Shown in pieces: positions 1-45,703 of a DNA stretch of 45,703 nucleotides. The notes under the pieces are model-generated. The model searched no databases. It was not told the DNA's origin and saw nothing but the letters and a program-made list of their open reading frames with translations. The translations under genes and the position numbers were made by a program. Source of the DNA: Ignavibacteria bacterium RIFCSPLOWO2_12_FULL_56_21 (GTDB lineage Bacteria > Bacteroidota > Ignavibacteria > UBA10030); NCBI GenBank assembly GCA_001802945.1, contig MHAK01000124.1, positions 1 to 45,703 on the forward strand, written 5' to 3'. How positions within the stretch are numbered: the first letter of the stretch is position 1; the number at the start of each line of letters is the position of its first letter.

Positions 1-1817
1 CGCTCCGCCACGGGCAGTCCGAGCCGCTTCTTGAAGAATTCCGTCGGCTCAAGCCGGTCGACCGATAACCGTCTCTCGAATGGACGCAACATCAGAAATA
101 CATCGAAGCCCGCCTCGTTGAGCGAAGAGAAAACGAGCTTCGAAGCATCTGTAGACAATGACAATTGGTAAACGCCGGAGATCGAGTTGGTGATCGGTAT
201 GTCCGCTCCGGACGACAGATCGCGGACATAAATATTATTGATGCCGTTTCGGTCGGAGACATACATCAGACGGGCACCGTCCGGTGATGGAATGGGCGAC
301 ATCTCATCGCTCAGCGCGTCGTTGGTCACACGGCGGATCGTCCGGGTCGCCACGTCCAGTTCATAGATATCCCGTTGACCCGTTCCAAAGAATGCCTTAC
401 GGCCGATCAACGCGGTCCGGTCCGCCCCAACCCGATCTTGCCGATCGGAGACGAAATAGATCTTCTTGCCGTCGTGCGAGAATACCGGGTCGAAGTCGGA
501 ATATATGTCGTCGGTAAGGTTTGTCAGTTGGCGGGACTCGAGATTGTACACATAAATATCCGACTGAGGCGCCTTGACGCCGGAAAAGACAATGTACGTT
601 CCGTCGTGCGACCAGTCGACGGAAAAGACTCCGTCAAGCGGCATGTCGATCTTTTCTCTGTCGCCGGATTCAATGTTCACTGTGATCACGGCATCGCGAG
701 CCCCGGCCTTCGTTGCAAGCGCGATCTTTTTCCCGTCCGGCGACCAGGTCAGACCCGGCGTCAGCAGGTGGAGCTCTTCGAATTCGCTTGTTCTCTGTCC
801 GTCCACAACTTTGTCGAGGATCTCTCCGTCGATCGCAGAAGCCAAAAAGACGTCGAGATAGTCATCCCTGTCGGACATGAATACGATTTTGTCCCCTTGA
901 GGCGAAATGGCGGGGCTTGTATTGTAGAAATTGCCGAGTTTTGTGTGGTCCGTGATCCGTTTGTGTGCAAAATCCTCCGGTTCTTCCCTTTTGGCAATAT
1001 CCGGCCAGTAGGTGACCTTCATTTCCTTTTCCCAGCGTTCTGAAAGTTCCTTGATCGTCAGTCCGATCGTCGCTTTGAAACCCTGGTCAATGCTCCGCGA
1101 TCCCTTGATGCGATTGAGGATCTCAGAGATCTTCTGTTCTCCGTACTTCATGGCGATGTAGTGCCATACCGCCTGTCCACCCCGATAGGCAAAATATCCT
1201 CCGAGATAATCGATCGGCGGAAGATACCCGTGGATCGTAGCGTCCCGGAGGAACATGTCGGAATTCGTATCCCATTTCAGCGCCGCATACTCGGCCAGTC
1301 CTTCGTTCATCCACAGCGGCAGGGCTACGGGTGCGCGACTCGACAAAAGAGCCTGAATACTGCCGCCGTAGAACATGTCATTGATCACGGCATGCACCAA
1401 TTCGTGATGCAGTACGTGACGGAACATGTGGTAGTTGCCTTCGAACGGCACCACCACGCGGTTCTTGAACAATTCCGTAACGCCGCCGATGCCTTCTTCG
1501 AGATACTCATCGATGACGTTCGTCTGTTGGAACTCATTGTGAGAATTGTAGACAACCACTGCGATGCGGTCCTTGATCTCATACCGCATCAATTTTGCGA
1601 TTGACGTGTAGGAATCTTCGAGGGATTCCGCCGCGTATTCGGCCAGTTCATATCCGTCCTGCGCGAAATAGACGTCAAAGTGGTCGGACTGGACGAACTC
1701 CCACTCGAAGGACTTGTACTGGACCTTATTCTTTCCAAACGACAGATTGCCGTTCTGCGCGGACCCTACCGCAAGCGGAAGAGCAAGAAGAATGAGAAGC
1801 GGGGCAATGCGTTTCAT
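1..1817 (-). CDS. Secreted HExxH metallopeptidase with TolB/WD40-like beta-propeller (partial, C-terminus off the window)
   Basis: The gene reads leftward from an ATG at 1817 and is still open at base 1, so the C-terminus is missing. A signal peptide (about residues 1-20, ending in GSAQ) is followed by a gluzincin-like peptidase domain. The zinc motif HELVH is at residues 138-142, and the NEGLAEY motif about 30 residues later supplies the likely third ligand, E172. From about residue 270 onward there are repeated blades of the type SPxGxKIxFxSDRDG..DIY, typical of PD40/WD40-like propellers. This architecture (peptidase MA-like plus TolB-like propeller) is common in FCB bacteria, where the protein is exported; the substrate is unknown. 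It follows rnr after a 55-bp gap and is probably the last gene of the rfaE1-rfaE2-tamB-rnr cluster. The start is chosen because it gives a complete signal peptide. Confidence 0.85.
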   Translation of the reverse strand, partial: MKRIAPLLILLALPLAVGSAQNGNLSFGKNKVQYKSFEWEFVQSDHFDVYFAQDGYELAEYAAESLEDSYTSIAKLMRYEIKDRIAVVVYNSHNEFQQTNVIDEYLEEGIGGVTELFKNRVVVPFEGNYHMFRHVLHHELVHAVINDMFYGGSIQALLSSRAPVALPLWMNEGLAEYAALKWDTNSDMFLRDATIHGYLPPIDYLGGYFAYRGGQAVWHYIAMKYGEQKISEILNRIKGSRSIDQGFKATIGLTIKELSERWEKEMKVTYWPDIAKREEPEDFAHKRITDHTKLGNFYNTSPAISPQGDKIVFMSDRDDYLDVFLASAIDGEILDKVVDGQRTSEFEELHLLTPGLTWSPDGKKIALATKAGARDAVITVNIESGDREKIDMPLDGVFSVDWSHDGTYIVFSGVKAPQSDIYVYNLESRQLTNLTDDIYSDFDPVFSHDGKKIYFVSDRQDRVGADRTALIGRKAFFGTGQRDIYELDVATRTIRRVTNDALSDEMSPIPSPDGARLMYVSDRNGINNIYVRDLSSGADIPITNSISGVYQLSLSTDASKLVFSSLNEAGFDVFLMLRPFERRLSVDRLEPTEFFKKRLGLPVAE

Positions 1818-1872
1818 GAATGTTCCATGTTCAATAAGTGTAAATATTTCCGGGCGGAAACGCAATCGGACG

Positions 1873-4080
1873 TCACCGTTTGCGCTTCTTTGATCCTCGC
1901 TGTTCATCTCGTCGCTTGATGACGTCGTCATGCACGATTCGGAAATCGATCCGTCGCTCTTCCGGATCGACGCCTGTCACCTGTACTGCCAGCGTATCAC
2001 CGAGCCTGTATTGATGACCCGTTCGCCTTCCGATCAGCGCGAACTTCTTCTCGTCATAGACATAGAAATCATCTTCCATATCGCGGACGTGCACCATCCC
2101 TTCGACAAGCAGGTCGTCGATCTCGACAAAAAGTCCAAAGTGCGTTACGCCCGAGATCAGCGCCGTGAACTCGTCGCCCAGATGGCGTTTCATGTATTCG
2201 ACCTGCATCACTTTGATCCCCGCCCGCTCGGCCTCCATTGCATTCCGTTCCATATCGGACGACTGTTTTGCGATGTAAGGCAAACGCCGGCGGATTTCCT
2301 CGCGTCGGCCCTGCGATACTCCCTTCGCATATTCTTTCAGGAGCCGGTGAACAACCAGGTCGGGATACCGGCGTATGGGCGACGTAAAATGGGCATAAAA
2401 GTCGAACGCCAGACCGTAATGTCCGATGTTGCGGTCAGAGTACACCGCTTTTGCCATGCTTCGCAATGCGACCTCGTTGATAAGATTCTCTACTTCAGAA
2501 CCGCGCACCTGCTCAAGGAGTCGCTGAAGGTCGCTGGAGCGGACGTTTCCGTCGACATGGAGCTTGAACCCGAACTGCTGCACAAAGGAAGCAAGTTCCT
2601 TCACCTTCGCCGGATCGGGAACGTCATGGACCCTGTAGACGAACGGTTTTGGATGGTCCTCCGAGCGGGCCAGACCGATATGCCGCGCAACTGTCTGGTT
2701 CGCGAGGAGCATGAACTCTTCAACGAGCCTGTGGCTTGCCAGACGCTCTTTCTTCGTGATCGCCGTCGGACGACCTTCGGCATCATACGTGAACTTCGCT
2801 TCAGCCGAATCGAAATCGATGCCCCCCTCTTTCATGCGTTTTGCCGTCAACACGGCACTGAGCTTTGACATCCGGTCCACGGCCGTCACAACCTCCGGAG
2901 ATTCTGCAGCACGCGCCCCTGCATCGTTATCCAGGATCAGCTGAACTTCTTCGTAGGTGAAACGGCGCTTGCTGTGGATGATCGATTCTACGATCTCATA
3001 CGATTTCACCAGTCCTCGCGCTGTAACCTCCATGAATACGCTGAATGCGAGCCGGTCTTCGCGGGGACGCAAACTGCAGAGATCACCCGACAATCGATCA
3101 GGGAGCATCGGGATGACTCCTGTGGGGAAATAAACGCTCGTCCCACGCTTCAACGCCTCCCGGTCAAGCAGTGTGCCCTCCCGTACATAGAATGAAACGT
3201 CCGCAATATGGACGCCAAGGCGATGATTCCCGTTCCCCAGCGGTTCGAGCGATACGGCGTCGTCGAAATCCCTCGCATCGACGGGGTCGATCGTTACACA
3301 GAGATCGCCGCGAAGATCTCGCCTCCGGACGACTTCGTCGTCCGGGATGGGGGCGGAGAATCCATCCGCTTCCATTGTGACGTCCGGCGGAAACGAAGTC
3401 GGCAGGCTGAATTCGCGGGCAACCGAAAGCACTTCCGCCCTCATTTCTCCCGATTGACCCAAGATTTCCAAAATGCGGCCTTCCGGATGGAAGTGTCCCT
3501 CACCCCACGATTCAACGTGGACGACAACCTTCTGTCCCTCCCGCGCTCCGTTCAGGTCCTCTCTGGACACGGCAATTGCCTGGGCTATGCGGGAGTCGTC
3601 CGGAACGACGAAATACGATTTCCGTTCGTGTTCCAGCGTTCCCACGATGTCTTCCCTGCCGCGTTCAATGACCCGGACCACTTCCCCCTCAATGCGTTCC
3701 CCAATCTCTTTTTTCTTTGCGTTTTGGACAAACAATGCGACCTCCACACGGTCGCCGTGAGTGGCCGTCCCCTTGTCCCGCGCAGCGACGAAGACCTCTT
3801 CATCAGCGTCTTCAATTGCGACAAACCCAAATCCCTGACGGGTCAACCGGAGAACTCCTGTGACACTCCGCGACACGTGGAGATGCTGGTATTCCTTCCC
3901 CTTCAGGCGTTGTATCCGCCGTTCGTCCTGGAGCTTCCGCAGTGCATCCAGGAAGGCTCTATATTCAACGTCGGACCGAAATCCAAGTCTCCGCGCCATT
4001 TCCTTGGCGCCGAAACGTTCATGCGGATACCGTTCGAGAAAATGCAGGATGCGTTGTTCTATGTCCGATGTGTCTGTCAT
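1873..4080 (-). CDS. rnr: Ribonuclease R (RNase II/RNB family 3'-5' exoribonuclease)
   Basis: About 735 residues. RNase R degrades structured RNA in the 3'-5' direction in the cytoplasm. Domains in order: an N-terminal winged-helix region (about residues 5-65), cold-shock/OB regions, the RNB catalytic domain with the DPVDARDFDDA motif around residues 265-275 (metal-binding aspartates), the IADVSFYV and SPIRRYPDLVVHR motifs, a C-terminal S1 domain, and a basic KKRKR tail. The frame stays open upstream to 4164, inside tamB, but the extra residues do not resemble the family. The ATG at 4080 (MTDTSD) starts just before the winged helix and lies 4 bp after the tamB stop, so it is preferred. The gene is probably co-transcribed with tamB. 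Length and motifs are normal for the family. Confidence 0.95.
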   Translation of the reverse strand: MTDTSDIEQRILHFLERYPHERFGAKEMARRLGFRSDVEYRAFLDALRKLQDERRIQRLKGKEYQHLHVSRSVTGVLRLTRQGFGFVAIEDADEEVFVAARDKGTATHGDRVEVALFVQNAKKKEIGERIEGEVVRVIERGREDIVGTLEHERKSYFVVPDDSRIAQAIAVSREDLNGAREGQKVVVHVESWGEGHFHPEGRILEILGQSGEMRAEVLSVAREFSLPTSFPPDVTMEADGFSAPIPDDEVVRRRDLRGDLCVTIDPVDARDFDDAVSLEPLGNGNHRLGVHIADVSFYVREGTLLDREALKRGTSVYFPTGVIPMLPDRLSGDLCSLRPREDRLAFSVFMEVTARGLVKSYEIVESIIHSKRRFTYEEVQLILDNDAGARAAESPEVVTAVDRMSKLSAVLTAKRMKEGGIDFDSAEAKFTYDAEGRPTAITKKERLASHRLVEEFMLLANQTVARHIGLARSEDHPKPFVYRVHDVPDPAKVKELASFVQQFGFKLHVDGNVRSSDLQRLLEQVRGSEVENLINEVALRSMAKAVYSDRNIGHYGLAFDFYAHFTSPIRRYPDLVVHRLLKEYAKGVSQGRREEIRRRLPYIAKQSSDMERNAMEAERAGIKVMQVEYMKRHLGDEFTALISGVTHFGLFVEIDDLLVEGMVHVRDMEDDFYVYDEKKFALIGRRTGHQYRLGDTLAVQVTGVDPEERRIDFRIVHDDVIKRRDEQRGSKKRKR

Positions 4081-4084
4081 GTGC

Positions 4085-7000
4085 TCAGAAGGTGAATCGA
4101 TACAGCAAGCGCGCCCCGTTGGACGCCTTCCGTTGATCCTCAGCGCTTTCCACGTTGCTCGCACGTCGCTCCAAAGTCAAGTACAGATTCTGCAGCCGAT
4201 CGGATTCCAAAATCCGTGACAGCGGCAATTCCACGATCAAATTGGAATTCAGCGGATCGTTGAAGATCCTTCCTCCGATCCGAATGATCGCACCCCGGTA
4301 TTCACCCGTGAGGCGTATGTCGGTACCGGACTGGCTCCCGCCGTAGTAGTTGACATCGAACGACTGGATCGTCCCCTGCGAATAACGCCGGAGCATTTCG
4401 CTGATTGGCCCGGTGAGCATTCCCGAGGCAAGCCCGTACCCGAGGTTCTCCCCGATAAGGCTTGTCCGTTGCTGCTCCGTCAATTCATCCCGAAATTGGT
4501 TGGTCATGATGAAGGCGATCGCATCGGCCTCCACATCTCCAGTGCGCTTTTCAATGCCGGATGCGGTCTCCACCTCTACATCAAACTTGGTCTCGAGCTT
4601 GCTGCGGGGCCCGCGAAGGTACAGGATGACCGTGACGTCTTCGCTTTTTTCGATCGGCGTCGGCGACGCGGGATTCTCGATTGTACGGTGGACCCCTTCG
4701 TATTTTGCGATGATGTCCAACTCGGGATTGAGGGGATCTCCGGTGAAATAGATCCTTCCAGTCGCGCTGAATCGTTTCAAAAAGTTATAGTACGACCGGT
4801 CCGTAACCTCGACCTCTCCGGTCAGGCGGGTGTCGGCAGGTGTTTTCTGAAACGACATTCGTCCGCGCAGGTCCGCGAAAAGCACGTCATTCGTCTGGCG
4901 GTTAAAAATGAACTTCACCTGTGTCGGTCCCACAGTCTCAATGGCAAGATCGTAATCGATCCCGTCAAGGAAAGACCTCGGCGTTTCCTCGGTCACTGCC
5001 GCGACTGGTTCGGCGGATGTGCCGTTCCCGGGCTCCAACGCAAATCGTGCGCGAGGATTCGTCGAATCTTTGTCATACAGAATGTCGATCAAGCGCACGC
5101 TATAATGGGGCGTTTCCCGCTCCGGGTGCAGCGTGATCTGGCCGTTGCGGATCTGCATCGAACCGAAAAGGAATGACTGTTGCAGATTTCCCTGCCATCG
5201 AAGGCCGTTGAATCCCGTCGCAGCAGTCAGATTGCCGAAGACTTTGCCTCCCTGCAATCGTGAACTGTCCTCTTTCATGGCCAGAAGCTGACCGTTGAAT
5301 CCCAAGTCGAATCGCTTCAGTGAAATTCCCGACAACGTCAGGGATCCGCTGACGTTCATTCTACCGTCCCTGTTGTCTTCTTCCGTATTCCTTAGCACGA
5401 AATTCCGGAGTTCGATCTTCTCGCCGGCAGGCAGGAGGTCTCCGTCCAGAAGATACTCGATGCGTGTCGGCATGAACAAGAACCGGGCATTCCGGATCGT
5501 TGCAGATCCTTCATACACTGGGTCACGGACGTTTCCTCGCATCTTTACGTTGCACGTCAGCGTTCCACGCAAAGCACGGGCAACATTCATCATATACGGC
5601 TCGAGAAACCTCAGATCCAAGCCCTGCGATACCATCTCCAGGTCGATGTCCCCTTCGGGCGGCTCCGTGGGAACCGGACCTTTGAGTGCAAGAATATAGG
5701 GGACCGTCCCCGTCAGCAACAAGTCGGGTCCGGCACGAACTTCATCACGCGAACTCTGAAGTCGAACGAAGAGCTTGAGAGACTCCTCGAAGTACGACGT
5801 ACGAACGTCCACCCTTCCGTAGACGGTTTCCTGGATGCGGACGCCGTCAGCCGTCAGGTCTAAAGATATGTTGGGGTGGTCCAGCGTACCGCGAAAGATC
5901 AGTGACGCGTTGGCGATTCCACCGACGTCCCTGACAAAATCAGCATAGGCGGTTCTCCGAAGCAGGAAGCGCAGGTTGTTCGCAAGAAAATCCCGAATGT
6001 TCACGTTCAGGTCAGAGACACCGCCGGGGCTGAAATATCCCGCAACTCTGATCTCTTCGGCCTCGGAGGTGAAAAGTGCATTCTTAAAGAGGAAGCCGTC
6101 GCTTCCGATCACTACCGACAACGTCTCGGGCGAACTGAGAACGTAGGAATTGACGTCCAACCGGAGCTCGTCGAATGAAAGGTCGATCAGCCGGTCGCGC
6201 AATTCCGCCTGCCCGTACCCGTTGAATCGAACGGAGGAGTCCATTTCCGCGGACACTTCGAACGTGCCGCTGGACCCACGTGTTTCCGCCCGCGCATGCG
6301 GCTCCGTGAACGACCGGCCGTTGACAAAGAGGGTTGCAGCATCGACGGTCACAGAACCGGCAAACGACTGCAGCACCGTGGAGTCAACGAGTCCATCCGC
6401 ATAGAAGTCGAGCGCCAAGCCGGCCGCGAGAATATGCGCGGATGTATCACGAAGCTGCAGCGACGAACTCTTCGCGGATCCGCTGAGTTGAAAATCTTCC
6501 GGCGTGCCCACGATATCCCACGTGCCGGAAAAATCGCCCGTGAGATCAGTTCTCAGGAGCACGCCCAGAGCGCTCGCATCGCGGAATGCGAACATCACGC
6601 GGGCATCGATCGGGGCAAACCGTACATCTTCCGGCACGTGCCTCGCTGTCCACATTCTTCGCTTTCCGCCAAAGCCGCGGAGCGAGTCCAATGAGCCAAA
6701 ATAGGCCGACACATATTCGCCGATGATGCCCACTCCGTGCGATACCGAAGCGGCAAGCGATGCGGGAGAGAATGTGCCGTCCACTGAAAGATCGACGGCG
6801 GGCGACTGAAGGGAGAAGTGCCGACGCACACTGTCCAACCCGGCATATGCGGCGGTTACTTGCGCTTCTTGCATATCTTTGCCCGCAATCGAGGATCGTT
6901 CAAACCCGACGGCAATGGAATCTGTCCGTCGGCCTCCCGGATCGGCAAACCCGCCCGCCGCGAGTTCGCAATTGATGTCGCTGTCGTAGGCACGCAGTCC

Positions 7001-8584
7001 CGGAATCCGGGCAAGATTCACTCCGCGAAGTTCACCCCGAACCCCATAGGTAATGGATCTGCGTGGACCGATGCGGAGCCGTCCGGTCACGTTTGCGTTG
7101 CCGGCGCCCGTCACCGTTGAAATGTGGGCGGTGATATCCCCTTCTGCGGCGTCGATGACAACGACGGTTTTCCTGAGGGATATTCCGTACACCTGGGAAG
7201 AATCGACCTCTGCCCTTGCAACGGCGATCATCGATCCAGGCGAGGTTCCGGAACCGTTGATGGAGACTTTTCCAGTCAGGCGCGAGATCTCCGTCCCGTC
7301 GCCGAGCAGTCCGCCCAGATCGAATTCGTTCGCATTGAGCGTGATGTTGTACGACAACATTCTGTCGGTCTTTATCGATCCGACCGCTTCGATACTTCCC
7401 CGTTCAGACCCTGCCGTGATGCGTGCGTCGAACTCGCGAGGCGTTCCCTTGAATGCACTCGTGAAACGCACTTCGCCAAACCGGGTCCATTCGGGAATTT
7501 CCAGGCCTGGAAGATGGGCATTGATATCCAGAGAGTTGGCAACGCTTTCGCCCGCTTCAAGGTCGAGAGAAAGTCGCGATGTCTGATGAAGATTGGAAAC
7601 GGTTCCGCTGAGGTCGACGAAGGATTGCGCTGTCCTCACAGACGCATGCTCGACTTTTAGCTGCCCAAAAGGGCCGTGGGCCTGGACAAAAGCCGATATT
7701 TCTCCGTCGAGGAATTCGACGTGCGGATAGAGATATTGGCGCAATTCACGGAAGTCCAACCGTTCAAGCCTGAGGTCAAGACGGACCGGAACCCGTTCGA
7801 GCTGAGCAAGCCGACCAACGTCCCGAATATCGGTTTGGATCGAAGCGTCCGCGAGAATCTGGCTTCTTCCGGTCTCAATGCGCAATCCCTCGATGGAAGC
7901 GACGGATGGAGTCATGCGGAAGGATGCAGCGAGATTGTCGACCCTTAGAAAGGGCTGCTGGAGCGTCCACGAGGCTTCTTCGACTTTGGCGGACACTTCC
8001 ACCGGAGAGATCTCCACCGAAGCGGTCACGTTCAGCGGGGCAAATATGAGGTTTGCATAATTGACCGCAGAATCCGGGAGCGATTGATGTTCAACTTCCG
8101 AAAGAGCGACAGAATCGAGAACGCGAATCTTCGCATTCTCCAGTCGAATCCGCTTGATGTCAATCGTCCAGGTTGACCGAGAAGTGTCCTCATCGTCGGC
8201 ACGGAACAGTCGGTTGACGTTCCAGCTTTTATCAACCGAACGCCACATGAACAGCTCTGGATGAAGGACAGTGACTCGGCTAAGCGGAATGCGTTGGAGC
8301 GGAACTCCCAAAGGATCATACGAGGCGTCTATGCGGTCGGCACTGAAGAGCGTTACTTCCCGCTCTTGCACCCGCACGTCGAAAAATTGCATGCCAGTAA
8401 TGAGGTTACCCTCGAGTCTACCGATGGTCAATCGACCGGTGAGCGCAGAATCCGCTGCGGCCAGAATGCGCGACAGAAGATACGACTTGAAGGCGCGCGT
8501 CTGCGTAAAGCCGGCGAGTGCGACGACCACGAACACCAGAATGGTGCCGGCATAATAGACAGTGCGGATGACTTTTCTGACCAC
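4085..8584 (-). CDS. tamB: TamB-family translocation/assembly protein (DUF490 C-terminal domain)
   Basis: 1499 residues. One N-terminal membrane anchor (about residues 8-26) is followed by a very long, beta-rich repetitive region of the AsmA/TamB type and a C-terminal DUF490/TamB domain over roughly the last 400 residues, ending in an aromatic residue (YRFTF) like an outer-membrane-associated protein. TamB proteins span the periplasm from the inner membrane and work with TamA/BamA-type barrels in outer-membrane protein assembly or phospholipid transport. No TamA is seen in the window. The gene lies 24 bp after rfaE2 and 4 bp before rnr, so it sits in an envelope-biogenesis operon. The size is within the range of the family in FCB bacteria. 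The partner and cargo are not visible here. Confidence 0.9.
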   Translation of the reverse strand: MVRKVIRTVYYAGTILVFVVVALAGFTQTRAFKSYLLSRILAAADSALTGRLTIGRLEGNLITGMQFFDVRVQEREVTLFSADRIDASYDPLGVPLQRIPLSRVTVLHPELFMWRSVDKSWNVNRLFRADDEDTSRSTWTIDIKRIRLENAKIRVLDSVALSEVEHQSLPDSAVNYANLIFAPLNVTASVEISPVEVSAKVEEASWTLQQPFLRVDNLAASFRMTPSVASIEGLRIETGRSQILADASIQTDIRDVGRLAQLERVPVRLDLRLERLDFRELRQYLYPHVEFLDGEISAFVQAHGPFGQLKVEHASVRTAQSFVDLSGTVSNLHQTSRLSLDLEAGESVANSLDINAHLPGLEIPEWTRFGEVRFTSAFKGTPREFDARITAGSERGSIEAVGSIKTDRMLSYNITLNANEFDLGGLLGDGTEISRLTGKVSINGSGTSPGSMIAVARAEVDSSQVYGISLRKTVVVIDAAEGDITAHISTVTGAGNANVTGRLRIGPRRSITYGVRGELRGVNLARIPGLRAYDSDINCELAAGGFADPGGRRTDSIAVGFERSSIAGKDMQEAQVTAAYAGLDSVRRHFSLQSPAVDLSVDGTFSPASLAASVSHGVGIIGEYVSAYFGSLDSLRGFGGKRRMWTARHVPEDVRFAPIDARVMFAFRDASALGVLLRTDLTGDFSGTWDIVGTPEDFQLSGSAKSSSLQLRDTSAHILAAGLALDFYADGLVDSTVLQSFAGSVTVDAATLFVNGRSFTEPHARAETRGSSGTFEVSAEMDSSVRFNGYGQAELRDRLIDLSFDELRLDVNSYVLSSPETLSVVIGSDGFLFKNALFTSEAEEIRVAGYFSPGGVSDLNVNIRDFLANNLRFLLRRTAYADFVRDVGGIANASLIFRGTLDHPNISLDLTADGVRIQETVYGRVDVRTSYFEESLKLFVRLQSSRDEVRAGPDLLLTGTVPYILALKGPVPTEPPEGDIDLEMVSQGLDLRFLEPYMMNVARALRGTLTCNVKMRGNVRDPVYEGSATIRNARFLFMPTRIEYLLDGDLLPAGEKIELRNFVLRNTEEDNRDGRMNVSGSLTLSGISLKRFDLGFNGQLLAMKEDSSRLQGGKVFGNLTAATGFNGLRWQGNLQQSFLFGSMQIRNGQITLHPERETPHYSVRLIDILYDKDSTNPRARFALEPGNGTSAEPVAAVTEETPRSFLDGIDYDLAIETVGPTQVKFIFNRQTNDVLFADLRGRMSFQKTPADTRLTGEVEVTDRSYYNFLKRFSATGRIYFTGDPLNPELDIIAKYEGVHRTIENPASPTPIEKSEDVTVILYLRGPRSKLETKFDVEVETASGIEKRTGDVEADAIAFIMTNQFRDELTEQQRTSLIGENLGYGLASGMLTGPISEMLRRYSQGTIQSFDVNYYGGSQSGTDIRLTGEYRGAIIRIGGRIFNDPLNSNLIVELPLSRILESDRLQNLYLTLERRASNVESAEDQRKASNGARLLYRFTF

Positions 8585-8608
8585 GTCGCGGTTCCCCGTG
8601 CGGGGACG

Positions 8609-9097
8609 TCAGGAGGCGGAACGACCCGCAAGACTGCGGATGCGTTCGATGATGGATGTCGTAGAGCGGTTGGAGACGAAGTCGACGGTCCGGACATTGC
8701 CGCCATTCTGTTCGACCACGTCTTTCCCCACCACCTTATCGAGTGACCAATCGGACCCTTTGACCAAAACGTCGGGAACGACGGCCTGAATGAGTTCCAA
8801 CGGAGTATCCTCGGAGAATACAGTGACAAAATCGACTGCGCCAAGCGCAGCAACAACCGCTGCACGATCATCCTGGGAAACGATCGGACGACCCGGACCT
8901 TTCAGCCGCCGGACCGAATCATCGGAATTGACACCGACAACGAGTACATCCCCCAGAGCCTTGGACTGAGCGAGATAATCGATATGGCCCCGGTGAAGTA
9001 TATCAAAACAACCGTTCGTGAACACTACTCGCTTTCGGTCTGCCTTGAGGCGACCCCGGGTCTGGACAAGCTGTTCCCGTGTGACGACGATTCCCAT
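8609..9097 (-). CDS. rfaE2: D-glycero-beta-D-manno-heptose 1-phosphate adenylyltransferase
   Basis: 162 residues, the stand-alone cytidylyltransferase-like half of HldE (RfaE domain II, also called HldC). It transfers AMP from ATP to heptose-1-phosphate to make ADP-heptose for the LPS inner core. The nucleotidyltransferase signature NGCFDILHRGHIDYL (containing HxGH) is at about residues 29-43, and the C-terminal RSTTSIIERI region is typical. It starts 2 bp after rfaE1. In Escherichia coli the two activities are fused in one protein; here they are split into two adjacent genes, as in many other phyla. Confidence 0.95.
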   Translation of the reverse strand: MGIVVTREQLVQTRGRLKADRKRVVFTNGCFDILHRGHIDYLAQSKALGDVLVVGVNSDDSVRRLKGPGRPIVSQDDRAAVVAALGAVDFVTVFSEDTPLELIQAVVPDVLVKGSDWSLDKVVGKDVVEQNGGNVRTVDFVSNRSTTSIIERIRSLAGRSAS

Positions 9098-9099
9098 GG

Positions 9100-10107
9100 T
9101 CAGCCTTCGCCTCGTCCGTCGGTCTGCTCGGCGGTCGTGAAAAGTTCGGATTTGTCGACCGGAACAATGCCAACTTCACCGCATACAATCCCCCCGGCAA
9201 TATTTGCGAGCGCGGCTGCCTCCTTGACGGTAGCTCCGGCGGCAAGAGCGACGGTCAGTGTGGACACCACGGTGTCTCCTGCACCCGATACGTCGGCCAC
9301 ATGTCTGGCATGTGTCGCCACTCGACTCACTTCGCCGGAATGCTCGAACAATGCCATGCCTTGCTCACCCATGGTCAGGAGCACGTTGTCCGCCTTGAGC
9401 CTTTCCAAGAGAATTTGTCCTGCCTTCTCGACCTGTGCAGGATCCGTAAGTCGGAAGCCAAGCGCCTCTTCGGTCTCCTTGCGGTTTGGCTTGAAGACCG
9501 TCACTCCAGCATATGCGAAGAAGTTGTTCGATTTTGGGTCAACGGTTATGATCTTCTTCCTCTTGCGGGCAAGCCGGATGGCGTTGTCCACAAGCGGTCC
9601 GGTCAATACACCCTTGTTGTAGTCTTCGAGAATAATTCCGTCCAGACGGTCAAGTTCTTTCGAAAGGAATTCGAGTAATCTTCTCTGCACGTCGTCGTCG
9701 ATATCGCGCTTGACTTCTTCGTCGATCCGCACGACATGCTGATGATGCGCAATTACACGTGTCTTGATCGTCGTCGGTCGAGTGGTATCGGTCAACACAC
9801 CGTCTGTAGGGAACTTGAGCTGCTCCATCGTCTTGCGGAGCAGAGTCCCTCCGGCGTCTGAGCCCACGACGCCGATAAGAATCGGTGTTCCGCCGAGAGC
9901 GGCAATGTTGTTCGCGACATTTGCCGCGCCGCCAAGCCTGGAGGATGTTTCATCCACTTCGACGATGGGGACGGGTGCTTCCGGGGAGATTCGGGTCACC
10001 GTTCCCCAATAGTAGCGGTCAAGCATCAAGTCGCCTATGACGGCAATGCGCTTTCCGTCAAACGCCTTAAACAAGGCCTTGAGCCTAGAAGAGTCAAAGC
10101 TTACCAA
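9100..10107 (-). CDS. rfaE1: D-glycero-beta-D-manno-heptose-7-phosphate kinase
   Basis: 335 residues, PfkB/ribokinase-fold kinase (RfaE domain I, HldA-like) that phosphorylates heptose-7-phosphate at C1 in ADP-heptose synthesis. Visible features are the N-terminal IAVIGDLMLDRYYWG motif, the GGAANVANNIAALG substrate-binding motif, NRKE, and the C-terminal VSGAGDT motif with the catalytic aspartate. The likely start is a TTG at 10107: an AAAGG Shine-Dalgarno sequence lies 7 bases upstream, and a promoter-like pair of boxes lies a little further up. It is the first gene of the minus-strand cluster rfaE1-rfaE2-tamB-rnr-peptidase. Confidence 0.94.
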   Translation of the reverse strand: MVSFDSSRLKALFKAFDGKRIAVIGDLMLDRYYWGTVTRISPEAPVPIVEVDETSSRLGGAANVANNIAALGGTPILIGVVGSDAGGTLLRKTMEQLKFPTDGVLTDTTRPTTIKTRVIAHHQHVVRIDEEVKRDIDDDVQRRLLEFLSKELDRLDGIILEDYNKGVLTGPLVDNAIRLARKRKKIITVDPKSNNFFAYAGVTVFKPNRKETEEALGFRLTDPAQVEKAGQILLERLKADNVLLTMGEQGMALFEHSGEVSRVATHARHVADVSGAGDTVVSTLTVALAAGATVKEAAALANIAGGIVCGEVGIVPVDKSELFTTAEQTDGRGEG

Positions 10108-10142
10108 TATCGTGCCTTTGAGAAAGTCCGCAAATTCTTCAA

Positions 10143-10171
10143 AATATAGGGATAAATGAAGGGAGGAGCAA
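10143..10171 (-). promoter_or_regulatory. Candidate sigma70-type promoter for the rfaE1 operon
   Basis: On the minus strand there is a TTGCTC -35 box (10166-10171), a 17-bp spacer and a TATATT -10 box (10143-10148). Transcription would begin near 10136 and leave a leader of about 30 bases before the TTG start of rfaE1. The -10 box is close to consensus and the -35 keeps TTG. It is inferred from sequence only; FCB promoters often differ from the E. coli consensus. Confidence 0.5.
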
Positions 10172-10509
10172 CCAAAGGATAGTATTCAAAGGACATCATA
10201 AATCCATTGTGCAGGACATAAAATAGTGCTCCCAATCCTTGTCCTCCGGGCACTATACGAGCTCACCGGGGAATGTAGTCGCTCTCTTTGTGTGATGAAG
10301 CTTGCGAAATGAATTCGAGCCAATCGAACGAATGTCCGTGTATGATGGCGCACTGGCTTTCGGCACGCGCGTGACCTGCAGAACAGGACTAACACGTTCG
10401 GCCGTCCGTTCGCTTTGGAGGTATGTGATCCGATCGTCATGATCTTGCACAGAAGGAGTCGCGGCCATCGGTCGTGATGGAATTGTGCAATACAAGGGAT
10501 GAGACCAAT
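10172..10509. other. Intergenic region without a recognised gene; contains one inverted repeat
   Basis: No convincing coding region is seen on either strand between the rfaE1 promoter and the small ORF at 10510. The one clear structure is an inverted repeat with arms 10223-10231 and 10248-10256 (ATAGTGCTC / GGGCACTAT, one G-T pair, 16-base loop). Read on the minus strand it is followed by TTTTATG, so it could be a weak terminator for leftward transcription. The rest is unassigned. The long minus-strand open frame across this region also runs antisense through the tRNA and has no recognisable domain. Confidence 0.5.
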
Positions 10510-10629
10510 ATGTTGACGGCGAATAACGCTGAGAATTGGCGAAGTAAGGCTGAAACTGCCGTATGGGGAACAATCTTCCTTGTAATTCAGGCCTTTGGTG
10601 CGTATCTTACAGTCTCGGCGAACAATTAG
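10510..10629 (+). CDS. Candidate small single-pass membrane peptide (39 aa)
   Basis: A 39-codon ORF starting at ATG 10510. It has a polar N-terminus with NAENWRSKAE, a roughly 20-residue hydrophobic stretch (AVWGTIFLVIQAFGAYLTV) flanked by charged or polar residues, and a TAG stop at 10627-10629. The stop lies inside a strong hairpin followed by a T-tract, as expected for a short monocistronic gene. An in-frame ATG at 10477 would give 50 residues. Neither start has a well-placed Shine-Dalgarno; AAGGG lies 11 bases before 10510. No family is recognised. The case rests on the membrane-like profile and the terminator; chance remains possible. Confidence 0.4.
   Translation: MLTANNAENWRSKAETAVWGTIFLVIQAFGAYLTVSANN
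10580..10608 (+). promoter_or_regulatory. Candidate promoter upstream of tRNA-Leu
   Basis: TTGTAA (10580-10585) and TATCTT (10603-10608) are separated by 17 bases. Predicted transcription would begin around 10615, at the foot of the hairpin just before the tRNA. The boxes lie inside the candidate small ORF, so one of the two readings may be coincidental. Confidence 0.35.
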
Positions 10630-10651
10630 TCTCGCCGAGATTTCTGTTTTT
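10613..10651 (+). terminator. Rho-independent terminator-like hairpin abutting tRNA-Leu
   Basis: A perfect 9-bp stem (TCTCGGCGA at 10613-10621, TCGCCGAGA at 10632-10640), a 10-base loop and a T-rich tail (TTTCTGTTTTT, 10641-10651). It ends one base before the first base of the tRNA at 10652. It would terminate the small ORF upstream. Alternatively it is a leader structure of the tRNA transcript. Confidence 0.75.
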
Positions 10652-10738
10652 GCCCAGGTGGTGGAATTGGCAGACACACTAGATTCAGGGTCTAGCGCTT
10701 GCAAGAGCATGCAGGTTCGACTCCTGTCCTGGGCACCA
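10652..10738 (+). tRNA. tRNA-Leu(CAG), CCA encoded
   Basis: An 87-base class II tRNA. The acceptor stem GCCCAGG (10652-10658) pairs with CCTGGGC (10728-10734), followed by A and an encoded CCA (10736-10738). The D-arm holds TGGTGGAATTGGCAGACAC, as usual for tRNA-Leu. The anticodon stem CTAGA/TCTAG encloses loop TTCAGGG with anticodon CAG, which reads CUG. A long variable arm and a GGTTCGACTCC T-arm are present. Confidence 0.97.
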
Positions 10739-10800
10739 AACAGCGAAGAATGCAGATGATACACAGTGGATTTGAAAGGCTGCAGAGAGCGATGGCCAAG

Positions 10801-10828
10801 AAGGCGGCTTCGGAAGAGGCCGCCTTTT
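10801..10828 (+). terminator. Rho-independent terminator after tRNA-Leu
   Basis: The stem AAGGCGGC (10801-10808) pairs with GCCGCCTT (10819-10826), with a 10-base loop and a TTTTGTG tail. It lies about 60 bases after the tRNA 3' end and is the natural end of the tRNA transcript. The remaining 130 bases before the next gene show nothing else. Confidence 0.75.
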
Positions 10829-10959
10829 GTGTTCCGTTATGGAGAACTCTACCAACCTCCGCGCGATTCTCAAGGGGGAATCTGCATGATGTTCTTGAAA
10901 GCTTGCGCTTCAATTCGCACAGCTGTCCCACTATGTTGAACACCACCCGGACGAACCTC

Positions 10960-11445
10960 ATGAACACAAGCCCGATTTGTCGCAGCCATATCTTCCTCAT
11001 CTGTACAACCCTGGTAGCCATCGGTGTCATGACCGGATGTACGAAGACCCAATATGCTGTCGTCAGACCCCAGAGTGTTCCTGTAGATTGGAACATCAAA
11101 ATGGAACGCTCCCCCGGAATCATGCGGTGCACAATCGACGACAAGGCAGTCATTGAGGCCTCCATTTCCATCGCCGCAGCCAACAGAGTCACAAGCGAAT
11201 TCGGCGTCATGATGGTTGAAGATACGACACGACATATCGATGAAACCATCACGTATCAAGGAAAAGCAGTACGCATGTTGGGATATTGCGAAATGGTTGA
11301 CGCAGGTCTCCAAGGTTGGCAATTTTACTATGAAATATCGATCTATGTGGAAGGCGAGAAAGTTGCGGTATTCGATTTTGACAAACAATTTGACACGAGG
11401 AAGAAGAACCCCGGATATTGGTCTCGGATAGGGGTCGATGAGTGA
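10960..11445 (+). CDS. Hypothetical lipoprotein
   Basis: About 161 residues from ATG 10960. A type II signal peptide (residues 1-27) ends in a lipobox-like VMTGC, so the protein is probably acylated and held in the envelope. The mature part is mostly beta-like with no family I recognise; it has several aromatic residues in the second half (WQFYYEISIYVEG). An in-frame ATG at 10933 would add nine residues. The frame is open further upstream through the tRNA, which is not coding. It is followed, with an alternative start overlap at 11438, by a second lipoprotein, so the two may be co-transcribed. Function unknown. Confidence 0.6.
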   Translation: MNTSPICRSHIFLICTTLVAIGVMTGCTKTQYAVVRPQSVPVDWNIKMERSPGIMRCTIDDKAVIEASISIAAANRVTSEFGVMMVEDTTRHIDETITYQGKAVRMLGYCEMVDAGLQGWQFYYEISIYVEGEKVAVFDFDKQFDTRKKNPGYWSRIGVDE

Positions 11446-11491
11446 CGGGCGAAGACTCCTCCAATGCACACACTATGAAAAGGCACACGAA

Positions 11492-12109
11492 ATGACCGCG
11501 CAATCAAAGCAGCTCATGATCGCTGTCGCGACTGCAATAATTGCAGGTGCGTTGTTACTGGATTGCAGCCCTGCGACATCTTCCAGCATTTCGCTGGAAT
11601 CTTCGCCTGAAATGTCGCGCTATCCGTACCGTGTGATAGTCTTCATCCCTATCTCCCATCCCCAACTCAAAGATCAAGAATGCGACATCCTAAGCGCTGC
11701 AACGGAGCAAACACTACAACGCCTCAGACCATCGAGCAGAGTACTTATGGTCGACAAAATCTCTTGGTTGACCTCGGGCGACATACGAAACCTGGGTTAC
11801 TTCGCACGTAATCCTAAAGTCGTCGATAGCTTGACGGCAAAGACGCTGGCCAATATAGTTGATCGGGAACATGCCGATGCGATTCTGAGCGGAGAGCTTG
11901 CCTCGATCATATTTCAACCGGGAGATCGAGCTTCCACAAAAACAGTCCTTCGATATCAGATGGTATCGCTTCCCGAAATGCGCTCGTTGTGGACCCTATC
12001 TGGTGAAGCCAAAATGACAAAATCTGTCTTGGAATCGTCGGATCCGCCGTCGATCTACGAATGCGCAAGAATCGCCCATGAGAAGATACTTCAGTCTCTG
12101 CCTCTCTAG
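11492..12109 (+). CDS. Hypothetical lipoprotein
   Basis: About 205 residues from ATG 11492, with a hydrophobic signal followed by a lipobox-like LLLDC at about residue 24. The mature domain begins with a beta strand (YRVIVFIPI) and later has the pattern ADAILSGELASIIF. This loosely recalls the ABC-type fold of CsgG/LpoB-like envelope lipoproteins, but no diagnostic motif is visible and I do not assign a function. An alternative start (ATG 11438) would overlap the stop of the upstream lipoprotein by a few bases and put an implausible polar extension before the signal. A short inverted repeat (CCTCTC/GAGAGG, 12101-12117) spans the stop codon. Confidence 0.65.
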   Translation: MTAQSKQLMIAVATAIIAGALLLDCSPATSSSISLESSPEMSRYPYRVIVFIPISHPQLKDQECDILSAATEQTLQRLRPSSRVLMVDKISWLTSGDIRNLGYFARNPKVVDSLTAKTLANIVDREHADAILSGELASIIFQPGDRASTKTVLRYQMVSLPEMRSLWTLSGEAKMTKSVLESSDPPSIYECARIAHEKILQSLPL

Positions 12110-12389
12110 GCGAGAGGGTCAATGGCCGGATGCTGATGAATCCTCCTCCTGGTTCCGAAACGGGATCACGTGACTTATCCTAGAATCGTAGCGGTGCGGT
12201 AAAACCGCAACACGACACGGTAGACAGCAATATCTGGTCATTCAAAGCTACACGCTGGAATGAGAAAGCGGTAGCCTCTGTTGACTGCCAGCGGAAATGA
12301 TTCCCCCCTCCTGTGCTGCTTTTGATCCGCACTTTTCGCAAGGATTTCTCACTCTCAAGATCTTGTGCTGATTTTCCTTCCGATTTAAC
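12110..12389. other. Intergenic region upstream of the pectin locus
   Basis: No gene is seen. The only local structure is a short hairpin TGCGGT/ACCGCA (12195-12209, 3-base loop) without a T-tract. The promoter and palindrome that follow are listed separately. Confidence 0.5.
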
Positions 12390-12418
12390 TTGACATTCCA
12401 AGACCGAATCACCACATT
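12390..12418 (+). promoter_or_regulatory. Candidate promoter of the pectin/hexuronate locus
   Basis: A perfect TTGACA -35 box (12390-12395), a 17-bp spacer and a CACATT -10 box (12413-12418), followed by TTG. Transcription would start near 12425, giving a leader of about 100 bases before the PL9 gene. The -10 box is weak, which suits a regulated promoter. Confidence 0.5.
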
Positions 12419-12422
12419 TTGT

Positions 12423-12436
12423 CGTTAAAGTTAACG
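12423..12436. promoter_or_regulatory. Palindromic candidate operator at the PL9 promoter
   Basis: CGTTAA-AG-TTAACG is a perfect inverted repeat with a 2-base centre, at the predicted transcription start. A third GTTAA follows at 12437. The position suits repression, and the LacI-family regulator at 38147 is the obvious candidate. However, LacI-family operators usually have a central CG pair, which this site lacks. Confidence 0.45.
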
Positions 12437-12490
12437 GTTAAGGAGCGACGAGCGTTTCTTATGAGATCAGTCGGCGACCTACCCAAGACT

Positions 12491-12511
12491 GGTTGGCCTT
12501 CGATTCCAACC
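12491..12511 (+). promoter_or_regulatory. Leader hairpin before the PL9 ribosome-binding site
   Basis: GGTTGG (12491-12496) pairs with CCAACC (12506-12511) across a 9-base loop. It ends 6 bases before the AGGAG Shine-Dalgarno (12518-12522). It might affect translation or RNA stability; this is inference only. Confidence 0.3.
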
Positions 12512-12525
12512 GATAGCAGGAGCGG

Positions 12526-14052
12526 GTGTTGAGTCGCTCCTTCCCACGCATAGTTTTTCTCGCGGGATGTATCTGCGCCCCCCTCTCAGCTCAATGGTAT
12601 GTCTCTCCCGTTGGAAACGACTCGAACCCCGGCACTATCACCCAACCATTCTTGACGATCCCCAAAGCCCATTCAGTCGCTCTCGCAGGCGATACGATCT
12701 ACGTTCGGGGCGGAACGCATGAGCTGGGGGCTACCATCACACTGTCAAAGAGCGGGACCTCTGCTGAGATGTATCATCTGATCGCATATCCGGGTGAACG
12801 TCCGCTCCTCGATTTCTCCTCCATGGCCACGAGCAGCACCAATAGAGGAATTCGCGTCAGCGGAAGCTATTGGCGCTTGTACGGACTCGACGTACAGGGG
12901 GCGGGAGACAATGGGATGAACATGTCGGGTTCGAACAATATCGTGGAGTACTGTTCCTTCTTCGAAAACCGTGACAGCGGTGTGCAGCTCGACAACGGCG
13001 CTTCATCGAACCATTTCATCAACTCTGACTCGTATTTCAATACGGACCCGCTGTTCGAAAACGCCGATGGATTCGCTCCGAAGCTCACGGTCGGAAGCGG
13101 GAACCGGTTCACCGGATGCAGGGCTTGGCAGAACGCGGATGACGGTTGGGACGGTTACCTTCGCGGGACAAATGACGTGACGACGACCCTCGATCAGTGC
13201 TGGTCGTTCATGAACGGATACTTGAAAGACGGAACCCCAAGCCTTCCTAATGGCGATGGGAACGGATTCAAGATGGGGGGAAGCGACGACAAGCTGCTGC
13301 GCCACAACATGGTCCTCATTCGATGTCTTGCGTTCGACAACAGGGTGAAGGGGTTCGACCAAAACAACAATCGCGGAAGCATGTCGTTGATCAACTGTAC
13401 ATCGTACGGGAACGGAACGAACTACAGCATCCCCGGGCCGATCGACAGCGGGATGGTTGCTACACTGACAAATTGTGCTGTTTTCGGAAGCACGGGCACG
13501 ATCATGGACTCTGCCACTCTCTCGACGAACAGTTGGATGAGCCCGTTCGTGGTCACCTCATCGGATTTTGCAAGCTTCGACACGACCGGCATGCGCGGTC
13601 CCCGAAATCCCGATGGCAGCCTTCCGCGGCTTCCATTCATGCGCCTCGCGGACGGGAGCGATCTCATCGACGCGGGAACCTCGGTCTCCCTGCCGTTCTT
13701 CGGGACGGGCATAGACATCGGATCGTTTGAATTCGATCCCAGCACGTTCGTCGCATCGAGTGGCGACATTCCGGACTATTTTGCGGTACTGCAGAACTAT
13801 CCGAACCCGTTCAATCCCGTCACACACATCGACTACGCCATCCCTTCGGACGGCATCGTGACATTCCAGATTCACGATGTCATGGGAAGGCTGCTTCTTA
13901 CCAGCTCCAACATGCACGAACAAGCCGGTCGATTCTCCTTGCGTTGGGAGGGCTCCGATACCGAAGGGCATGCCCTGCCGACTGGGGTCTACTTTGCCAC
14001 GCTAAGGTTCGGCCGCGCCGCAAGGACGCTGAAACTCTTCCTTCTCAAATGA
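12526..14052 (+). CDS. Pectate lyase, polysaccharide lyase family 9, T9SS-exported
   Basis: 508 residues. PL9 enzymes cleave polygalacturonate by beta-elimination, using calcium. Layout: signal peptide (1-22), right-handed parallel beta-helix (about 25-390), then a T9SS sorting domain (about 420-508) starting with NYPNPFNPVT. The PL9 catalytic set is intact: D181 in NADGFAPK, the calcium cluster D205/D206/D209 in DDGWD, and the probable base K249 in GNGFKMGG. The 24-residue spacing between the first two groups matches Pel9A. The start is GTG 12526 or, better placed 6 bases after AGGAG, TTG 12529. The stop overlaps the receptor start as ATGA. It is the first gene of the locus and is likely displayed on the cell surface. 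Confidence 0.92.
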   Translation: MLSRSFPRIVFLAGCICAPLSAQWYVSPVGNDSNPGTITQPFLTIPKAHSVALAGDTIYVRGGTHELGATITLSKSGTSAEMYHLIAYPGERPLLDFSSMATSSTNRGIRVSGSYWRLYGLDVQGAGDNGMNMSGSNNIVEYCSFFENRDSGVQLDNGASSNHFINSDSYFNTDPLFENADGFAPKLTVGSGNRFTGCRAWQNADDGWDGYLRGTNDVTTTLDQCWSFMNGYLKDGTPSLPNGDGNGFKMGGSDDKLLRHNMVLIRCLAFDNRVKGFDQNNNRGSMSLINCTSYGNGTNYSIPGPIDSGMVATLTNCAVFGSTGTIMDSATLSTNSWMSPFVVTSSDFASFDTTGMRGPRNPDGSLPRLPFMRLADGSDLIDAGTSVSLPFFGTGIDIGSFEFDPSTFVASSGDIPDYFAVLQNYPNPFNPVTHIDYAIPSDGIVTFQIHDVMGRLLLTSSNMHEQAGRFSLRWEGSDTEGHALPTGVYFATLRFGRAARTLKLFLLK

Positions 14053-17006
14053 ACCTCCGGTCGTCACGGAAACCGTCATTGTTCATTGATCTGCTTTGCG
14101 GATTGATGATTCTGTCCGCTTTCATGACCTCCGTCTTCGGTCAAACGGCGGCTAAGATTTCCGGGGTAGTACGGGATGCAGCTGCCGGCGAACCGCTCAT
14201 CGGCGCAAACGTCGTGATCGTTGGAACCACCATGGGGGCATCAACCAATCTCGAGGGAGAGTTTTTCATCCTGAACGTCCCCCCGGGGAAGTACGACGTA
14301 CAGGCTTCGTTCCTCGGGTATCAGCGGGTTTTGCAGCAGGGTGTTATCGCCAACAGCGGCAGGACGACCACGCTCTTTTTCACGCTGCATGAAGTGAGCA
14401 TTGAGATGTCGGTTGTTATTATCGCGGCGACCAGGCCGGATGTGGAGTTGGAAAAGACTTCCACGAGTGAAATCATTCGGACAGACGATATTCGGCACAT
14501 CGCAGGAATTCGGGATGTCGGCGACGCCCTCGGACTTGCCGCGGACATTACAGACGGTCATTTTCGCGGCGGGCGTTCCGGCGAAGAACTCTACACGCTG
14601 CAGGGGATGGGAATTACGAACCCCCTCGACAACTCCAGCGCCTTCCTGCCGATCATGAGCGCGGTGGAAGAGGTTGAGGTGATCACGAGCGGATTCGGGG
14701 CTCAGTACGGAAATGCCCAATCCGGAGTCGTGAACATCTCGATGAAAGAGGGAAAATCCGACCGGTGGCGGACCCGGGTCGAATCCCGGATGCGATCACC
14801 CGGCCGCAAACACTTCGGCCCCAGCGTCTACGACCCCGCCTCGAACCCGTATCTGGCGTTCCTTCTTAACACATCGGTCTGGAAAGGGGACAACGACGCC
14901 AATCGCTACTACACGCAGATGGCCGACCAGTTCTCGAGCTATTTCGGACTCGACACAACCTTGCGCGCACAGGTAGCCTATTCCCTCTGGAGATATCAGA
15001 CCAAGCGCGACCTGGGTTTGACCTATGGAGAAGAGTTCGACAACTCGTTCGAGGCCGCGACAGGCGGTCCAATCGACGACGACAAGCGGATGTTCCTGGC
15101 GATGCGGTCGAACACGATCTGGCCGGTGTTTCCGACCGAGCGACCGAACGTTGAAGAACAAATCATGGGCAACATCGTCACCGACATCGGTTCGGAGACG
15201 TCGCTCCGTCTGAGCGGTGCGTACTCCCGGGAGTTCAGCAATATTTTTCCGAGTGCCAACAATCTGGGTTATTACAACTGGATGTGGGACCGGCTCCTCG
15301 CCATGCAGCAGCGCAAGACGACAAACACGCAGGTTGGACTGAGATTCACGCATGCGCTGAGCCAAAGCACTTTTTACGAAGTGAAACTGAACACGCTGCT
15401 TACCCACACGGTTCAGGGGTCTTCCGTCGCGCCGGATTATCTTCCTGATGACTTGCTCGGACTCCCAGAGTCGAATTTCAATCAGATGATCGCCGGGGTA
15501 CGAACCGGACCGGACAGATTCACGTACGGGAATGGTCCGGACGCCTTCCGGGATGAAAACACGCGGACGATTTCACTCGAGGCAGCCTTCACGAGTCAAA
15601 TCACGAATTCGCATTTGTTGAATGCGGGCATTCAGGTCAGTGCGTTTGGACTCGACATCCGAAACCGTGCGAACACGAGGAGCAACGACGGGATGACCCT
15701 CACGATGTATGAGGCGAACCCCTACGAACTGGGAGCGTACGTCCAGGATAAGATGGAATTTGAGGGAATGATCGCGAACGTCGGTTTGCGTCTAGACCTC
15801 TGGTCGCAGAACACAGACTATTATGAAGACCTGTTCTCCCCTTACCGATATTTCACGTCCGACACGACCTGGGGAAGGGACAAAGATCTTGCCCCGCGCG
15901 ATCGAACTCCCGTTATCGGCCGCCCTCAGCCCAGGGTCGGTGTTTCTTTTCCCGTGACGACATCGACGGTCTTTCACCTGAACTACGGCTCGTTTCTCCA
16001 GCGCCCCTCCTTCCAATACATCGCTGCATCATCGTATAGTCAGGGCTCCGGTTTGCCCAACACGTTCGGCAATCCACGACTCCAACCCCAAACGACGAAC
16101 AGCTATGACGTCGGGATCACTCAGGGATTGGGGGAAGGGTTCACGCTCGACGTCAGCGGATACTACAAGGATGTGAAGAATCTCATCCAACGTGCCTCGT
16201 ATACTGACCGGGGCGGTGAGACGTACAACACCTATGTGAACCGGGACTATGCCGACATCCGCGGCTTTCGACTTTCGTTGAACAAGCGCAGGGGAATCTT
16301 CATCGGGACGGTGAACTATCAGTTCAGCGTTGCCACGGGGAAAAGCAGCACTCCCTTCAACGCCTCGCCGTCATACCGCGAGGAGCCCAATACCGGCGCG
16401 ATCATAACAGACCTCCAAAATGTGCCGATCAAGGATATTCTCCTTGATTTCGACCGGACACACAACCTCATCGTCAATCTTGGCTTCATCACTCCGGAAG
16501 ATTGGGGGCCGAGCGTACGCCATGTGTACGATTGGAGCTTTGGACTCCTCGTAGGACTCTTCACCGATTGGACGCCGACGGCTCTGACGTATACTCCTCT
16601 CGGAGACATCGCGTTGTCGACCAATTCGTTCGTACGAAGCGGACGACCGTATACATATTCCATCGGAGTGAAACTTATCAACAACAAGAGGAGCCCGTGG
16701 GAAACCGGAACGAATGTCAAAGTCTCCAAGCGAATCTCGGGGGTTGTGGGGACCAGCCTGTCGGTGTATTGTGAGATTTTCAATGTGTTCAACGACCGCA
16801 TCCTCAATTATTCCTACATTTTTGACCAGTCGAACACGAATTCGGAATTCAACATCACAAGGTACGAGTTAAGCCCGATCAACGATCCCAACGGCCTTCG
16901 CTTTCTCAATGCCTCAAACGCCGCACCATTCCTGGTCGATCAGTCCTTTCTGATCTACGACAATGCGCCGCGCTCATACAATGTGGGGATCACCGTTGAT
17001 TTCTGA
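14049..17006 (+). CDS. SusC-like TonB-dependent outer-membrane receptor
   Basis: 985 residues from ATG 14049, which overlaps the PL9 stop by 4 bp. A signal peptide (1-33) is followed by a carboxypeptidase-regulatory-like domain (about 35-115, with GVVRDAAAGEPLIGANV), a TonB plug (about 130-250, with YGNAQSGVVNISMKEG) and a long 22-strand-type barrel ending in a C-terminal F (VGITVDF). Such receptors import large or scarce ligands using TonB energy; here the substrate is inferred to be pectin oligosaccharides from the neighbours. Unlike Bacteroides SusC genes, it is not followed by a SusD gene. The frame is open upstream to 13944 inside the PL9 gene, but only the ATG at 14049 gives a proper signal peptide. 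Confidence 0.9.
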   Translation: MNLRSSRKPSLFIDLLCGLMILSAFMTSVFGQTAAKISGVVRDAAAGEPLIGANVVIVGTTMGASTNLEGEFFILNVPPGKYDVQASFLGYQRVLQQGVIANSGRTTTLFFTLHEVSIEMSVVIIAATRPDVELEKTSTSEIIRTDDIRHIAGIRDVGDALGLAADITDGHFRGGRSGEELYTLQGMGITNPLDNSSAFLPIMSAVEEVEVITSGFGAQYGNAQSGVVNISMKEGKSDRWRTRVESRMRSPGRKHFGPSVYDPASNPYLAFLLNTSVWKGDNDANRYYTQMADQFSSYFGLDTTLRAQVAYSLWRYQTKRDLGLTYGEEFDNSFEAATGGPIDDDKRMFLAMRSNTIWPVFPTERPNVEEQIMGNIVTDIGSETSLRLSGAYSREFSNIFPSANNLGYYNWMWDRLLAMQQRKTTNTQVGLRFTHALSQSTFYEVKLNTLLTHTVQGSSVAPDYLPDDLLGLPESNFNQMIAGVRTGPDRFTYGNGPDAFRDENTRTISLEAAFTSQITNSHLLNAGIQVSAFGLDIRNRANTRSNDGMTLTMYEANPYELGAYVQDKMEFEGMIANVGLRLDLWSQNTDYYEDLFSPYRYFTSDTTWGRDKDLAPRDRTPVIGRPQPRVGVSFPVTTSTVFHLNYGSFLQRPSFQYIAASSYSQGSGLPNTFGNPRLQPQTTNSYDVGITQGLGEGFTLDVSGYYKDVKNLIQRASYTDRGGETYNTYVNRDYADIRGFRLSLNKRRGIFIGTVNYQFSVATGKSSTPFNASPSYREEPNTGAIITDLQNVPIKDILLDFDRTHNLIVNLGFITPEDWGPSVRHVYDWSFGLLVGLFTDWTPTALTYTPLGDIALSTNSFVRSGRPYTYSIGVKLINNKRSPWETGTNVKVSKRISGVVGTSLSVYCEIFNVFNDRILNYSYIFDQSNTNSEFNITRYELSPINDPNGLRFLNASNAAPFLVDQSFLIYDNAPRSYNVGITVDF

Positions 17007-19224
17007 CCGGATTCTCGTTCTGGCAACGGCCGTGATCGTAGGCTTCGCAGCTTCGACCGATGCCCTCCGTTCACAGGCTCGCCGATACGAGATTCATCGC
17101 CGGGGAATGCTGCACCAAACGGTCTACAACACCGGCGAACTCGGTCGGCCGTATGACGACGGGAATACCGGAAGCACGCCGAATATTCCGTCGTTTGAAT
17201 GGCCTGCCCGCTCCGCGATGTTTGTCGACGGAACTCCGTACAACGGTCAGTATAACTCTTTCGGGGCGGGTTTTTACATCTTCGCCACGAAGAACCTGGA
17301 TTCGGCAAATCGATACACTGATATGTGCGGGGCTGTCTCGGACAACGACGGGAACGCCGGGGTTGTGGAAGGAGTGTTCAGCGAGCCGATCTCGATCACG
17401 AGGATGGAAAATTACCCCGTGCTTGCGGATGGTCGTCTCAACCCAATGTATGATCCCGACGAGGCGGAAGAAGTCATCGTATCGAAATGGCGGGCCCTGC
17501 AGACAAACGTGATCGTCACGAGAACAAGCCGGGCATGGAGCAATCCGGACTACGATGATTTCATCATATACGAATACGTGCTCGAAAACTCATCTTCCGA
17601 TACGTTGACCGACATGATCGTCGCCTGGGGATATTCCCTTGCGGCATCGCTGTTCGGCAACGAACGCAAATTCAACCGTTGGTCCGAAGCGGATTTCCGG
17701 GCGCGCGACCAGTTCGCCCGCTACGACCTGACCAGATATCTGTCGTACAACCACGACCGGACCGGCAGCCCGGACGACCGGTATTTCAGTGTGTGGGCTC
17801 AATCGGGCAGATTCGGCGGCGGACTGAATTCTCCCCAAGCCGTGGGCATCTTCCCGTTGCACTACGACCGGGCTCACCTGGCTCTCCGGGGTCAAACGAA
17901 CGCATTTGTCGCCCGATCGGATTTCCGGTATGTGTGGGACACTGAACTCAAAATGAAGCAGCCGTACATCAACCGGTATGAGAACGGGAATCTCTATCCC
18001 TCAAAGATCGGCAACTACGGATTCCTCGACTGTGTATCCCAGCGCAAAACAAGTCCGGTCTCAGGCATCGGGAACGACCCGGTGAATTTCCCCGCGTATT
18101 GGATCGGCCGGTCAAAGCCGTCGTGGACCATCGGTTCTCGTCAACCAGTTGGACATATTTACGGGTTTGGACCGTACACGCTAAGACCCGGACAGAAGAT
18201 GACTATCGTATTGGCGGAGGTTGCAGGGTTCGGCGCGGGCACTGCAGAGGACAGTGTTTTCAAGGACATCGGCGGCGGAGCGGGTAGCGACGGTAACGAT
18301 CCGGATCCCGGGATGCATCCCGTGCCGAGCCACTACGCAGAGATTCAGTATCCGGAGGCTGTCACTCCGAACGGCCCATCGCCGGTGATGGGCAGCAAAT
18401 ACCTGAGTATGTACCCGCTGCCCGCCTACGTGAACTCCAATGTCATCACCATTCGTGACGTCGCAGACCGCGCAATCCAGATGTATACCGGCGGTGTGTT
18501 GGTGAAACACGATACAACTCAATTCAAGCCGGAGAATACACCTTCGACAGGCGTGCTTCAGGCGCCGATCCCCTTCCCCGCCCCGGCGATCCGCGTCGAA
18601 AACACTCTCTCTTCCAGGAACAAGATCATGTGGAAGTCGTACGCCGAATCCTTCACTGCGACCAGACTGCGAGCACCACTGAGCCATTACGAGGTCATTC
18701 GGGCAGATCACCCATTGGACCGATGGAAGGAGATCGATAGCGTCGGCATTCAGGATCCCCGGTTTTACACCTCGCAGGACTCCACGTACATGGTTTCGGA
18801 CAACAGCAGTGCACTTCTTGAGGCGTACTACTACGCGGTCGTATCTGTCGATGCGCTCGGAGGTCGGAGCGGCATGACGAATATGACGCTGCACGAAACG
18901 CAATTGCCCGCCGCACCCACCATGGACAAGGTGTATGTGGTACCGAATCCCTTGATCGTTTCCTCCGGTTTCACGGGCGCTTCACCTTCCGGGGATATCA
19001 ACGATCGTATCGGATTTTTCGGACTGCCAAAGCGTGCAACGATACGGATCTACTCCTACAGCGGCCAGTTGATCAATACGATAGAACATGATGTTGACAA
19101 CTACACAGCTGCCTGGTATCAAGTGACACGGAACAGCCAGTTGCTTGCTTCTGGAGTGTATTTCTTCATCGTCGACGACGACCTGGGCAACAGACGCCAC
19201 GGAAAATTCGTCGTCATTCATTGA
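16981..19224 (+). CDS. Large exported protein with FnIII-like region and T9SS-like C-terminus; function unknown
   Basis: 747 residues from ATG 16981, overlapping the receptor end by 26 bp; a TTG at 16996 is a possible alternative. A signal peptide occupies about residues 1-36. The long N-terminal and central part (about 40-510) has many aromatic residues and no domain I recognise. Residues about 525-645 resemble a fibronectin type III fold (KIMWKSY ... YYYAVVSVDALGGRSG). The last 95 residues (VYVVPNPL ... SGVYFFIVDDD ... GKFVVIH) look like a T9SS type A sorting domain, though NPFNP is degenerate. It sits exactly where SusD would in a classic pair, so a ligand-capture role alongside the receptor is possible but unproven. 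Confidence 0.75.
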   Translation: MWGSPLISDRILVLATAVIVGFAASTDALRSQARRYEIHRRGMLHQTVYNTGELGRPYDDGNTGSTPNIPSFEWPARSAMFVDGTPYNGQYNSFGAGFYIFATKNLDSANRYTDMCGAVSDNDGNAGVVEGVFSEPISITRMENYPVLADGRLNPMYDPDEAEEVIVSKWRALQTNVIVTRTSRAWSNPDYDDFIIYEYVLENSSSDTLTDMIVAWGYSLAASLFGNERKFNRWSEADFRARDQFARYDLTRYLSYNHDRTGSPDDRYFSVWAQSGRFGGGLNSPQAVGIFPLHYDRAHLALRGQTNAFVARSDFRYVWDTELKMKQPYINRYENGNLYPSKIGNYGFLDCVSQRKTSPVSGIGNDPVNFPAYWIGRSKPSWTIGSRQPVGHIYGFGPYTLRPGQKMTIVLAEVAGFGAGTAEDSVFKDIGGGAGSDGNDPDPGMHPVPSHYAEIQYPEAVTPNGPSPVMGSKYLSMYPLPAYVNSNVITIRDVADRAIQMYTGGVLVKHDTTQFKPENTPSTGVLQAPIPFPAPAIRVENTLSSRNKIMWKSYAESFTATRLRAPLSHYEVIRADHPLDRWKEIDSVGIQDPRFYTSQDSTYMVSDNSSALLEAYYYAVVSVDALGGRSGMTNMTLHETQLPAAPTMDKVYVVPNPLIVSSGFTGASPSGDINDRIGFFGLPKRATIRIYSYSGQLINTIEHDVDNYTAAWYQVTRNSQLLASGVYFFIVDDDLGNRRHGKFVVIH

Positions 19225-19229
19225 CTACC

Positions 19230-20267
19230 ATGTATTCTGTGCGAACGATATCGCGGGCTCATGTGATCGTGCTTGTCATGGCGCTGGTCGCGTTTCCGAC
19301 GGCGGCTCAGAAGGTAGGCACCACGTCCATGCAATTCCTCAAGGTCATGCCCATCGCAAGGGCCGCCGCAATGGGTGAGGCCTATGCCGCACTCGCGAAC
19401 GGGGCAGACGCCGCCTTCTGGAATCCGGCAGGTCTGGCCTCTACCACCGGCTTCGAACTTTCCACAACATACATCGACTGGCTGTTCGACACCCGGCAAG
19501 GAGCTCTGGCCGGTGCTTTGTCGCTAGGCAGTTGGGGATCTGCGGGAGTTCAGGTCCAGTACGTCGACTACGGAGTGTTCGAAGAGGCGAGGGCAGACCT
19601 CGCCACTCTCACGCAAACGCCATATCCGGGACTTACGGGCAGGCAGTTCCGACCGTTCACGATGTTGGTTGGGGTAAGCTTCGCCCGAAGTCTTACGACG
19701 AAATTCTCCACAGGCATGAGCGTCAAGTTCGCCCACGAAACACTGTATCGGCAAAGCAGTGTTGCCATCGTGAACTCCCAGGGGATGACAGAGACGGTGA
19801 ATACGTATGCAAACGGGGTGCTGTTTGATTTCGGACTCCAATACCTGACCGGATTCCGAACCGTTCGCATTGGCGCCACAGTTCAGAACTTCGGTGCATC
19901 TCTTCAATACGCAAAGGAGTCGAGTCCGGCTCCCCTCCTCTTCCGGCTCGGCATCGCAGCGGAACTTGCAGGGGCGAACAGTCTGCTCCTTCCCGATGAA
20001 GAAGGCCGGCTGACCGCGGCGTTCGACATCTTCCAGCCAAATGACTACGGCCAGCAGATGCACGCCGGCTTCGAATATGATTTCGCGGGAACCGTCGCCG
20101 TCAGAGCGGGCTATAAGTTCAATTACGATGTCGAAGGCCTCACGCTGGGAGGCGGAATCCGGCATGACATCGGCGACCTGATCTTGTCCGTCGATTATGC
20201 GTACGGCGCAATGGGCGAATTCCTTGGAATGTCACATCGATTCAGCGTTGGAGTGATCCACCAATGA
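19230..20267 (+). CDS. PorV/PorQ-family outer-membrane beta-barrel
   Basis: 345 residues. A signal peptide (1-26) is followed by the family hallmark ARAAAMGEAYAAL ... AAFWNPAGL (about residues 43-70), then alternating amphipathic strands and a C-terminal FSVGVIHQ. PorV and PorQ are FadL-like 14-strand barrels; PorV shuttles T9SS cargo between the SprA translocon and the PorU attachment complex. The start is ATG 19230; a TTG at 19221 overlaps the upstream stop and would add three residues. Its place between two T9SS-type cargo genes and beside a receptor suggests a dedicated export or anchoring role, which is an inference. Confidence 0.8.
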   Translation: MYSVRTISRAHVIVLVMALVAFPTAAQKVGTTSMQFLKVMPIARAAAMGEAYAALANGADAAFWNPAGLASTTGFELSTTYIDWLFDTRQGALAGALSLGSWGSAGVQVQYVDYGVFEEARADLATLTQTPYPGLTGRQFRPFTMLVGVSFARSLTTKFSTGMSVKFAHETLYRQSSVAIVNSQGMTETVNTYANGVLFDFGLQYLTGFRTVRIGATVQNFGASLQYAKESSPAPLLFRLGIAAELAGANSLLLPDEEGRLTAAFDIFQPNDYGQQMHAGFEYDFAGTVAVRAGYKFNYDVEGLTLGGGIRHDIGDLILSVDYAYGAMGEFLGMSHRFSVGVIHQ

Positions 20268-21757
20268 AAACCCGCCTGCACTTGCGGCTCGATATCTTGT
20301 CGATCGTTGCGGCGATGTTCTGGAATGGTGGAAATGTCTATGCCCAGGGGTACGGTTCCCCTTTGACGATCCAGGGGCTGAGCCGCCTCTCCGTCCATTC
20401 TGCCGCCGCCTCCATGGGAGGTATTTCCACCGGCCGCACGGGCGAGGCATCATCGATGTTCACGAACCCCACTTCCTTGCGAGGGCTCGAAGGAATTCAG
20501 GTCTCGGTTGGCGGTTTTTCCATCGATGAACGGCAGCAACAAGATCAGCAATGGTTTCCGATGCGGAGGTTCCCGACGTTCAGCCTGATGATGGAAGGAC
20601 TTCTGGACAGCATTCCGGCTCCCGACTACACGGAAAGTCCCGACGAAGGATTCGGGCCTGAAGATTCGATCCCCCGGCCGTTTGATTCCATACGGCCCAA
20701 CTGGGCACGCTCCAGTCATCGCCGATTGCCTACGGAGCTTCTCGTTGCAGCACCCTTCGAGCTGGGAGGCTTCAAAGTCGCGGCAGGACTCGGAATGGTG
20801 CAGTATGCCTCGCTCGACCATGCGTATCAGAACAACAACGTCCTTTCCCCTTCGATCGGAAGCCAGCGTCCGACCGGCGTGCCCTTGCCGCTCAACGGAG
20901 AGGAAATTCCCGTCCTGTGGTCGCAGGCCCTCCAGTCACGAGAAGGGGCGATCTACGGATACGGCGGTGCGGTTTCAGTTTCTGTTACTGAAAACCTCGC
21001 AGTCGGCATGAGCGGATCGTATCTCCGTGGCAAGACCGATGACTTCGAAACAACGACCGTGCGAGGGCGGATCAGGTTCGGGAACAACAGCGGCGTTTAT
21101 TACTACAAACTCGACTCGATTTATTCGGTGCTCCAATCGGTCGGAACTTCGACCTTCACAGGATACGACTTTGGACTTGGTGCCGCCTATGCAGGACGCA
21201 CTGTCACACTTAGTCTGTCGATCAGACCTCCAACGAGCATCGAACGGTCAGCCCGCAGTACCCGCACTCATGATACGACGGGCGGCGTTCGTACGTCGAA
21301 CCTCTCCATAAGAGACAGGATCACCTTCCCATGGAGAGGTACGGCCGGAATCTCTCTCGCCGTGAGAGAGGATTTCCGACTCGCCTTCGAGTACGATTAT
21401 CGTCCGCTGATGTCAGCAGAGTACGAGGATCCCTCGGGCACCGTCACAAACCCCTGGCTCTCCGCGAACTCATTCCGAGTCGGAGGTGAATATTCGCCGG
21501 TATCGTGGGCCGTCCTCCGGGCCGGTTATCGGTCCGAGTCAGAGGTCTTCGAATCGGAAGGAAACCCGCTCATCGGCGACCCTGTCAGGTATTCCGTGTT
21601 TACAGCGGGGATTGGCTTGCGTGTCTTCGGAGCGAGGCTAAATCTGGGTTATGAATTTTCTTCCATCACGTATGAAGATCTTTGGCAGACGAATGCGAAT
21701 CTGAACAGCACGACGCATGAGAGGATCATCGCCGATGTCACATATACTCTTTTCTAG
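20264..21757 (+). CDS. Outer-membrane beta-barrel, PorV/FadL-like
   Basis: 497 residues, overlapping the previous gene by 4 bp (ATGA). Signal peptide about 1-27. The N-terminal block AAASMGGISTGRTGEASSMFTNPTSL is a diverged form of the MGxA...NPAxL pattern seen in the preceding protein. The rest alternates aromatic and small residues as in barrels and ends in a membrane-type strand (ADVTYTLF). It is therefore a second, larger PorV/FadL-like barrel in tandem. It closes the first block of the pectin locus. A transport or secretion role is likely, but the substrate is unknown. Confidence 0.7.
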   Translation: MKTRLHLRLDILSIVAAMFWNGGNVYAQGYGSPLTIQGLSRLSVHSAAASMGGISTGRTGEASSMFTNPTSLRGLEGIQVSVGGFSIDERQQQDQQWFPMRRFPTFSLMMEGLLDSIPAPDYTESPDEGFGPEDSIPRPFDSIRPNWARSSHRRLPTELLVAAPFELGGFKVAAGLGMVQYASLDHAYQNNNVLSPSIGSQRPTGVPLPLNGEEIPVLWSQALQSREGAIYGYGGAVSVSVTENLAVGMSGSYLRGKTDDFETTTVRGRIRFGNNSGVYYYKLDSIYSVLQSVGTSTFTGYDFGLGAAYAGRTVTLSLSIRPPTSIERSARSTRTHDTTGGVRTSNLSIRDRITFPWRGTAGISLAVREDFRLAFEYDYRPLMSAEYEDPSGTVTNPWLSANSFRVGGEYSPVSWAVLRAGYRSESEVFESEGNPLIGDPVRYSVFTAGIGLRVFGARLNLGYEFSSITYEDLWQTNANLNSTTHERIIADVTYTLF

Positions 21758-21760
21758 CGA

Positions 21761-21793
21761 CCGCTTGCGCATTTTTCGTGGCGGCGTAAGCGG
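21761..21793 (+). other. Stem-loop after the outer-membrane block
   Basis: CCGCTTGCGC (21761-21770) pairs with GCGTAAGCGG (21784-21793): 10 bp including one G-T pair, with a 13-base loop. No T-tract follows, so it may be an RNA-stabilising or processing hairpin, or a poor terminator that sets relative expression of the two halves of the locus. Confidence 0.45.
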
Positions 21794-21879
21794 CACCAAA
21801 CCTCATCCGCCTCCCTGACGAGGTTCTTGGCCTCAAGTCAACTACATTTTGTGCGAACTTTCACAGAAAGGGACCTGCA

Positions 21880-23706
21880 ATGAGTACTTGGAATCGCACC
21901 TTCGCGGTCGCCATGTTGATTGCACGTACAGCAGGTTTGCTGTCGGCGCAATCTGCAAACGACTATCGGACCGCCGCAAGCGGCGTTTGGTCCACAACGT
22001 CCACGTGGGAGAGATATTCCGGGACGCAATGGGAAGCGGCGACGACTTCCCCCGATTCGGGAGCAGGGCAAATCACCGTTCTGGCGGGCCACAGCGTTTC
22101 GATCACGAGCGCTCTCGCGGTCGATTCCCTACAAATACTCGGGAACGGAAGCGTTACTATCGCCGCTGGAGTGACCGTATCGGTCCCGATCAATAACGGA
22201 TTGAATGGAATCGACGTCGATACGCTGGGGACTTTGACAGTGAACGGCACGATTGTCTGTCAAGGCCGCGTATCCGGATCGATCGGAGCCATAGTCTTCG
22301 CCAACGGCAGTATGTATGACCATGCCCGAAACGGAGGGGACGCGCCGAGAGCCGTCTGGCAAACCGGGTCTACGATGAAACTGACGGGAGTGACAGGCAA
22401 TTCCCCCTCAAACATGAATCAGGACTTCTACAATCTCGTCATTGACTGCGCGGGATTGACCGCAAACCTGAATTTGGGAATGAGCGGGAATACGATACAG
22501 GGAGACATTACCGTCCTGCGGACCGGAGCCAGCAACCGGTATTATCTGACCAGTCCAGCAGCTTTCGTCTACCCAATCACAGTCATGGGCAATATCTACG
22601 TTCGCGGCGGTGTCTTTTCCACGAACGGCTCCAGCAGTGCGGGTCACATTATTGTGCACACGTACGGCAATATCATCGTCACCGCAGGAAACTTCGGATG
22701 CAGTAGAGGGAGCGGGACGTCGGTCTCCTGGTTTCTGTATGGCGACACGATGTCCATTTCGAACGCTACACTCCATAACTCGACGGGTTCGCCGGACAGG
22801 GTGCAAAAATTCATCTTCTCGAAACAGGGAACAACACAGTTAAGATTCTCGAACGTCACCTACGGAACCGGCGGTACAAGTCCGATCACGCTTCAGGTCA
22901 GCAAAGGAACGACTCTCGATATCGACACTTCGCACCTCGCCAGCAACAGTACCGGCAGCTTCATCCTTGACAGCGGGGCAGTTCTCGTCTCTGCACACAA
23001 CGGCCCCGGTAACGAGGGGAACATCGAATATCTCGCAGATCTGGGGGGTGGAAATTCTTTTGTGAACATTAACGCCACAACCGGGACAGGCAAAACGACT
23101 GTCAAGGCGTTCAAGGGACCGCACCCGAACATGTACGACCCCTTGAAGGGGCTCCAACGATATTGGACGGTCACGGCAGACGCTGGAATCACGGAAGCCA
23201 CGATGACCTTCTATTATTACGACCTGGACCCTGTCGGCACAGAAGTGAGGGGAACGGAAACAGTGTATAAGGCGCTTCGCTACGGAGGAGTCGGTAGCGG
23301 ATGGAGTACAGTCACGGGGAGCGTTGTCGACGATTTCTTTGATTTTGTCACCGCAACCGCCATCACCAGCGTCGCCGCCGACTGGACCGTAGGAGAAGCC
23401 GCTTCTGTGGGCGTGGCATCGCCCAATGGGCCTGCAATACCCGATGTGTTTTCTGTCGACCAGAATTACCCGAATCCGTTCAACCCGAGCACGTCCATCC
23501 GGTATCACATCCCGGAAGCGACTCTCGTCACGATTCGCCTGTTCGACGTCCTTGGGCGGGAAGTCGGTCTTCTCCTGAACGAAGAACACGAGGCCGGTTC
23601 TTATACAACACAATGGAACGCCGCGGGGTTTTCGAGTGGAATGTACTATTGCAGCGTCATGGCCGGCGACGATGTTAAGATCATTAAGCTTGTTCTCTTG
23701 AAGTAA
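21880..23706 (+). CDS. T9SS-exported protein of unknown function in the pectin locus
   Basis: 608 residues, with AAAGGGA about 8 bases before the ATG. A signal peptide (about 1-24) is followed by a region beginning SGVWSTTSTWERYSG, a motif common at the start of large secreted FCB proteins. A long, threonine/serine/glycine-rich beta-solenoid-like stretch follows (about 50-510), and a T9SS sorting domain (NYPNPFNPST, about 528-608) ends in KIIKLVLLK. I see no catalytic signature. Being placed between the outer-membrane block and the PL1/GH28/GH105 enzymes, it could be a pectin-binding or degrading surface protein; that is inference from context only. Confidence 0.75.
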   Translation: MSTWNRTFAVAMLIARTAGLLSAQSANDYRTAASGVWSTTSTWERYSGTQWEAATTSPDSGAGQITVLAGHSVSITSALAVDSLQILGNGSVTIAAGVTVSVPINNGLNGIDVDTLGTLTVNGTIVCQGRVSGSIGAIVFANGSMYDHARNGGDAPRAVWQTGSTMKLTGVTGNSPSNMNQDFYNLVIDCAGLTANLNLGMSGNTIQGDITVLRTGASNRYYLTSPAAFVYPITVMGNIYVRGGVFSTNGSSSAGHIIVHTYGNIIVTAGNFGCSRGSGTSVSWFLYGDTMSISNATLHNSTGSPDRVQKFIFSKQGTTQLRFSNVTYGTGGTSPITLQVSKGTTLDIDTSHLASNSTGSFILDSGAVLVSAHNGPGNEGNIEYLADLGGGNSFVNINATTGTGKTTVKAFKGPHPNMYDPLKGLQRYWTVTADAGITEATMTFYYYDLDPVGTEVRGTETVYKALRYGGVGSGWSTVTGSVVDDFFDFVTATAITSVAADWTVGEAASVGVASPNGPAIPDVFSVDQNYPNPFNPSTSIRYHIPEATLVTIRLFDVLGREVGLLLNEEHEAGSYTTQWNAAGFSSGMYYCSVMAGDDVKIIKLVLLK

Positions 23707-23755
23707 CGAAGACATGCACTCAGAACAATATCCCGAACGCCCGGAAACGAGGGAG

Positions 23756-25120
23756 ATGTCGATCCGCATGGGTCTGTCACTTTGTGCCGTTCTCTTTCTC
23801 CTTGCGGATCATCCCCTCGTTTCCCAGGTTCTCGCTTTTCCCGGAGCGGATGGCTTCGGGAGATTCACAACGGGCGGGCGCGGCGGCGTGGTCTGTGAAG
23901 TGAACAACCTCAACGATGACGGTCCAGGCAGCTTCCGGGCCGCCATCCAAACGAAGGGCACGCGGACGATCGTCTTTAGAGTGTCGGGCACTCTCTCGCT
24001 CGAGTCGGACCTGGTCATAAGGCACGGAGACTTGACGATCGCGGGCGAGACCGCTCCCGGTGGAGGCATTTGTGTGCGCAATTATCCGACGATCATCGAG
24101 GCTGACAACGTGATCATTCGCTTCATGCGGTTCAGGCTCGGTGACGAGAAACGACAGGCGGCGGATGCCATGAGTGCCATAGGGCGGCGGGACATCATTG
24201 TCGATCACTGTTCCTTCAGCTGGGGCATGGACGAGGTGGCGACGTTCTATAACAATGAGAACTTCACCTTGCAGTGGTCGATCGTGTCTGAAAGCCTCGA
24301 CAGCTCATACCATCCGAAGGGCAAACACGGCTATGGCGGCATCTGGGGCGGTTACCGGGCCACGTTCCATCATAACCTGCTCGCACATCACTCAAGCCGA
24401 AACCCCCGGTTTCAGGGGGGACGATGGGAAGGTTGGGAAAAGAAAGAAGAGGTCGACTTCAGGTACAACGTGGTATTCAACTGGGGATTCGAATGTGCGT
24501 ATGGCGGCGAGTCCGGCAAACAGAACATCGTGGCGAATTACTTCAAACCCGGGCCGGCCTCGGTCCATCCCCGGCGCTTTCTCTCCCCCAGTGATGGGAA
24601 TGGCCGGTGGTACATCGCCGAGAATTTTGTGTCCGGGTACCCGGAGATCACGCAGGACAACACTCTCGGAATCGAGAAGAAATACGGAGAGCAACTTCTG
24701 GTCTCCTCTCCGTTCATTTCCGAGATGAGCGCGACCGAGACTGCGGGGCTCGCGTATGATGCGGTACTCCGGTGTGCGGGGGCCACTCTCCCCCGCCGGG
24801 ACTCGGTCGACGTCCGGATCCTTGCCGAGGTTGCGACCGGGATTCCGACCTACGGCGATGCCTCTTACGCCCTTGATCATCCCAAGTTGTCACGTTCGAA
24901 ACCTCTCGGGATCATCAATTCTCAGTCAACCGTCGGCGGATGGCCTCGCCTTTCCTCCGAACCTCCTCCTGCGGATTCGGACCGTGACGGTATCCCGGAT
25001 TCCTGGGAACAACGACACGGACTCGACCCCGCAAATGCGGATGACGGCCGTGTGATCACGCGGAGCGGATACACGAACCTCGAACTGTACCTTCACGATC
25101 TGGCATCTTCAAGACCATGA
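23756..25120 (+). CDS. Pectate lyase, polysaccharide lyase family 1
   Basis: 454 residues from ATG 23756. A signal peptide ends near VSQVLA, and the mature enzyme starts with AFPGADGFGRFTTGGRGG, the usual start of Bacteroidota-type PL1 lyases. Family motifs include NDDGPGSFRAAI, TIAGETAPGGGICVRNYPT, DHCSFSWGMDE and the SRNPRF segment with the catalytic arginine. A C-terminal DSDRDGIPDSWE motif is a calcium-binding thrombospondin type 3-like repeat. There is no T9SS domain, so it is probably periplasmic or otherwise retained. An ATG at 23714 would add 14 polar residues before the signal. The stop overlaps GH28 by 4 bp. It cleaves polygalacturonate by beta-elimination. Confidence 0.9.
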   Translation: MSIRMGLSLCAVLFLLADHPLVSQVLAFPGADGFGRFTTGGRGGVVCEVNNLNDDGPGSFRAAIQTKGTRTIVFRVSGTLSLESDLVIRHGDLTIAGETAPGGGICVRNYPTIIEADNVIIRFMRFRLGDEKRQAADAMSAIGRRDIIVDHCSFSWGMDEVATFYNNENFTLQWSIVSESLDSSYHPKGKHGYGGIWGGYRATFHHNLLAHHSSRNPRFQGGRWEGWEKKEEVDFRYNVVFNWGFECAYGGESGKQNIVANYFKPGPASVHPRRFLSPSDGNGRWYIAENFVSGYPEITQDNTLGIEKKYGEQLLVSSPFISEMSATETAGLAYDAVLRCAGATLPRRDSVDVRILAEVATGIPTYGDASYALDHPKLSRSKPLGIINSQSTVGGWPRLSSEPPPADSDRDGIPDSWEQRHGLDPANADDGRVITRSGYTNLELYLHDLASSRP

Positions 25121-26520
25121 ACATTTCCCGAATCACAGTCCCTGTCGCAGCGTTCCTTATCCTTATGAACCCGATAGGATCTTGTGCTCAACAGCAAAGT
25201 CGGGTTCGAGGCTGGGAGGATCTCCCCAGGATCATGGAATCCATCACACCGCCTGCATTCCCCGACCGGTCTTTATCCATCCTCGCATTTGGCGCGGTTG
25301 GCGACGGGTCGACTGACTGCACTCGTGCTTTCAGGAGTGCAATCGATTCATGCAGTGCGGCGGGTGGCGGGAGGGTCATTGCACCGGCCGGAAGATACCT
25401 GACCGGGGCGATTCACCTGAAATCGAATGTCAATCTCGTCGTCCAGAAAGATGCCGTCGTACTCTTCAGCACGGACCCGAATGATTACCTGCCGGTCGTG
25501 TACACCCGGTGGGAAGGGGTCGAGTGCATGAACTATTCGCCCTTGATCTACGCATACGAGCAATCGAATATCGCGGTGACCGGCGAAGGAACACTCGACG
25601 GTCAGGGAGCCAGCAACAACTGGTGGTCCTGGAACGGAAAGGAAATATACGGTTGGAAGGAAGGGATGCCGAACCAGCGGGCTGCACGTAAGCAGTTGTT
25701 TGAAATGGCAGAACAGGGGATACCGGTGGCACAAAGAGTGTTTGGAGACGGGTTCTATCTTCGTCCGAACTTTTTCCAACCGTACAAATGCACCAACATC
25801 CTCGTCCAGGGCGTGACATTTCGGGACTCTCCGATGTGGTTCCTCCACCCTGTACTGTCCAGGAACATCAGCATACTCAACGTGACCGTTGTGGGTCTTG
25901 GCCCCAACAATGACGGATGCGACCCCGAGTCATCGAGCGATATTCTCATTCAGGGATGCCTGTTCGATACGGGAGACGATTGCATTGCGATCAAAGCCGG
26001 GCGGAACGCCGACGGCCGCCGCCTCGCAATGCCGAGTGAGAACATCGTAGTGCGCAACTGCACCATGAAGGATGGCCATGGCGGCGTCGTCATCGGAAGC
26101 GAGATGACCGGCGGTGTCCGGAACGTGTTCGCAGAAGACTGCCGCATGGACAGTCCGAACCTTGACCGCGCATTGCGAATCAAAACGAATGCGGTGCGCG
26201 GAGGTGTCGTTGAGAACGTGTTCTTCAGAAACGTGACGATCGGACAGGTCAAGGAATCCATTCTCATGATCAACTACTACTACGAGGAGGGTGACAAGGG
26301 ATCGTTCCTCCCAACCGTCCGTAACGTGGTAATGGAAAACGTCGTGAGCAGCCGGAGCGAATACGGGGTCTGGATCAAGGGTTTCCCGAATGCACAGCCG
26401 TCCGACATCATCCTTCGTGATTGTACGTTTGGCAATGTTGAGAAGGGAAACCTCATCGAGAATGCCAAGAGTGTCATGTTCACAAATGTGCGGATCAACG
26501 GAGAACTCACCACCAAATGA
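25117..26520 (+). CDS. Polygalacturonase-type glycoside hydrolase, family 28
   Basis: 467 residues. A signal peptide (1-24) is followed by a parallel beta-helix with an N-terminal FGAVGDGSTDCTRAF motif. All GH28 signatures are present: NND at 264-266, the DTGDD pair D287/D288, H321 in GHGG, and RIK at 354-356. The acids D266, D287 and D288 make up the inverting active site. The enzyme hydrolyses alpha-1,4-galacturonosyl bonds or a rhamnogalacturonan variant. The signal ends IGSCAQ, so it may be a lipoprotein or be cut after CAQ. Both ends overlap neighbours by 4 bp. Confidence 0.93.
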   Translation: MNISRITVPVAAFLILMNPIGSCAQQQSRVRGWEDLPRIMESITPPAFPDRSLSILAFGAVGDGSTDCTRAFRSAIDSCSAAGGGRVIAPAGRYLTGAIHLKSNVNLVVQKDAVVLFSTDPNDYLPVVYTRWEGVECMNYSPLIYAYEQSNIAVTGEGTLDGQGASNNWWSWNGKEIYGWKEGMPNQRAARKQLFEMAEQGIPVAQRVFGDGFYLRPNFFQPYKCTNILVQGVTFRDSPMWFLHPVLSRNISILNVTVVGLGPNNDGCDPESSSDILIQGCLFDTGDDCIAIKAGRNADGRRLAMPSENIVVRNCTMKDGHGGVVIGSEMTGGVRNVFAEDCRMDSPNLDRALRIKTNAVRGGVVENVFFRNVTIGQVKESILMINYYYEEGDKGSFLPTVRNVVMENVVSSRSEYGVWIKGFPNAQPSDIILRDCTFGNVEKGNLIENAKSVMFTNVRINGELTTK

Positions 26521-27734
26521 CTCCGAAAAGATCAATCCCTGACGTCGCTGTTCTCGTTTTTTCATTCTTGTTCTTCCCCGACCTCGTTTGTGCTCAGGAC
26601 CCGGGGCTCGGATTGCCCGCACCCTCAAAGAATGCCTGGTCGGTTCAAATGGCCGAGTCATTCATTGCCCGCAACCGTGATTCCATTTCGTATCCCGATT
26701 CCAAACGACCTGAGAGGTGGGATTACGAGCAAGGAGTGATCCTCGAAGCGTTGAAGCAGGTGTGGAAGGCGGGAGGCGACGAACGCTATCTCGAGTACCT
26801 TCGAAGGAGCATCGATCGATTCGTCGAAGACGACGGTTCGATCCGGACGTACGAGTTCACATCCTACAACCTCGACAACATTAACACCGGCAGACAAGTG
26901 CTGTTCCTGTTTGAACGGACGGGATTGCTGAAATACCGTGCCGCGGCCGAAACTCTCCGCTTTCAATTACGGCAACATCCCCGAACACTTAGCGGAGGCT
27001 TCTGGCACAAGAAGATCTATCCCTACCAGATGTGGCTAGACGGAATTTACATGGCAGAACCATTCTATGCCCGTTGCTCGGCCATGTTCGGGGACACTGC
27101 GGCATTTGAGGACATCGCTCATCAGATCATCGAGATCGAGCGGAGAACGCGCGACCCAAAAACGGGATTGTTGTATCACGGCTGGGATGAAAGCCACCAC
27201 CAGCGGTGGGCAGATACGGCGACCGGATGCTCGCCCCATTTCTGGGGCCGGGCGATGGGTTGGTACGCCATGGGAATTGTCGACGTTCTCGACGTCTTCC
27301 CGTCGAACCATCCCAAACGACCTGCATTGCTTTCCGTTTTCAAGCGGGTTATCGATGCAATCGCCGCGTACCAGGACGCCGAATCGGGCGTTTGGTATCA
27401 GGTTCTCGATCAGGCCGACAGAAAAGGAAACTATAAAGAAGCCTCCTGTACCGCGATGTTCGTCTACGCCATCGCAAAGGGGGTTCGCATGGGATACCTC
27501 GACCGTTCGGCGCGTGCGATCGCGGAGAGGGGCTTTGAAGGAATGATCGACGAGTTTGTGACAAAGGACGCAGACGGACTCCCGAACCTGAATCATGTCT
27601 GTTCGGTATCCGGACTCGGAGGGAATCCGTTCCGAGACGGGAGTTTCGAGTATTATGTCGGCGAACCCCAGAGAACGAACGACCTCAAAGGTGTCGGTCC
27701 ATTTATTCTAGCGGCTGTGGAACTGGGAAAGTAA
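26517..27734 (+). CDS. Unsaturated rhamnogalacturonyl/glucuronyl hydrolase, family GH105
   Basis: 405 residues with a signal peptide (about 1-27), so the enzyme is exported, probably to the periplasm. The (alpha/alpha)6 barrel has the GH105 hallmark MWLDGIYMAEPF with the catalytic D175, plus WDYEQG, GFWHKKIYPYQ, HGWDES and WGRAMGWYAMG. GH105 enzymes remove the unsaturated uronic acid left by pectin lyases, which fits the PL1 and PL9 neighbours. It overlaps GH28 by 4 bp and ends the enzyme block before the inverted repeat upstream of uxaC. Confidence 0.93.
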   Translation: MTPKRSIPDVAVLVFSFLFFPDLVCAQDPGLGLPAPSKNAWSVQMAESFIARNRDSISYPDSKRPERWDYEQGVILEALKQVWKAGGDERYLEYLRRSIDRFVEDDGSIRTYEFTSYNLDNINTGRQVLFLFERTGLLKYRAAAETLRFQLRQHPRTLSGGFWHKKIYPYQMWLDGIYMAEPFYARCSAMFGDTAAFEDIAHQIIEIERRTRDPKTGLLYHGWDESHHQRWADTATGCSPHFWGRAMGWYAMGIVDVLDVFPSNHPKRPALLSVFKRVIDAIAAYQDAESGVWYQVLDQADRKGNYKEASCTAMFVYAIAKGVRMGYLDRSARAIAERGFEGMIDEFVTKDADGLPNLNHVCSVSGLGGNPFRDGSFEYYVGEPQRTNDLKGVGPFILAAVELGK

Positions 27735-27745
27735 TCGCAGAGGAC

Positions 27746-27784
27746 TGGTGCAATATTCCGGTTTGAAGCGATGACATTGCACCA
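27746..27784. promoter_or_regulatory. Long-spaced inverted repeat upstream of uxaC
   Basis: TGGTGCAAT (27746-27754) and ATTGCACCA (27776-27784) are perfect 9-bp inverted arms, 21 bases apart. Half-site centres are 30 bp apart, close to three helical turns. It could be a two-site operator or an mRNA hairpin, and lies 26 bases before the uxaC start in the only sizeable gap between the enzyme and catabolic blocks. Confidence 0.5.
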
Positions 27785-27810
27785 ACTGACTGAAAAGACA
27801 AGGCACTACC

Positions 27811-29241
27811 ATGAACCCGTTTAGGCTGAACGACGACCGCTATTTCGACCCGGATCCCCAAGTACGTTCTCTTGCGAGGGATCTCTATGAACGCGTCAAA
27901 AACCTTCCCATCGTAAGCCCCCATGGTCACGTGGACCCGGCATTGTTCGTCCATAATTCTCCGTTTCCGAATCCGACGGAACTCTTCATAACGCCCGACC
28001 ACTACCTCTTTCGGATGCTGTATTCTCAAGGGATATCGATGGAGAGTTTGGGCGTTCCGAAAAAGGACGGGTCACGGGCAGAGACGGATGCGCGGAGGAT
28101 CTGGCAACTATTTGCAGACAATTACTTCCTGTTTGCAGGGACCCCGTCGCAAGCCTGGCTGCAGTATGAGTTATATGTAGTGCTCGGGGTTCCTGATCCA
28201 CTCACCGGCGGAACTGCACAGCGGGTCTTTGACTATATCAGCGAAGTCCTCCAGACCCCCGCTTTCCGTCCTCGTGCACTGTACGACCGATTCCGCATTG
28301 AGATGCTGGCGACCACCGATGCCGCAACTGATACGCTCGATCACCACAAGACGCTTCGGCGCGACATTTGGAAGAACGGGGTCGTCCCGACCTTCCGCCC
28401 GGATGGAGTGACCAACCTCCTCGACCCAAACTGGAAGAAGAACATTGCTCTGCTTGGGAAAAGGGTCGGCAAGGAGATCCGCACGTTTGCTGCGTTTGTG
28501 AAGGCGCTTGAAGAACGTCGGGAATTTTTCAAAAAGATAGGCGCGAAGGCCACGGACCATGGGATTTTGTCACCTTACACACACCGGCTGACCACAGCGC
28601 AGGCCTCCGCCCTGTTCTCGAAGGCCCTGAAGGGAAAGGCCACACCGAAGGATGCTGCGGCATTCACCGGTCATATGCTCATGGAGATGGCACGCATGAG
28701 CGTAGAGGATGGATTGGTGATGCAAATCCATCCCGGAGCAGACCGCAATCACAATGCGGCGGTTTACCATGTCTACGGTCCCGATAAGGGTGCCGACATT
28801 CCGATCGCCACCGAATACACGAACAACTTGCGGGAACTCCTGAATGCGTACGGCAACGACCCGCGGTTCTCCGTGGTCGTTTTCACGCTCGACGAGTCGG
28901 CCTATTCCCGCGAGCTCGCCCCGCTCGCCGGACATTATCCAGCCATGAAACTCGGACCTCCGTGGTGGTTCCACGATAGTATCAACGGCATGAGGCATTT
29001 CCGCGAACGCATCACTGAGACGGCCGGATTCTACAACACCGTCGGGTTCATCGACGACACACGTGCGTTCCTCTCGATTCCCGCCAGACATGACCTGAGC
29101 AGACGTGTGGATGCGAACATACTGGCAAACCTCGTGGTCCGGCACATTCTCACGAGGACGGAGGCCGAACAGATCGGCAGCGACCTTGCCTACAATCTCG
29201 TCCGCAAGGCCTATCGCATTGACACGAAAGGCATATCATGA
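27811..29241 (+). CDS. uxaC: Uronate (glucuronate/galacturonate) isomerase
   Basis: 476 residues, the usual family length. UxaC interconverts D-galacturonate with D-tagaturonate and D-glucuronate with D-fructuronate in the cytoplasm. The N-terminal metal-binding VSPHGHVDP motif (about residues 32-40) of this amidohydrolase-fold family is present, with IHPGADRNHN, TEYTNNLRELLN and the PPWWFHDS segment further on. No signal peptide. It is the first of the intracellular genes and overlaps uxaE by 4 bp, so the two are tightly coupled. Confidence 0.95.
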   Translation: MNPFRLNDDRYFDPDPQVRSLARDLYERVKNLPIVSPHGHVDPALFVHNSPFPNPTELFITPDHYLFRMLYSQGISMESLGVPKKDGSRAETDARRIWQLFADNYFLFAGTPSQAWLQYELYVVLGVPDPLTGGTAQRVFDYISEVLQTPAFRPRALYDRFRIEMLATTDAATDTLDHHKTLRRDIWKNGVVPTFRPDGVTNLLDPNWKKNIALLGKRVGKEIRTFAAFVKALEERREFFKKIGAKATDHGILSPYTHRLTTAQASALFSKALKGKATPKDAAAFTGHMLMEMARMSVEDGLVMQIHPGADRNHNAAVYHVYGPDKGADIPIATEYTNNLRELLNAYGNDPRFSVVVFTLDESAYSRELAPLAGHYPAMKLGPPWWFHDSINGMRHFRERITETAGFYNTVGFIDDTRAFLSIPARHDLSRRVDANILANLVVRHILTRTEAEQIGSDLAYNLVRKAYRIDTKGIS

Positions 29242-30812
29242 CTTCGATAGAACGGCTTGTCGGGCAACCGGACGAGCTGGCGAAGAACGGACATTCTCTT
29301 ATTCCCGTGGTCTCCGGATCCGCATCGCTCCAGGTATACCCGCACTCCCTGCGCTCATCCGGACCGATGCTCTTCTTTGTTGCCCGGCAGGGACCACAGA
29401 AATCTTTGTTCATCTATTCGCCGTCGGGCCTCACCGGGGCTGCAGCGAATCTTGTGGGAGAGCCATTTCCCACCGGACCCCTGCAGGGCAGCATGCGTTG
29501 CTGTCCCCTCGTCCACGGGAACGCCAGGATCATCCAGACGATCTTTTCATTTACACAACCGGCCGTTGTGGGCTTGCGACAGTCATTCGGGTTTGGCGAC
29601 CGGCTCGGCATAGCAAATCCCGGCCATGTGCGGTCGCTCACGGGAAGCTCCTTTTTCCCCGTGCTCGCGCAGCAGTCCATTCGGGAATTGACGCGCACGA
29701 AGCGTGAGGCAGAGGATGTCATGGACGCTGCGGTCTGGGCGGTTTTTCAAGAGGGTTATACCTCAGGTTTTGGCGCCGACGCCGACCATTTGAAAACAAC
29801 CGCCGATATCGACCGCATGGTCAAAGCAGGATTTACGATGTTCACGTTCGACCCGAGCGAACACGTGGTCAACGCAGCGGACACGATGTCTGTGGAAGGG
29901 CTCGCAAAGCGGGCGGCCTCTCATCCGTGGGCAGACCTCAACGACAACATTGCAGCAATGGTTGCCCGGTACGAAGGCAAGACGGTGGTTATATCGAAAG
30001 CATTCACGATCACCCCAGACCGCCAGGAAGTACTTCGGGCGGTCGTGAAATACGGAGGTTCGCTCGCCCACATTCGGCGTTTGAACGATCACCTCCTGCA
30101 GTCATACCCGGGTCACCCACGCGAGGTCGAAGTATCGGTCGATGAAACGGAGTCGGTCACGTCGCCGTTCGAACATTTTTTCATGGCCTCCGAACTTCAG
30201 CGGCTCAAGGTCGAGATCGTCAGCCTCGCACCGCGTTTTGTGGGTGAGTTCGAGAAAGGAATCGACTACAAAGGGACGCTCGACGTCTTTCGAACGGAGT
30301 ACCTCCGGCATGTCGAGATCTCGGACTTTTTCGGGTCACACAAGATCAGTTTTCATTCCGGCAGCGACAAGTTCGGCGTCTACGAGACAGTCGGAAAGAC
30401 CGGCCGGGGAAAGATACATGTGAAAACGGCCGGGACCAGCTACCTGGAAGCGCTCAAAGTCGCAGCGTTACAAGACGCCGGGCTTTTCCGGGAGATCCTG
30501 GATTTCTCTACCGGACTCTTCGAGCAGGAGAAGGCCTCGTATCACGTGTCGGCCCGACTATCGAACGTGAAGAAGGGGGCTTCGTATTCGGATTCAGAAC
30601 TTCCCACACTATTCGGGTCGGATGATATCCGTCAGGTGTTGCACGTGACTTTCGGGAAAGTCCTGACCTCCGCTGGACCGGACGGGAAGAGCCTCCTCTT
30701 CAGAGACCGTCTGATGGCATGTTTGGACACGCACGAGGATGTTCACTATGATATCCTCGTAAAACATTTCAAGCGCCACCTGGACCCATTGGAGTCCTTA
30801 GCGAAACGTTGA
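29238..30812 (+). CDS. uxaE: Tagaturonate epimerase (UxaE family)
   Basis: 524 residues. UxaE, first described in Thermotoga, converts D-tagaturonate to D-fructuronate, merging the galacturonate and glucuronate branches without the UxaB/UxaA pair. Features I associate with the family are GFGADADHLKT, GFTMFTFDPSEHV, the VSVDETE...TSPFEHFF block, APRFVGEFEKGIDYKG, KISFHSGSDKF and HVKTAGTSYLEAL. The ATGA overlap with uxaC supports consecutive steps. No UxaB or UxaA homologue is in the window. Confidence 0.87.
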   Translation: MTSIERLVGQPDELAKNGHSLIPVVSGSASLQVYPHSLRSSGPMLFFVARQGPQKSLFIYSPSGLTGAAANLVGEPFPTGPLQGSMRCCPLVHGNARIIQTIFSFTQPAVVGLRQSFGFGDRLGIANPGHVRSLTGSSFFPVLAQQSIRELTRTKREAEDVMDAAVWAVFQEGYTSGFGADADHLKTTADIDRMVKAGFTMFTFDPSEHVVNAADTMSVEGLAKRAASHPWADLNDNIAAMVARYEGKTVVISKAFTITPDRQEVLRAVVKYGGSLAHIRRLNDHLLQSYPGHPREVEVSVDETESVTSPFEHFFMASELQRLKVEIVSLAPRFVGEFEKGIDYKGTLDVFRTEYLRHVEISDFFGSHKISFHSGSDKFGVYETVGKTGRGKIHVKTAGTSYLEALKVAALQDAGLFREILDFSTGLFEQEKASYHVSARLSNVKKGASYSDSELPTLFGSDDIRQVLHVTFGKVLTSAGPDGKSLLFRDRLMACLDTHEDVHYDILVKHFKRHLDPLESLAKR

Positions 30813-30858
30813 GGTACACGTTTCATCTTGCACTTTTTCACCTTTCGCAGATAACGAC

Positions 30859-32310
30859 ATGAACCGATCCGACATCGGCCTCATTGGCCTTGCAGTCATG
30901 GGCGAGAACCTCGTCCTCAACATGGAAAGCAAAGGATTTACCGTCTCTGTCTTCAATCGAACCGTCGCAAAGGTGGACCAATTCATCAGCGGCAGGGCTC
31001 GGGGGAAGCGCATCATCGGTACCCGATCGATCGAGGAGTTTACACGTTCTCTCATGACACCGCGAAAGATCATGCTGATGGTGAAAGCAGGACGACCTGT
31101 CGATGAGTTCATCGAGCAGCTTCTTCCCCTCCTGGAAAAGGGAGACATTATTATCGACGGAGGAAATAGTCACTACCCCGACTCCACGCGGCGAACCGAG
31201 TATCTCGAAGGCAAAGGATTTCGATTCGTCGGGACGGGCGTATCGGGAGGCGAAGAAGGCGCTTTGCTCGGTCCTTCCATCATGCCCGGCGGTTCGCCGT
31301 CGGCCTGGGAACATGTGAAGCCGATCTTCCAATCGATCGCTGCAAAAGTGAACGACGGCACCCCTTGTTGTGATTGGGTGGGAGAAAAGGGAGCCGGGCA
31401 TTTTGTCAAAATGGTGCACAATGGCATTGAATACGGCGACATGCAGCTCATCTGTGAAGCATATCTGCTGATGAGGGAGTATCTGGGAATGACCGCAGAT
31501 GAAATGTCGGGCGTGTTTGCGGACTGGAACCGAAGGGAGTTGGACAGCTATCTTGTCCAGATTACGGGCGAGATCCTCGCACACAAGGATGTGGACGGCT
31601 CTCCACTTGTCGACAAGATCCTCGACACGGCGGGTCAAAAAGGGACGGGCAAATGGACCGGTGTAGCCGCCCTCGATCTGGGCATTCCCCTGACGCTTAT
31701 CGGAGAAGCCGTCTTCGCGAGGTGCCTCTCCGCCGTCAAAGAGGAACGGGTCAAAGCATCACGCGTCCTGAGCGGCCCAAAGCATTCCTTCACCGGGAAC
31801 CGCGGGGAGTTTCTCGCCGACCTCGAAAAAGCGCTCTATGCCTCGAAACTCGTGTCCTACGCCCAGGGATATACGCTCATGGCGGCCGCAGCGCAAGAGT
31901 ACGGATGGAACCTCAACTATGGAGGCATTGCGCTGATGTGGCGGGGAGGATGCATCATCCGGTCGGCGTTCCTCGGGAGGATCAAAGAAGCGTTCGACAA
32001 GAATCCCCGTCTGAGCAACCTGCTTCTCGACCCCTTCTTTACGGAGAAGATGGATGACGTGCAGGGGGCATGGCGAAAAGTCGTGGCCTCGGCATTCTCG
32101 AACGGCGTTTGGATACCCGCCCTTTCGACCGCGCTGGCATATTACGACGGACTGCGGAGCGAACGCCTGCCTGCGAACCTCCTGCAGGCACAGCGGGACT
32201 ACTTCGGGGCTCACCAGTACGAACGGATCGACAAGCCAAAAGGGGAGTTTTTTCACACGAATTGGACAGGACGGGGAGGCGACACCGCCTCGACCGCGTA
32301 TACGGTGTAA
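30859..32310 (+). CDS. gnd: 6-phosphogluconate dehydrogenase, decarboxylating
   Basis: 483 residues, full length. It oxidises and decarboxylates 6-phosphogluconate to ribulose-5-phosphate. Seen: the Rossmann motif GLAVMGENLVLN, IDGGNSHYPDSTRR, GVSGGEEGALLGPSIMPGG, the catalytic KMVHNGIEYGD helix, and the C-terminal RDYFGAHQYER ... FHTNWTG. All are as expected. The location is unusual: hexuronate operons normally lead to KDG and KDPG through UxuA, not to 6-phosphogluconate. It follows uxaE by 46 bp and precedes an ExuT-like transporter. Confidence 0.96.
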   Translation: MNRSDIGLIGLAVMGENLVLNMESKGFTVSVFNRTVAKVDQFISGRARGKRIIGTRSIEEFTRSLMTPRKIMLMVKAGRPVDEFIEQLLPLLEKGDIIIDGGNSHYPDSTRRTEYLEGKGFRFVGTGVSGGEEGALLGPSIMPGGSPSAWEHVKPIFQSIAAKVNDGTPCCDWVGEKGAGHFVKMVHNGIEYGDMQLICEAYLLMREYLGMTADEMSGVFADWNRRELDSYLVQITGEILAHKDVDGSPLVDKILDTAGQKGTGKWTGVAALDLGIPLTLIGEAVFARCLSAVKEERVKASRVLSGPKHSFTGNRGEFLADLEKALYASKLVSYAQGYTLMAAAAQEYGWNLNYGGIALMWRGGCIIRSAFLGRIKEAFDKNPRLSNLLLDPFFTEKMDDVQGAWRKVVASAFSNGVWIPALSTALAYYDGLRSERLPANLLQAQRDYFGAHQYERIDKPKGEFFHTNWTGRGGDTASTAYTV

Positions 32311-32358
32311 CCAGCAGTTCCGGAAGGACAACTTTCTCCAGCTTCGAAAGGATATCGC

Positions 32359-33747
32359 ATGCAGCAGGACGGCGAGAGGTCTACCGTAAGAACAAGCCCA
32401 AAGGTCGGCTATTTCCGCTGGATGATCTGTGCCCTGCTTCTCTTTGGAGCGATCATCAATTACGTCGACCGGCAGGTCATCGGCATTCTCAAGCCGACGC
32501 TGATGCAAACTTTCGGCTGGACGGATGAACGCGTCTATTCCTCGATCGTCTTCTGCTTCCAGCTTGCATATGCGATCGGCTTCCTTTTCGCAGGACGATT
32601 CATGGACAAGGTGGGTGTCCGTCGCGGTTTTGCCGCGGCCGTCACGCTGTGGAGCATTGCCGCCGTTGCTCATGGAGCCGCAACATGGTTCGAAGGATGG
32701 AACTTTTCCGTCATCAACCTGGATGCGTCGACCGGGTTCACGTTCGTTACCCTCTCCGGCGCCGCCGTCGGCCTAGCGCTTGCGAGGTTTGCGCTCGGTC
32801 TTGGAGAATCGGGCGCCTTCCCGGCATCGATCAAGACCGTCGCAGAGTGGTTCCCGAAAAAAGAACGGGCACTGGCAACGGGAATTTTCAATTCTGGAAC
32901 AAATGTCGGTGCCCTGGTTACGCCGCTCGTTGTCCCGTCGATTGCTCTCTACTGGGGATGGGAGTACGCTTTCTACATTACGGGCGGCCTCGGATTCCTG
33001 TGGGTCGGCTGGTGGCTGTGGGCCTACAAGTCACCCGACGACCATCCACGTTTGAAGAAGGCTGAGCTCGACTATATACGTAGCGACCCGGCTGACCCAG
33101 TGGCAACCATTCCGTGGCGCAGTCTCCTCGGTCACAAGCAGACATGGGCGTTTGCACTTGGCAAGTTTATGACCGATCCCATCTGGTGGCTGTATCTGTT
33201 TTGGATCCCTGATTTTCTCCATCGTAACCACGGTCTCGACCTGCATTCGATCGGGCTTCCGCTTATTGTCATCTACATCGTCGCCGATGTCGGAAGTATC
33301 GGCGGGGGCTGGCTGTCATCTGCATTCTTGAAGCGTGGATGGACGCCGAACCGGGCGCGCAAGACGGCGATGCTCATCTGCGCACTGGCTGTCGTGCCCG
33401 TGACGTTCGCCGCGAACGCGACTGAACTTTGGCTGGCTGTCGGCCTCGTCGCAATCGCAGCCGCGGCCCATCAGGGCTGGTCGGCAAACCTCTTCACGCT
33501 TACGTCGGACATGTTTCCGAAGGCAGCGGTTGGTTCCGTCACCGGAATCGGAGGAACAGCGGGCGCACTTGGCGGGATGTTCATCGCGATGTTTACAGGC
33601 GCACTCCTTCAGGCAACGGGCAGTTACGTTCCTGTCTTTATCATCGCCGGTTCTACGTACTTGGTGTCGCTCGCGGTCATTCACTTTATCGTGCCTCGTC
33701 TGGAACCTGCAAAGATCGAAATCGGAGCCACACCAACCCACATATGA
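32359..33747 (+). CDS. exuT: MFS hexuronate transporter, ACS family (ExuT-like)
   Basis: 462 residues with about 12 membrane segments and a short cytoplasmic N-terminus. The first helix carries INYVDRQVIGIL, and the A-motif-like GRFMDKVGVRRG follows the second; both are typical of the anion:cation symporter family that includes ExuT and GudP. It likely brings galacturonate or glucuronate across the inner membrane by proton symport. An AAAGGA Shine-Dalgarno precedes the start. Neighbours (uxaC, uxaE, SDR UxuB-like) support hexuronate as the substrate. Mannonate or gluconate cannot be excluded. Confidence 0.85.
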   Translation: MQQDGERSTVRTSPKVGYFRWMICALLLFGAIINYVDRQVIGILKPTLMQTFGWTDERVYSSIVFCFQLAYAIGFLFAGRFMDKVGVRRGFAAAVTLWSIAAVAHGAATWFEGWNFSVINLDASTGFTFVTLSGAAVGLALARFALGLGESGAFPASIKTVAEWFPKKERALATGIFNSGTNVGALVTPLVVPSIALYWGWEYAFYITGGLGFLWVGWWLWAYKSPDDHPRLKKAELDYIRSDPADPVATIPWRSLLGHKQTWAFALGKFMTDPIWWLYLFWIPDFLHRNHGLDLHSIGLPLIVIYIVADVGSIGGGWLSSAFLKRGWTPNRARKTAMLICALAVVPVTFAANATELWLAVGLVAIAAAAHQGWSANLFTLTSDMFPKAAVGSVTGIGGTAGALGGMFIAMFTGALLQATGSYVPVFIIAGSTYLVSLAVIHFIVPRLEPAKIEIGATPTHI

Positions 33748-33757
33748 GTAAACGACC

Positions 33758-34543
33758 ATGACCAGTTTTCTTGAGGATCAATTCGGATTGAAGGGGGCTG
33801 TGGCCGTCGTGATCGGCGGCAGCGGCGTGCTGGGCGGGAGCATGGCGGTCGCCCTCGGTCGTGCGGGCGCGAATGTGGCGGTCGGCTTCAGCGGCAATGC
33901 CGACAAAGCAGGCAATCACGCCCGAACGATCACGGAATCCGGAGGCTCGGCGATCACCGTGAAAACCGACGCAGGGTCTGAATCCGGCCTACGGAAGGCA
34001 TTGGCGAAAGTGCTGGAAACTTGGGGCAAAGTCGACATTGTCGTGAATGCGCCCGGCGTGAATTCACCCACGCCCGTGTTCGACATCCCCGATGAAGAAT
34101 GGTCCAAGATCATCGACACCAACCTCAGGGGAGTGTTCTACTCGTGCAGGGTCTTCGGGAAACAGATGATCGAGCAGAAGACGGGGGGCAGTATCATCAA
34201 CATCTCCTCCGTCTCATCGGAACTGCCCTTGTCGCGGGTTTTCACGTACTCGATCTCAAAGGCCGGAGTGAACAATATGACGCGCTTCCTCGCACGGGAA
34301 TGGGCTCCGCATGGAGTCAGGGTGAACGCGATCATGCCGGGTTTCTTCCCCGCTGAGCAAAACAGGAAGATCCTCACCGAGGAACGGCGCAACATGATCT
34401 TCGGCCATACGCCAATGGGACGCTACGGCGAACCCCACGAACTGTCCGGCGCTCTTCTGTGGCTGGCTTCGCGGAATGCTTCTTCATTTGTGACTGGCGC
34501 GATCATTCCGGTCGACGGCGGCTTCACGTCCATGACCATCTGA
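33758..34543 (+). CDS. uxuB: SDR-type D-fructuronate reductase / D-mannonate oxidoreductase
   Basis: 261 residues, classical short-chain dehydrogenase. It has a GGSGVLGGSMA cofactor motif, the catalytic serine in INISSVSS, Y164 and K168 in YSISKAG, and the C-terminal PGFFPAEQNRKIL ... HTPMGRYGEP ... SFVTGAIIPVDGGF segment. I associate that tail with SDR-type UxuB (as in Bacillus), unrelated to the E. coli mannitol-dehydrogenase-type UxuB. It would reduce fructuronate to mannonate. KduD (also an SDR) is the main alternative, but the PAEQNR segment favours UxuB. It begins 10 bp after exuT. Confidence 0.75.
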   Translation: MTSFLEDQFGLKGAVAVVIGGSGVLGGSMAVALGRAGANVAVGFSGNADKAGNHARTITESGGSAITVKTDAGSESGLRKALAKVLETWGKVDIVVNAPGVNSPTPVFDIPDEEWSKIIDTNLRGVFYSCRVFGKQMIEQKTGGSIINISSVSSELPLSRVFTYSISKAGVNNMTRFLAREWAPHGVRVNAIMPGFFPAEQNRKILTEERRNMIFGHTPMGRYGEPHELSGALLWLASRNASSFVTGAIIPVDGGFTSMTI

Positions 34544-34566
34544 AAAGCTGAAAGGTCCAGCGTTCC

Positions 34567-35751
34567 GTGAACATCGTCATCGATAGCAAGAACCCAAATG
34601 CCGAAATGCTCTTCGGACACCTTGGGAACGTTTGCCTCCTCCCCACGGCCGAGATCACGGCCGACTCAGTTCGCGATGCTGACGTCCTCGTCGTACGCTC
34701 GGAGACCAAGGTCGGAAGAGACTTGCTGGACGGGTCGAAAGTCCGATTCGTCGGGACGGCAACCATCGGAACCGACCACATCGACCAGGAATATCTGAAA
34801 GCCAAGAATATCGGATTCGTGAGCGCCCCGGGCAGCAATTCCAATTCCGTCGCAGAATACGTCGTGGCGGGCATGCTTCTGCTCGCCGTTCGAACTGGAA
34901 CACCGCTGGCGAGGCAGACCATCGGCGTCGTCGGGGTCGGGAACGTCGGATCAAAAGTTGCGCGCATGGGTTCAGCGCTCGGCATGACGGTGCTTCAGAA
35001 CGATCCTCCATTGGCTCGTTCGACCGGCGACGTCGGATATCTCCCGCTCGAATCGCTGATGAATGCTGACATCATCTCCCTTCACGTGCCACTGACAACA
35101 GCGGGCAACGATCCGACACGGCACCTGTTCGACAGCGACCGCATCTCGCGAATGAAGCCCGGAGCTGTGCTCTTCAACACATCGCGCGGAGCCGTGGTGG
35201 ACACTGCCGTGCTGAAAACCGCTCTTGCACAGAATCGGCTCTCGGGTGCCGTGCTCGACGTCTGGGAAGGGGAACCTTCCATCGATACCGGCTTGCTGGA
35301 CCTTGTAACACTTGGGACGCCCCATATCGCGGGTTACTCGCTCGACGGGAAACTGAACGCCATAGCGATGGTCTATGACGGCGTCTGCAAACACTTCGGT
35401 AAAGAGCCGCGACACACGTTGGAAGCTCAGGAGCAAGACGGTCACGCCATCGACATACACGCACCCGTGAGAAGCCTTGAACAGGCCTTGCATGACGTTG
35501 TCGCAAAATGTTATGACATCGAGGGAGACGACAGGATGTTGCGAACTGCAATGTCCGTTCCATCTCAGGAGCGCGCGGCCCGCTTCAGGAAACTTCGGAC
35601 GGATTATCCCATTCGACGCGAATTCGCGCACACGATTGTCGACGTGGATCCCTCAGAGATCGCCGTGCGCAAGATGCTCTCAGCGCTCGGTTTTGTCGTG
35701 AAGGAAAGCCCGCGATTCTCCTCACAGAAGGAGCGGGCGCAGAACTCTTGA
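34567..35751 (+). CDS. pdxB: Erythronate-4-phosphate dehydrogenase (PdxB-like 2-hydroxyacid dehydrogenase)
   Basis: 394 residues from a GTG start. The D-2-hydroxyacid dehydrogenase fold shows FVGTATIGTDHID, SAPGSNSNSVAEYV, the GVVGVGNVGSKVA cofactor motif, HVPLT, and PHIAGYSLDGK with the catalytic histidine. The C-terminal region (YPIRREF, LGF) matches the PdxB dimerisation domain, so this is a full PdxB rather than a generic dehydrogenase. PdxB makes 3-hydroxy-4-phosphooxobutanoate for pyridoxal-phosphate synthesis. A vitamin B6 gene between a mannonate oxidoreductase and a LarA-like epimerase is odd; a recruited role on a sugar acid is possible. Confidence 0.85.
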   Translation: MNIVIDSKNPNAEMLFGHLGNVCLLPTAEITADSVRDADVLVVRSETKVGRDLLDGSKVRFVGTATIGTDHIDQEYLKAKNIGFVSAPGSNSNSVAEYVVAGMLLLAVRTGTPLARQTIGVVGVGNVGSKVARMGSALGMTVLQNDPPLARSTGDVGYLPLESLMNADIISLHVPLTTAGNDPTRHLFDSDRISRMKPGAVLFNTSRGAVVDTAVLKTALAQNRLSGAVLDVWEGEPSIDTGLLDLVTLGTPHIAGYSLDGKLNAIAMVYDGVCKHFGKEPRHTLEAQEQDGHAIDIHAPVRSLEQALHDVVAKCYDIEGDDRMLRTAMSVPSQERAARFRKLRTDYPIRREFAHTIVDVDPSEIAVRKMLSALGFVVKESPRFSSQKERAQNS

Positions 35752-35782
35752 ATCGCTCAACGAACCATATTGAGGTTGCCCT

Positions 35783-37057
35783 ATGTCCTTGATGGGTACA
35801 GGATCGGCCGATCGGGCCATCAAGCAAGAAGAGGTGCGGAGGATCTGCGCGGAGTTCTTCGAACAGGAGAATCTTCGGGGAAAACGCGTTCTTGCGGTCA
35901 TTCCCGACAATACCCGGACCGCTCCCATCGACGTTTTCTTTCCCGTGTTGTACGACATTTTCGCCGACAGGCCGAACCGTCTCGACTTCCTCATCGCTCT
36001 TGGGACTCATCCGCCGATGAGCGAAGCCGCGATCGACAAGCGGCTCGGACTCAGACCCGGAGTACGGGCTTCACGGTATCCGAACGTCAGAGTCTTCAAC
36101 CATGCGTGGAAAGACCCCTCCACCCTCCGATCTGTGGGCACACTGTCAGCCGAGGACGTTAACAAGCTTTCACACGGACTCCTGCACAAACCGGTCAATG
36201 TCACCGTCAATCGCCTCGTGATGGAGTACGATGTCGTCCTGATCATCGGTCCGACCTTTCCGCACGAAGTCGTCGGATTCTCGGGCGGAAACAAATACCT
36301 CTTTCCGGGTATCTCGGGTCAGGACATTATCGACATGTTCCACTGGCTCGGCGCTCTCATGACGAGCCCGGTCATCATTGGGCGGAAACGCACGCCGGTC
36401 CGGGCCGTCGTCGATGCCGCTGCTTCCCTTCTGCCGACGAAGCGACTGTGCATGAGCCTCGTCGTAAGCGGAAAGAGCCTCCTTGGACTCTATTGCGGGA
36501 CGCCCGAAGAAGCATGGTCGGCGGCAGCAGACCTCTCTTCCTCCGTCCACGTGAAATTCTTCACTCGTCCGTTTCGGAGCGTTCTTTCGTGCCCCGCCCC
36601 CATGTACGACGAACTCTGGGTGGCAGCAAAGGCTGCGTATAAGCTTGAACCCGTAGTGGCTGACGGTGGAGAACTCATCATTTACGCGCCTCATCTCCGC
36701 GAGATTTCGGTGACACACGGGGCATTCATTGAGCAGGTTGGATACCATGTCCGCGACTATTTCGCGTCACGATTGGCCGAATTCTCGCACATTCCCGGCG
36801 GAGTGCTGGCACATTCCACGCACGTCAAGGGAGTGGGAACGTACGTGCACGGCAAGGAAACTCCTCGCATCACAGTGACCCTCGCAACCGGCATCCCTCG
36901 GGAAAGTTGTGAACGGGTCAACCTCGGCTATCGTGACCCCCGTTCCGTGAACCCGAGCGAGTGGCAGGACAAGGAGGATGAAGGAAAGTTGTATGTTCCC
37001 GATGCCGGCGAAACGCTGTACCGGTTGCACAACGACCCTTTCCCAGAATTCTCGTAA
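35783..37057 (+). CDS. LarA-like nickel-pincer-nucleotide-dependent 2-hydroxyacid racemase/epimerase (DUF2088)
   Basis: 424 residues, with GAGGT 6 bases before the ATG. LarA proteins use a nickel-pincer nucleotide to racemise or epimerise alpha-hydroxyacids by hydride transfer. Key residues seen here: D42/R45 in PDNTR, H76 in GTHPP, H161 in FPHEVVGFSGG, K171 in GGNKY and H187 in MFHWL. The spacings H-10-K-16-H equal those of lactate racemase (H174, K184, H200), so the cofactor site looks intact. Within the superfamily, lactate, malate and D-gluconate (GntE) specificities are known. Between uxuB, pdxB and a sugar kinase, C2 epimerisation of a hexonate (mannonate/gluconate) is the natural guess. 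No LarB, LarC or LarE cofactor genes are in the window. Confidence 0.85.
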   Translation: MSLMGTGSADRAIKQEEVRRICAEFFEQENLRGKRVLAVIPDNTRTAPIDVFFPVLYDIFADRPNRLDFLIALGTHPPMSEAAIDKRLGLRPGVRASRYPNVRVFNHAWKDPSTLRSVGTLSAEDVNKLSHGLLHKPVNVTVNRLVMEYDVVLIIGPTFPHEVVGFSGGNKYLFPGISGQDIIDMFHWLGALMTSPVIIGRKRTPVRAVVDAAASLLPTKRLCMSLVVSGKSLLGLYCGTPEEAWSAAADLSSSVHVKFFTRPFRSVLSCPAPMYDELWVAAKAAYKLEPVVADGGELIIYAPHLREISVTHGAFIEQVGYHVRDYFASRLAEFSHIPGGVLAHSTHVKGVGTYVHGKETPRITVTLATGIPRESCERVNLGYRDPRSVNPSEWQDKEDEGKLYVPDAGETLYRLHNDPFPEFS

Positions 37058-37067
37058 GGAGCTACCC

Positions 37068-38150
37068 ATGAGCAATGTGTTCAGCGTCCCGGCGAAAGGC
37101 CAGTTTGATCTCATCAGTCTGGGAGCACTTGTCCATCGCCTGGACCCTGGCGTTGTCCCATTTCGGAAGGCAACGTCCTGCAGCATCCATGTGAGCGGGG
37201 GCGAATTCAACGTCGCTGCGAATCTTGCCGATTGCTTCGGCCTCCAGTCCGGCATTGCCACGGCCATGGTGGAATATCCCATCGGCGATCTCATCGCCGA
37301 GCGGGTTCGTGCAATGGGAGTGCACCCCTTCTACAGGCGCTTCAAGCATAACGGCGTGAACGGACCAAACATGGCAACTGTCTACAGCGACCGCGGCCAC
37401 GGAGTCCGGCCTCCGGTAGTATTCTACAACAGGTCGAACGAAGCGGCCGCGCTCTTGAAGCCGGGAGACTTCGACTGGAAGCAGATCTTCTCAGGGGGTG
37501 TGCGGTGGTTCCACAGCGGTGGCATCTTTGCTGCGCTTTCAGAGACGACTGGGAATGTCATCGTTGACGCCATGAAGGCCGCGAAGGCCGCCGGAGCCGT
37601 CACCAGTTTCGACCTCAATTTCCGGGCGAAACTCTGGAACATCTGGGGAGGCGAAGCGAAGGCTGTCGAGGTCATCAAACGGATTGTCGAGTACGTCGAT
37701 GTCCTTGTCGGGAACGAGGAAGACCTTCAAAAAGGATTGGGGATTCCGGGACCGGAGGTCGCCGCCGCATCCAAGCTCGACCCGTCGGCATTCTTCGCCA
37801 TGATGGATCGGGTACGAACAATGTACCCACACGTCAGGATCGTTGCGACGACGCTGCGCGAGGTTCACTCGACAAACAGGCACAGCTGGGGGGCTGTGGC
37901 ATGGATCGACGGCAAGACTTTCACCGCTCCGACGGTGGAGCTCGACGTCCTTGACCGGGTCGGGGGCGGAGACGGGTTTGCCTCGGGATTCTTCTACGGC
38001 CTACTGACCGGAGAGTCGCCGGACGAAGCGGTGAAACTCGGCTGGGCACACGGCGCTCTGGTCACGACCTTCCCGGGAGATACAACGATGGCTACGCTGG
38101 ATCAGGTTCGGGCGTTCGTCAAAGGCGGGTCCGCTCGCATCCAACGATGA
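37068..38150 (+). CDS. kdgK: PfkB-family sugar (acid) kinase, KdgK-like
   Basis: 360 residues from ATG 37068, chosen because AAGGAG lies 6-7 bases upstream. A longer frame into the LarA gene has no such signal. PfkB signatures are SGGEFNVAANLADCFG at the N-terminus and DRVGGGDGFASGFFYG at the C-terminus, with catalytic D302. The second motif, with GGGDG rather than GAGDA, is the type I associate with 2-keto-3-deoxygluconate kinases. KDG is the textbook substrate in pectin loci; given the adjacent LarA-like protein and gnd, gluconate or another aldonate is also possible. It overlaps the regulator by 4 bp. Confidence 0.75.
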   Translation: MSNVFSVPAKGQFDLISLGALVHRLDPGVVPFRKATSCSIHVSGGEFNVAANLADCFGLQSGIATAMVEYPIGDLIAERVRAMGVHPFYRRFKHNGVNGPNMATVYSDRGHGVRPPVVFYNRSNEAAALLKPGDFDWKQIFSGGVRWFHSGGIFAALSETTGNVIVDAMKAAKAAGAVTSFDLNFRAKLWNIWGGEAKAVEVIKRIVEYVDVLVGNEEDLQKGLGIPGPEVAAASKLDPSAFFAMMDRVRTMYPHVRIVATTLREVHSTNRHSWGAVAWIDGKTFTAPTVELDVLDRVGGGDGFASGFFYGLLTGESPDEAVKLGWAHGALVTTFPGDTTMATLDQVRAFVKGGSARIQR

Positions 38151-39178
38151 GACGAAAAGTCCATATTACGCTCGACGACATCGCACAACAATTGAGCGTC
38201 TCGCGCGTCACCGTATCCAAAGCGTTGCGCGGCCATCCCGATATTTCCTCGGAGATGACAAAGAAGGTGCGGGCAATAGCGGACGAGCTTGGGTACAGTC
38301 CCAACATCTTTGCAAGGAATCTCTCGGCACGACGCTCACAGATGATGGGGCTTGTCGTACCGAAGATCGCCCACTACTTCTTTGGGTCTGTGATCGAGTC
38401 GGTCTACAACGTCGCGTTCGAGAACAACTACGAGATCATCCTGATGGTGTCGCAGGAGAATCCGGAACGGGAGCGGAAACACATCGAAACGCTGATGTCG
38501 ATGCGGGTCGACGGGATCATGGTATCGATCTCCGAGCATACCCGCAATTTTGACGTCTTTCGAAGAGTGCGGAGCCGCGGGATACCGCTGGTTTTCGTTG
38601 ACCGAGCGCCGGTTCCGATGCCCCAGGGGTTCAGCTCCGTGGTCGTCGACGATCGCGGGGGTGCATTCCAGGCGACCGAACAGGCTATTCGTATCGGACA
38701 CAAAAGACTTGCGCACCTCGCCGGGCCTCAAGATGTGAGCATTGGACGGGAGCGGGAGGAGGGATTCAAAGAAGCCCTGCGAGCACACGGTCTCCCCATT
38801 CGCGACGAATGGATCATTGAAGCGGGATTTGGAAAGGAGGACGGCTACAGAGGATTCAAACGATTCTATGACAGCAAAAACCTCCCGGATTTTATCTTCG
38901 CAGTGACGTATCCCGTCGCCCTGGGAGTGTATGAGGCGGCACGGGATTTTGGGGTGCGGATTCCGCAGGATGTGGACATCATGTGTTTCGGAGACAGCGA
39001 TATGCACCGTTTTATCTCGCCGTCCCTGAGTTGTGTAAACCAACCTACGGCGGAACTTGGGCGAAAGGCGTTCCAGTTGCTGCTGGAGACCATCCGGCAC
39101 TCCGACGATTTTCTCGCGCAGCACGTGCGAATCAAGACCGACCTGATCATCCGGGAGACCTGCCGGGGAAAGATCTAG
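38147..39178 (+). CDS. LacI-family transcriptional regulator
   Basis: 343 residues. The N-terminal helix-turn-helix and hinge (ITLDDIAQQLSVSRVTVSKALRGHPDIS, then LGYSPNIFARNLS) are textbook LacI family. A periplasmic-binding-protein-like effector domain follows (MGLVVPKIAHYFFGSVIESV, VFVDR, VSIGREREEGF, MCFGDSD). It is translationally coupled to the kinase by ATGA, so it is part of the hexuronate operon and probably controls it in response to an intermediate. Candidate sites are the palindrome at 12423 and the inverted repeat at 27746. The effector cannot be read from sequence. Confidence 0.93.
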   Translation: MRRKVHITLDDIAQQLSVSRVTVSKALRGHPDISSEMTKKVRAIADELGYSPNIFARNLSARRSQMMGLVVPKIAHYFFGSVIESVYNVAFENNYEIILMVSQENPERERKHIETLMSMRVDGIMVSISEHTRNFDVFRRVRSRGIPLVFVDRAPVPMPQGFSSVVVDDRGGAFQATEQAIRIGHKRLAHLAGPQDVSIGREREEGFKEALRAHGLPIRDEWIIEAGFGKEDGYRGFKRFYDSKNLPDFIFAVTYPVALGVYEAARDFGVRIPQDVDIMCFGDSDMHRFISPSLSCVNQPTAELGRKAFQLLLETIRHSDDFLAQHVRIKTDLIIRETCRGKI

Positions 39179-39188
39179 CCCGGAAAAT

Positions 39189-40037
39189 ATGCTCAGGTCT
39201 TCAACCTCCACTATCTTCTGGACTTCGGCGGCACTGGCCGCCTTTGCCTCCAATTCCATCCTGTGCCGGTTTGCCCTCGGCCGTGAACTGATCGACCCCT
39301 GGTCATTCACCGTCATACGCATTGTGAGCGGTGCGGTCGCGTTGTGGTTGATCAGCATCGCTCGTCACAACGGTTCGGACTTTCGTTCGGGATCATGGCA
39401 GTCCGCGATCGCCTTACTCGCCTATGCCGTTCCGTTCTCGGTCGCGTACTTGCATCTCACCGCAGGAACGGGTGCGTTGATCCTGTTCGGCTCCGTTCAA
39501 CTGACCATGATCGGCAGCGACATGGTCCGTGGAAAACACCCCCACTGGATGGAATGGATTGGATTACTAGTGGCGTTGAGCGGTCTGGCGTATCTCGTGG
39601 CGCCAGGAATAACGTCGCCTGACCCGATCTCTGCCGTATTGATGGGTTGTGCCGGAATTTCGTGGGGGATCTATTCGATCCGGGGGAAGGGAGTCGCCGC
39701 GCCGCTCGCCGCAACTTCCGGGAATTTCGCCAGGGCCACCCTCATCGTTGCGCCAATGTTTTTTGTATCGGCAGGCGCCGGAAGCGCGTCGTCGGAAGGA
39801 ATATTGTTAGCAGTTATCTCCGGAGCTGCTGCGTCGGGCGCGGGCTATGCGGTGTGGTACACTGCACTGAGGGGACTTACATCTACCCGTGCAGGGATCG
39901 TCCAACTTTTTGTTCCCTTGATTGCTGCGGCGGGCGGCGTTGCATTCTTGGGAGAACCTGCTACACCTCGACTGTTAATCTCCGGAACCGTCATTTCCGG
40001 AGGCGTTGCCCTCACCATCCTTCGACCAAAGGACTGA
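39189..40037 (+). CDS. EamA/DMT-family transporter
   Basis: 282 residues with about 10 membrane helices and two EamA repeats. The first repeat has SNSILCRFALGRELIDPWSFTVIRI and the second GISWGIYSIRGKG, with a final AGGVAFLGEPATPRLLISGTVI typical of the family. Such proteins export amino acids or other small metabolites. It starts 10 bp after the LacI gene and could be in the same transcript, but its substrate and any link to pectin use are unknown. Confidence 0.88.
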   Translation: MLRSSTSTIFWTSAALAAFASNSILCRFALGRELIDPWSFTVIRIVSGAVALWLISIARHNGSDFRSGSWQSAIALLAYAVPFSVAYLHLTAGTGALILFGSVQLTMIGSDMVRGKHPHWMEWIGLLVALSGLAYLVAPGITSPDPISAVLMGCAGISWGIYSIRGKGVAAPLAATSGNFARATLIVAPMFFVSAGAGSASSEGILLAVISGAAASGAGYAVWYTALRGLTSTRAGIVQLFVPLIAAAGGVAFLGEPATPRLLISGTVISGGVALTILRPKD

Positions 40038-40043
40038 CGATCC

Positions 40044-40392
40044 TCACCCGACCTTTGCGTCGAGCCCCTTCCTCAACGTTTGGAGCACGGACCGGAGTTC
40101 ATACGGTTTTTGCACAACCTCCCGTATTCCCGTTTCATCAAGAGACCGACGCATGTTTGGGTCGAAAAAACCGCTGGCGACTACGATCTTGACATGCGGA
40201 TCGAGCCCCCGTATTCCAGAAAGTGATCATACCGTCCCGATTTGTGATGATAATCGCGTCGGGCGCGTTGAGCATCAATTCTTCAAACGAAACTGATGCA
40301 CGAGCTACACTGCGCGGAGGTCCTTTCGCCACAGCAGGAGTTGATGCATGTTGCGCGGACGCCCCTTTTCCGGTATGTCTGGTGCGCTTCAT
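40044..40392 (-). pseudogene. Remnant of a PAS-containing hybrid histidine kinase (internal deletion plus frameshift)
   Basis: Read leftward from ATG 40392, about 60 codons end in a clear PAS start (FEELMLNAPDAIIITNRDGMITFWN). That frame then loses the domain and stops. In the next frame, from about 40220 down to the stop at 40044, the sequence becomes the C-terminal half of a response-regulator receiver (GLDPHVKIVVASGFFDP ... VVQKPYELRSVLQTLR), including the conserved lysine of the KP motif. The rest of PAS, the kinase core and the receiver half carrying the phospho-aspartate are absent. The simplest reading is a hybrid histidine kinase that lost its middle, with a junction near 40205-40225. 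Confidence 0.75.
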
Positions 40393-40515
40393 TGCAGGAA
40401 CAGCAAGACGGCTCTTTCGAAAATGATAACCAATTGCAAAATGAATATCAAAAATGAGAACGAAAGACGATGTGTGCGGCGACAATGCCGGCAACAGTGT
40501 GTCATTCATCAACTC

Positions 40516-40543
40516 TTGGCGGTTTCTGTGGAAATAGTATACA
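40516..40543 (+). promoter_or_regulatory. Candidate promoter of the glycosyltransferase gene
   Basis: TTGGCG (40516-40521), a 16-bp spacer and TATACA (40538-40543). The predicted start of transcription (about 40550) falls at or next to the ATG at 40552, so the transcript would be nearly leaderless. Confidence 0.4.
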
Positions 40544-40551
40544 TTCTTCGC

Positions 40552-41730
40552 ATGAAATCCCGCCGTATCGCAGTCATCGCGTGCACCGGAGGGGCCGGGC
40601 ACCTCCGGGCCGCCGAAGCCCTCGTTCTCGCCGCCAAAAATCACCCCGTCCCTCTCGATGTTCACGGTTTCGACGTGCTCGACTTCACGCCAACGTGGTT
40701 TCGGCGGCTCTACGCGCAAACCTATGTCGAGCTGGTCAACCGGACGCCCGAGCTCTGGGGATACTTCTACCACCGCACGGAACAACTCCCGTATCGCAAG
40801 CATCCCCTTATCCGGGCCTTCGACCGCGTCAATTACGGCCGCTATCTCCGCATGCTGAAGGAACTCAATCCGGACGCCGTTCTCTGCACGCATTTCCTTC
40901 CCTACATTTCCGTGAGCTCGACGCTCAGGAAGAGCGGCTGGGCGCCCCCGGTCATCGCAGTGACAACCGACTTCGACGTTCATGGACTCTGGATCGACCC
41001 GATCGTGCGAACGTATTGCGTGTTCCACGAAGAAAGCGCCTGGCAATTGGCATCAAAAGGCGTCCCGACGGATTCCATCGAAATCACCGGGATACCCATC
41101 CATCCCGGGTTTTCCCGGCGGGCGGGACGAGCTGGGATCCGACGCGCATTGCATATACCGACCGGAGAATTCACGGCGCTTGTTCTCTCCGGCGGGTTCG
41201 GCATGGGGCGCATCACCGACGTCGTTCGCACGGTCGTCGACGCACTCGGTCAGACTCGGCTTGACCGCACAGCCGTCATTGCGGTCTGCGGCAGGAATGA
41301 ACACGCCCGAAGGTCCCTGGAATCCCTCCCCATTCCCGACCGTGTTCGCCTGGTTCCCATGGGATTCGTGGACAATATGCATGAGCTCATGGCCGCCGCC
41401 GACATTGTCGTCACCAAATCCGGAGGACTGACCTCCGCCGAGGCCCTGGCGATCGGAGTTCCGTTGCTCATCGTCGACCCGATTCCCGGTCAGGAAAGCC
41501 GAAACGCAGACCTCATCGTCGAACACGGCGCCGGATGGAAGGCGGTCAATCTGCCAAACATCGCATACAAACTTCATCAACTCATTTCCCGCCCAAACCT
41601 CGTCCGCCAGGCAAGGATCGCCGCCGCCGATCTGGGACGCTCGGATGCTGCGAAGCGAATCCTCGATATGACCATTCGACGATTCCTGAAACCTCTGAAG
41701 AAGATGCCTCGCAACGTCCCGACAAGCTGA
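40552..41730 (+). CDS. MGDG-synthase-like glycosyltransferase (GT28)
   Basis: 392 residues from ATG 40552. The N-terminal IACTGGAGHLRAAEAL is a variant of the GGGHxxAAxAL loop of MGDG/UgtP-type diacylglycerol glycosyltransferases and MurG. The C-terminal domain has LSGGFGMG, then GFVDNMHELMAAADIVVTKSGGLTSAEALAIGVPLL, the nucleotide-sugar binding region. There are no membrane helices; such enzymes sit on the inner face of the cytoplasmic membrane and add a sugar to diacylglycerol. The upstream open frame to 40348 lacks homology and covers the promoter. Product (mono- or diglycosyl lipid) and sugar donor cannot be told. Confidence 0.87.
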   Translation: MKSRRIAVIACTGGAGHLRAAEALVLAAKNHPVPLDVHGFDVLDFTPTWFRRLYAQTYVELVNRTPELWGYFYHRTEQLPYRKHPLIRAFDRVNYGRYLRMLKELNPDAVLCTHFLPYISVSSTLRKSGWAPPVIAVTTDFDVHGLWIDPIVRTYCVFHEESAWQLASKGVPTDSIEITGIPIHPGFSRRAGRAGIRRALHIPTGEFTALVLSGGFGMGRITDVVRTVVDALGQTRLDRTAVIAVCGRNEHARRSLESLPIPDRVRLVPMGFVDNMHELMAAADIVVTKSGGLTSAEALAIGVPLLIVDPIPGQESRNADLIVEHGAGWKAVNLPNIAYKLHQLISRPNLVRQARIAAADLGRSDAAKRILDMTIRRFLKPLKKMPRNVPTS

Positions 41731-41757
41731 TGGCTGGCGATATCGCTTATCTCTTCT

Positions 41758-41781
41758 GCGAATCTCAAAAACGAGAATCGC
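41758..41781 (+). terminator. Weak terminator-like hairpin after the glycosyltransferase
   Basis: GCGAATCTC (41758-41766) pairs with GAGAATCGC (41773-41781) with one A-A mismatch and a 6-base A-rich loop, followed by TTCAATCTCTTTG. The T-tract is broken, so termination would be partial. Confidence 0.3.
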
Positions 41782-41850
41782 TTCAATCTCTTTGATTTCA
41801 GGCTCTCCTGCTTCGAGATCTGACGGTACGACTCTTGCTGTTGACCGGAT

Positions 41851-42117
41851 ATGAGCGACCCATCCGTTGACCCCCCGACACCCGCTGTCCCAGCTTCGTG
41901 CGAGCACACGTGTCCCCGCGATTGCACACTTCTGAATCGTATGCTGCTCCGTGAAACGGCGCTGGGAGGATTCTATAACCAGCTTCTCCAGGAGTGCGAT
42001 TATCCTGATGTGCGGAAGTTTGTCGTCGAGCTCGCACGGGAACACGACGACGCCGTCCGCAAGCTTGAAGGCCGGCTGAACGAACTGTATGCCTCCTTCG
42101 ACCCCTCGGGCGTCTGA
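41851..42117 (+). CDS. Small CxxxCxxxC protein of unknown function
   Basis: 88 residues. A proline-rich start is followed by SCEHTCPRDC, giving a CxxxCxxxC cluster at about residues 17-25. The rest is a predicted helical hairpin (LLRETALGGFYNQLLQECDYPDVRKFVVELAREHDDAVRKLEGRL) with glutamates and a histidine, loosely like a ferritin-like or rubrerythrin half. No family is firmly recognised. It ends 16 bp before the korA-like start, so it is probably co-transcribed with the oxidoreductase and could serve in metal or electron handling; this is inference. Confidence 0.65.
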   Translation: MSDPSVDPPTPAVPASCEHTCPRDCTLLNRMLLRETALGGFYNQLLQECDYPDVRKFVVELAREHDDAVRKLEGRLNELYASFDPSGV

Positions 42118-42133
42118 ATGAAAGTCGTCTGCG

Positions 42134-43291
42134 TTGAATAACCCGAACTCACCTGCCGCTGAGATTTCCGCCCCGCGACCCGCCCTTCGGTCCGGCAATT
42201 CCATGGTTGCTGAAGGAGCCATCCGCGCCGGATGCCGGTTCTTTGCCGGCTATCCTATAACTCCCGCCACTGGCATCTTCAAGGCCATGATCGATGCGCT
42301 TCCTGCTCGGGGAGGACTCGCCCTCAGCGCCCCGGATGAGATCTCGGCGATCGCAGAATGCATCGGCGCGGCCATGCGCGGTTATAAGGCGATGACTGCG
42401 ACGTCCGGACCTGGGTGGGCGCTCATGATCGAATCGGTGCAGTATGCACTCATGACGGAAACGCCCCTTGTCATCGCTCTTGTCCAACGGCTCGGACCGA
42501 GCACCGGCGGAGCCACACAGGGAGCGCAGGGAGACCTGCTGCTCGCGGAACATGCAACCTCCGGCGGCTATACAATTCCCATGCTTGCGCCGTCGAATGC
42601 GCGGGAATGCGCCGACCTCACAGAAATCGCGTTCGCCTGGGCGGAACGACTGAGAACGCCCGTCGTCGTCCTGAGCGACAAAGAAGTCGGCATGACGACC
42701 GAGCGGGTCGATTTTACGGACGGATCTTCGTCGCCCGAAACGTATGCCGTCGGCACGAACGGGAACAACGGCACCTACTATTTTAATAGACCCGGAGATA
42801 TTCCATTGTTTACCGCCGTCGGCGGAGCCACTCGTGTGATCGCCACGGGTTCGGCCCACGACAAACGCGGAAAACTGCAGAAGAATTCTCCTGAAACGAT
42901 CGATGTGCTCCGCCATCTGGAGGAGAAGATCCGTCTTCGGGCTCATGAACTCGAGATCGTGGTCGAGGACATTCAGCCAGAGGCACGAACGCTCGTGATC
43001 AGCTACGGCGTCACGTCGAGAGCTGCATCGTCGGCGGTCCGGCTGGCCCGTGACAGCGGATTGAACGTGTCACATCTTTCCGTGAAATCCCTCTTTCCCC
43101 TGCCGTACGCCGCGCTCGATCGAGCTCTCAAAGGGGTTGAGAGCGTCATTGTGCCGGAAGAAAACCTGACGGGTCAGTATCGCCGAATCATTGCGCCGTA
43201 CATCGGCAATCGGGTACTCCGGGGCATCAACAAGATCGGGAACATGATCTCTCCGTCCGAGATCCTTCGCGCCATCCGGGTGACTCCGTGA
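42134..43291 (+). CDS. korA: 2-oxoacid:ferredoxin oxidoreductase, alpha subunit
   Basis: 385 residues from a TTG start; the first in-frame ATG (42203) would cut into domain I. Family motifs are SGNSMVAEGAIRAGCRFFAGYPITPAT, the ATSGPGWALM segment, the GPSTGGATQGAQGDLL loop, and a C-terminal transketolase-C-like domain (SVKSLFPLP ... VIVPEENLTGQ). With the beta subunit it would oxidatively decarboxylate a 2-oxoacid (2-oxoglutarate or a branched-chain relative) to acyl-CoA and reduce ferredoxin. It overlaps the next gene by 4 bp (GTGA). The exact substrate is not set by sequence alone. Confidence 0.9.
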   Translation: MNNPNSPAAEISAPRPALRSGNSMVAEGAIRAGCRFFAGYPITPATGIFKAMIDALPARGGLALSAPDEISAIAECIGAAMRGYKAMTATSGPGWALMIESVQYALMTETPLVIALVQRLGPSTGGATQGAQGDLLLAEHATSGGYTIPMLAPSNARECADLTEIAFAWAERLRTPVVVLSDKEVGMTTERVDFTDGSSSPETYAVGTNGNNGTYYFNRPGDIPLFTAVGGATRVIATGSAHDKRGKLQKNSPETIDVLRHLEEKIRLRAHELEIVVEDIQPEARTLVISYGVTSRAASSAVRLARDSGLNVSHLSVKSLFPLPYAALDRALKGVESVIVPEENLTGQYRRIIAPYIGNRVLRGINKIGNMISPSEILRAIRVTP

Positions 43292-44631
43292 ACGCCCCAA
43301 CGCCGACACAAACGCGACAACGTTCGTACTTTGTCGACAATGTCCAGTTCCCTTTTTGTAAAGGATGCGGACATACGCAGGTCCTGCGCCGCCTCGATGA
43401 AGCTCTCTCCGCCTTGAACACACCGGCGGAGCAGATCGCCCTCGTTACGGATATCGGCTGCATCGGCCTGGCGGACGGCCTCTTCCGCGACATCCACACC
43501 GTCCACACGACACACGGCCGCTCGACCGCGTTTGCCACGGGCATCGGGCTTGCGGACCGCGTGTTGGCCGGAAAGGATCTTCGGGTCGTCGTCCTTATCG
43601 GCGACGGCGGAGCGATGATCGGACTTCAGCATCTGGTCCATGCGGCCATGTTGAACGTCCCGATGACCGTCCTCATCTGCAATAATTTTGTCTATGGAAT
43701 GACCGGCGGGCAGGGATCCGGATTGACTCCCGAGCGTTTCATCACTGCCACGACGCCGGATGGGAACATCACGCCACCCGCCGATCTGTGCGCAATCCTG
43801 ACCGGCAGCAACGCCCAGTTCGTTGCGCGCACGACGACCTCCGACACGAATTTCCCGGACATCATGAGGCGCGCCTTTGCTTCGCCCGGATTCGCGGCCG
43901 TCGAGATACTGGAGCTCTGCACGGAGTACGCCGTGCCGAAAAATGAGCTCACGGGAAAGATGCTTGCAGGCATTGCGGAACAGAATGGTTGGGCGCTTGG
44001 TGTACTGCGTGAAAATGCAAGCCGTGCGCCATTCCATGTCCGCTACGCCGAAGCCGTTCGAACATCCGCCACGCCAAAAGTGCGGGAACACGGATTCTCG
44101 TCGGCTCCACATGCGCATCAACTTGCCGGACCGGTAAGCATAGTACTGGCGGGAAGCGCCGGCGAGCGTGTGCAATCTTCGGCCGCGGCGCTGTGTGAAG
44201 CAGCGATTGCCTCGGGGCTGTACGTGACGCAGAAGAACGACAATCCGGTGACTCAGGGGAGCGGATTCTCGTTGTCGGAGGTCTGGATCAGTCCGGAACC
44301 GATACAATACACCGGGATTGAACGGCCGGACATTGTCGTGGCGGCGTCGGAAGCAGGATTACGCGAGTTGACCTCGAGGGGAACGATGGCGAGTGTTTCG
44401 GATGATACGGTGTTTGTCGTGGATGAATCCCTTGCCGTTTCGATGCGAACTCGTAAATTGTTACCCCTGTCGCTGAGAAAGAGTCTCGGTCCGAAAGATG
44501 CGGCCTTGGGCGGTCTGCTCGCCGCATGTCACGAGAAGAATGTGCTCCCCGATGAGACGCTCGCATTAATTGCCCGTTATCGCATGGGAGACCGGGCGAA
44601 GGTCTGCGAAGGAATGGTGTTCTCGGTCTGA
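43288..44631 (+). CDS. korB: 2-oxoacid:ferredoxin oxidoreductase, beta subunit fused to a gamma-like domain
   Basis: 447 residues from GTG 43288, longer than a usual beta subunit (about 280-340). Residues 1-270 are the TPP-binding beta subunit: FCKGCGH and DIGC supply cysteines for the 4Fe-4S cluster, and GDGGAMIGLQH ... CNNFVYGMTGGQ is the TPP/Mg motif. From about residue 285 there is a gamma-subunit-like domain (VSIVLAGSAGERVQSSAAALCEAA ... TQGSGFSLSEVWISPEPI ... DIVVAASEAGL). In most systems gamma is separate or fused to alpha. It meets the NamZ gene tail to tail with no gap. No separate ferredoxin (delta) gene is in the window. Confidence 0.88.
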   Translation: MNAPTPTQTRQRSYFVDNVQFPFCKGCGHTQVLRRLDEALSALNTPAEQIALVTDIGCIGLADGLFRDIHTVHTTHGRSTAFATGIGLADRVLAGKDLRVVVLIGDGGAMIGLQHLVHAAMLNVPMTVLICNNFVYGMTGGQGSGLTPERFITATTPDGNITPPADLCAILTGSNAQFVARTTTSDTNFPDIMRRAFASPGFAAVEILELCTEYAVPKNELTGKMLAGIAEQNGWALGVLRENASRAPFHVRYAEAVRTSATPKVREHGFSSAPHAHQLAGPVSIVLAGSAGERVQSSAAALCEAAIASGLYVTQKNDNPVTQGSGFSLSEVWISPEPIQYTGIERPDIVVAASEAGLRELTSRGTMASVSDDTVFVVDESLAVSMRTRKLLPLSLRKSLGPKDAALGGLLAACHEKNVLPDETLALIARYRMGDRAKVCEGMVFSV

Positions 44632-45703
44632 TTACTTGTAAAGGAGAAATTGTTCCCTCAGTTTGACGAAAACCGCCGTTGCTTTTTCTGACTCTTCCAT
44701 AAACTCCCCGACTCTCCCCTTTTCGATCGCCGTTCGCACGTTGTCCGTGCCTCCCCTCAGATCCATCGCAGGGCGCAGAATGCACTCCTTCGGATGAAGT
44801 TTTCGAATCGTCTCCAGCAAGAACATTGCGGTGGCGACCGGCCGGATTGCGTCTCTGTCCGTCACGGTTAACTTTACGCCCGGGATCGATCGTCCGCCGT
44901 ATTTGGGCTCGCCAGATTGGACCGAAAGCATCACCGTGTCAAACCTGACCCCACTATGATCGAGCCTGTTCATTGTCTTGACCACTTCAGCCGATCTCAT
45001 CCAGGGGGCCCCCGTTTGTTCGAACGGGTATTCGGTCCCTCTTCCTTCCGACAAATTCGTTCCTTCCAGAAGCACCATTCCAGGATAGAGCAGAACTGCA
45101 TCCAAGCGCCTTAGGTTCGGCGACGGCCGGACCCACGGCAATCCTGTTTCATCGAACCACATCGTCCGCTTCCATCCCTCAAGGCGGATCACCGTGAGCT
45201 TCGCTCCTATTCCGAACTTTTCATTGTACAGCGTGGCCAACTCGCCGACGGTCATGCCGTGACGCAACGGAATGGGATACATGCCGACGAACGACGAGAA
45301 TGCGGTATCGAGAACGGGACCTTCGACGTGAGATCCCGTAATGGGGTTGGGGCGGTCGAGAACCACGAACGGAATCTTCGCTTCCGCGGCCGACTGCATG
45401 GCAAGAGCCATTGCCGAGCCGCTCGTCAACGTGCGTGAGCCGGCATTCATGACGTCGAACATGAGTACGTCGATGTCCCGGAGCATTTCCGGCGTCGGCT
45501 TTCGCACCGATCCATAGAGCGACACGATGGGGAGTCCCGTCGTGGAATCGACGCCATCTCCGATCTTTTCCCCCGGGCCTTTCGTTCCGGCGAGACCGTG
45601 TTCCAGCGCAAACAGCTTGACGAGGTGGACATCATTGCGGGCCGCGAGCAGATCAATCCCCCGTTCCCCCGTTGCAGATATGCCGCTTTGGTTTGTGATG
45701 AGA
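44632..45703 (-). CDS. namZ: DUF1343/NamZ-family protein, probable exo-beta-N-acetylmuramidase (partial, N-terminus off the window)
   Basis: The gene enters at the right edge in an open frame; the stop is at 44632. The visible 356 residues begin LITNQSGISATGERGIDLL and include FALEHGLAGTKGPGEKI and DSTTGLPIVSLYGS, the conserved DUF1343 start, then DVMNAGSRT, DRPNPI and SPNL...YPGMVLLEGTNLSEGRGTEYPFEQ. NamZ enzymes release terminal N-acetylmuramic acid from peptidoglycan fragments, a recycling step. A signal peptide would be in the missing part. The shorter ATG at 45525 is internal to the domain and is not the start. Confidence 0.9.
   Translation of the reverse strand, partial: LITNQSGISATGERGIDLLAARNDVHLVKLFALEHGLAGTKGPGEKIGDGVDSTTGLPIVSLYGSVRKPTPEMLRDIDVLMFDVMNAGSRTLTSGSAMALAMQSAAEAKIPFVVLDRPNPITGSHVEGPVLDTAFSSFVGMYPIPLRHGMTVGELATLYNEKFGIGAKLTVIRLEGWKRTMWFDETGLPWVRPSPNLRRLDAVLLYPGMVLLEGTNLSEGRGTEYPFEQTGAPWMRSAEVVKTMNRLDHSGVRFDTVMLSVQSGEPKYGGRSIPGVKLTVTDRDAIRPVATAMFLLETIRKLHPKECILRPAMDLRGGTDNVRTAIEKGRVGEFMEESEKATAVFVKLREQFLLYK

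Follow-up and report, generated by a model that had tools for sequence, protein, structure and literature searches.

Results

Within the window (the whole stretch of 45,703 nucleotides that was analyzed), a gene for tRNA-Leu(CAG) is directly preceded by a hairpin and a T-tract (Table 1). The neighboring kinase gene, which presumably is rfaE1-like, served as the anchor for comparing the locus among relatives.

Table 1. Features of the tRNA-Leu(CAG) locus, numbered along the window
Feature	Position	Strand	Basis
PfkB-family sugar kinase gene, divergent, synteny anchor	9100..10107	-	PF00294, 141 bits
39-aa ORF overlapping promoter and hairpin, probably no gene	10510..10629	+	No relatives, no Pfam match
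-33-type promoter box, TTG	10580..10582	+	TTG-N20-TAnnTT model, 19.2 bits
-7/-10-type promoter box, TATCTTAC	10603..10610	+	Same TTG-N20-TAnnTT model
Predicted transcription start zone	10612..10617	+	Inferred from box position
9-bp hairpin with 10-nt loop, 5′ end of tRNA leader	10613..10640	+	Sequence, folding, stem scan
T-tract, 9 T in 11, touching the tRNA	10641..10651	+	Sequence; tail score 3.1
tRNA-Leu(CAG), 3′ CCA encoded	10652..10738	+	ARAGORN; Rfam
Terminator-like hairpin 3′ of the tRNA, likely transcript end	10801..10826	+	Stem scan; -19.2 kcal/mol, tail score 3.3

The arms of the focal hairpin, TCTCGGCGA (10613-10621) and TCGCCGAGA (10632-10640), form nine pairs around the loop (10622-10631, 10 nt), all of them perfect and six of them G-C. 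The T-tract that follows, TTTCTGTTTTT (10641-10651), is broken by a C and a G. The hairpin thus has the stable, G+C-rich stem of an intrinsic terminator and a T-run immediately 3′ of that stem, though the run is interrupted. The stretch 10611-10651 folds at -17.5 kcal/mol (z -4.58), which none of 200 dinucleotide shuffles equalled. The energy of the hairpin itself varies from -15.4 to -17.5 kcal/mol with the ends taken and is -16.8 kcal/mol when an extra G-U pair is included, a value inside the range of the T-tailed downstream hairpins of this genome (-12.1 to -20.7). Its tail score lies just under the range for the six T-tailed hairpins that were listed 3′ of tRNAs in this genome (3.2-4.3).

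A scan for perfect stems of at least 7 bp followed by at least six T in 11 nt found two sites on the forward strand of the window, the focal hairpin and the one at 10801-10826, and none on the reverse strand. Ten simulated strands yielded 0-2 such sites each, and 9-bp stems in none. A standard terminator scan reports neither hairpin because its loop limit is 8 and both loops have 10 nt. The sequence-only reading had described a perfect 9-bp hairpin and T-tract abutting the 5′ end of a tRNA-Leu, and this is confirmed by the sequence, ARAGORN, Rfam (an RF00005 match at 10652-10735), folding and the stem scan. The feature is real and had been placed correctly. The focal tRNA gene encodes its 3′ CCA, and, with gene ends as set by ARAGORN, a CCA end was found in 7 of the 43 tRNA genes listed for this genome.

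The 39-aa ORF ends inside the hairpin loop. A search of 99 other genomes gave no relative at E ≤ 0.1, and Pfam gave no match. It does not qualify as a leader peptide with cognate Leu codons, as it overlaps the promoter, has 3 Leu among its 39 residues and lacks relatives. Several ORFs listed on both strands of 10186-11445 cross the tRNA gene or begin inside it, so their starts are not credible. By eye, a shorter, lipoprotein-like gene 3′ of the tRNA is possible within 10699-11445.

The promoter was predicted with a model built from other tRNA genes. For training, 239 stretches upstream of tRNAs were drawn from this genome and from relatives, leaving out the focal gene, and TTG-N(19-21)-TAnnTT ending 3-22 nt 5′ of the tRNA was present in 37 of them, with a spacer of exactly 20 in all but one (36/37). 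The two-box search and the resulting TTG-N20-TAnnTT model replaced a de novo EM search for a promoter box, whose motif was uninformative. Among 91,324 window positions on both strands, the site at 10580-10610 has the top score, its 19.2 bits matched by no other position and reached by none of 2000 random stretches with the composition of the upstream region. This puts the predicted start near 10612-10617, at the hairpin's foot, and upholds the candidate boxes of the sequence-only reading with a model drawn from tRNA genes elsewhere in this genome and in relatives. By this prediction the hairpin should be part of the leader of tRNA-Leu(CAG), lying between the gene's own promoter and the gene and at the 5′ end of the primary transcript, and the polymerase would have to read through the hairpin to make the tRNA, as had been proposed. 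A start just before 10652, which would have made the hairpin only the end of an upstream transcript, has no promoter support, since the next-best score within 10560-10650 is negative. PMC7366714 gives the Bacteroidota primary promoter as TAnnTTTG at -7 and TTTG near -33. A like TTG-N20-TAnnTT(TG) occurs at the tRNA promoters in this genome and in relatives, whereas the focal -7 box ends in AC rather than TG.

The focal stem is, on the sequences compared, not conserved as a sequence. A search for exact matches gave one copy in its own genome, and the hairpin is absent at tRNA-Leu(CAG) of the same-genus genome G001. Judged by eye, the G001 locus has a promoter box near a partial tRNA 5′ copy; palindromic inserts come next, then a GIY-YIG ORF, then the intact tRNA. 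The kinase gene is paired with a divergent tRNA-Leu(CAG) in 4 of 80 public kinase loci (L078, L080, L085 and L087; ARAGORN calls, some loci being short). Conservation of the junction, which the sequence-only reading had proposed to check, was borne out in part: another hairpin stands right after the promoter in two of these four syntenic loci (L080 and L087, with the same letters as L299 and L302, respectively), none was found in L078, which is of the same genus, or in L085, and the stem sequence is not common to them. This different hairpin, CCCCGCTGATGAAGCGGGG, lies 8-9 nt past the promoter box at Leu(CAG) of G003 (L299), G012 (L302) and G025 (L301), and 5′ of a Leu-like 5′ end without an ARAGORN tRNA call in G027 (L300/L203). 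The T-runs after it are short, TTTT in L299 and TT in the other three, with tail scores of 1.8-2.8. The search for CCCCGCTGATGAAGCGGGG also returned a further G025 copy, located where a contig ends (L303), and, in G018, a match with two mismatches (L298) whose locus has no tRNA. Partial tRNA-Leu 5′ copies broken by palindromic inserts lie 5′ of the intact tRNA-Leu(CAG) in L080, L085, L186, L195, L202 and L208 and, by eye, occur in several genera.

Terminator-like hairpins recur at tRNA promoters across the family of the source genome. We counted them strictly (an energy of -9 kcal/mol or lower, a T-tail score of at least 2.5 and a start 2-15 nt after the promoter box) at promoters with long leaders, meaning 24 nt or more, in an incomplete family sample with Leu genes from up to 32 genomes and other tRNAs mainly from G000, G001, G004, G012 and G022. 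The focal genome has such a hairpin at 5 of 15 long-leader tRNA promoters (Leu-CAG, Phe, Asn, His and Gln-TTG), against a shuffle expectation of 0.00. As a test of the pattern, the tRNA genes of G004, G012 and G022 were fetched; here the count is 7 in 30 with 0.30 expected, the seven including a secG leader (L321) and a repeat (L324) of a G012 gene already seen as L210. G001 has one in six, with 0.10 expected. Pooled over the family loci fetched, the count is 21/87, with 0.5 expected from dinucleotide shuffles; independent origins are fewer than 21 because orthologues were counted separately, and the nine tRNA types include one (Lys-CTT) represented solely by two secG leaders (L254 and L321) with the tRNA-Lys about 400 nt downstream. 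In the same pool, Leu-like 5′ ends without an ARAGORN call have the hairpin in two of four cases, and promoters without a tRNA in 2 of 38. These two are the putative secG promoter, L313, and L303, whose letters are those of a Leu leader (L094) that continues into a Leu 5′ end.

The position of these hairpins is locked to the start. When the limit on start position was lifted, 18 of 23 T-tailed hairpins between promoter and tRNA (85 promoters) began within the interval 0-13 nt past the box. This interval yields a rate of 15.9 per 1000 positions, compared with 0-2.8 further downstream and 0.4 upstream of the promoter, and the T-runs adjoin the stem even where the tRNA is 77-370 nt away. Both the excess and the start-locked position are thus features of the family's tRNA promoters as sampled here. 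An earlier count gave 13/57 tRNA promoters against 3/74 others (Fisher p 0.002), the three others being L300 and L219, with Leu-like tRNA 5′ ends downstream, and L303, with the letters of L094. The same comparison was not significant within G004, G012 and G022 (7/30 against 1/13, p 0.40), the focal genome (5/15 against 0/4, p 0.53) or G001 (1/6 against 0/4, p 1). Because other promoters are few in these per-genome sets, the shuffle expectation is the informative control there.

Leaders are also unusually structured. Where the box lies 28-100 nt before the tRNA, z falls below -2 in 16 of 41 leaders (two of which contain another tRNA and a few of which come from other families), and in 2 of 41 controls of equal length upstream of the same promoters (Mann-Whitney p 4.6e-6). 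This analysis, with the promoter model and matched controls, supersedes a first test in which 12 of 34 leaders had z < -2.

Individual genes illustrate the arrangement. At tRNA-Asn of the focal genome, the promoter is followed by the hairpin ACCCACGA..TCGTGGGT, by TTTTCTT running into letters of the tRNA 5′ end, and then by an insert and the intact tRNA. At its tRNA-Phe and tRNA-Gln(TTG) genes three nucleotides separate the box from the hairpin, and the T-runs are 6 and 4 nt long, respectively. Stems are kept and loops changed among orthologues of Gln-TTG in three genomes and of His in two. In the Leu(TAG) leaders of ten genomes, each of nine base-anchored stem positions shows at least two pair types; these hairpins were chosen because they pair, and the positions, being anchored at the stem base, are putatively homologous. 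The stem ATCCTCA/TGAGGAT is common to six of the ten, and one of the Leu(TAG) leaders (L236) falls short of the strict energy limit. Two Leu(TAG) leaders, L225 and L400 from G021 and G026, form a nested hairpin with pair-keeping changes between the two species, from G-U to A-U in one outer pair and, by eye, from A-T to G-C in one inner pair.

The feature is not strictly confined to tRNA genes. The putative promoter of secG, a gene that we name from its sequence as read in L254, has an immediate terminator-like hairpin, ACCCCAA..TTGGGGT, with a T-run (L254, L313 and L321), and tRNA-Lys(CTT) lies downstream in L254 and L321. A locus from another family (L412) has a short C/G hairpin and T-run at the place of the secG-leader hairpin. 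Among 80 public kinase loci, 1 of 70 non-tRNA promoters carries the hairpin; this is L094, which runs into a Leu-tRNA 5′ end. Nor is the feature universal: of the 87 long-leader promoters, 66 do not have it, and at another 44 promoters the leader is too short to accommodate it. Outside the family, none was found at 11 long-leader promoters in G033, G040 and G041 (30 of 133 tRNA places fetched), and none at eight in L005-L032 (28 loci, four of them from the family itself).

Small GIY-YIG nuclease ORFs adjoin tRNA genes on the same strand in G000 (contigs C99, C25, C12 and C91) and in L078 (3084-3488). In the focal genome, five of seven GIY-YIG matches lie 16-152 bp from a tRNA gene (Pro-CGG, Asp, Leu-CAA, Ser-GCT and Asn), while 2/8 in G001 and 2/9 in G022 are near one. 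At tRNA-Pro (the L059 region) and at tRNA-Leu(CAG) of G001, the order is promoter, partial tRNA 5′ copy, GIY-YIG ORF and intact tRNA, which resembles what a homing-like element would leave on inserting into the tRNA gene and restoring it.

Discussion

The hairpin and T-tract may be a minimal promoter-proximal terminator that attenuates transcription of tRNA-Leu(CAG), a reading to which we give about an even chance and in which termination or pausing, and any regulation, are what we infer. The two elements would form a 5′ leader of about 35-40 nt in the primary transcript. With RNA polymerase starting at the hairpin's foot, the earliest stretch of RNA would fold into a stem-loop like that of an intrinsic terminator, followed by a U-rich run. 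Some fraction of polymerases would stop or pause at the T-tract and release a short RNA. The remainder would read through, make the tRNA and stop at 10801-10826. RNase P, which is expected to remove the leader at the mature 5′ end of a tRNA, would then cut it off. Control, if there is any, would act via the polymerase or a factor.

Attenuation, one of two suggestions in the sequence-only reading, remains our preferred mechanism, given that terminator-like hairpins are found repeatedly at predicted transcript starts among the family's tRNA genes. Its two-state form does not fit. Predicted folds show the same hairpin and no competing antiterminator structure, and an antiterminator helix would lack space because the hairpin begins at the predicted start, leaving no upstream RNA to pair. 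The T-box covariance model had no match, with the tRNA alone reaching the Rfam gathering score in the window. The lack of space for an antiterminator, of a credible leader peptide and of a T-box match makes a classical switch a poor fit for the focal gene. Strong termination ahead of a tRNA that the cell needs would come at a cost, except where the terminator is weak or is relieved. Both the break in the focal T-tract and the lack of the hairpin in G001 argue against a strong switch that is essential at tRNA-Leu(CAG).

The main rival, which we consider unlikely, is that the hairpin is a structured 5′ leader that terminates nothing. It would cap the precursor, serving stability or the presentation of the start site or RNase P site, and the T-rich stretch would be a single-stranded linker. 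The excess of structured leaders agrees with this, as do leader hairpins with little or no T-run, such as those of Gly(GCC) L037 and Leu(CAG) L302, and the E. coli pre-tRNA-Tyr is the best precedent for it. However, the T-runs adjoining the stems far exceed the shuffle expectation and are locked to the start, and a mere cap needs neither. The predicted cost of the native tRNA stems is 2.91 kcal/mol with or without the focal leader, against 3.03 +/- 0.56 with shuffled leaders (D-stem not enforced), which also speaks against this rival. The leader has no effect on the predicted fold that would make it an insulator of the tRNA, and the processing signal that the sequence-only reading had suggested alongside attenuation found no specific support, as the leader neither aids nor impairs that fold.

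The remaining explanations fare worse. There is a slim chance that the hairpin is a functionless relic, for example of the palindromic inserts that break partial Leu(CAG) copies in relatives at this locus. Such copies do exist, but any tRNA likeness of the focal upstream region is not significant, its score being reached in 24 of 300 shuffles (for the downstream region, in 239 of 300), and a relic would not account for a start-locked position that recurs across tRNA types. It is very unlikely that the hairpin terminates an upstream transcript, such as that of the 39-aa ORF (10510-10629), and touches the tRNA by chance. The hairpin is terminator-shaped and the ORF ends in its loop, but we rejected the ORF as a terminator's client on its lack of relatives in 99 other genomes and of a Pfam match, and on the tRNA's best promoter lying upstream of the hairpin. 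The nearest recognized upstream gene is on the other strand and runs away, and terminator-like hairpins cluster immediately past tRNA promoters, with few upstream of them. A start site is a usual place for an operator, and the palindrome sits at the predicted start, so that it could be a DNA site where a repressor of tRNA-Leu(CAG) binds. This is highly improbable given the T-run after the stem on the RNA-sense strand, the other sequences found at other tRNA types and the single exact copy in the genome, which led us to reject an operator within a regulon.

Attenuation by a promoter-proximal terminator, the reading we prefer, has relatives among known systems. Like trp-type attenuators, T-boxes and riboswitch leaders, the focal leader has a terminator-like hairpin and T-run between promoter and gene. 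It differs from them in that the hairpin is at the predicted start with neither leader peptide nor antiterminator helix, the gene encodes a tRNA rather than an mRNA, and no Rfam leader family reaches its gathering threshold. The E. coli tyrT leader sequence that we used as a query, which has a 7-bp hairpin at its 5′ terminus, was found at 80% or more query coverage in 5373 of 5426 E. coli genomes, and tRNA-Tyr is annotated under four of the five matches listed. We know of no report that the tyrT hairpin is a terminator, and it differs from the focal one in lacking a T-run. The likeness is that of a tRNA precursor with a long 5′ leader that, in the query sequence, opens with a perfect hairpin. 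For pre-tRNA-Tyr, PMC11143913 gives a leader of 41, later 43 nt. The 3′ ETS-leuZ of E. coli, a tRNA spacer that serves as a sponge according to PMC7815308, resembles our case in that the spacer of a tRNA transcript can itself be a small RNA, but its spacer is 3′, and for the focal leader no such RNA or target is known. Among the open-licence papers searched, none described terminator-like hairpins at the start of tRNA transcripts in its title or the beginning of its abstract, which is weak evidence of absence.

More tentatively, and at clearly less than even confidence, several single tRNA genes of the family may each carry a minimal attenuator, made of a terminator-like hairpin and a U-run, as the very first RNA. 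Supply would then be set gene by gene through early abortion of transcription, with no antiterminator helix or leader peptide, and some of the hairpins would have been rebuilt with a new sequence while their position stayed locked to the start. Accounts of bacterial tRNA levels usually invoke promoter strength, gene copy number and processing. If our proposal is true, a terminator-like element at the start site would add a control point between initiation and elongation at several tRNA genes, and short leader RNAs may arise as by-products.

What the first reader, a model, noticed from the sequence alone, without database searches (positions are those of the whole stretch)
14049..21757. SusD-less outer-membrane module: SusC-like receptor, FnIII/T9SS protein and two PorV-like barrels
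Classic Bacteroidota polysaccharide loci pair SusC with SusD. Here the gene after the receptor is a 747-residue exported protein with an FnIII-like region and a sorting-domain-like end, followed by two tandem PorV/FadL-like barrels. The four genes overlap by a few bases and follow a T9SS-exported lyase. The 747-residue protein may be a SusD substitute, and the barrels a dedicated export/anchoring or oligosaccharide port.
Basis: partly seen in the sequence, partly recalled or inferred. Interest (0 to 1): 0.65.

Follow-up and report, generated by a model that had tools for sequence, protein, structure and literature searches.

The report
SusD-free glycan uptake operon
A four-gene outer-membrane operon, kept in strict order in several bacterial phyla and usually found beside pectin- or alginate-cutting enzymes, looks like an alternative to the SusC/SusD machine: its surface sugar receptor has a different fold and is probably exported by the type 9 secretion system and held by its own small barrel instead of a lipid anchor.

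Summary
In detail: four overlapping genes at 14049-21757 encode a TonB-dependent receptor (TBDR), a 747-aa exported protein (P747) with a T9SS-like C-terminal domain (CTD), a PorV-family barrel and a second FadL/BamG-fold barrel. It is not a local oddity. In 80 named-genome loci (Ignavibacteriota, Rhodothermota, KSB1, Calditrichota, Neomarinimicrobiota) the TBDR precedes P747 in 79 of 79 assessable cases, PorV follows in 77 of 77, the second barrel in 68 of 68. Of 65 loci with usable flanks, 57 carry pectin enzymes (14) or alginate/PL6-type lyases (43), never both; background 1 of 20. The label changes once on each gene tree. P747 is predicted as a beta-supersandwich plus FnIII-like and PorZ-like CTD, without lipobox. 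The genome has no detectable SusD but eight TBDR-CTD protein-PorV triads. Best reading: a SusCD-like uptake complex whose receptor is T9SS-exported and held through its CTD by a dedicated PorV-type barrel, as PorZ by PorQ. 'SusC-like' by family is not supported. Contact, CTD retention and transport are untested.

The parts
12526..14052 (+). T9SS-exported PelN/Pel9-like pectate lyase directly upstream (pectin context)
   Evidence: PF22842 89.8 bits, TIGR04183 25.6 bits over cut-off
14049..17006 (+). TonB-dependent receptor with CarboxypepD_reg-like N-domain; not SusC/RagA by cut-off
   Evidence: PF00593 78 bits, PF13715 64 bits; TIGR04056 65 of 368 bits
16981..19224 (+). P747: signal peptide, beta-supersandwich domain, FnIII-like domain, PorZ-like T9SS C-terminal domain (alternative start 16963)
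   Evidence: AlphaFold pLDDT 90.4; VIA-align Z 20.5 to 9ju0; CTD match to PorZ; 75 of 76 homologues lack a lipobox
19221..20267 (+). PorV/PorQ-family outer-membrane barrel, proposed dedicated holder or shuttle of the P747 CTD
   Evidence: NF033709 192 bits, cut-off 90; PorV chain 6h3i_F E 2.9e-4
20264..21757 (+). second FadL/BamG-fold outer-membrane barrel
   Evidence: AlphaFold pLDDT 91.4; top PDB matches BamG 9hiv_F and FadL 3dwo
21880..23706 (+). T9SS type A exported protein without other recognised domain, recurrent next to pectin-clade modules
   Evidence: TIGR04183 37 bits; best window match of 16 neighbour ORFs
23714..25120 (+). PelZ/PL1-like pectate lyase
   Evidence: NF041900 109 bits, below its 840-bit cut-off
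25117..27734 (+). two genes read as GH28-like and GH105-like pectin hydrolases (names from recall, not from a family call); their homologues flank pectin-clade modules

Best explanation
The four genes encode one outer-membrane uptake complex for polyuronate oligosaccharides (pectin in this locus; alginate-like polymers in the sister clades). It works like SusCD but from other parts. Shown: strict four-gene order, strong association with uronate lyases, a predicted beta-supersandwich protein without lipobox, a PorZ-like CTD, PorV-family and BamG/FadL-fold barrels, SprA in every P747 genome searched, no SusD detected in this genome. Inferred: P747 crosses the outer membrane through SprA, keeps its CTD, and is held on the surface by the neighbouring PorV-type barrel, in the way reported for PorZ on PorQ; there it captures oligosaccharides cut by the secreted lyases and hands them to the TBDR for TonB-driven import. 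The second barrel is inferred to be a scaffold or assembly partner, as BamG is for BamH, less likely a port. The same scheme, with other receptor bodies but the same CTD class, is repeated in further TBDR-CTD protein-PorV triads of this genome and relatives.
For: Order: 28, 29 and 26 of 29 loci for TBDR, PorV, second barrel, and 79/79, 77/77, 68/68 of assessable among 80; median gaps 16, 9 and 9 bases. Substrate: 57 of 65 loci with 3 kb or more of flank have pectin (14) or alginate/PL6 (43) enzymes, none both, against 1 of 20 background stretches (Fisher p 9e-12, uncorrected for kinship); PL17 oligoalginate lyase, KduD-type dehydrogenase and TRAP genes in the alginate group. The label changes once on the trees of all four genes; the pectin clade includes Ignavibacteriota, Rhodothermota and KSB1 rows. 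Fold. CTD nearest PorZ. PorU and PorZ are anchored by PorV and PorQ in P. gingivalis (PMC5562754, abstract read). SprA in 36 of 36 P747 genomes searched. SusD_RagB: none in own genome, 10 of 36 P747 genomes. Triads elsewhere: own genome, two complete genomes.
Against: No interaction, binding or transport data. A supersandwich fold does not prove sugar binding. PorV may only shuttle P747 to a general attachment complex. Eight of 65 well-flanked loci show no such enzyme by my seeds, and 3 of the 18 pectin-clade rows are unlabelled. PL6 includes enzymes for polymers other than alginate. Ten of 36 P747 genomes do have a SusD-like gene, so P747 is not simply a replacement everywhere.
Confidence: 0.66

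Rival explanations
1. P747 and the PorV-type barrel are a T9SS attachment or shuttle unit for the neighbouring secreted lyases; the TBDR imports products on its own. The pair would work like PorZ/PorQ in sorting, not as a glycan receptor.
For: P747's CTD is nearest to PorZ; PorV is a shuttle for T9SS substrates (PMC5562754, abstract); many neighbours carry type A sorting domains.
Against: P747 was never seen without the TBDR where assessable, a tandem P747 pair apart. The CTD class of P747 and the X proteins differs from the lyases' type A class in local HMMs. Other triads lie beside genes such as ribokinase or FGGY kinase. The protein body matches sugar-enzyme domains.
Confidence: 0.17
2. P747 is a surface enzyme (a sugar hydrolase or epimerase of supersandwich or ExoMA2-like fold) that trims oligosaccharides for the TBDR.
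For: Foldseek and VIA match exo-arabinanase ExoMA2 (Z 16.6) and GH94/GH116 enzymes; many conserved acidic residues.
Against: Most matches cover the N-domain, which is non-catalytic in those enzymes, and their (alpha/alpha)6 catalytic barrel has no counterpart in the model's secondary structure (enzyme facts recalled); no Pfam or NCBIfam enzyme hit.
Confidence: 0.1
3. The two FadL-like barrels are passive oligosaccharide or lipid ports and the module is a multi-channel uptake unit without a SusD-like lid.
For: FadL fold of the second barrel.
Against: FadL-type channels carry hydrophobic ligands, while PorV and BamG act as holders of surface proteins (PMC12611786 and PMC12578637, passages; PMC5562754, abstract).
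Confidence: 0.05

Closest known systems
SusCD / RagAB of Bacteroidota
   Same: TonB-dependent receptor gene directly followed by a surface-protein gene, in polysaccharide loci; several copies per genome
   Different: Receptor below SusC cut-off; partner has a predicted beta-supersandwich fold, no lipobox, a T9SS-like CTD and a barrel partner
PorZ:PorQ and PorU:PorV of the T9SS attachment complex
   Same: CTD-bearing surface protein paired with a PorV-family barrel; P747 CTD nearest PorZ
   Different: Encoded with a TBDR and sugar enzymes, many copies per genome; similarity to PorZ confined to the C-terminal part
BamG:BamH in the Bacteroidota BAM
   Same: FadL-fold barrel carrying an extracellular protein; second barrel's best PDB match is BamG
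   Different: Below the BamG cut-off; lies in a sugar operon
SprB/SprF-type T9SS substrate with dedicated barrel (recalled, no call)
   Same: Substrate gene followed by its own barrel
   Different: Barrel family differs (PorP/SprF, recalled); no TBDR in the unit

Membership tests
SusC/RagA TonB-linked receptor | over the NCBIfam TIGR04056 cut-off (368 bits) | tested here: not met
   65 bits
SusCD pair | SusD/RagB-family partner next to the receptor | tested here: not met
   no SusD Pfam match in the partner; none in the genome for PF14322 or PF07980
SusCD pair | partner is a surface lipoprotein | tested here: not met
   75 of 76 P747 homologues lack a lipobox by a simple pattern
PorV/PorQ family | over NF033709 cut-off (90 bits) | tested here: met
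   192 bits
PorV or PorQ core equivalog | over NF033710 (250) or NF033711 (220) cut-off | tested here: not met
   67 and 91.7 bits
T9SS substrate, type A CTD | C-terminus over TIGR04183 cut-off (23 bits) | tested here: not met
   18.2 bits for P747; separate CTD class in local HMMs
T9SS substrate (any) | secretion depends on SprA | not testable with these tools
   SprA present in 36 of 36 P747 genomes searched
BamG | over NF053685 cut-off (250 bits) | tested here: not met
   58 bits, though the fold matches BamG/FadL
GH94/GH116-type enzyme | catalytic domain after the supersandwich | tested here: inconclusive
   no Pfam enzyme domain; alignments lie within residues 28-678, mostly the N-domain

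The most novel reading that the evidence does not exclude
A second general architecture of TonB-dependent glycan capture in the FCB group: receptors are exported by the T9SS, not as lipoproteins, and each is held by its own PorV paralogue through a distinct, probably uncleaved CTD class. The body of the receptor is exchangeable (supersandwich for polyuronates, other bodies for other substrates) while CTD plus PorV plus TBDR form the constant chassis, which does the job of SusCD where SusD is scarce.
Probability: 0.5. Interest if true: 0.85.

Novelty: new variant of a known kind. Interest (0 to 1): 0.7.

Why it matters
SusC/SusD pairs are the usual marker for finding polysaccharide loci. If several phyla use a SusD-free, T9SS-anchored receptor, their glycan loci are being missed, PorV paralogues gain a second job as receptor anchors, and a clean signature (TBDR, CTD protein, PorV) becomes available to predict pectin and alginate uptake in uncultured lineages. 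It also makes testable whether T9SS CTDs serve as permanent anchors outside the attachment complex.

Tried and rejected
A fusion of TBDR and P747 in G089 (open frame of 1687 aa) was checked and rejected: a stop lies between them. A sequence search of the PDB with the P747 profile gave nothing. A SusD-type fold for P747: no such chain among the 50 VIA rows shown, which is not proof of absence. Homology of the long bodies of other triad proteins (X) with P747 was sought by profile comparison; only the C-terminal part aligned (E 2.7e-20). The tree of own-genome PorVs used a wrong-strand ORF for contig C40 and is not relied on. Ten paper searches found no description of a TBDR-CTD protein-PorV unit in their listings; only open-licence PMC papers are held, so subscription papers and preprints are not covered.

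Results against: 8 of 65 flanked loci have no seed enzyme (L092, L094, L112, L143, L145, L148, L150, L155); one background stretch did have pectin genes (L180); contig C86 has a TBDR-like gene with two X proteins and no PorV; a tandem P747 pair sits in G150. L079-L158 and L050-L078 partly come from the same genomes and are not independent.

Full report
What is there. The window is contig C124 of a 3.36-Mb assembly in 138 contigs, 95% complete. Four genes on the + strand overlap by a few bases, directly after a T9SS-exported PelN-like pectate lyase: a TonB-dependent receptor (TBDR), the 747-aa protein (P747), a PorV/PorQ-family barrel, and a second barrel. The receptor is not SusC/RagA by NCBI's cut-off (65 of 368 bits).

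Linkage. A P747 search of 294 genomes of the class matched 68 at E <= 1e-15, CTD-only matches included. Of the 29 loci fetched there with long matches, 28 have the TBDR just upstream, 29 the PorV and 26 the start of the second barrel; the one TBDR miss is a tandem P747 pair (L068), and the three barrel misses (L061, L068, L070) are loci cut short downstream. A scan of named genomes with a 24-row alignment gave 134 relatives, of which the best 80 were kept. In those 80 the TBDR is present in 79 of 79 assessable, PorV in 77 of 77 and the second barrel in 68 of 68; 1, 3 and 12 were cut by the locus end. Titles name Ignavibacteria, Rhodothermales, Roseithermus sacchariphilus, KSB1, Calditrichota and Neomarinimicrobiota. 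Median gaps between genes are 16, 9 and 9 bases.

Substrate. With seed proteins for pectin enzymes and for PL17, PL6, PL5-like and heparinase-type lyases (families checked; GH28 and GH105 named from recall, as are the PL numbers), 65 of the 80 loci have at least 3 kb outside the module: 14 pectin, 43 alginate/PL6, 0 both, 8 neither. Of the 15 with less flank, 2 are pectin, 2 alginate/PL6 and 11 neither. Twenty 20-kb stretches that I chose from large contigs of genomes gave 1 of 20, and 19 regions around other PorVs or CTD proteins of the own genome gave 0 of 19. On a 78-row P747 tree the pectin/alginate label changes once; the pectin side is an 18-row branch (15 labelled pectin, 3 unlabelled) with SH-aLRT support 100, holding Ignavibacteriota, Rhodothermota and KSB1 rows. 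FastTree trees of all four genes also give one change each. Substrate therefore follows the module's own phylogeny, and the pectin clade crosses phyla.

P747. The AlphaFold model on 76 sequences has mean pLDDT 90.4 and pTM 0.90. Residues about 32-534 align with N-domains of carbohydrate enzymes: 9ju0 (dextran dextrinase) Z 20.5 over 264 residues at 3.0 A, GH116 5npf Z 18.2 (285 residues, 3.9 A), cellobiose phosphorylase 8ho7 Z 17.7 (270 residues, 3.6 A). That this domain is the beta-supersandwich is recalled, except that Pfam names it so for GH94. The C-terminal part matches FnIII pairs and PorZ (5m11, 24% identity over 130 columns). A simple pattern finds no lipobox in 75 of 76. P747 has no relative by sequence in the PDB.

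Barrels. The first is PorV/PorQ family (192 bits); it scores 92 bits with the PorQ and 67 with the PorV equivalog, below both cut-offs. The second folds as FadL/BamG. In P. [quoted passage not shown] in the Bacteroidota BAM, BamG holds the surface lipoprotein BamH (PMC12611786 and PMC12578637, passages read). These are the models for the anchoring step, which I infer and did not show.

Generality. The own genome has no SusD by PF14322 or PF07980; in the 119-genome class sample 10 and 30 are over cut-off. I then searched 36 of the 37 genomes whose best P747 match was better than 1e-70 (G267, a fragment, was left out): SprA in 36 of 36, SusD_RagB in 10 of 36. The own genome has 16 PorV-family genes over cut-off. 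Eight, the window's included, stand in TBDR-CTD protein-PorV order (C124, C30, C3, C112, C91, C121, C125, C62), and a ninth (C73) is cut at the contig start. In two complete genomes of other families, 4 of 8 PorV regions (G153) and 8 of 12 (G165; 12 of its 13 over cut-off were fetched) show the triad, one of them (L232) with an extra ORF before PorV. The CTDs of these partners form a class that a local HMM separates from the type A tails of secreted enzymes; the profile of five of them aligns with P747's C-terminus at E 2.7e-20. Other triads lie beside GH94 and glycoamylase-family genes, ribokinase, or FGGY kinase with MFS.

Literature. A 2013 Melioribacter roseus genome paper reports a susCDE operon for starch, pectate lyases and one PL6 gene; the passages I saw name no uptake genes for pectin or alginate (PMC3534657, passages). 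Ignavibacterium album has a signal-peptide Q-value of 77% (PMC5837995, passages), and P747 homologues often show a Q after the signal peptide: 53 of 76 by a loose pattern. None of the ten search listings showed a paper on this unit.

Verdict. Real, widespread and substrate-linked. I commit to a SusCD-like uptake complex with a T9SS-exported, PorV-held receptor at 0.66; the polyuronate link is much firmer than the anchoring mechanism.

Noticed in passing
L035 (G000:C112:1-13000), 2444-11419: A further TBDR-CTD protein-PorV triad followed by GH94 and a glycoamylase-family T9SS enzyme, suggesting a glucan-specific copy of the chassis.
   Followed up: partly
L040 (G000:C125), 194-7127: Triad followed by a ribokinase over its cut-off, suggesting a ribose or nucleoside substrate.
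   Followed up: partly
L048 (G000:C86:1-12000), 3282-11702: TBDR-like gene with two tandem CTD proteins and no PorV: an exception to the triad rule.
   Followed up: no
G150:C267:611-4986: Two P747 genes in tandem in one module.
   Followed up: no
window 21880-23706: T9SS protein of unknown body, recurrent beside pectin-clade modules (best window match of 16 neighbour ORFs).
   Followed up: partly
L034 (G000:C131:1-12000) and L228 (G165): Variant order: CTD-class protein, type A T9SS protein, unknown gene, TBDR, then PorV, seen in two families.
   Followed up: no

Follow-up and report, generated by a model that had tools for sequence, protein, structure and literature searches.

A predicted GntE-type D-mannonate/D-gluconate 2-epimerase in a pectin-degradation operon of an Ignavibacteria bacterium

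The closest described counterpart of the locus reported here is the aldH-pelB-gnd-uxaRED-gntEK operon of Thermotoga maritima, which is regulated by UxaR, induced by pectin and includes, as pelB, an exo-polygalacturonase gene (PMC3750489). The T. maritima epimerase GntE2 (LarAH20, Q9WYS3, PDB 4NAR) converts D-mannonate to D-gluconate in vitro with a KM of 17 mM and a kcat of 197 s-1, and the hexonate groups 18-20 of LarA homologues carry a signature consisting of an E-V or E-S loop after H174 and a tryptophan in alpha-11 (PMC7583248). A related route joining the isomerase pathway for galacturonate to 6-phosphogluconate and Gnd is known from Lactobacillus suebicus, where the order of reactions, with a mannonate kinase preceding a 6-phosphomannonate 2-epimerase, was measured in extracts and no genes were assigned (PMC6978723).

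The stretch of Ignavibacteria DNA analyzed here (45,703 nucleotides, hereafter the window) contains a run of genes (25117-40037) that all read in one direction, on the + strand, and are separated by no more than 76 bp where they do not overlap. The run opens with a GH28 polygalacturonase-type hydrolase (25117..26520; PF00295, 1.2e-33) and a GH88 unsaturated glucuronyl/galacturonyl hydrolase (26517..27734; PF07470, 1.1e-112), followed by the uronate isomerase UxaC (27811..29241; PF02614, 6e-81; NF002794, 523 bits for a cut-off of 387), the tagaturonate 3-epimerase UxaE (29238..30812; PF16257, 1e-157) and the decarboxylating 6-phosphogluconate dehydrogenase Gnd (30859..32310; TIGR00873, 762 bits for a cut-off of 427). 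Next come an MFS transporter of the hexonate/hexuronate type (32359..33747), scoring 223 bits on the D-galactonate transporter subfamily model TIGR00893, below its cut-off of 395, and an SDR (33758..34543) predicted to be a UxaD-like fructuronate reductase that makes D-mannonate, with the D-mannonate oxidoreductase PRK08277 as its top NCBIfam match (269 bits against a cut-off of 281) and 1vl8 as its top PDB match. A PdxB-like gene (34567..35751), the gntE-like LarA homologue (35783..37057), a PfkB-family kinase gene (37068..38150), a LacI-family regulator that is likely that of the operon (38147..39178; PF00356, PF13377) and an EamA gene complete the order.

The pectin-degrading part of the locus extends upstream of the GH28 gene, with a PL9-like right-handed beta-helix protein (12526..14052, + strand; PF22842, 2.3e-25). 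Also encoded upstream of GH28 are a TonB-dependent receptor (13944-17006), a protein whose C terminus is a T9SS tail (21880-23706) and three open reading frames without a Pfam match (16963-19224, 20264-21757 and 23714-25120). The pectin and sugar-acid setting proposed in the initial annotation is thus borne out by GH28, GH88, UxaC, UxaE, 6-phosphogluconate dehydrogenase and the D-mannonate-oxidoreductase-like SDR. A promoter and terminator scan of the operon returned counts near those of shuffled sequence (7 versus 6.3 promoters and 19 versus 14.3 terminators) and was not used.

The gntE-like gene starts with ATG and encodes a 424 aa protein. Its matches to Pfam Lar_N (PF09861, 1.4e-21) and to 4NAR, its best PDB relative by sequence (1.2e-62), are far above chance, and the protein is a member of the LarA superfamily; lactate racemases match it at about 1e-6 in the same PDB sequence comparison. 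We aligned the protein to L. plantarum LarA and GntE2 in a residue map whose numbering agrees with PMC7583248. The map confirms the initial proposal that H161, K171 and H187 are equivalent to the LarA pincer-site residues H174, K184 and H200, and likewise places D42, R45 and H76 opposite D72, R75 and H108, while adding a catalytic lysine absent from the earlier list, K283 (LarA K298), which completes the set. The NPN-binding LarA residues R75, K184 and H200 are accordingly matched by R45, K171 and H187, and the catalytic residues D72, H108, H174 and K298 by D42, H76, H161 and K283. All seven are invariant in an alignment of 22 sequences (the window protein, 20 from its phylum and one from a plasmid) and in another of 40 (the window protein and 39 from several phyla). 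The substrate loop reads E162-V163 and W279 lies in alpha-11, in agreement with the hexonate signature of groups 18-20.

An AlphaFold2 model of the protein, built from the 40-sequence alignment, has a mean pLDDT of 94. Its closest PDB structure is again 4NAR (Foldseek 3.4e-42), with a VIA-align Z of 50.3 and an rmsd of 2.0 A over 401 residues. Lower values were obtained for lactate racemases (Z 33-36, NPN-bound 5HUQ among them) and for malate racemase Mar2 (Z 28); the alignment to 5huq (Z 32.9) spans residues 8-421 and establishes the LarA fold across both domains. Weaker structural matches, outside the LarA family (Z about 4-6), were taken as reflecting a common nucleotide-binding arrangement and left uninterpreted. 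The superposition proposed as a check in the initial annotation therefore holds at the level of the fold, both on GntE2 (401 residues) and on NPN-bound LarA (about 370 residues), and the match to holo-LarA suggests that the listed side chains would meet in one pocket.

The window locus is the same system as the T. maritima operon with some parts changed, as judged from the near-identical gene content and the activity of GntE2 on D-mannonate. Both loci combine GH28, gnd, uxaE, a uxaD-like SDR, gntE and a kinase gene in one run, both genomes hold larB, larC and larE, and the two epimerases share the fold and all cofactor and catalytic residues. They differ in that the window protein belongs to a separate clade with 35.5% identity to GntE2 over 383 aligned positions, that its loop is E-V whereas that of GntE2 is E-S, that the kinase is of the PfkB type instead of gntK, that a pdxB-like gene is inserted and that LacI replaces UxaR as the regulator. 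Furthermore, T. maritima has kdgAK-uxuBA, whereas UxuA (mannonate dehydratase) was not detected in the 95%-complete draft genome of the window by a search that was positive in five controls, T. maritima included. LarAH group 18 (NF052594, putative hexonate epimerase) shares with the window protein the superfamily, the E-V loop and the tryptophan, and in related genomes occupies the same slot beside an SDR, a PfkB kinase and gnd, but it forms a separate branch at about 30% identity. Membership in that group was rejected, the window protein scoring 181.5 bits on NF052594 for a cut-off of 500, compared to 674 and 621 bits for the true members at loci L057 and L061.

We conclude, with a probability of roughly 0.78, that the window protein is an NPN-dependent 2-epimerase of the GntE kind, converting D-mannonate to D-gluconate, through which pectin degradation would feed the pentose phosphate pathway. 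We infer its substrate, the kinase step, the direction of flux and the loading of NPN from homology and gene order. The gene context of GntE proteins in groups 19 and 20 (uxaE, SDR, kinase and gnd) is that of the window locus, and 26 of 101 loci have gnd no more than 6 kb away from gntE. The initial guess of a hexonate or related sugar acid as substrate can thus be narrowed to D-mannonate/D-gluconate on the strength of the neighboring genes and the E162-V163/W279 signature. In the proposed pathway, D-galacturonate would be isomerized by UxaC to tagaturonate, epimerized to fructuronate by UxaE and reduced to D-mannonate by the SDR; the window epimerase would then yield D-gluconate, which a kinase, probably that of the PfkB type, would convert to 6-phosphogluconate for oxidation by Gnd to ribulose-5-phosphate. 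Inversion at C2 of D-mannonate would follow the LarA mechanism, with the nickel-pincer nucleotide held by R45, K171 and H187 and tethered to K171, and with D42, H76, H161 and K283 as the predicted catalytic residues, among which H76 and H161 would form the acid/base pair while a hydride moves to and from the cofactor.

Since UxuA went undetected, D-mannonate arising from UxaE and the SDR would leave through GntE, the kinase and Gnd, making GntE the way out for mannonate in this genome. This replacement of UxuA is local: a phylum-wide exchange of the two enzymes was considered and is not supported, because 58 related genomes revealed no anticorrelation, with UxuA present in 9 of the 38 GntE-bearing genomes versus 1 of the 20 others.

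A different order of reactions, in which D-mannonate is first phosphorylated by the PfkB kinase and 6-phosphomannonate is then epimerized by the LarA homologue to the 6-phosphogluconate used by Gnd, appears unlikely. It has a precedent in the L. suebicus route, which differs in this phosphorylation-first order from our preferred reading, and it would fit both the proximity of the kinase, epimerase and gnd genes here and the failure to find a canonical gluconokinase in this genome. Because GntE2 itself has a high KM for free mannonate, a different native substrate is conceivable even for the Thermotoga enzyme. However, GntE2 does act on unphosphorylated mannonate (PMC7583248), the pocket has no demonstrated phosphate-binding site, and in Catenovulum a more distant relative adjoins a gluconokinase gene. 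Less likely still is the epimerization of another acid of the uronate pathway, as has been suggested for GntE1 (group 19); D-glucarate/D-mannarate and an altronate-type hexonate are examples. The uronic-acid context of GntE1 and its very high KM for mannonate of 120 mM (PMC7583248) lend this some credit, as does the E-V loop of the window clade in place of the E-S of GntE2, but the run encodes UxaE, a UxaD-like SDR and Gnd together, a set that matches the path from mannonate to gluconate step by step, and no aldarate or altronate dehydratase was identified among its annotated genes. Finally, a classical lactate racemase (PDB 5HUQ, 2YJG) lying by chance in a pectin locus is highly improbable: the LarA fold and all the NPN-binding and catalytic residues are held in common, but identity to LarA is about 22-23%, the LarA loop F175-F176 is replaced by E162-V163, the lactate racemase equivalog NF033504 scores 63.9 bits for a curated cut-off of 460 and no lactate gene was identified near the window protein.

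A GntE-type epimerase in a UxaE-type galacturonate route is an observation ordinary in kind. Enzymes of this type were already known from Thermotoga, and the window protein, with its predicted activity, adds a member about 35% identical to GntE2 and extends the Thermotoga route from galacturonate to the pentose phosphate pathway to another bacterial lineage. The value of the locus is carried by three accompanying features open to testing, namely the PfkB kinase, the PdxB-like neighbor of gntE and the occurrence of such epimerases in genomes that lack the cofactor genes.

The PfkB-family sugar-acid kinase (37068..38150, PF00294) is a predicted gluconate (or mannonate) 6-kinase whose start codon is uncertain, the longest open reading frame beginning at 36978. 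Searches for P-loop GntK and FGGY kinases found no canonical gluconokinase in the window's genome, which makes the PfkB-type kinase the gluconokinase candidate; a weak P-loop GntK match proved to be shikimate kinase, and the FGGY matches were GlpK and a XylB-like (xylulokinase-like) kinase. On the simplest reading, gluconate would be the substrate of the operon kinase. Alternatively, mannonate could be phosphorylated first and 6-phosphomannonate would then be what the epimerase acts on, or the kinase could be a KDG kinase serving the unsaturated uronates released through GH88, a role consistent with its nearest solved structure by sequence, the KDG kinase 2afb. Relatives of the kinase at 76-82% identity accompany GntE and Gnd at five further loci from distant lineages (L041, L050, L057, L059 and L072).

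The PdxB-like protein, a predicted 4-phosphoerythronate dehydrogenase (34567..35751), scores 410 bits on NF001309 against a cut-off of 434, carries DUF3410 and matches 3oet at 4e-79. Its gene directly precedes gntE in the window, and gntE has a pdxB homologue as its immediate same-strand neighbor, with gaps of up to 325 bp, at 12 other loci (L042, L046, L050, L053, L059, L062, L066, L069, L070, L078, L085 and L102). This neighbor is more common where gnd is present (8 of 26 versus 4 of 75 loci; Fisher p 0.0018, calculated on loci that are non-independent). The PdxB substrate, 4-phosphoerythronate, inhibits 6-phosphogluconate dehydrogenase and poisons gluconate-fed cells (PMC6449344), and expression of E. 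coli pdxB helps cells poisoned by it (PMC12445079). PdxB may therefore protect Gnd by removing this inhibitor during high pentose-phosphate flux; the rival explanation is that the gene serves plain vitamin B6 synthesis.

Members of the window clade, at 48-64% identity, occur in Bacteroidetes, Calditrichaeota, Planctomycetota, Verrucomicrobia, Chloroflexi, Ignavibacteriales, cyanobacteria and others; the nearest named homologue is from a 'Bacteroidetes bacterium', Embleya replicons carry relatives at 49% identity, and the viral contigs searched returned none. This nearest homologue and the T9SS-type tail on a protein encoded upstream of GH28 both suggest a host in the Bacteroidota group. We know of no characterized member of this clade in Bacteroidota, Planctomycetota, Verrucomicrobia, Chloroflexi or cyanobacteria, its placement relative to GntE1 excepted, and the 40-sequence alignment provides a ready sequence set for it. 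In a tree without GntE1, the clade groups to the exclusion of GntE2 and group 18 (support 91); how these three lineages branch differs between methods, FastTree giving 0.5 for one arrangement and IQ-TREE 78 for another. The window clade could correspond to group 19 (GntE1). Among 82 named or plasmid loci, many of them on short contigs, the neighbors include an SDR in 42, Gnd in 17, UxaC in 15 and UxaE in 9.

Group-18 proteins at about 30% identity take the same position in the window's phylum (L055-L059), within runs of SDR, PfkB kinase, LarA homologue and Gnd, often with UxaC-UxaE, such that two LarA clades about 30% identical (L055-L059 versus L040-L054) fill one operon slot in one phylum. 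On the Catenovulum adriaticum plasmid pCadTS8_2 (L061), we observed uxaC, a TRAP transporter, a gluconokinase gene, a LarA homologue, a short larC and larB, the LarA homologue, a more distant relative, being flanked by the gluconokinase gene on one side and larC-larB on the other, close to uxaC.

The window's genome, a 3.36 Mb draft in 138 contigs with 95.1% completeness, contains one Lar_N protein. The genome search proposed in the initial annotation recovered larB (contig C22, 251 bits), larC (contig C118, 469 bits) and larE (contig C101, 316 bits), all above their curated cut-offs and on three separate contigs, and NPN can therefore be made there. A wider survey identified a GntE-type match in 38 of 395 genomes of the phylum. 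Both larB and larC are present in 14 of these 38 and neither in the remaining 24, none of which has a LarE above the cut-off, although LarE was found in the four positive controls searched alongside. Four of the 24 genomes (G179, G124, G188 and G302) consist of a single contig and are 98-99% complete, and the G179 epimerase is 54% identical to the window protein and adjoins a Gnd 70% identical to the window's. An intact pincer motif was seen at every locus fetched, which covers 19 of the 24 genomes (loci including L010, L014, L015, L017-L019, L021, L022, L024-L029, L031-L033, L036 and L038); in the other five (G031, G062, G361, G093 and G164) the epimerase was detected by search only and lies outside the motif count.

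An intact pincer motif alone is consequently no proof of a home-made cofactor. The earlier claim that the window protein is a real nickel enzyme gains from the presence of larB, larC and larE in its own genome, but the part of the argument that relied on the motif is unsafe in view of the 24 related genomes. The converse arrangement, larBCE without larA, is known to occur (PMC11796402), while the literature that we consulted on NPN enzymes yielded no discussion of larA without larBCE. From gene content, larBCE-free genomes would obtain NPN from other microbes, make it by an unfamiliar route or not need it; should sharing or import of the cofactor prove real, NPN would resemble a community vitamin. 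A joint reading, in which these sugar-acid epimerases would function without NPN synthesis, the PfkB proteins would constitute a new gluconate/mannonate kinase family and PdxB would spare Gnd from 4-phosphoerythronate, is tentative, and we consider it somewhat doubtful as a whole.

Two further observations concern these gene families. Genomes of family f43 that lack larB, larC and larE encode a second LarA homologue, about 29% identical (for example, G215 contig C86, 28082-28888, and G258 contig C97, 53537-54349). Three genomes from the family to which the window belongs have larB adjacent to, and on the same strand as, a gene with a weaker match to the LarB model, probably purE (G000 contig C22, 33195-34377; G004 contig C44, 10863-12062; G228 contig C28, 17705-19041).
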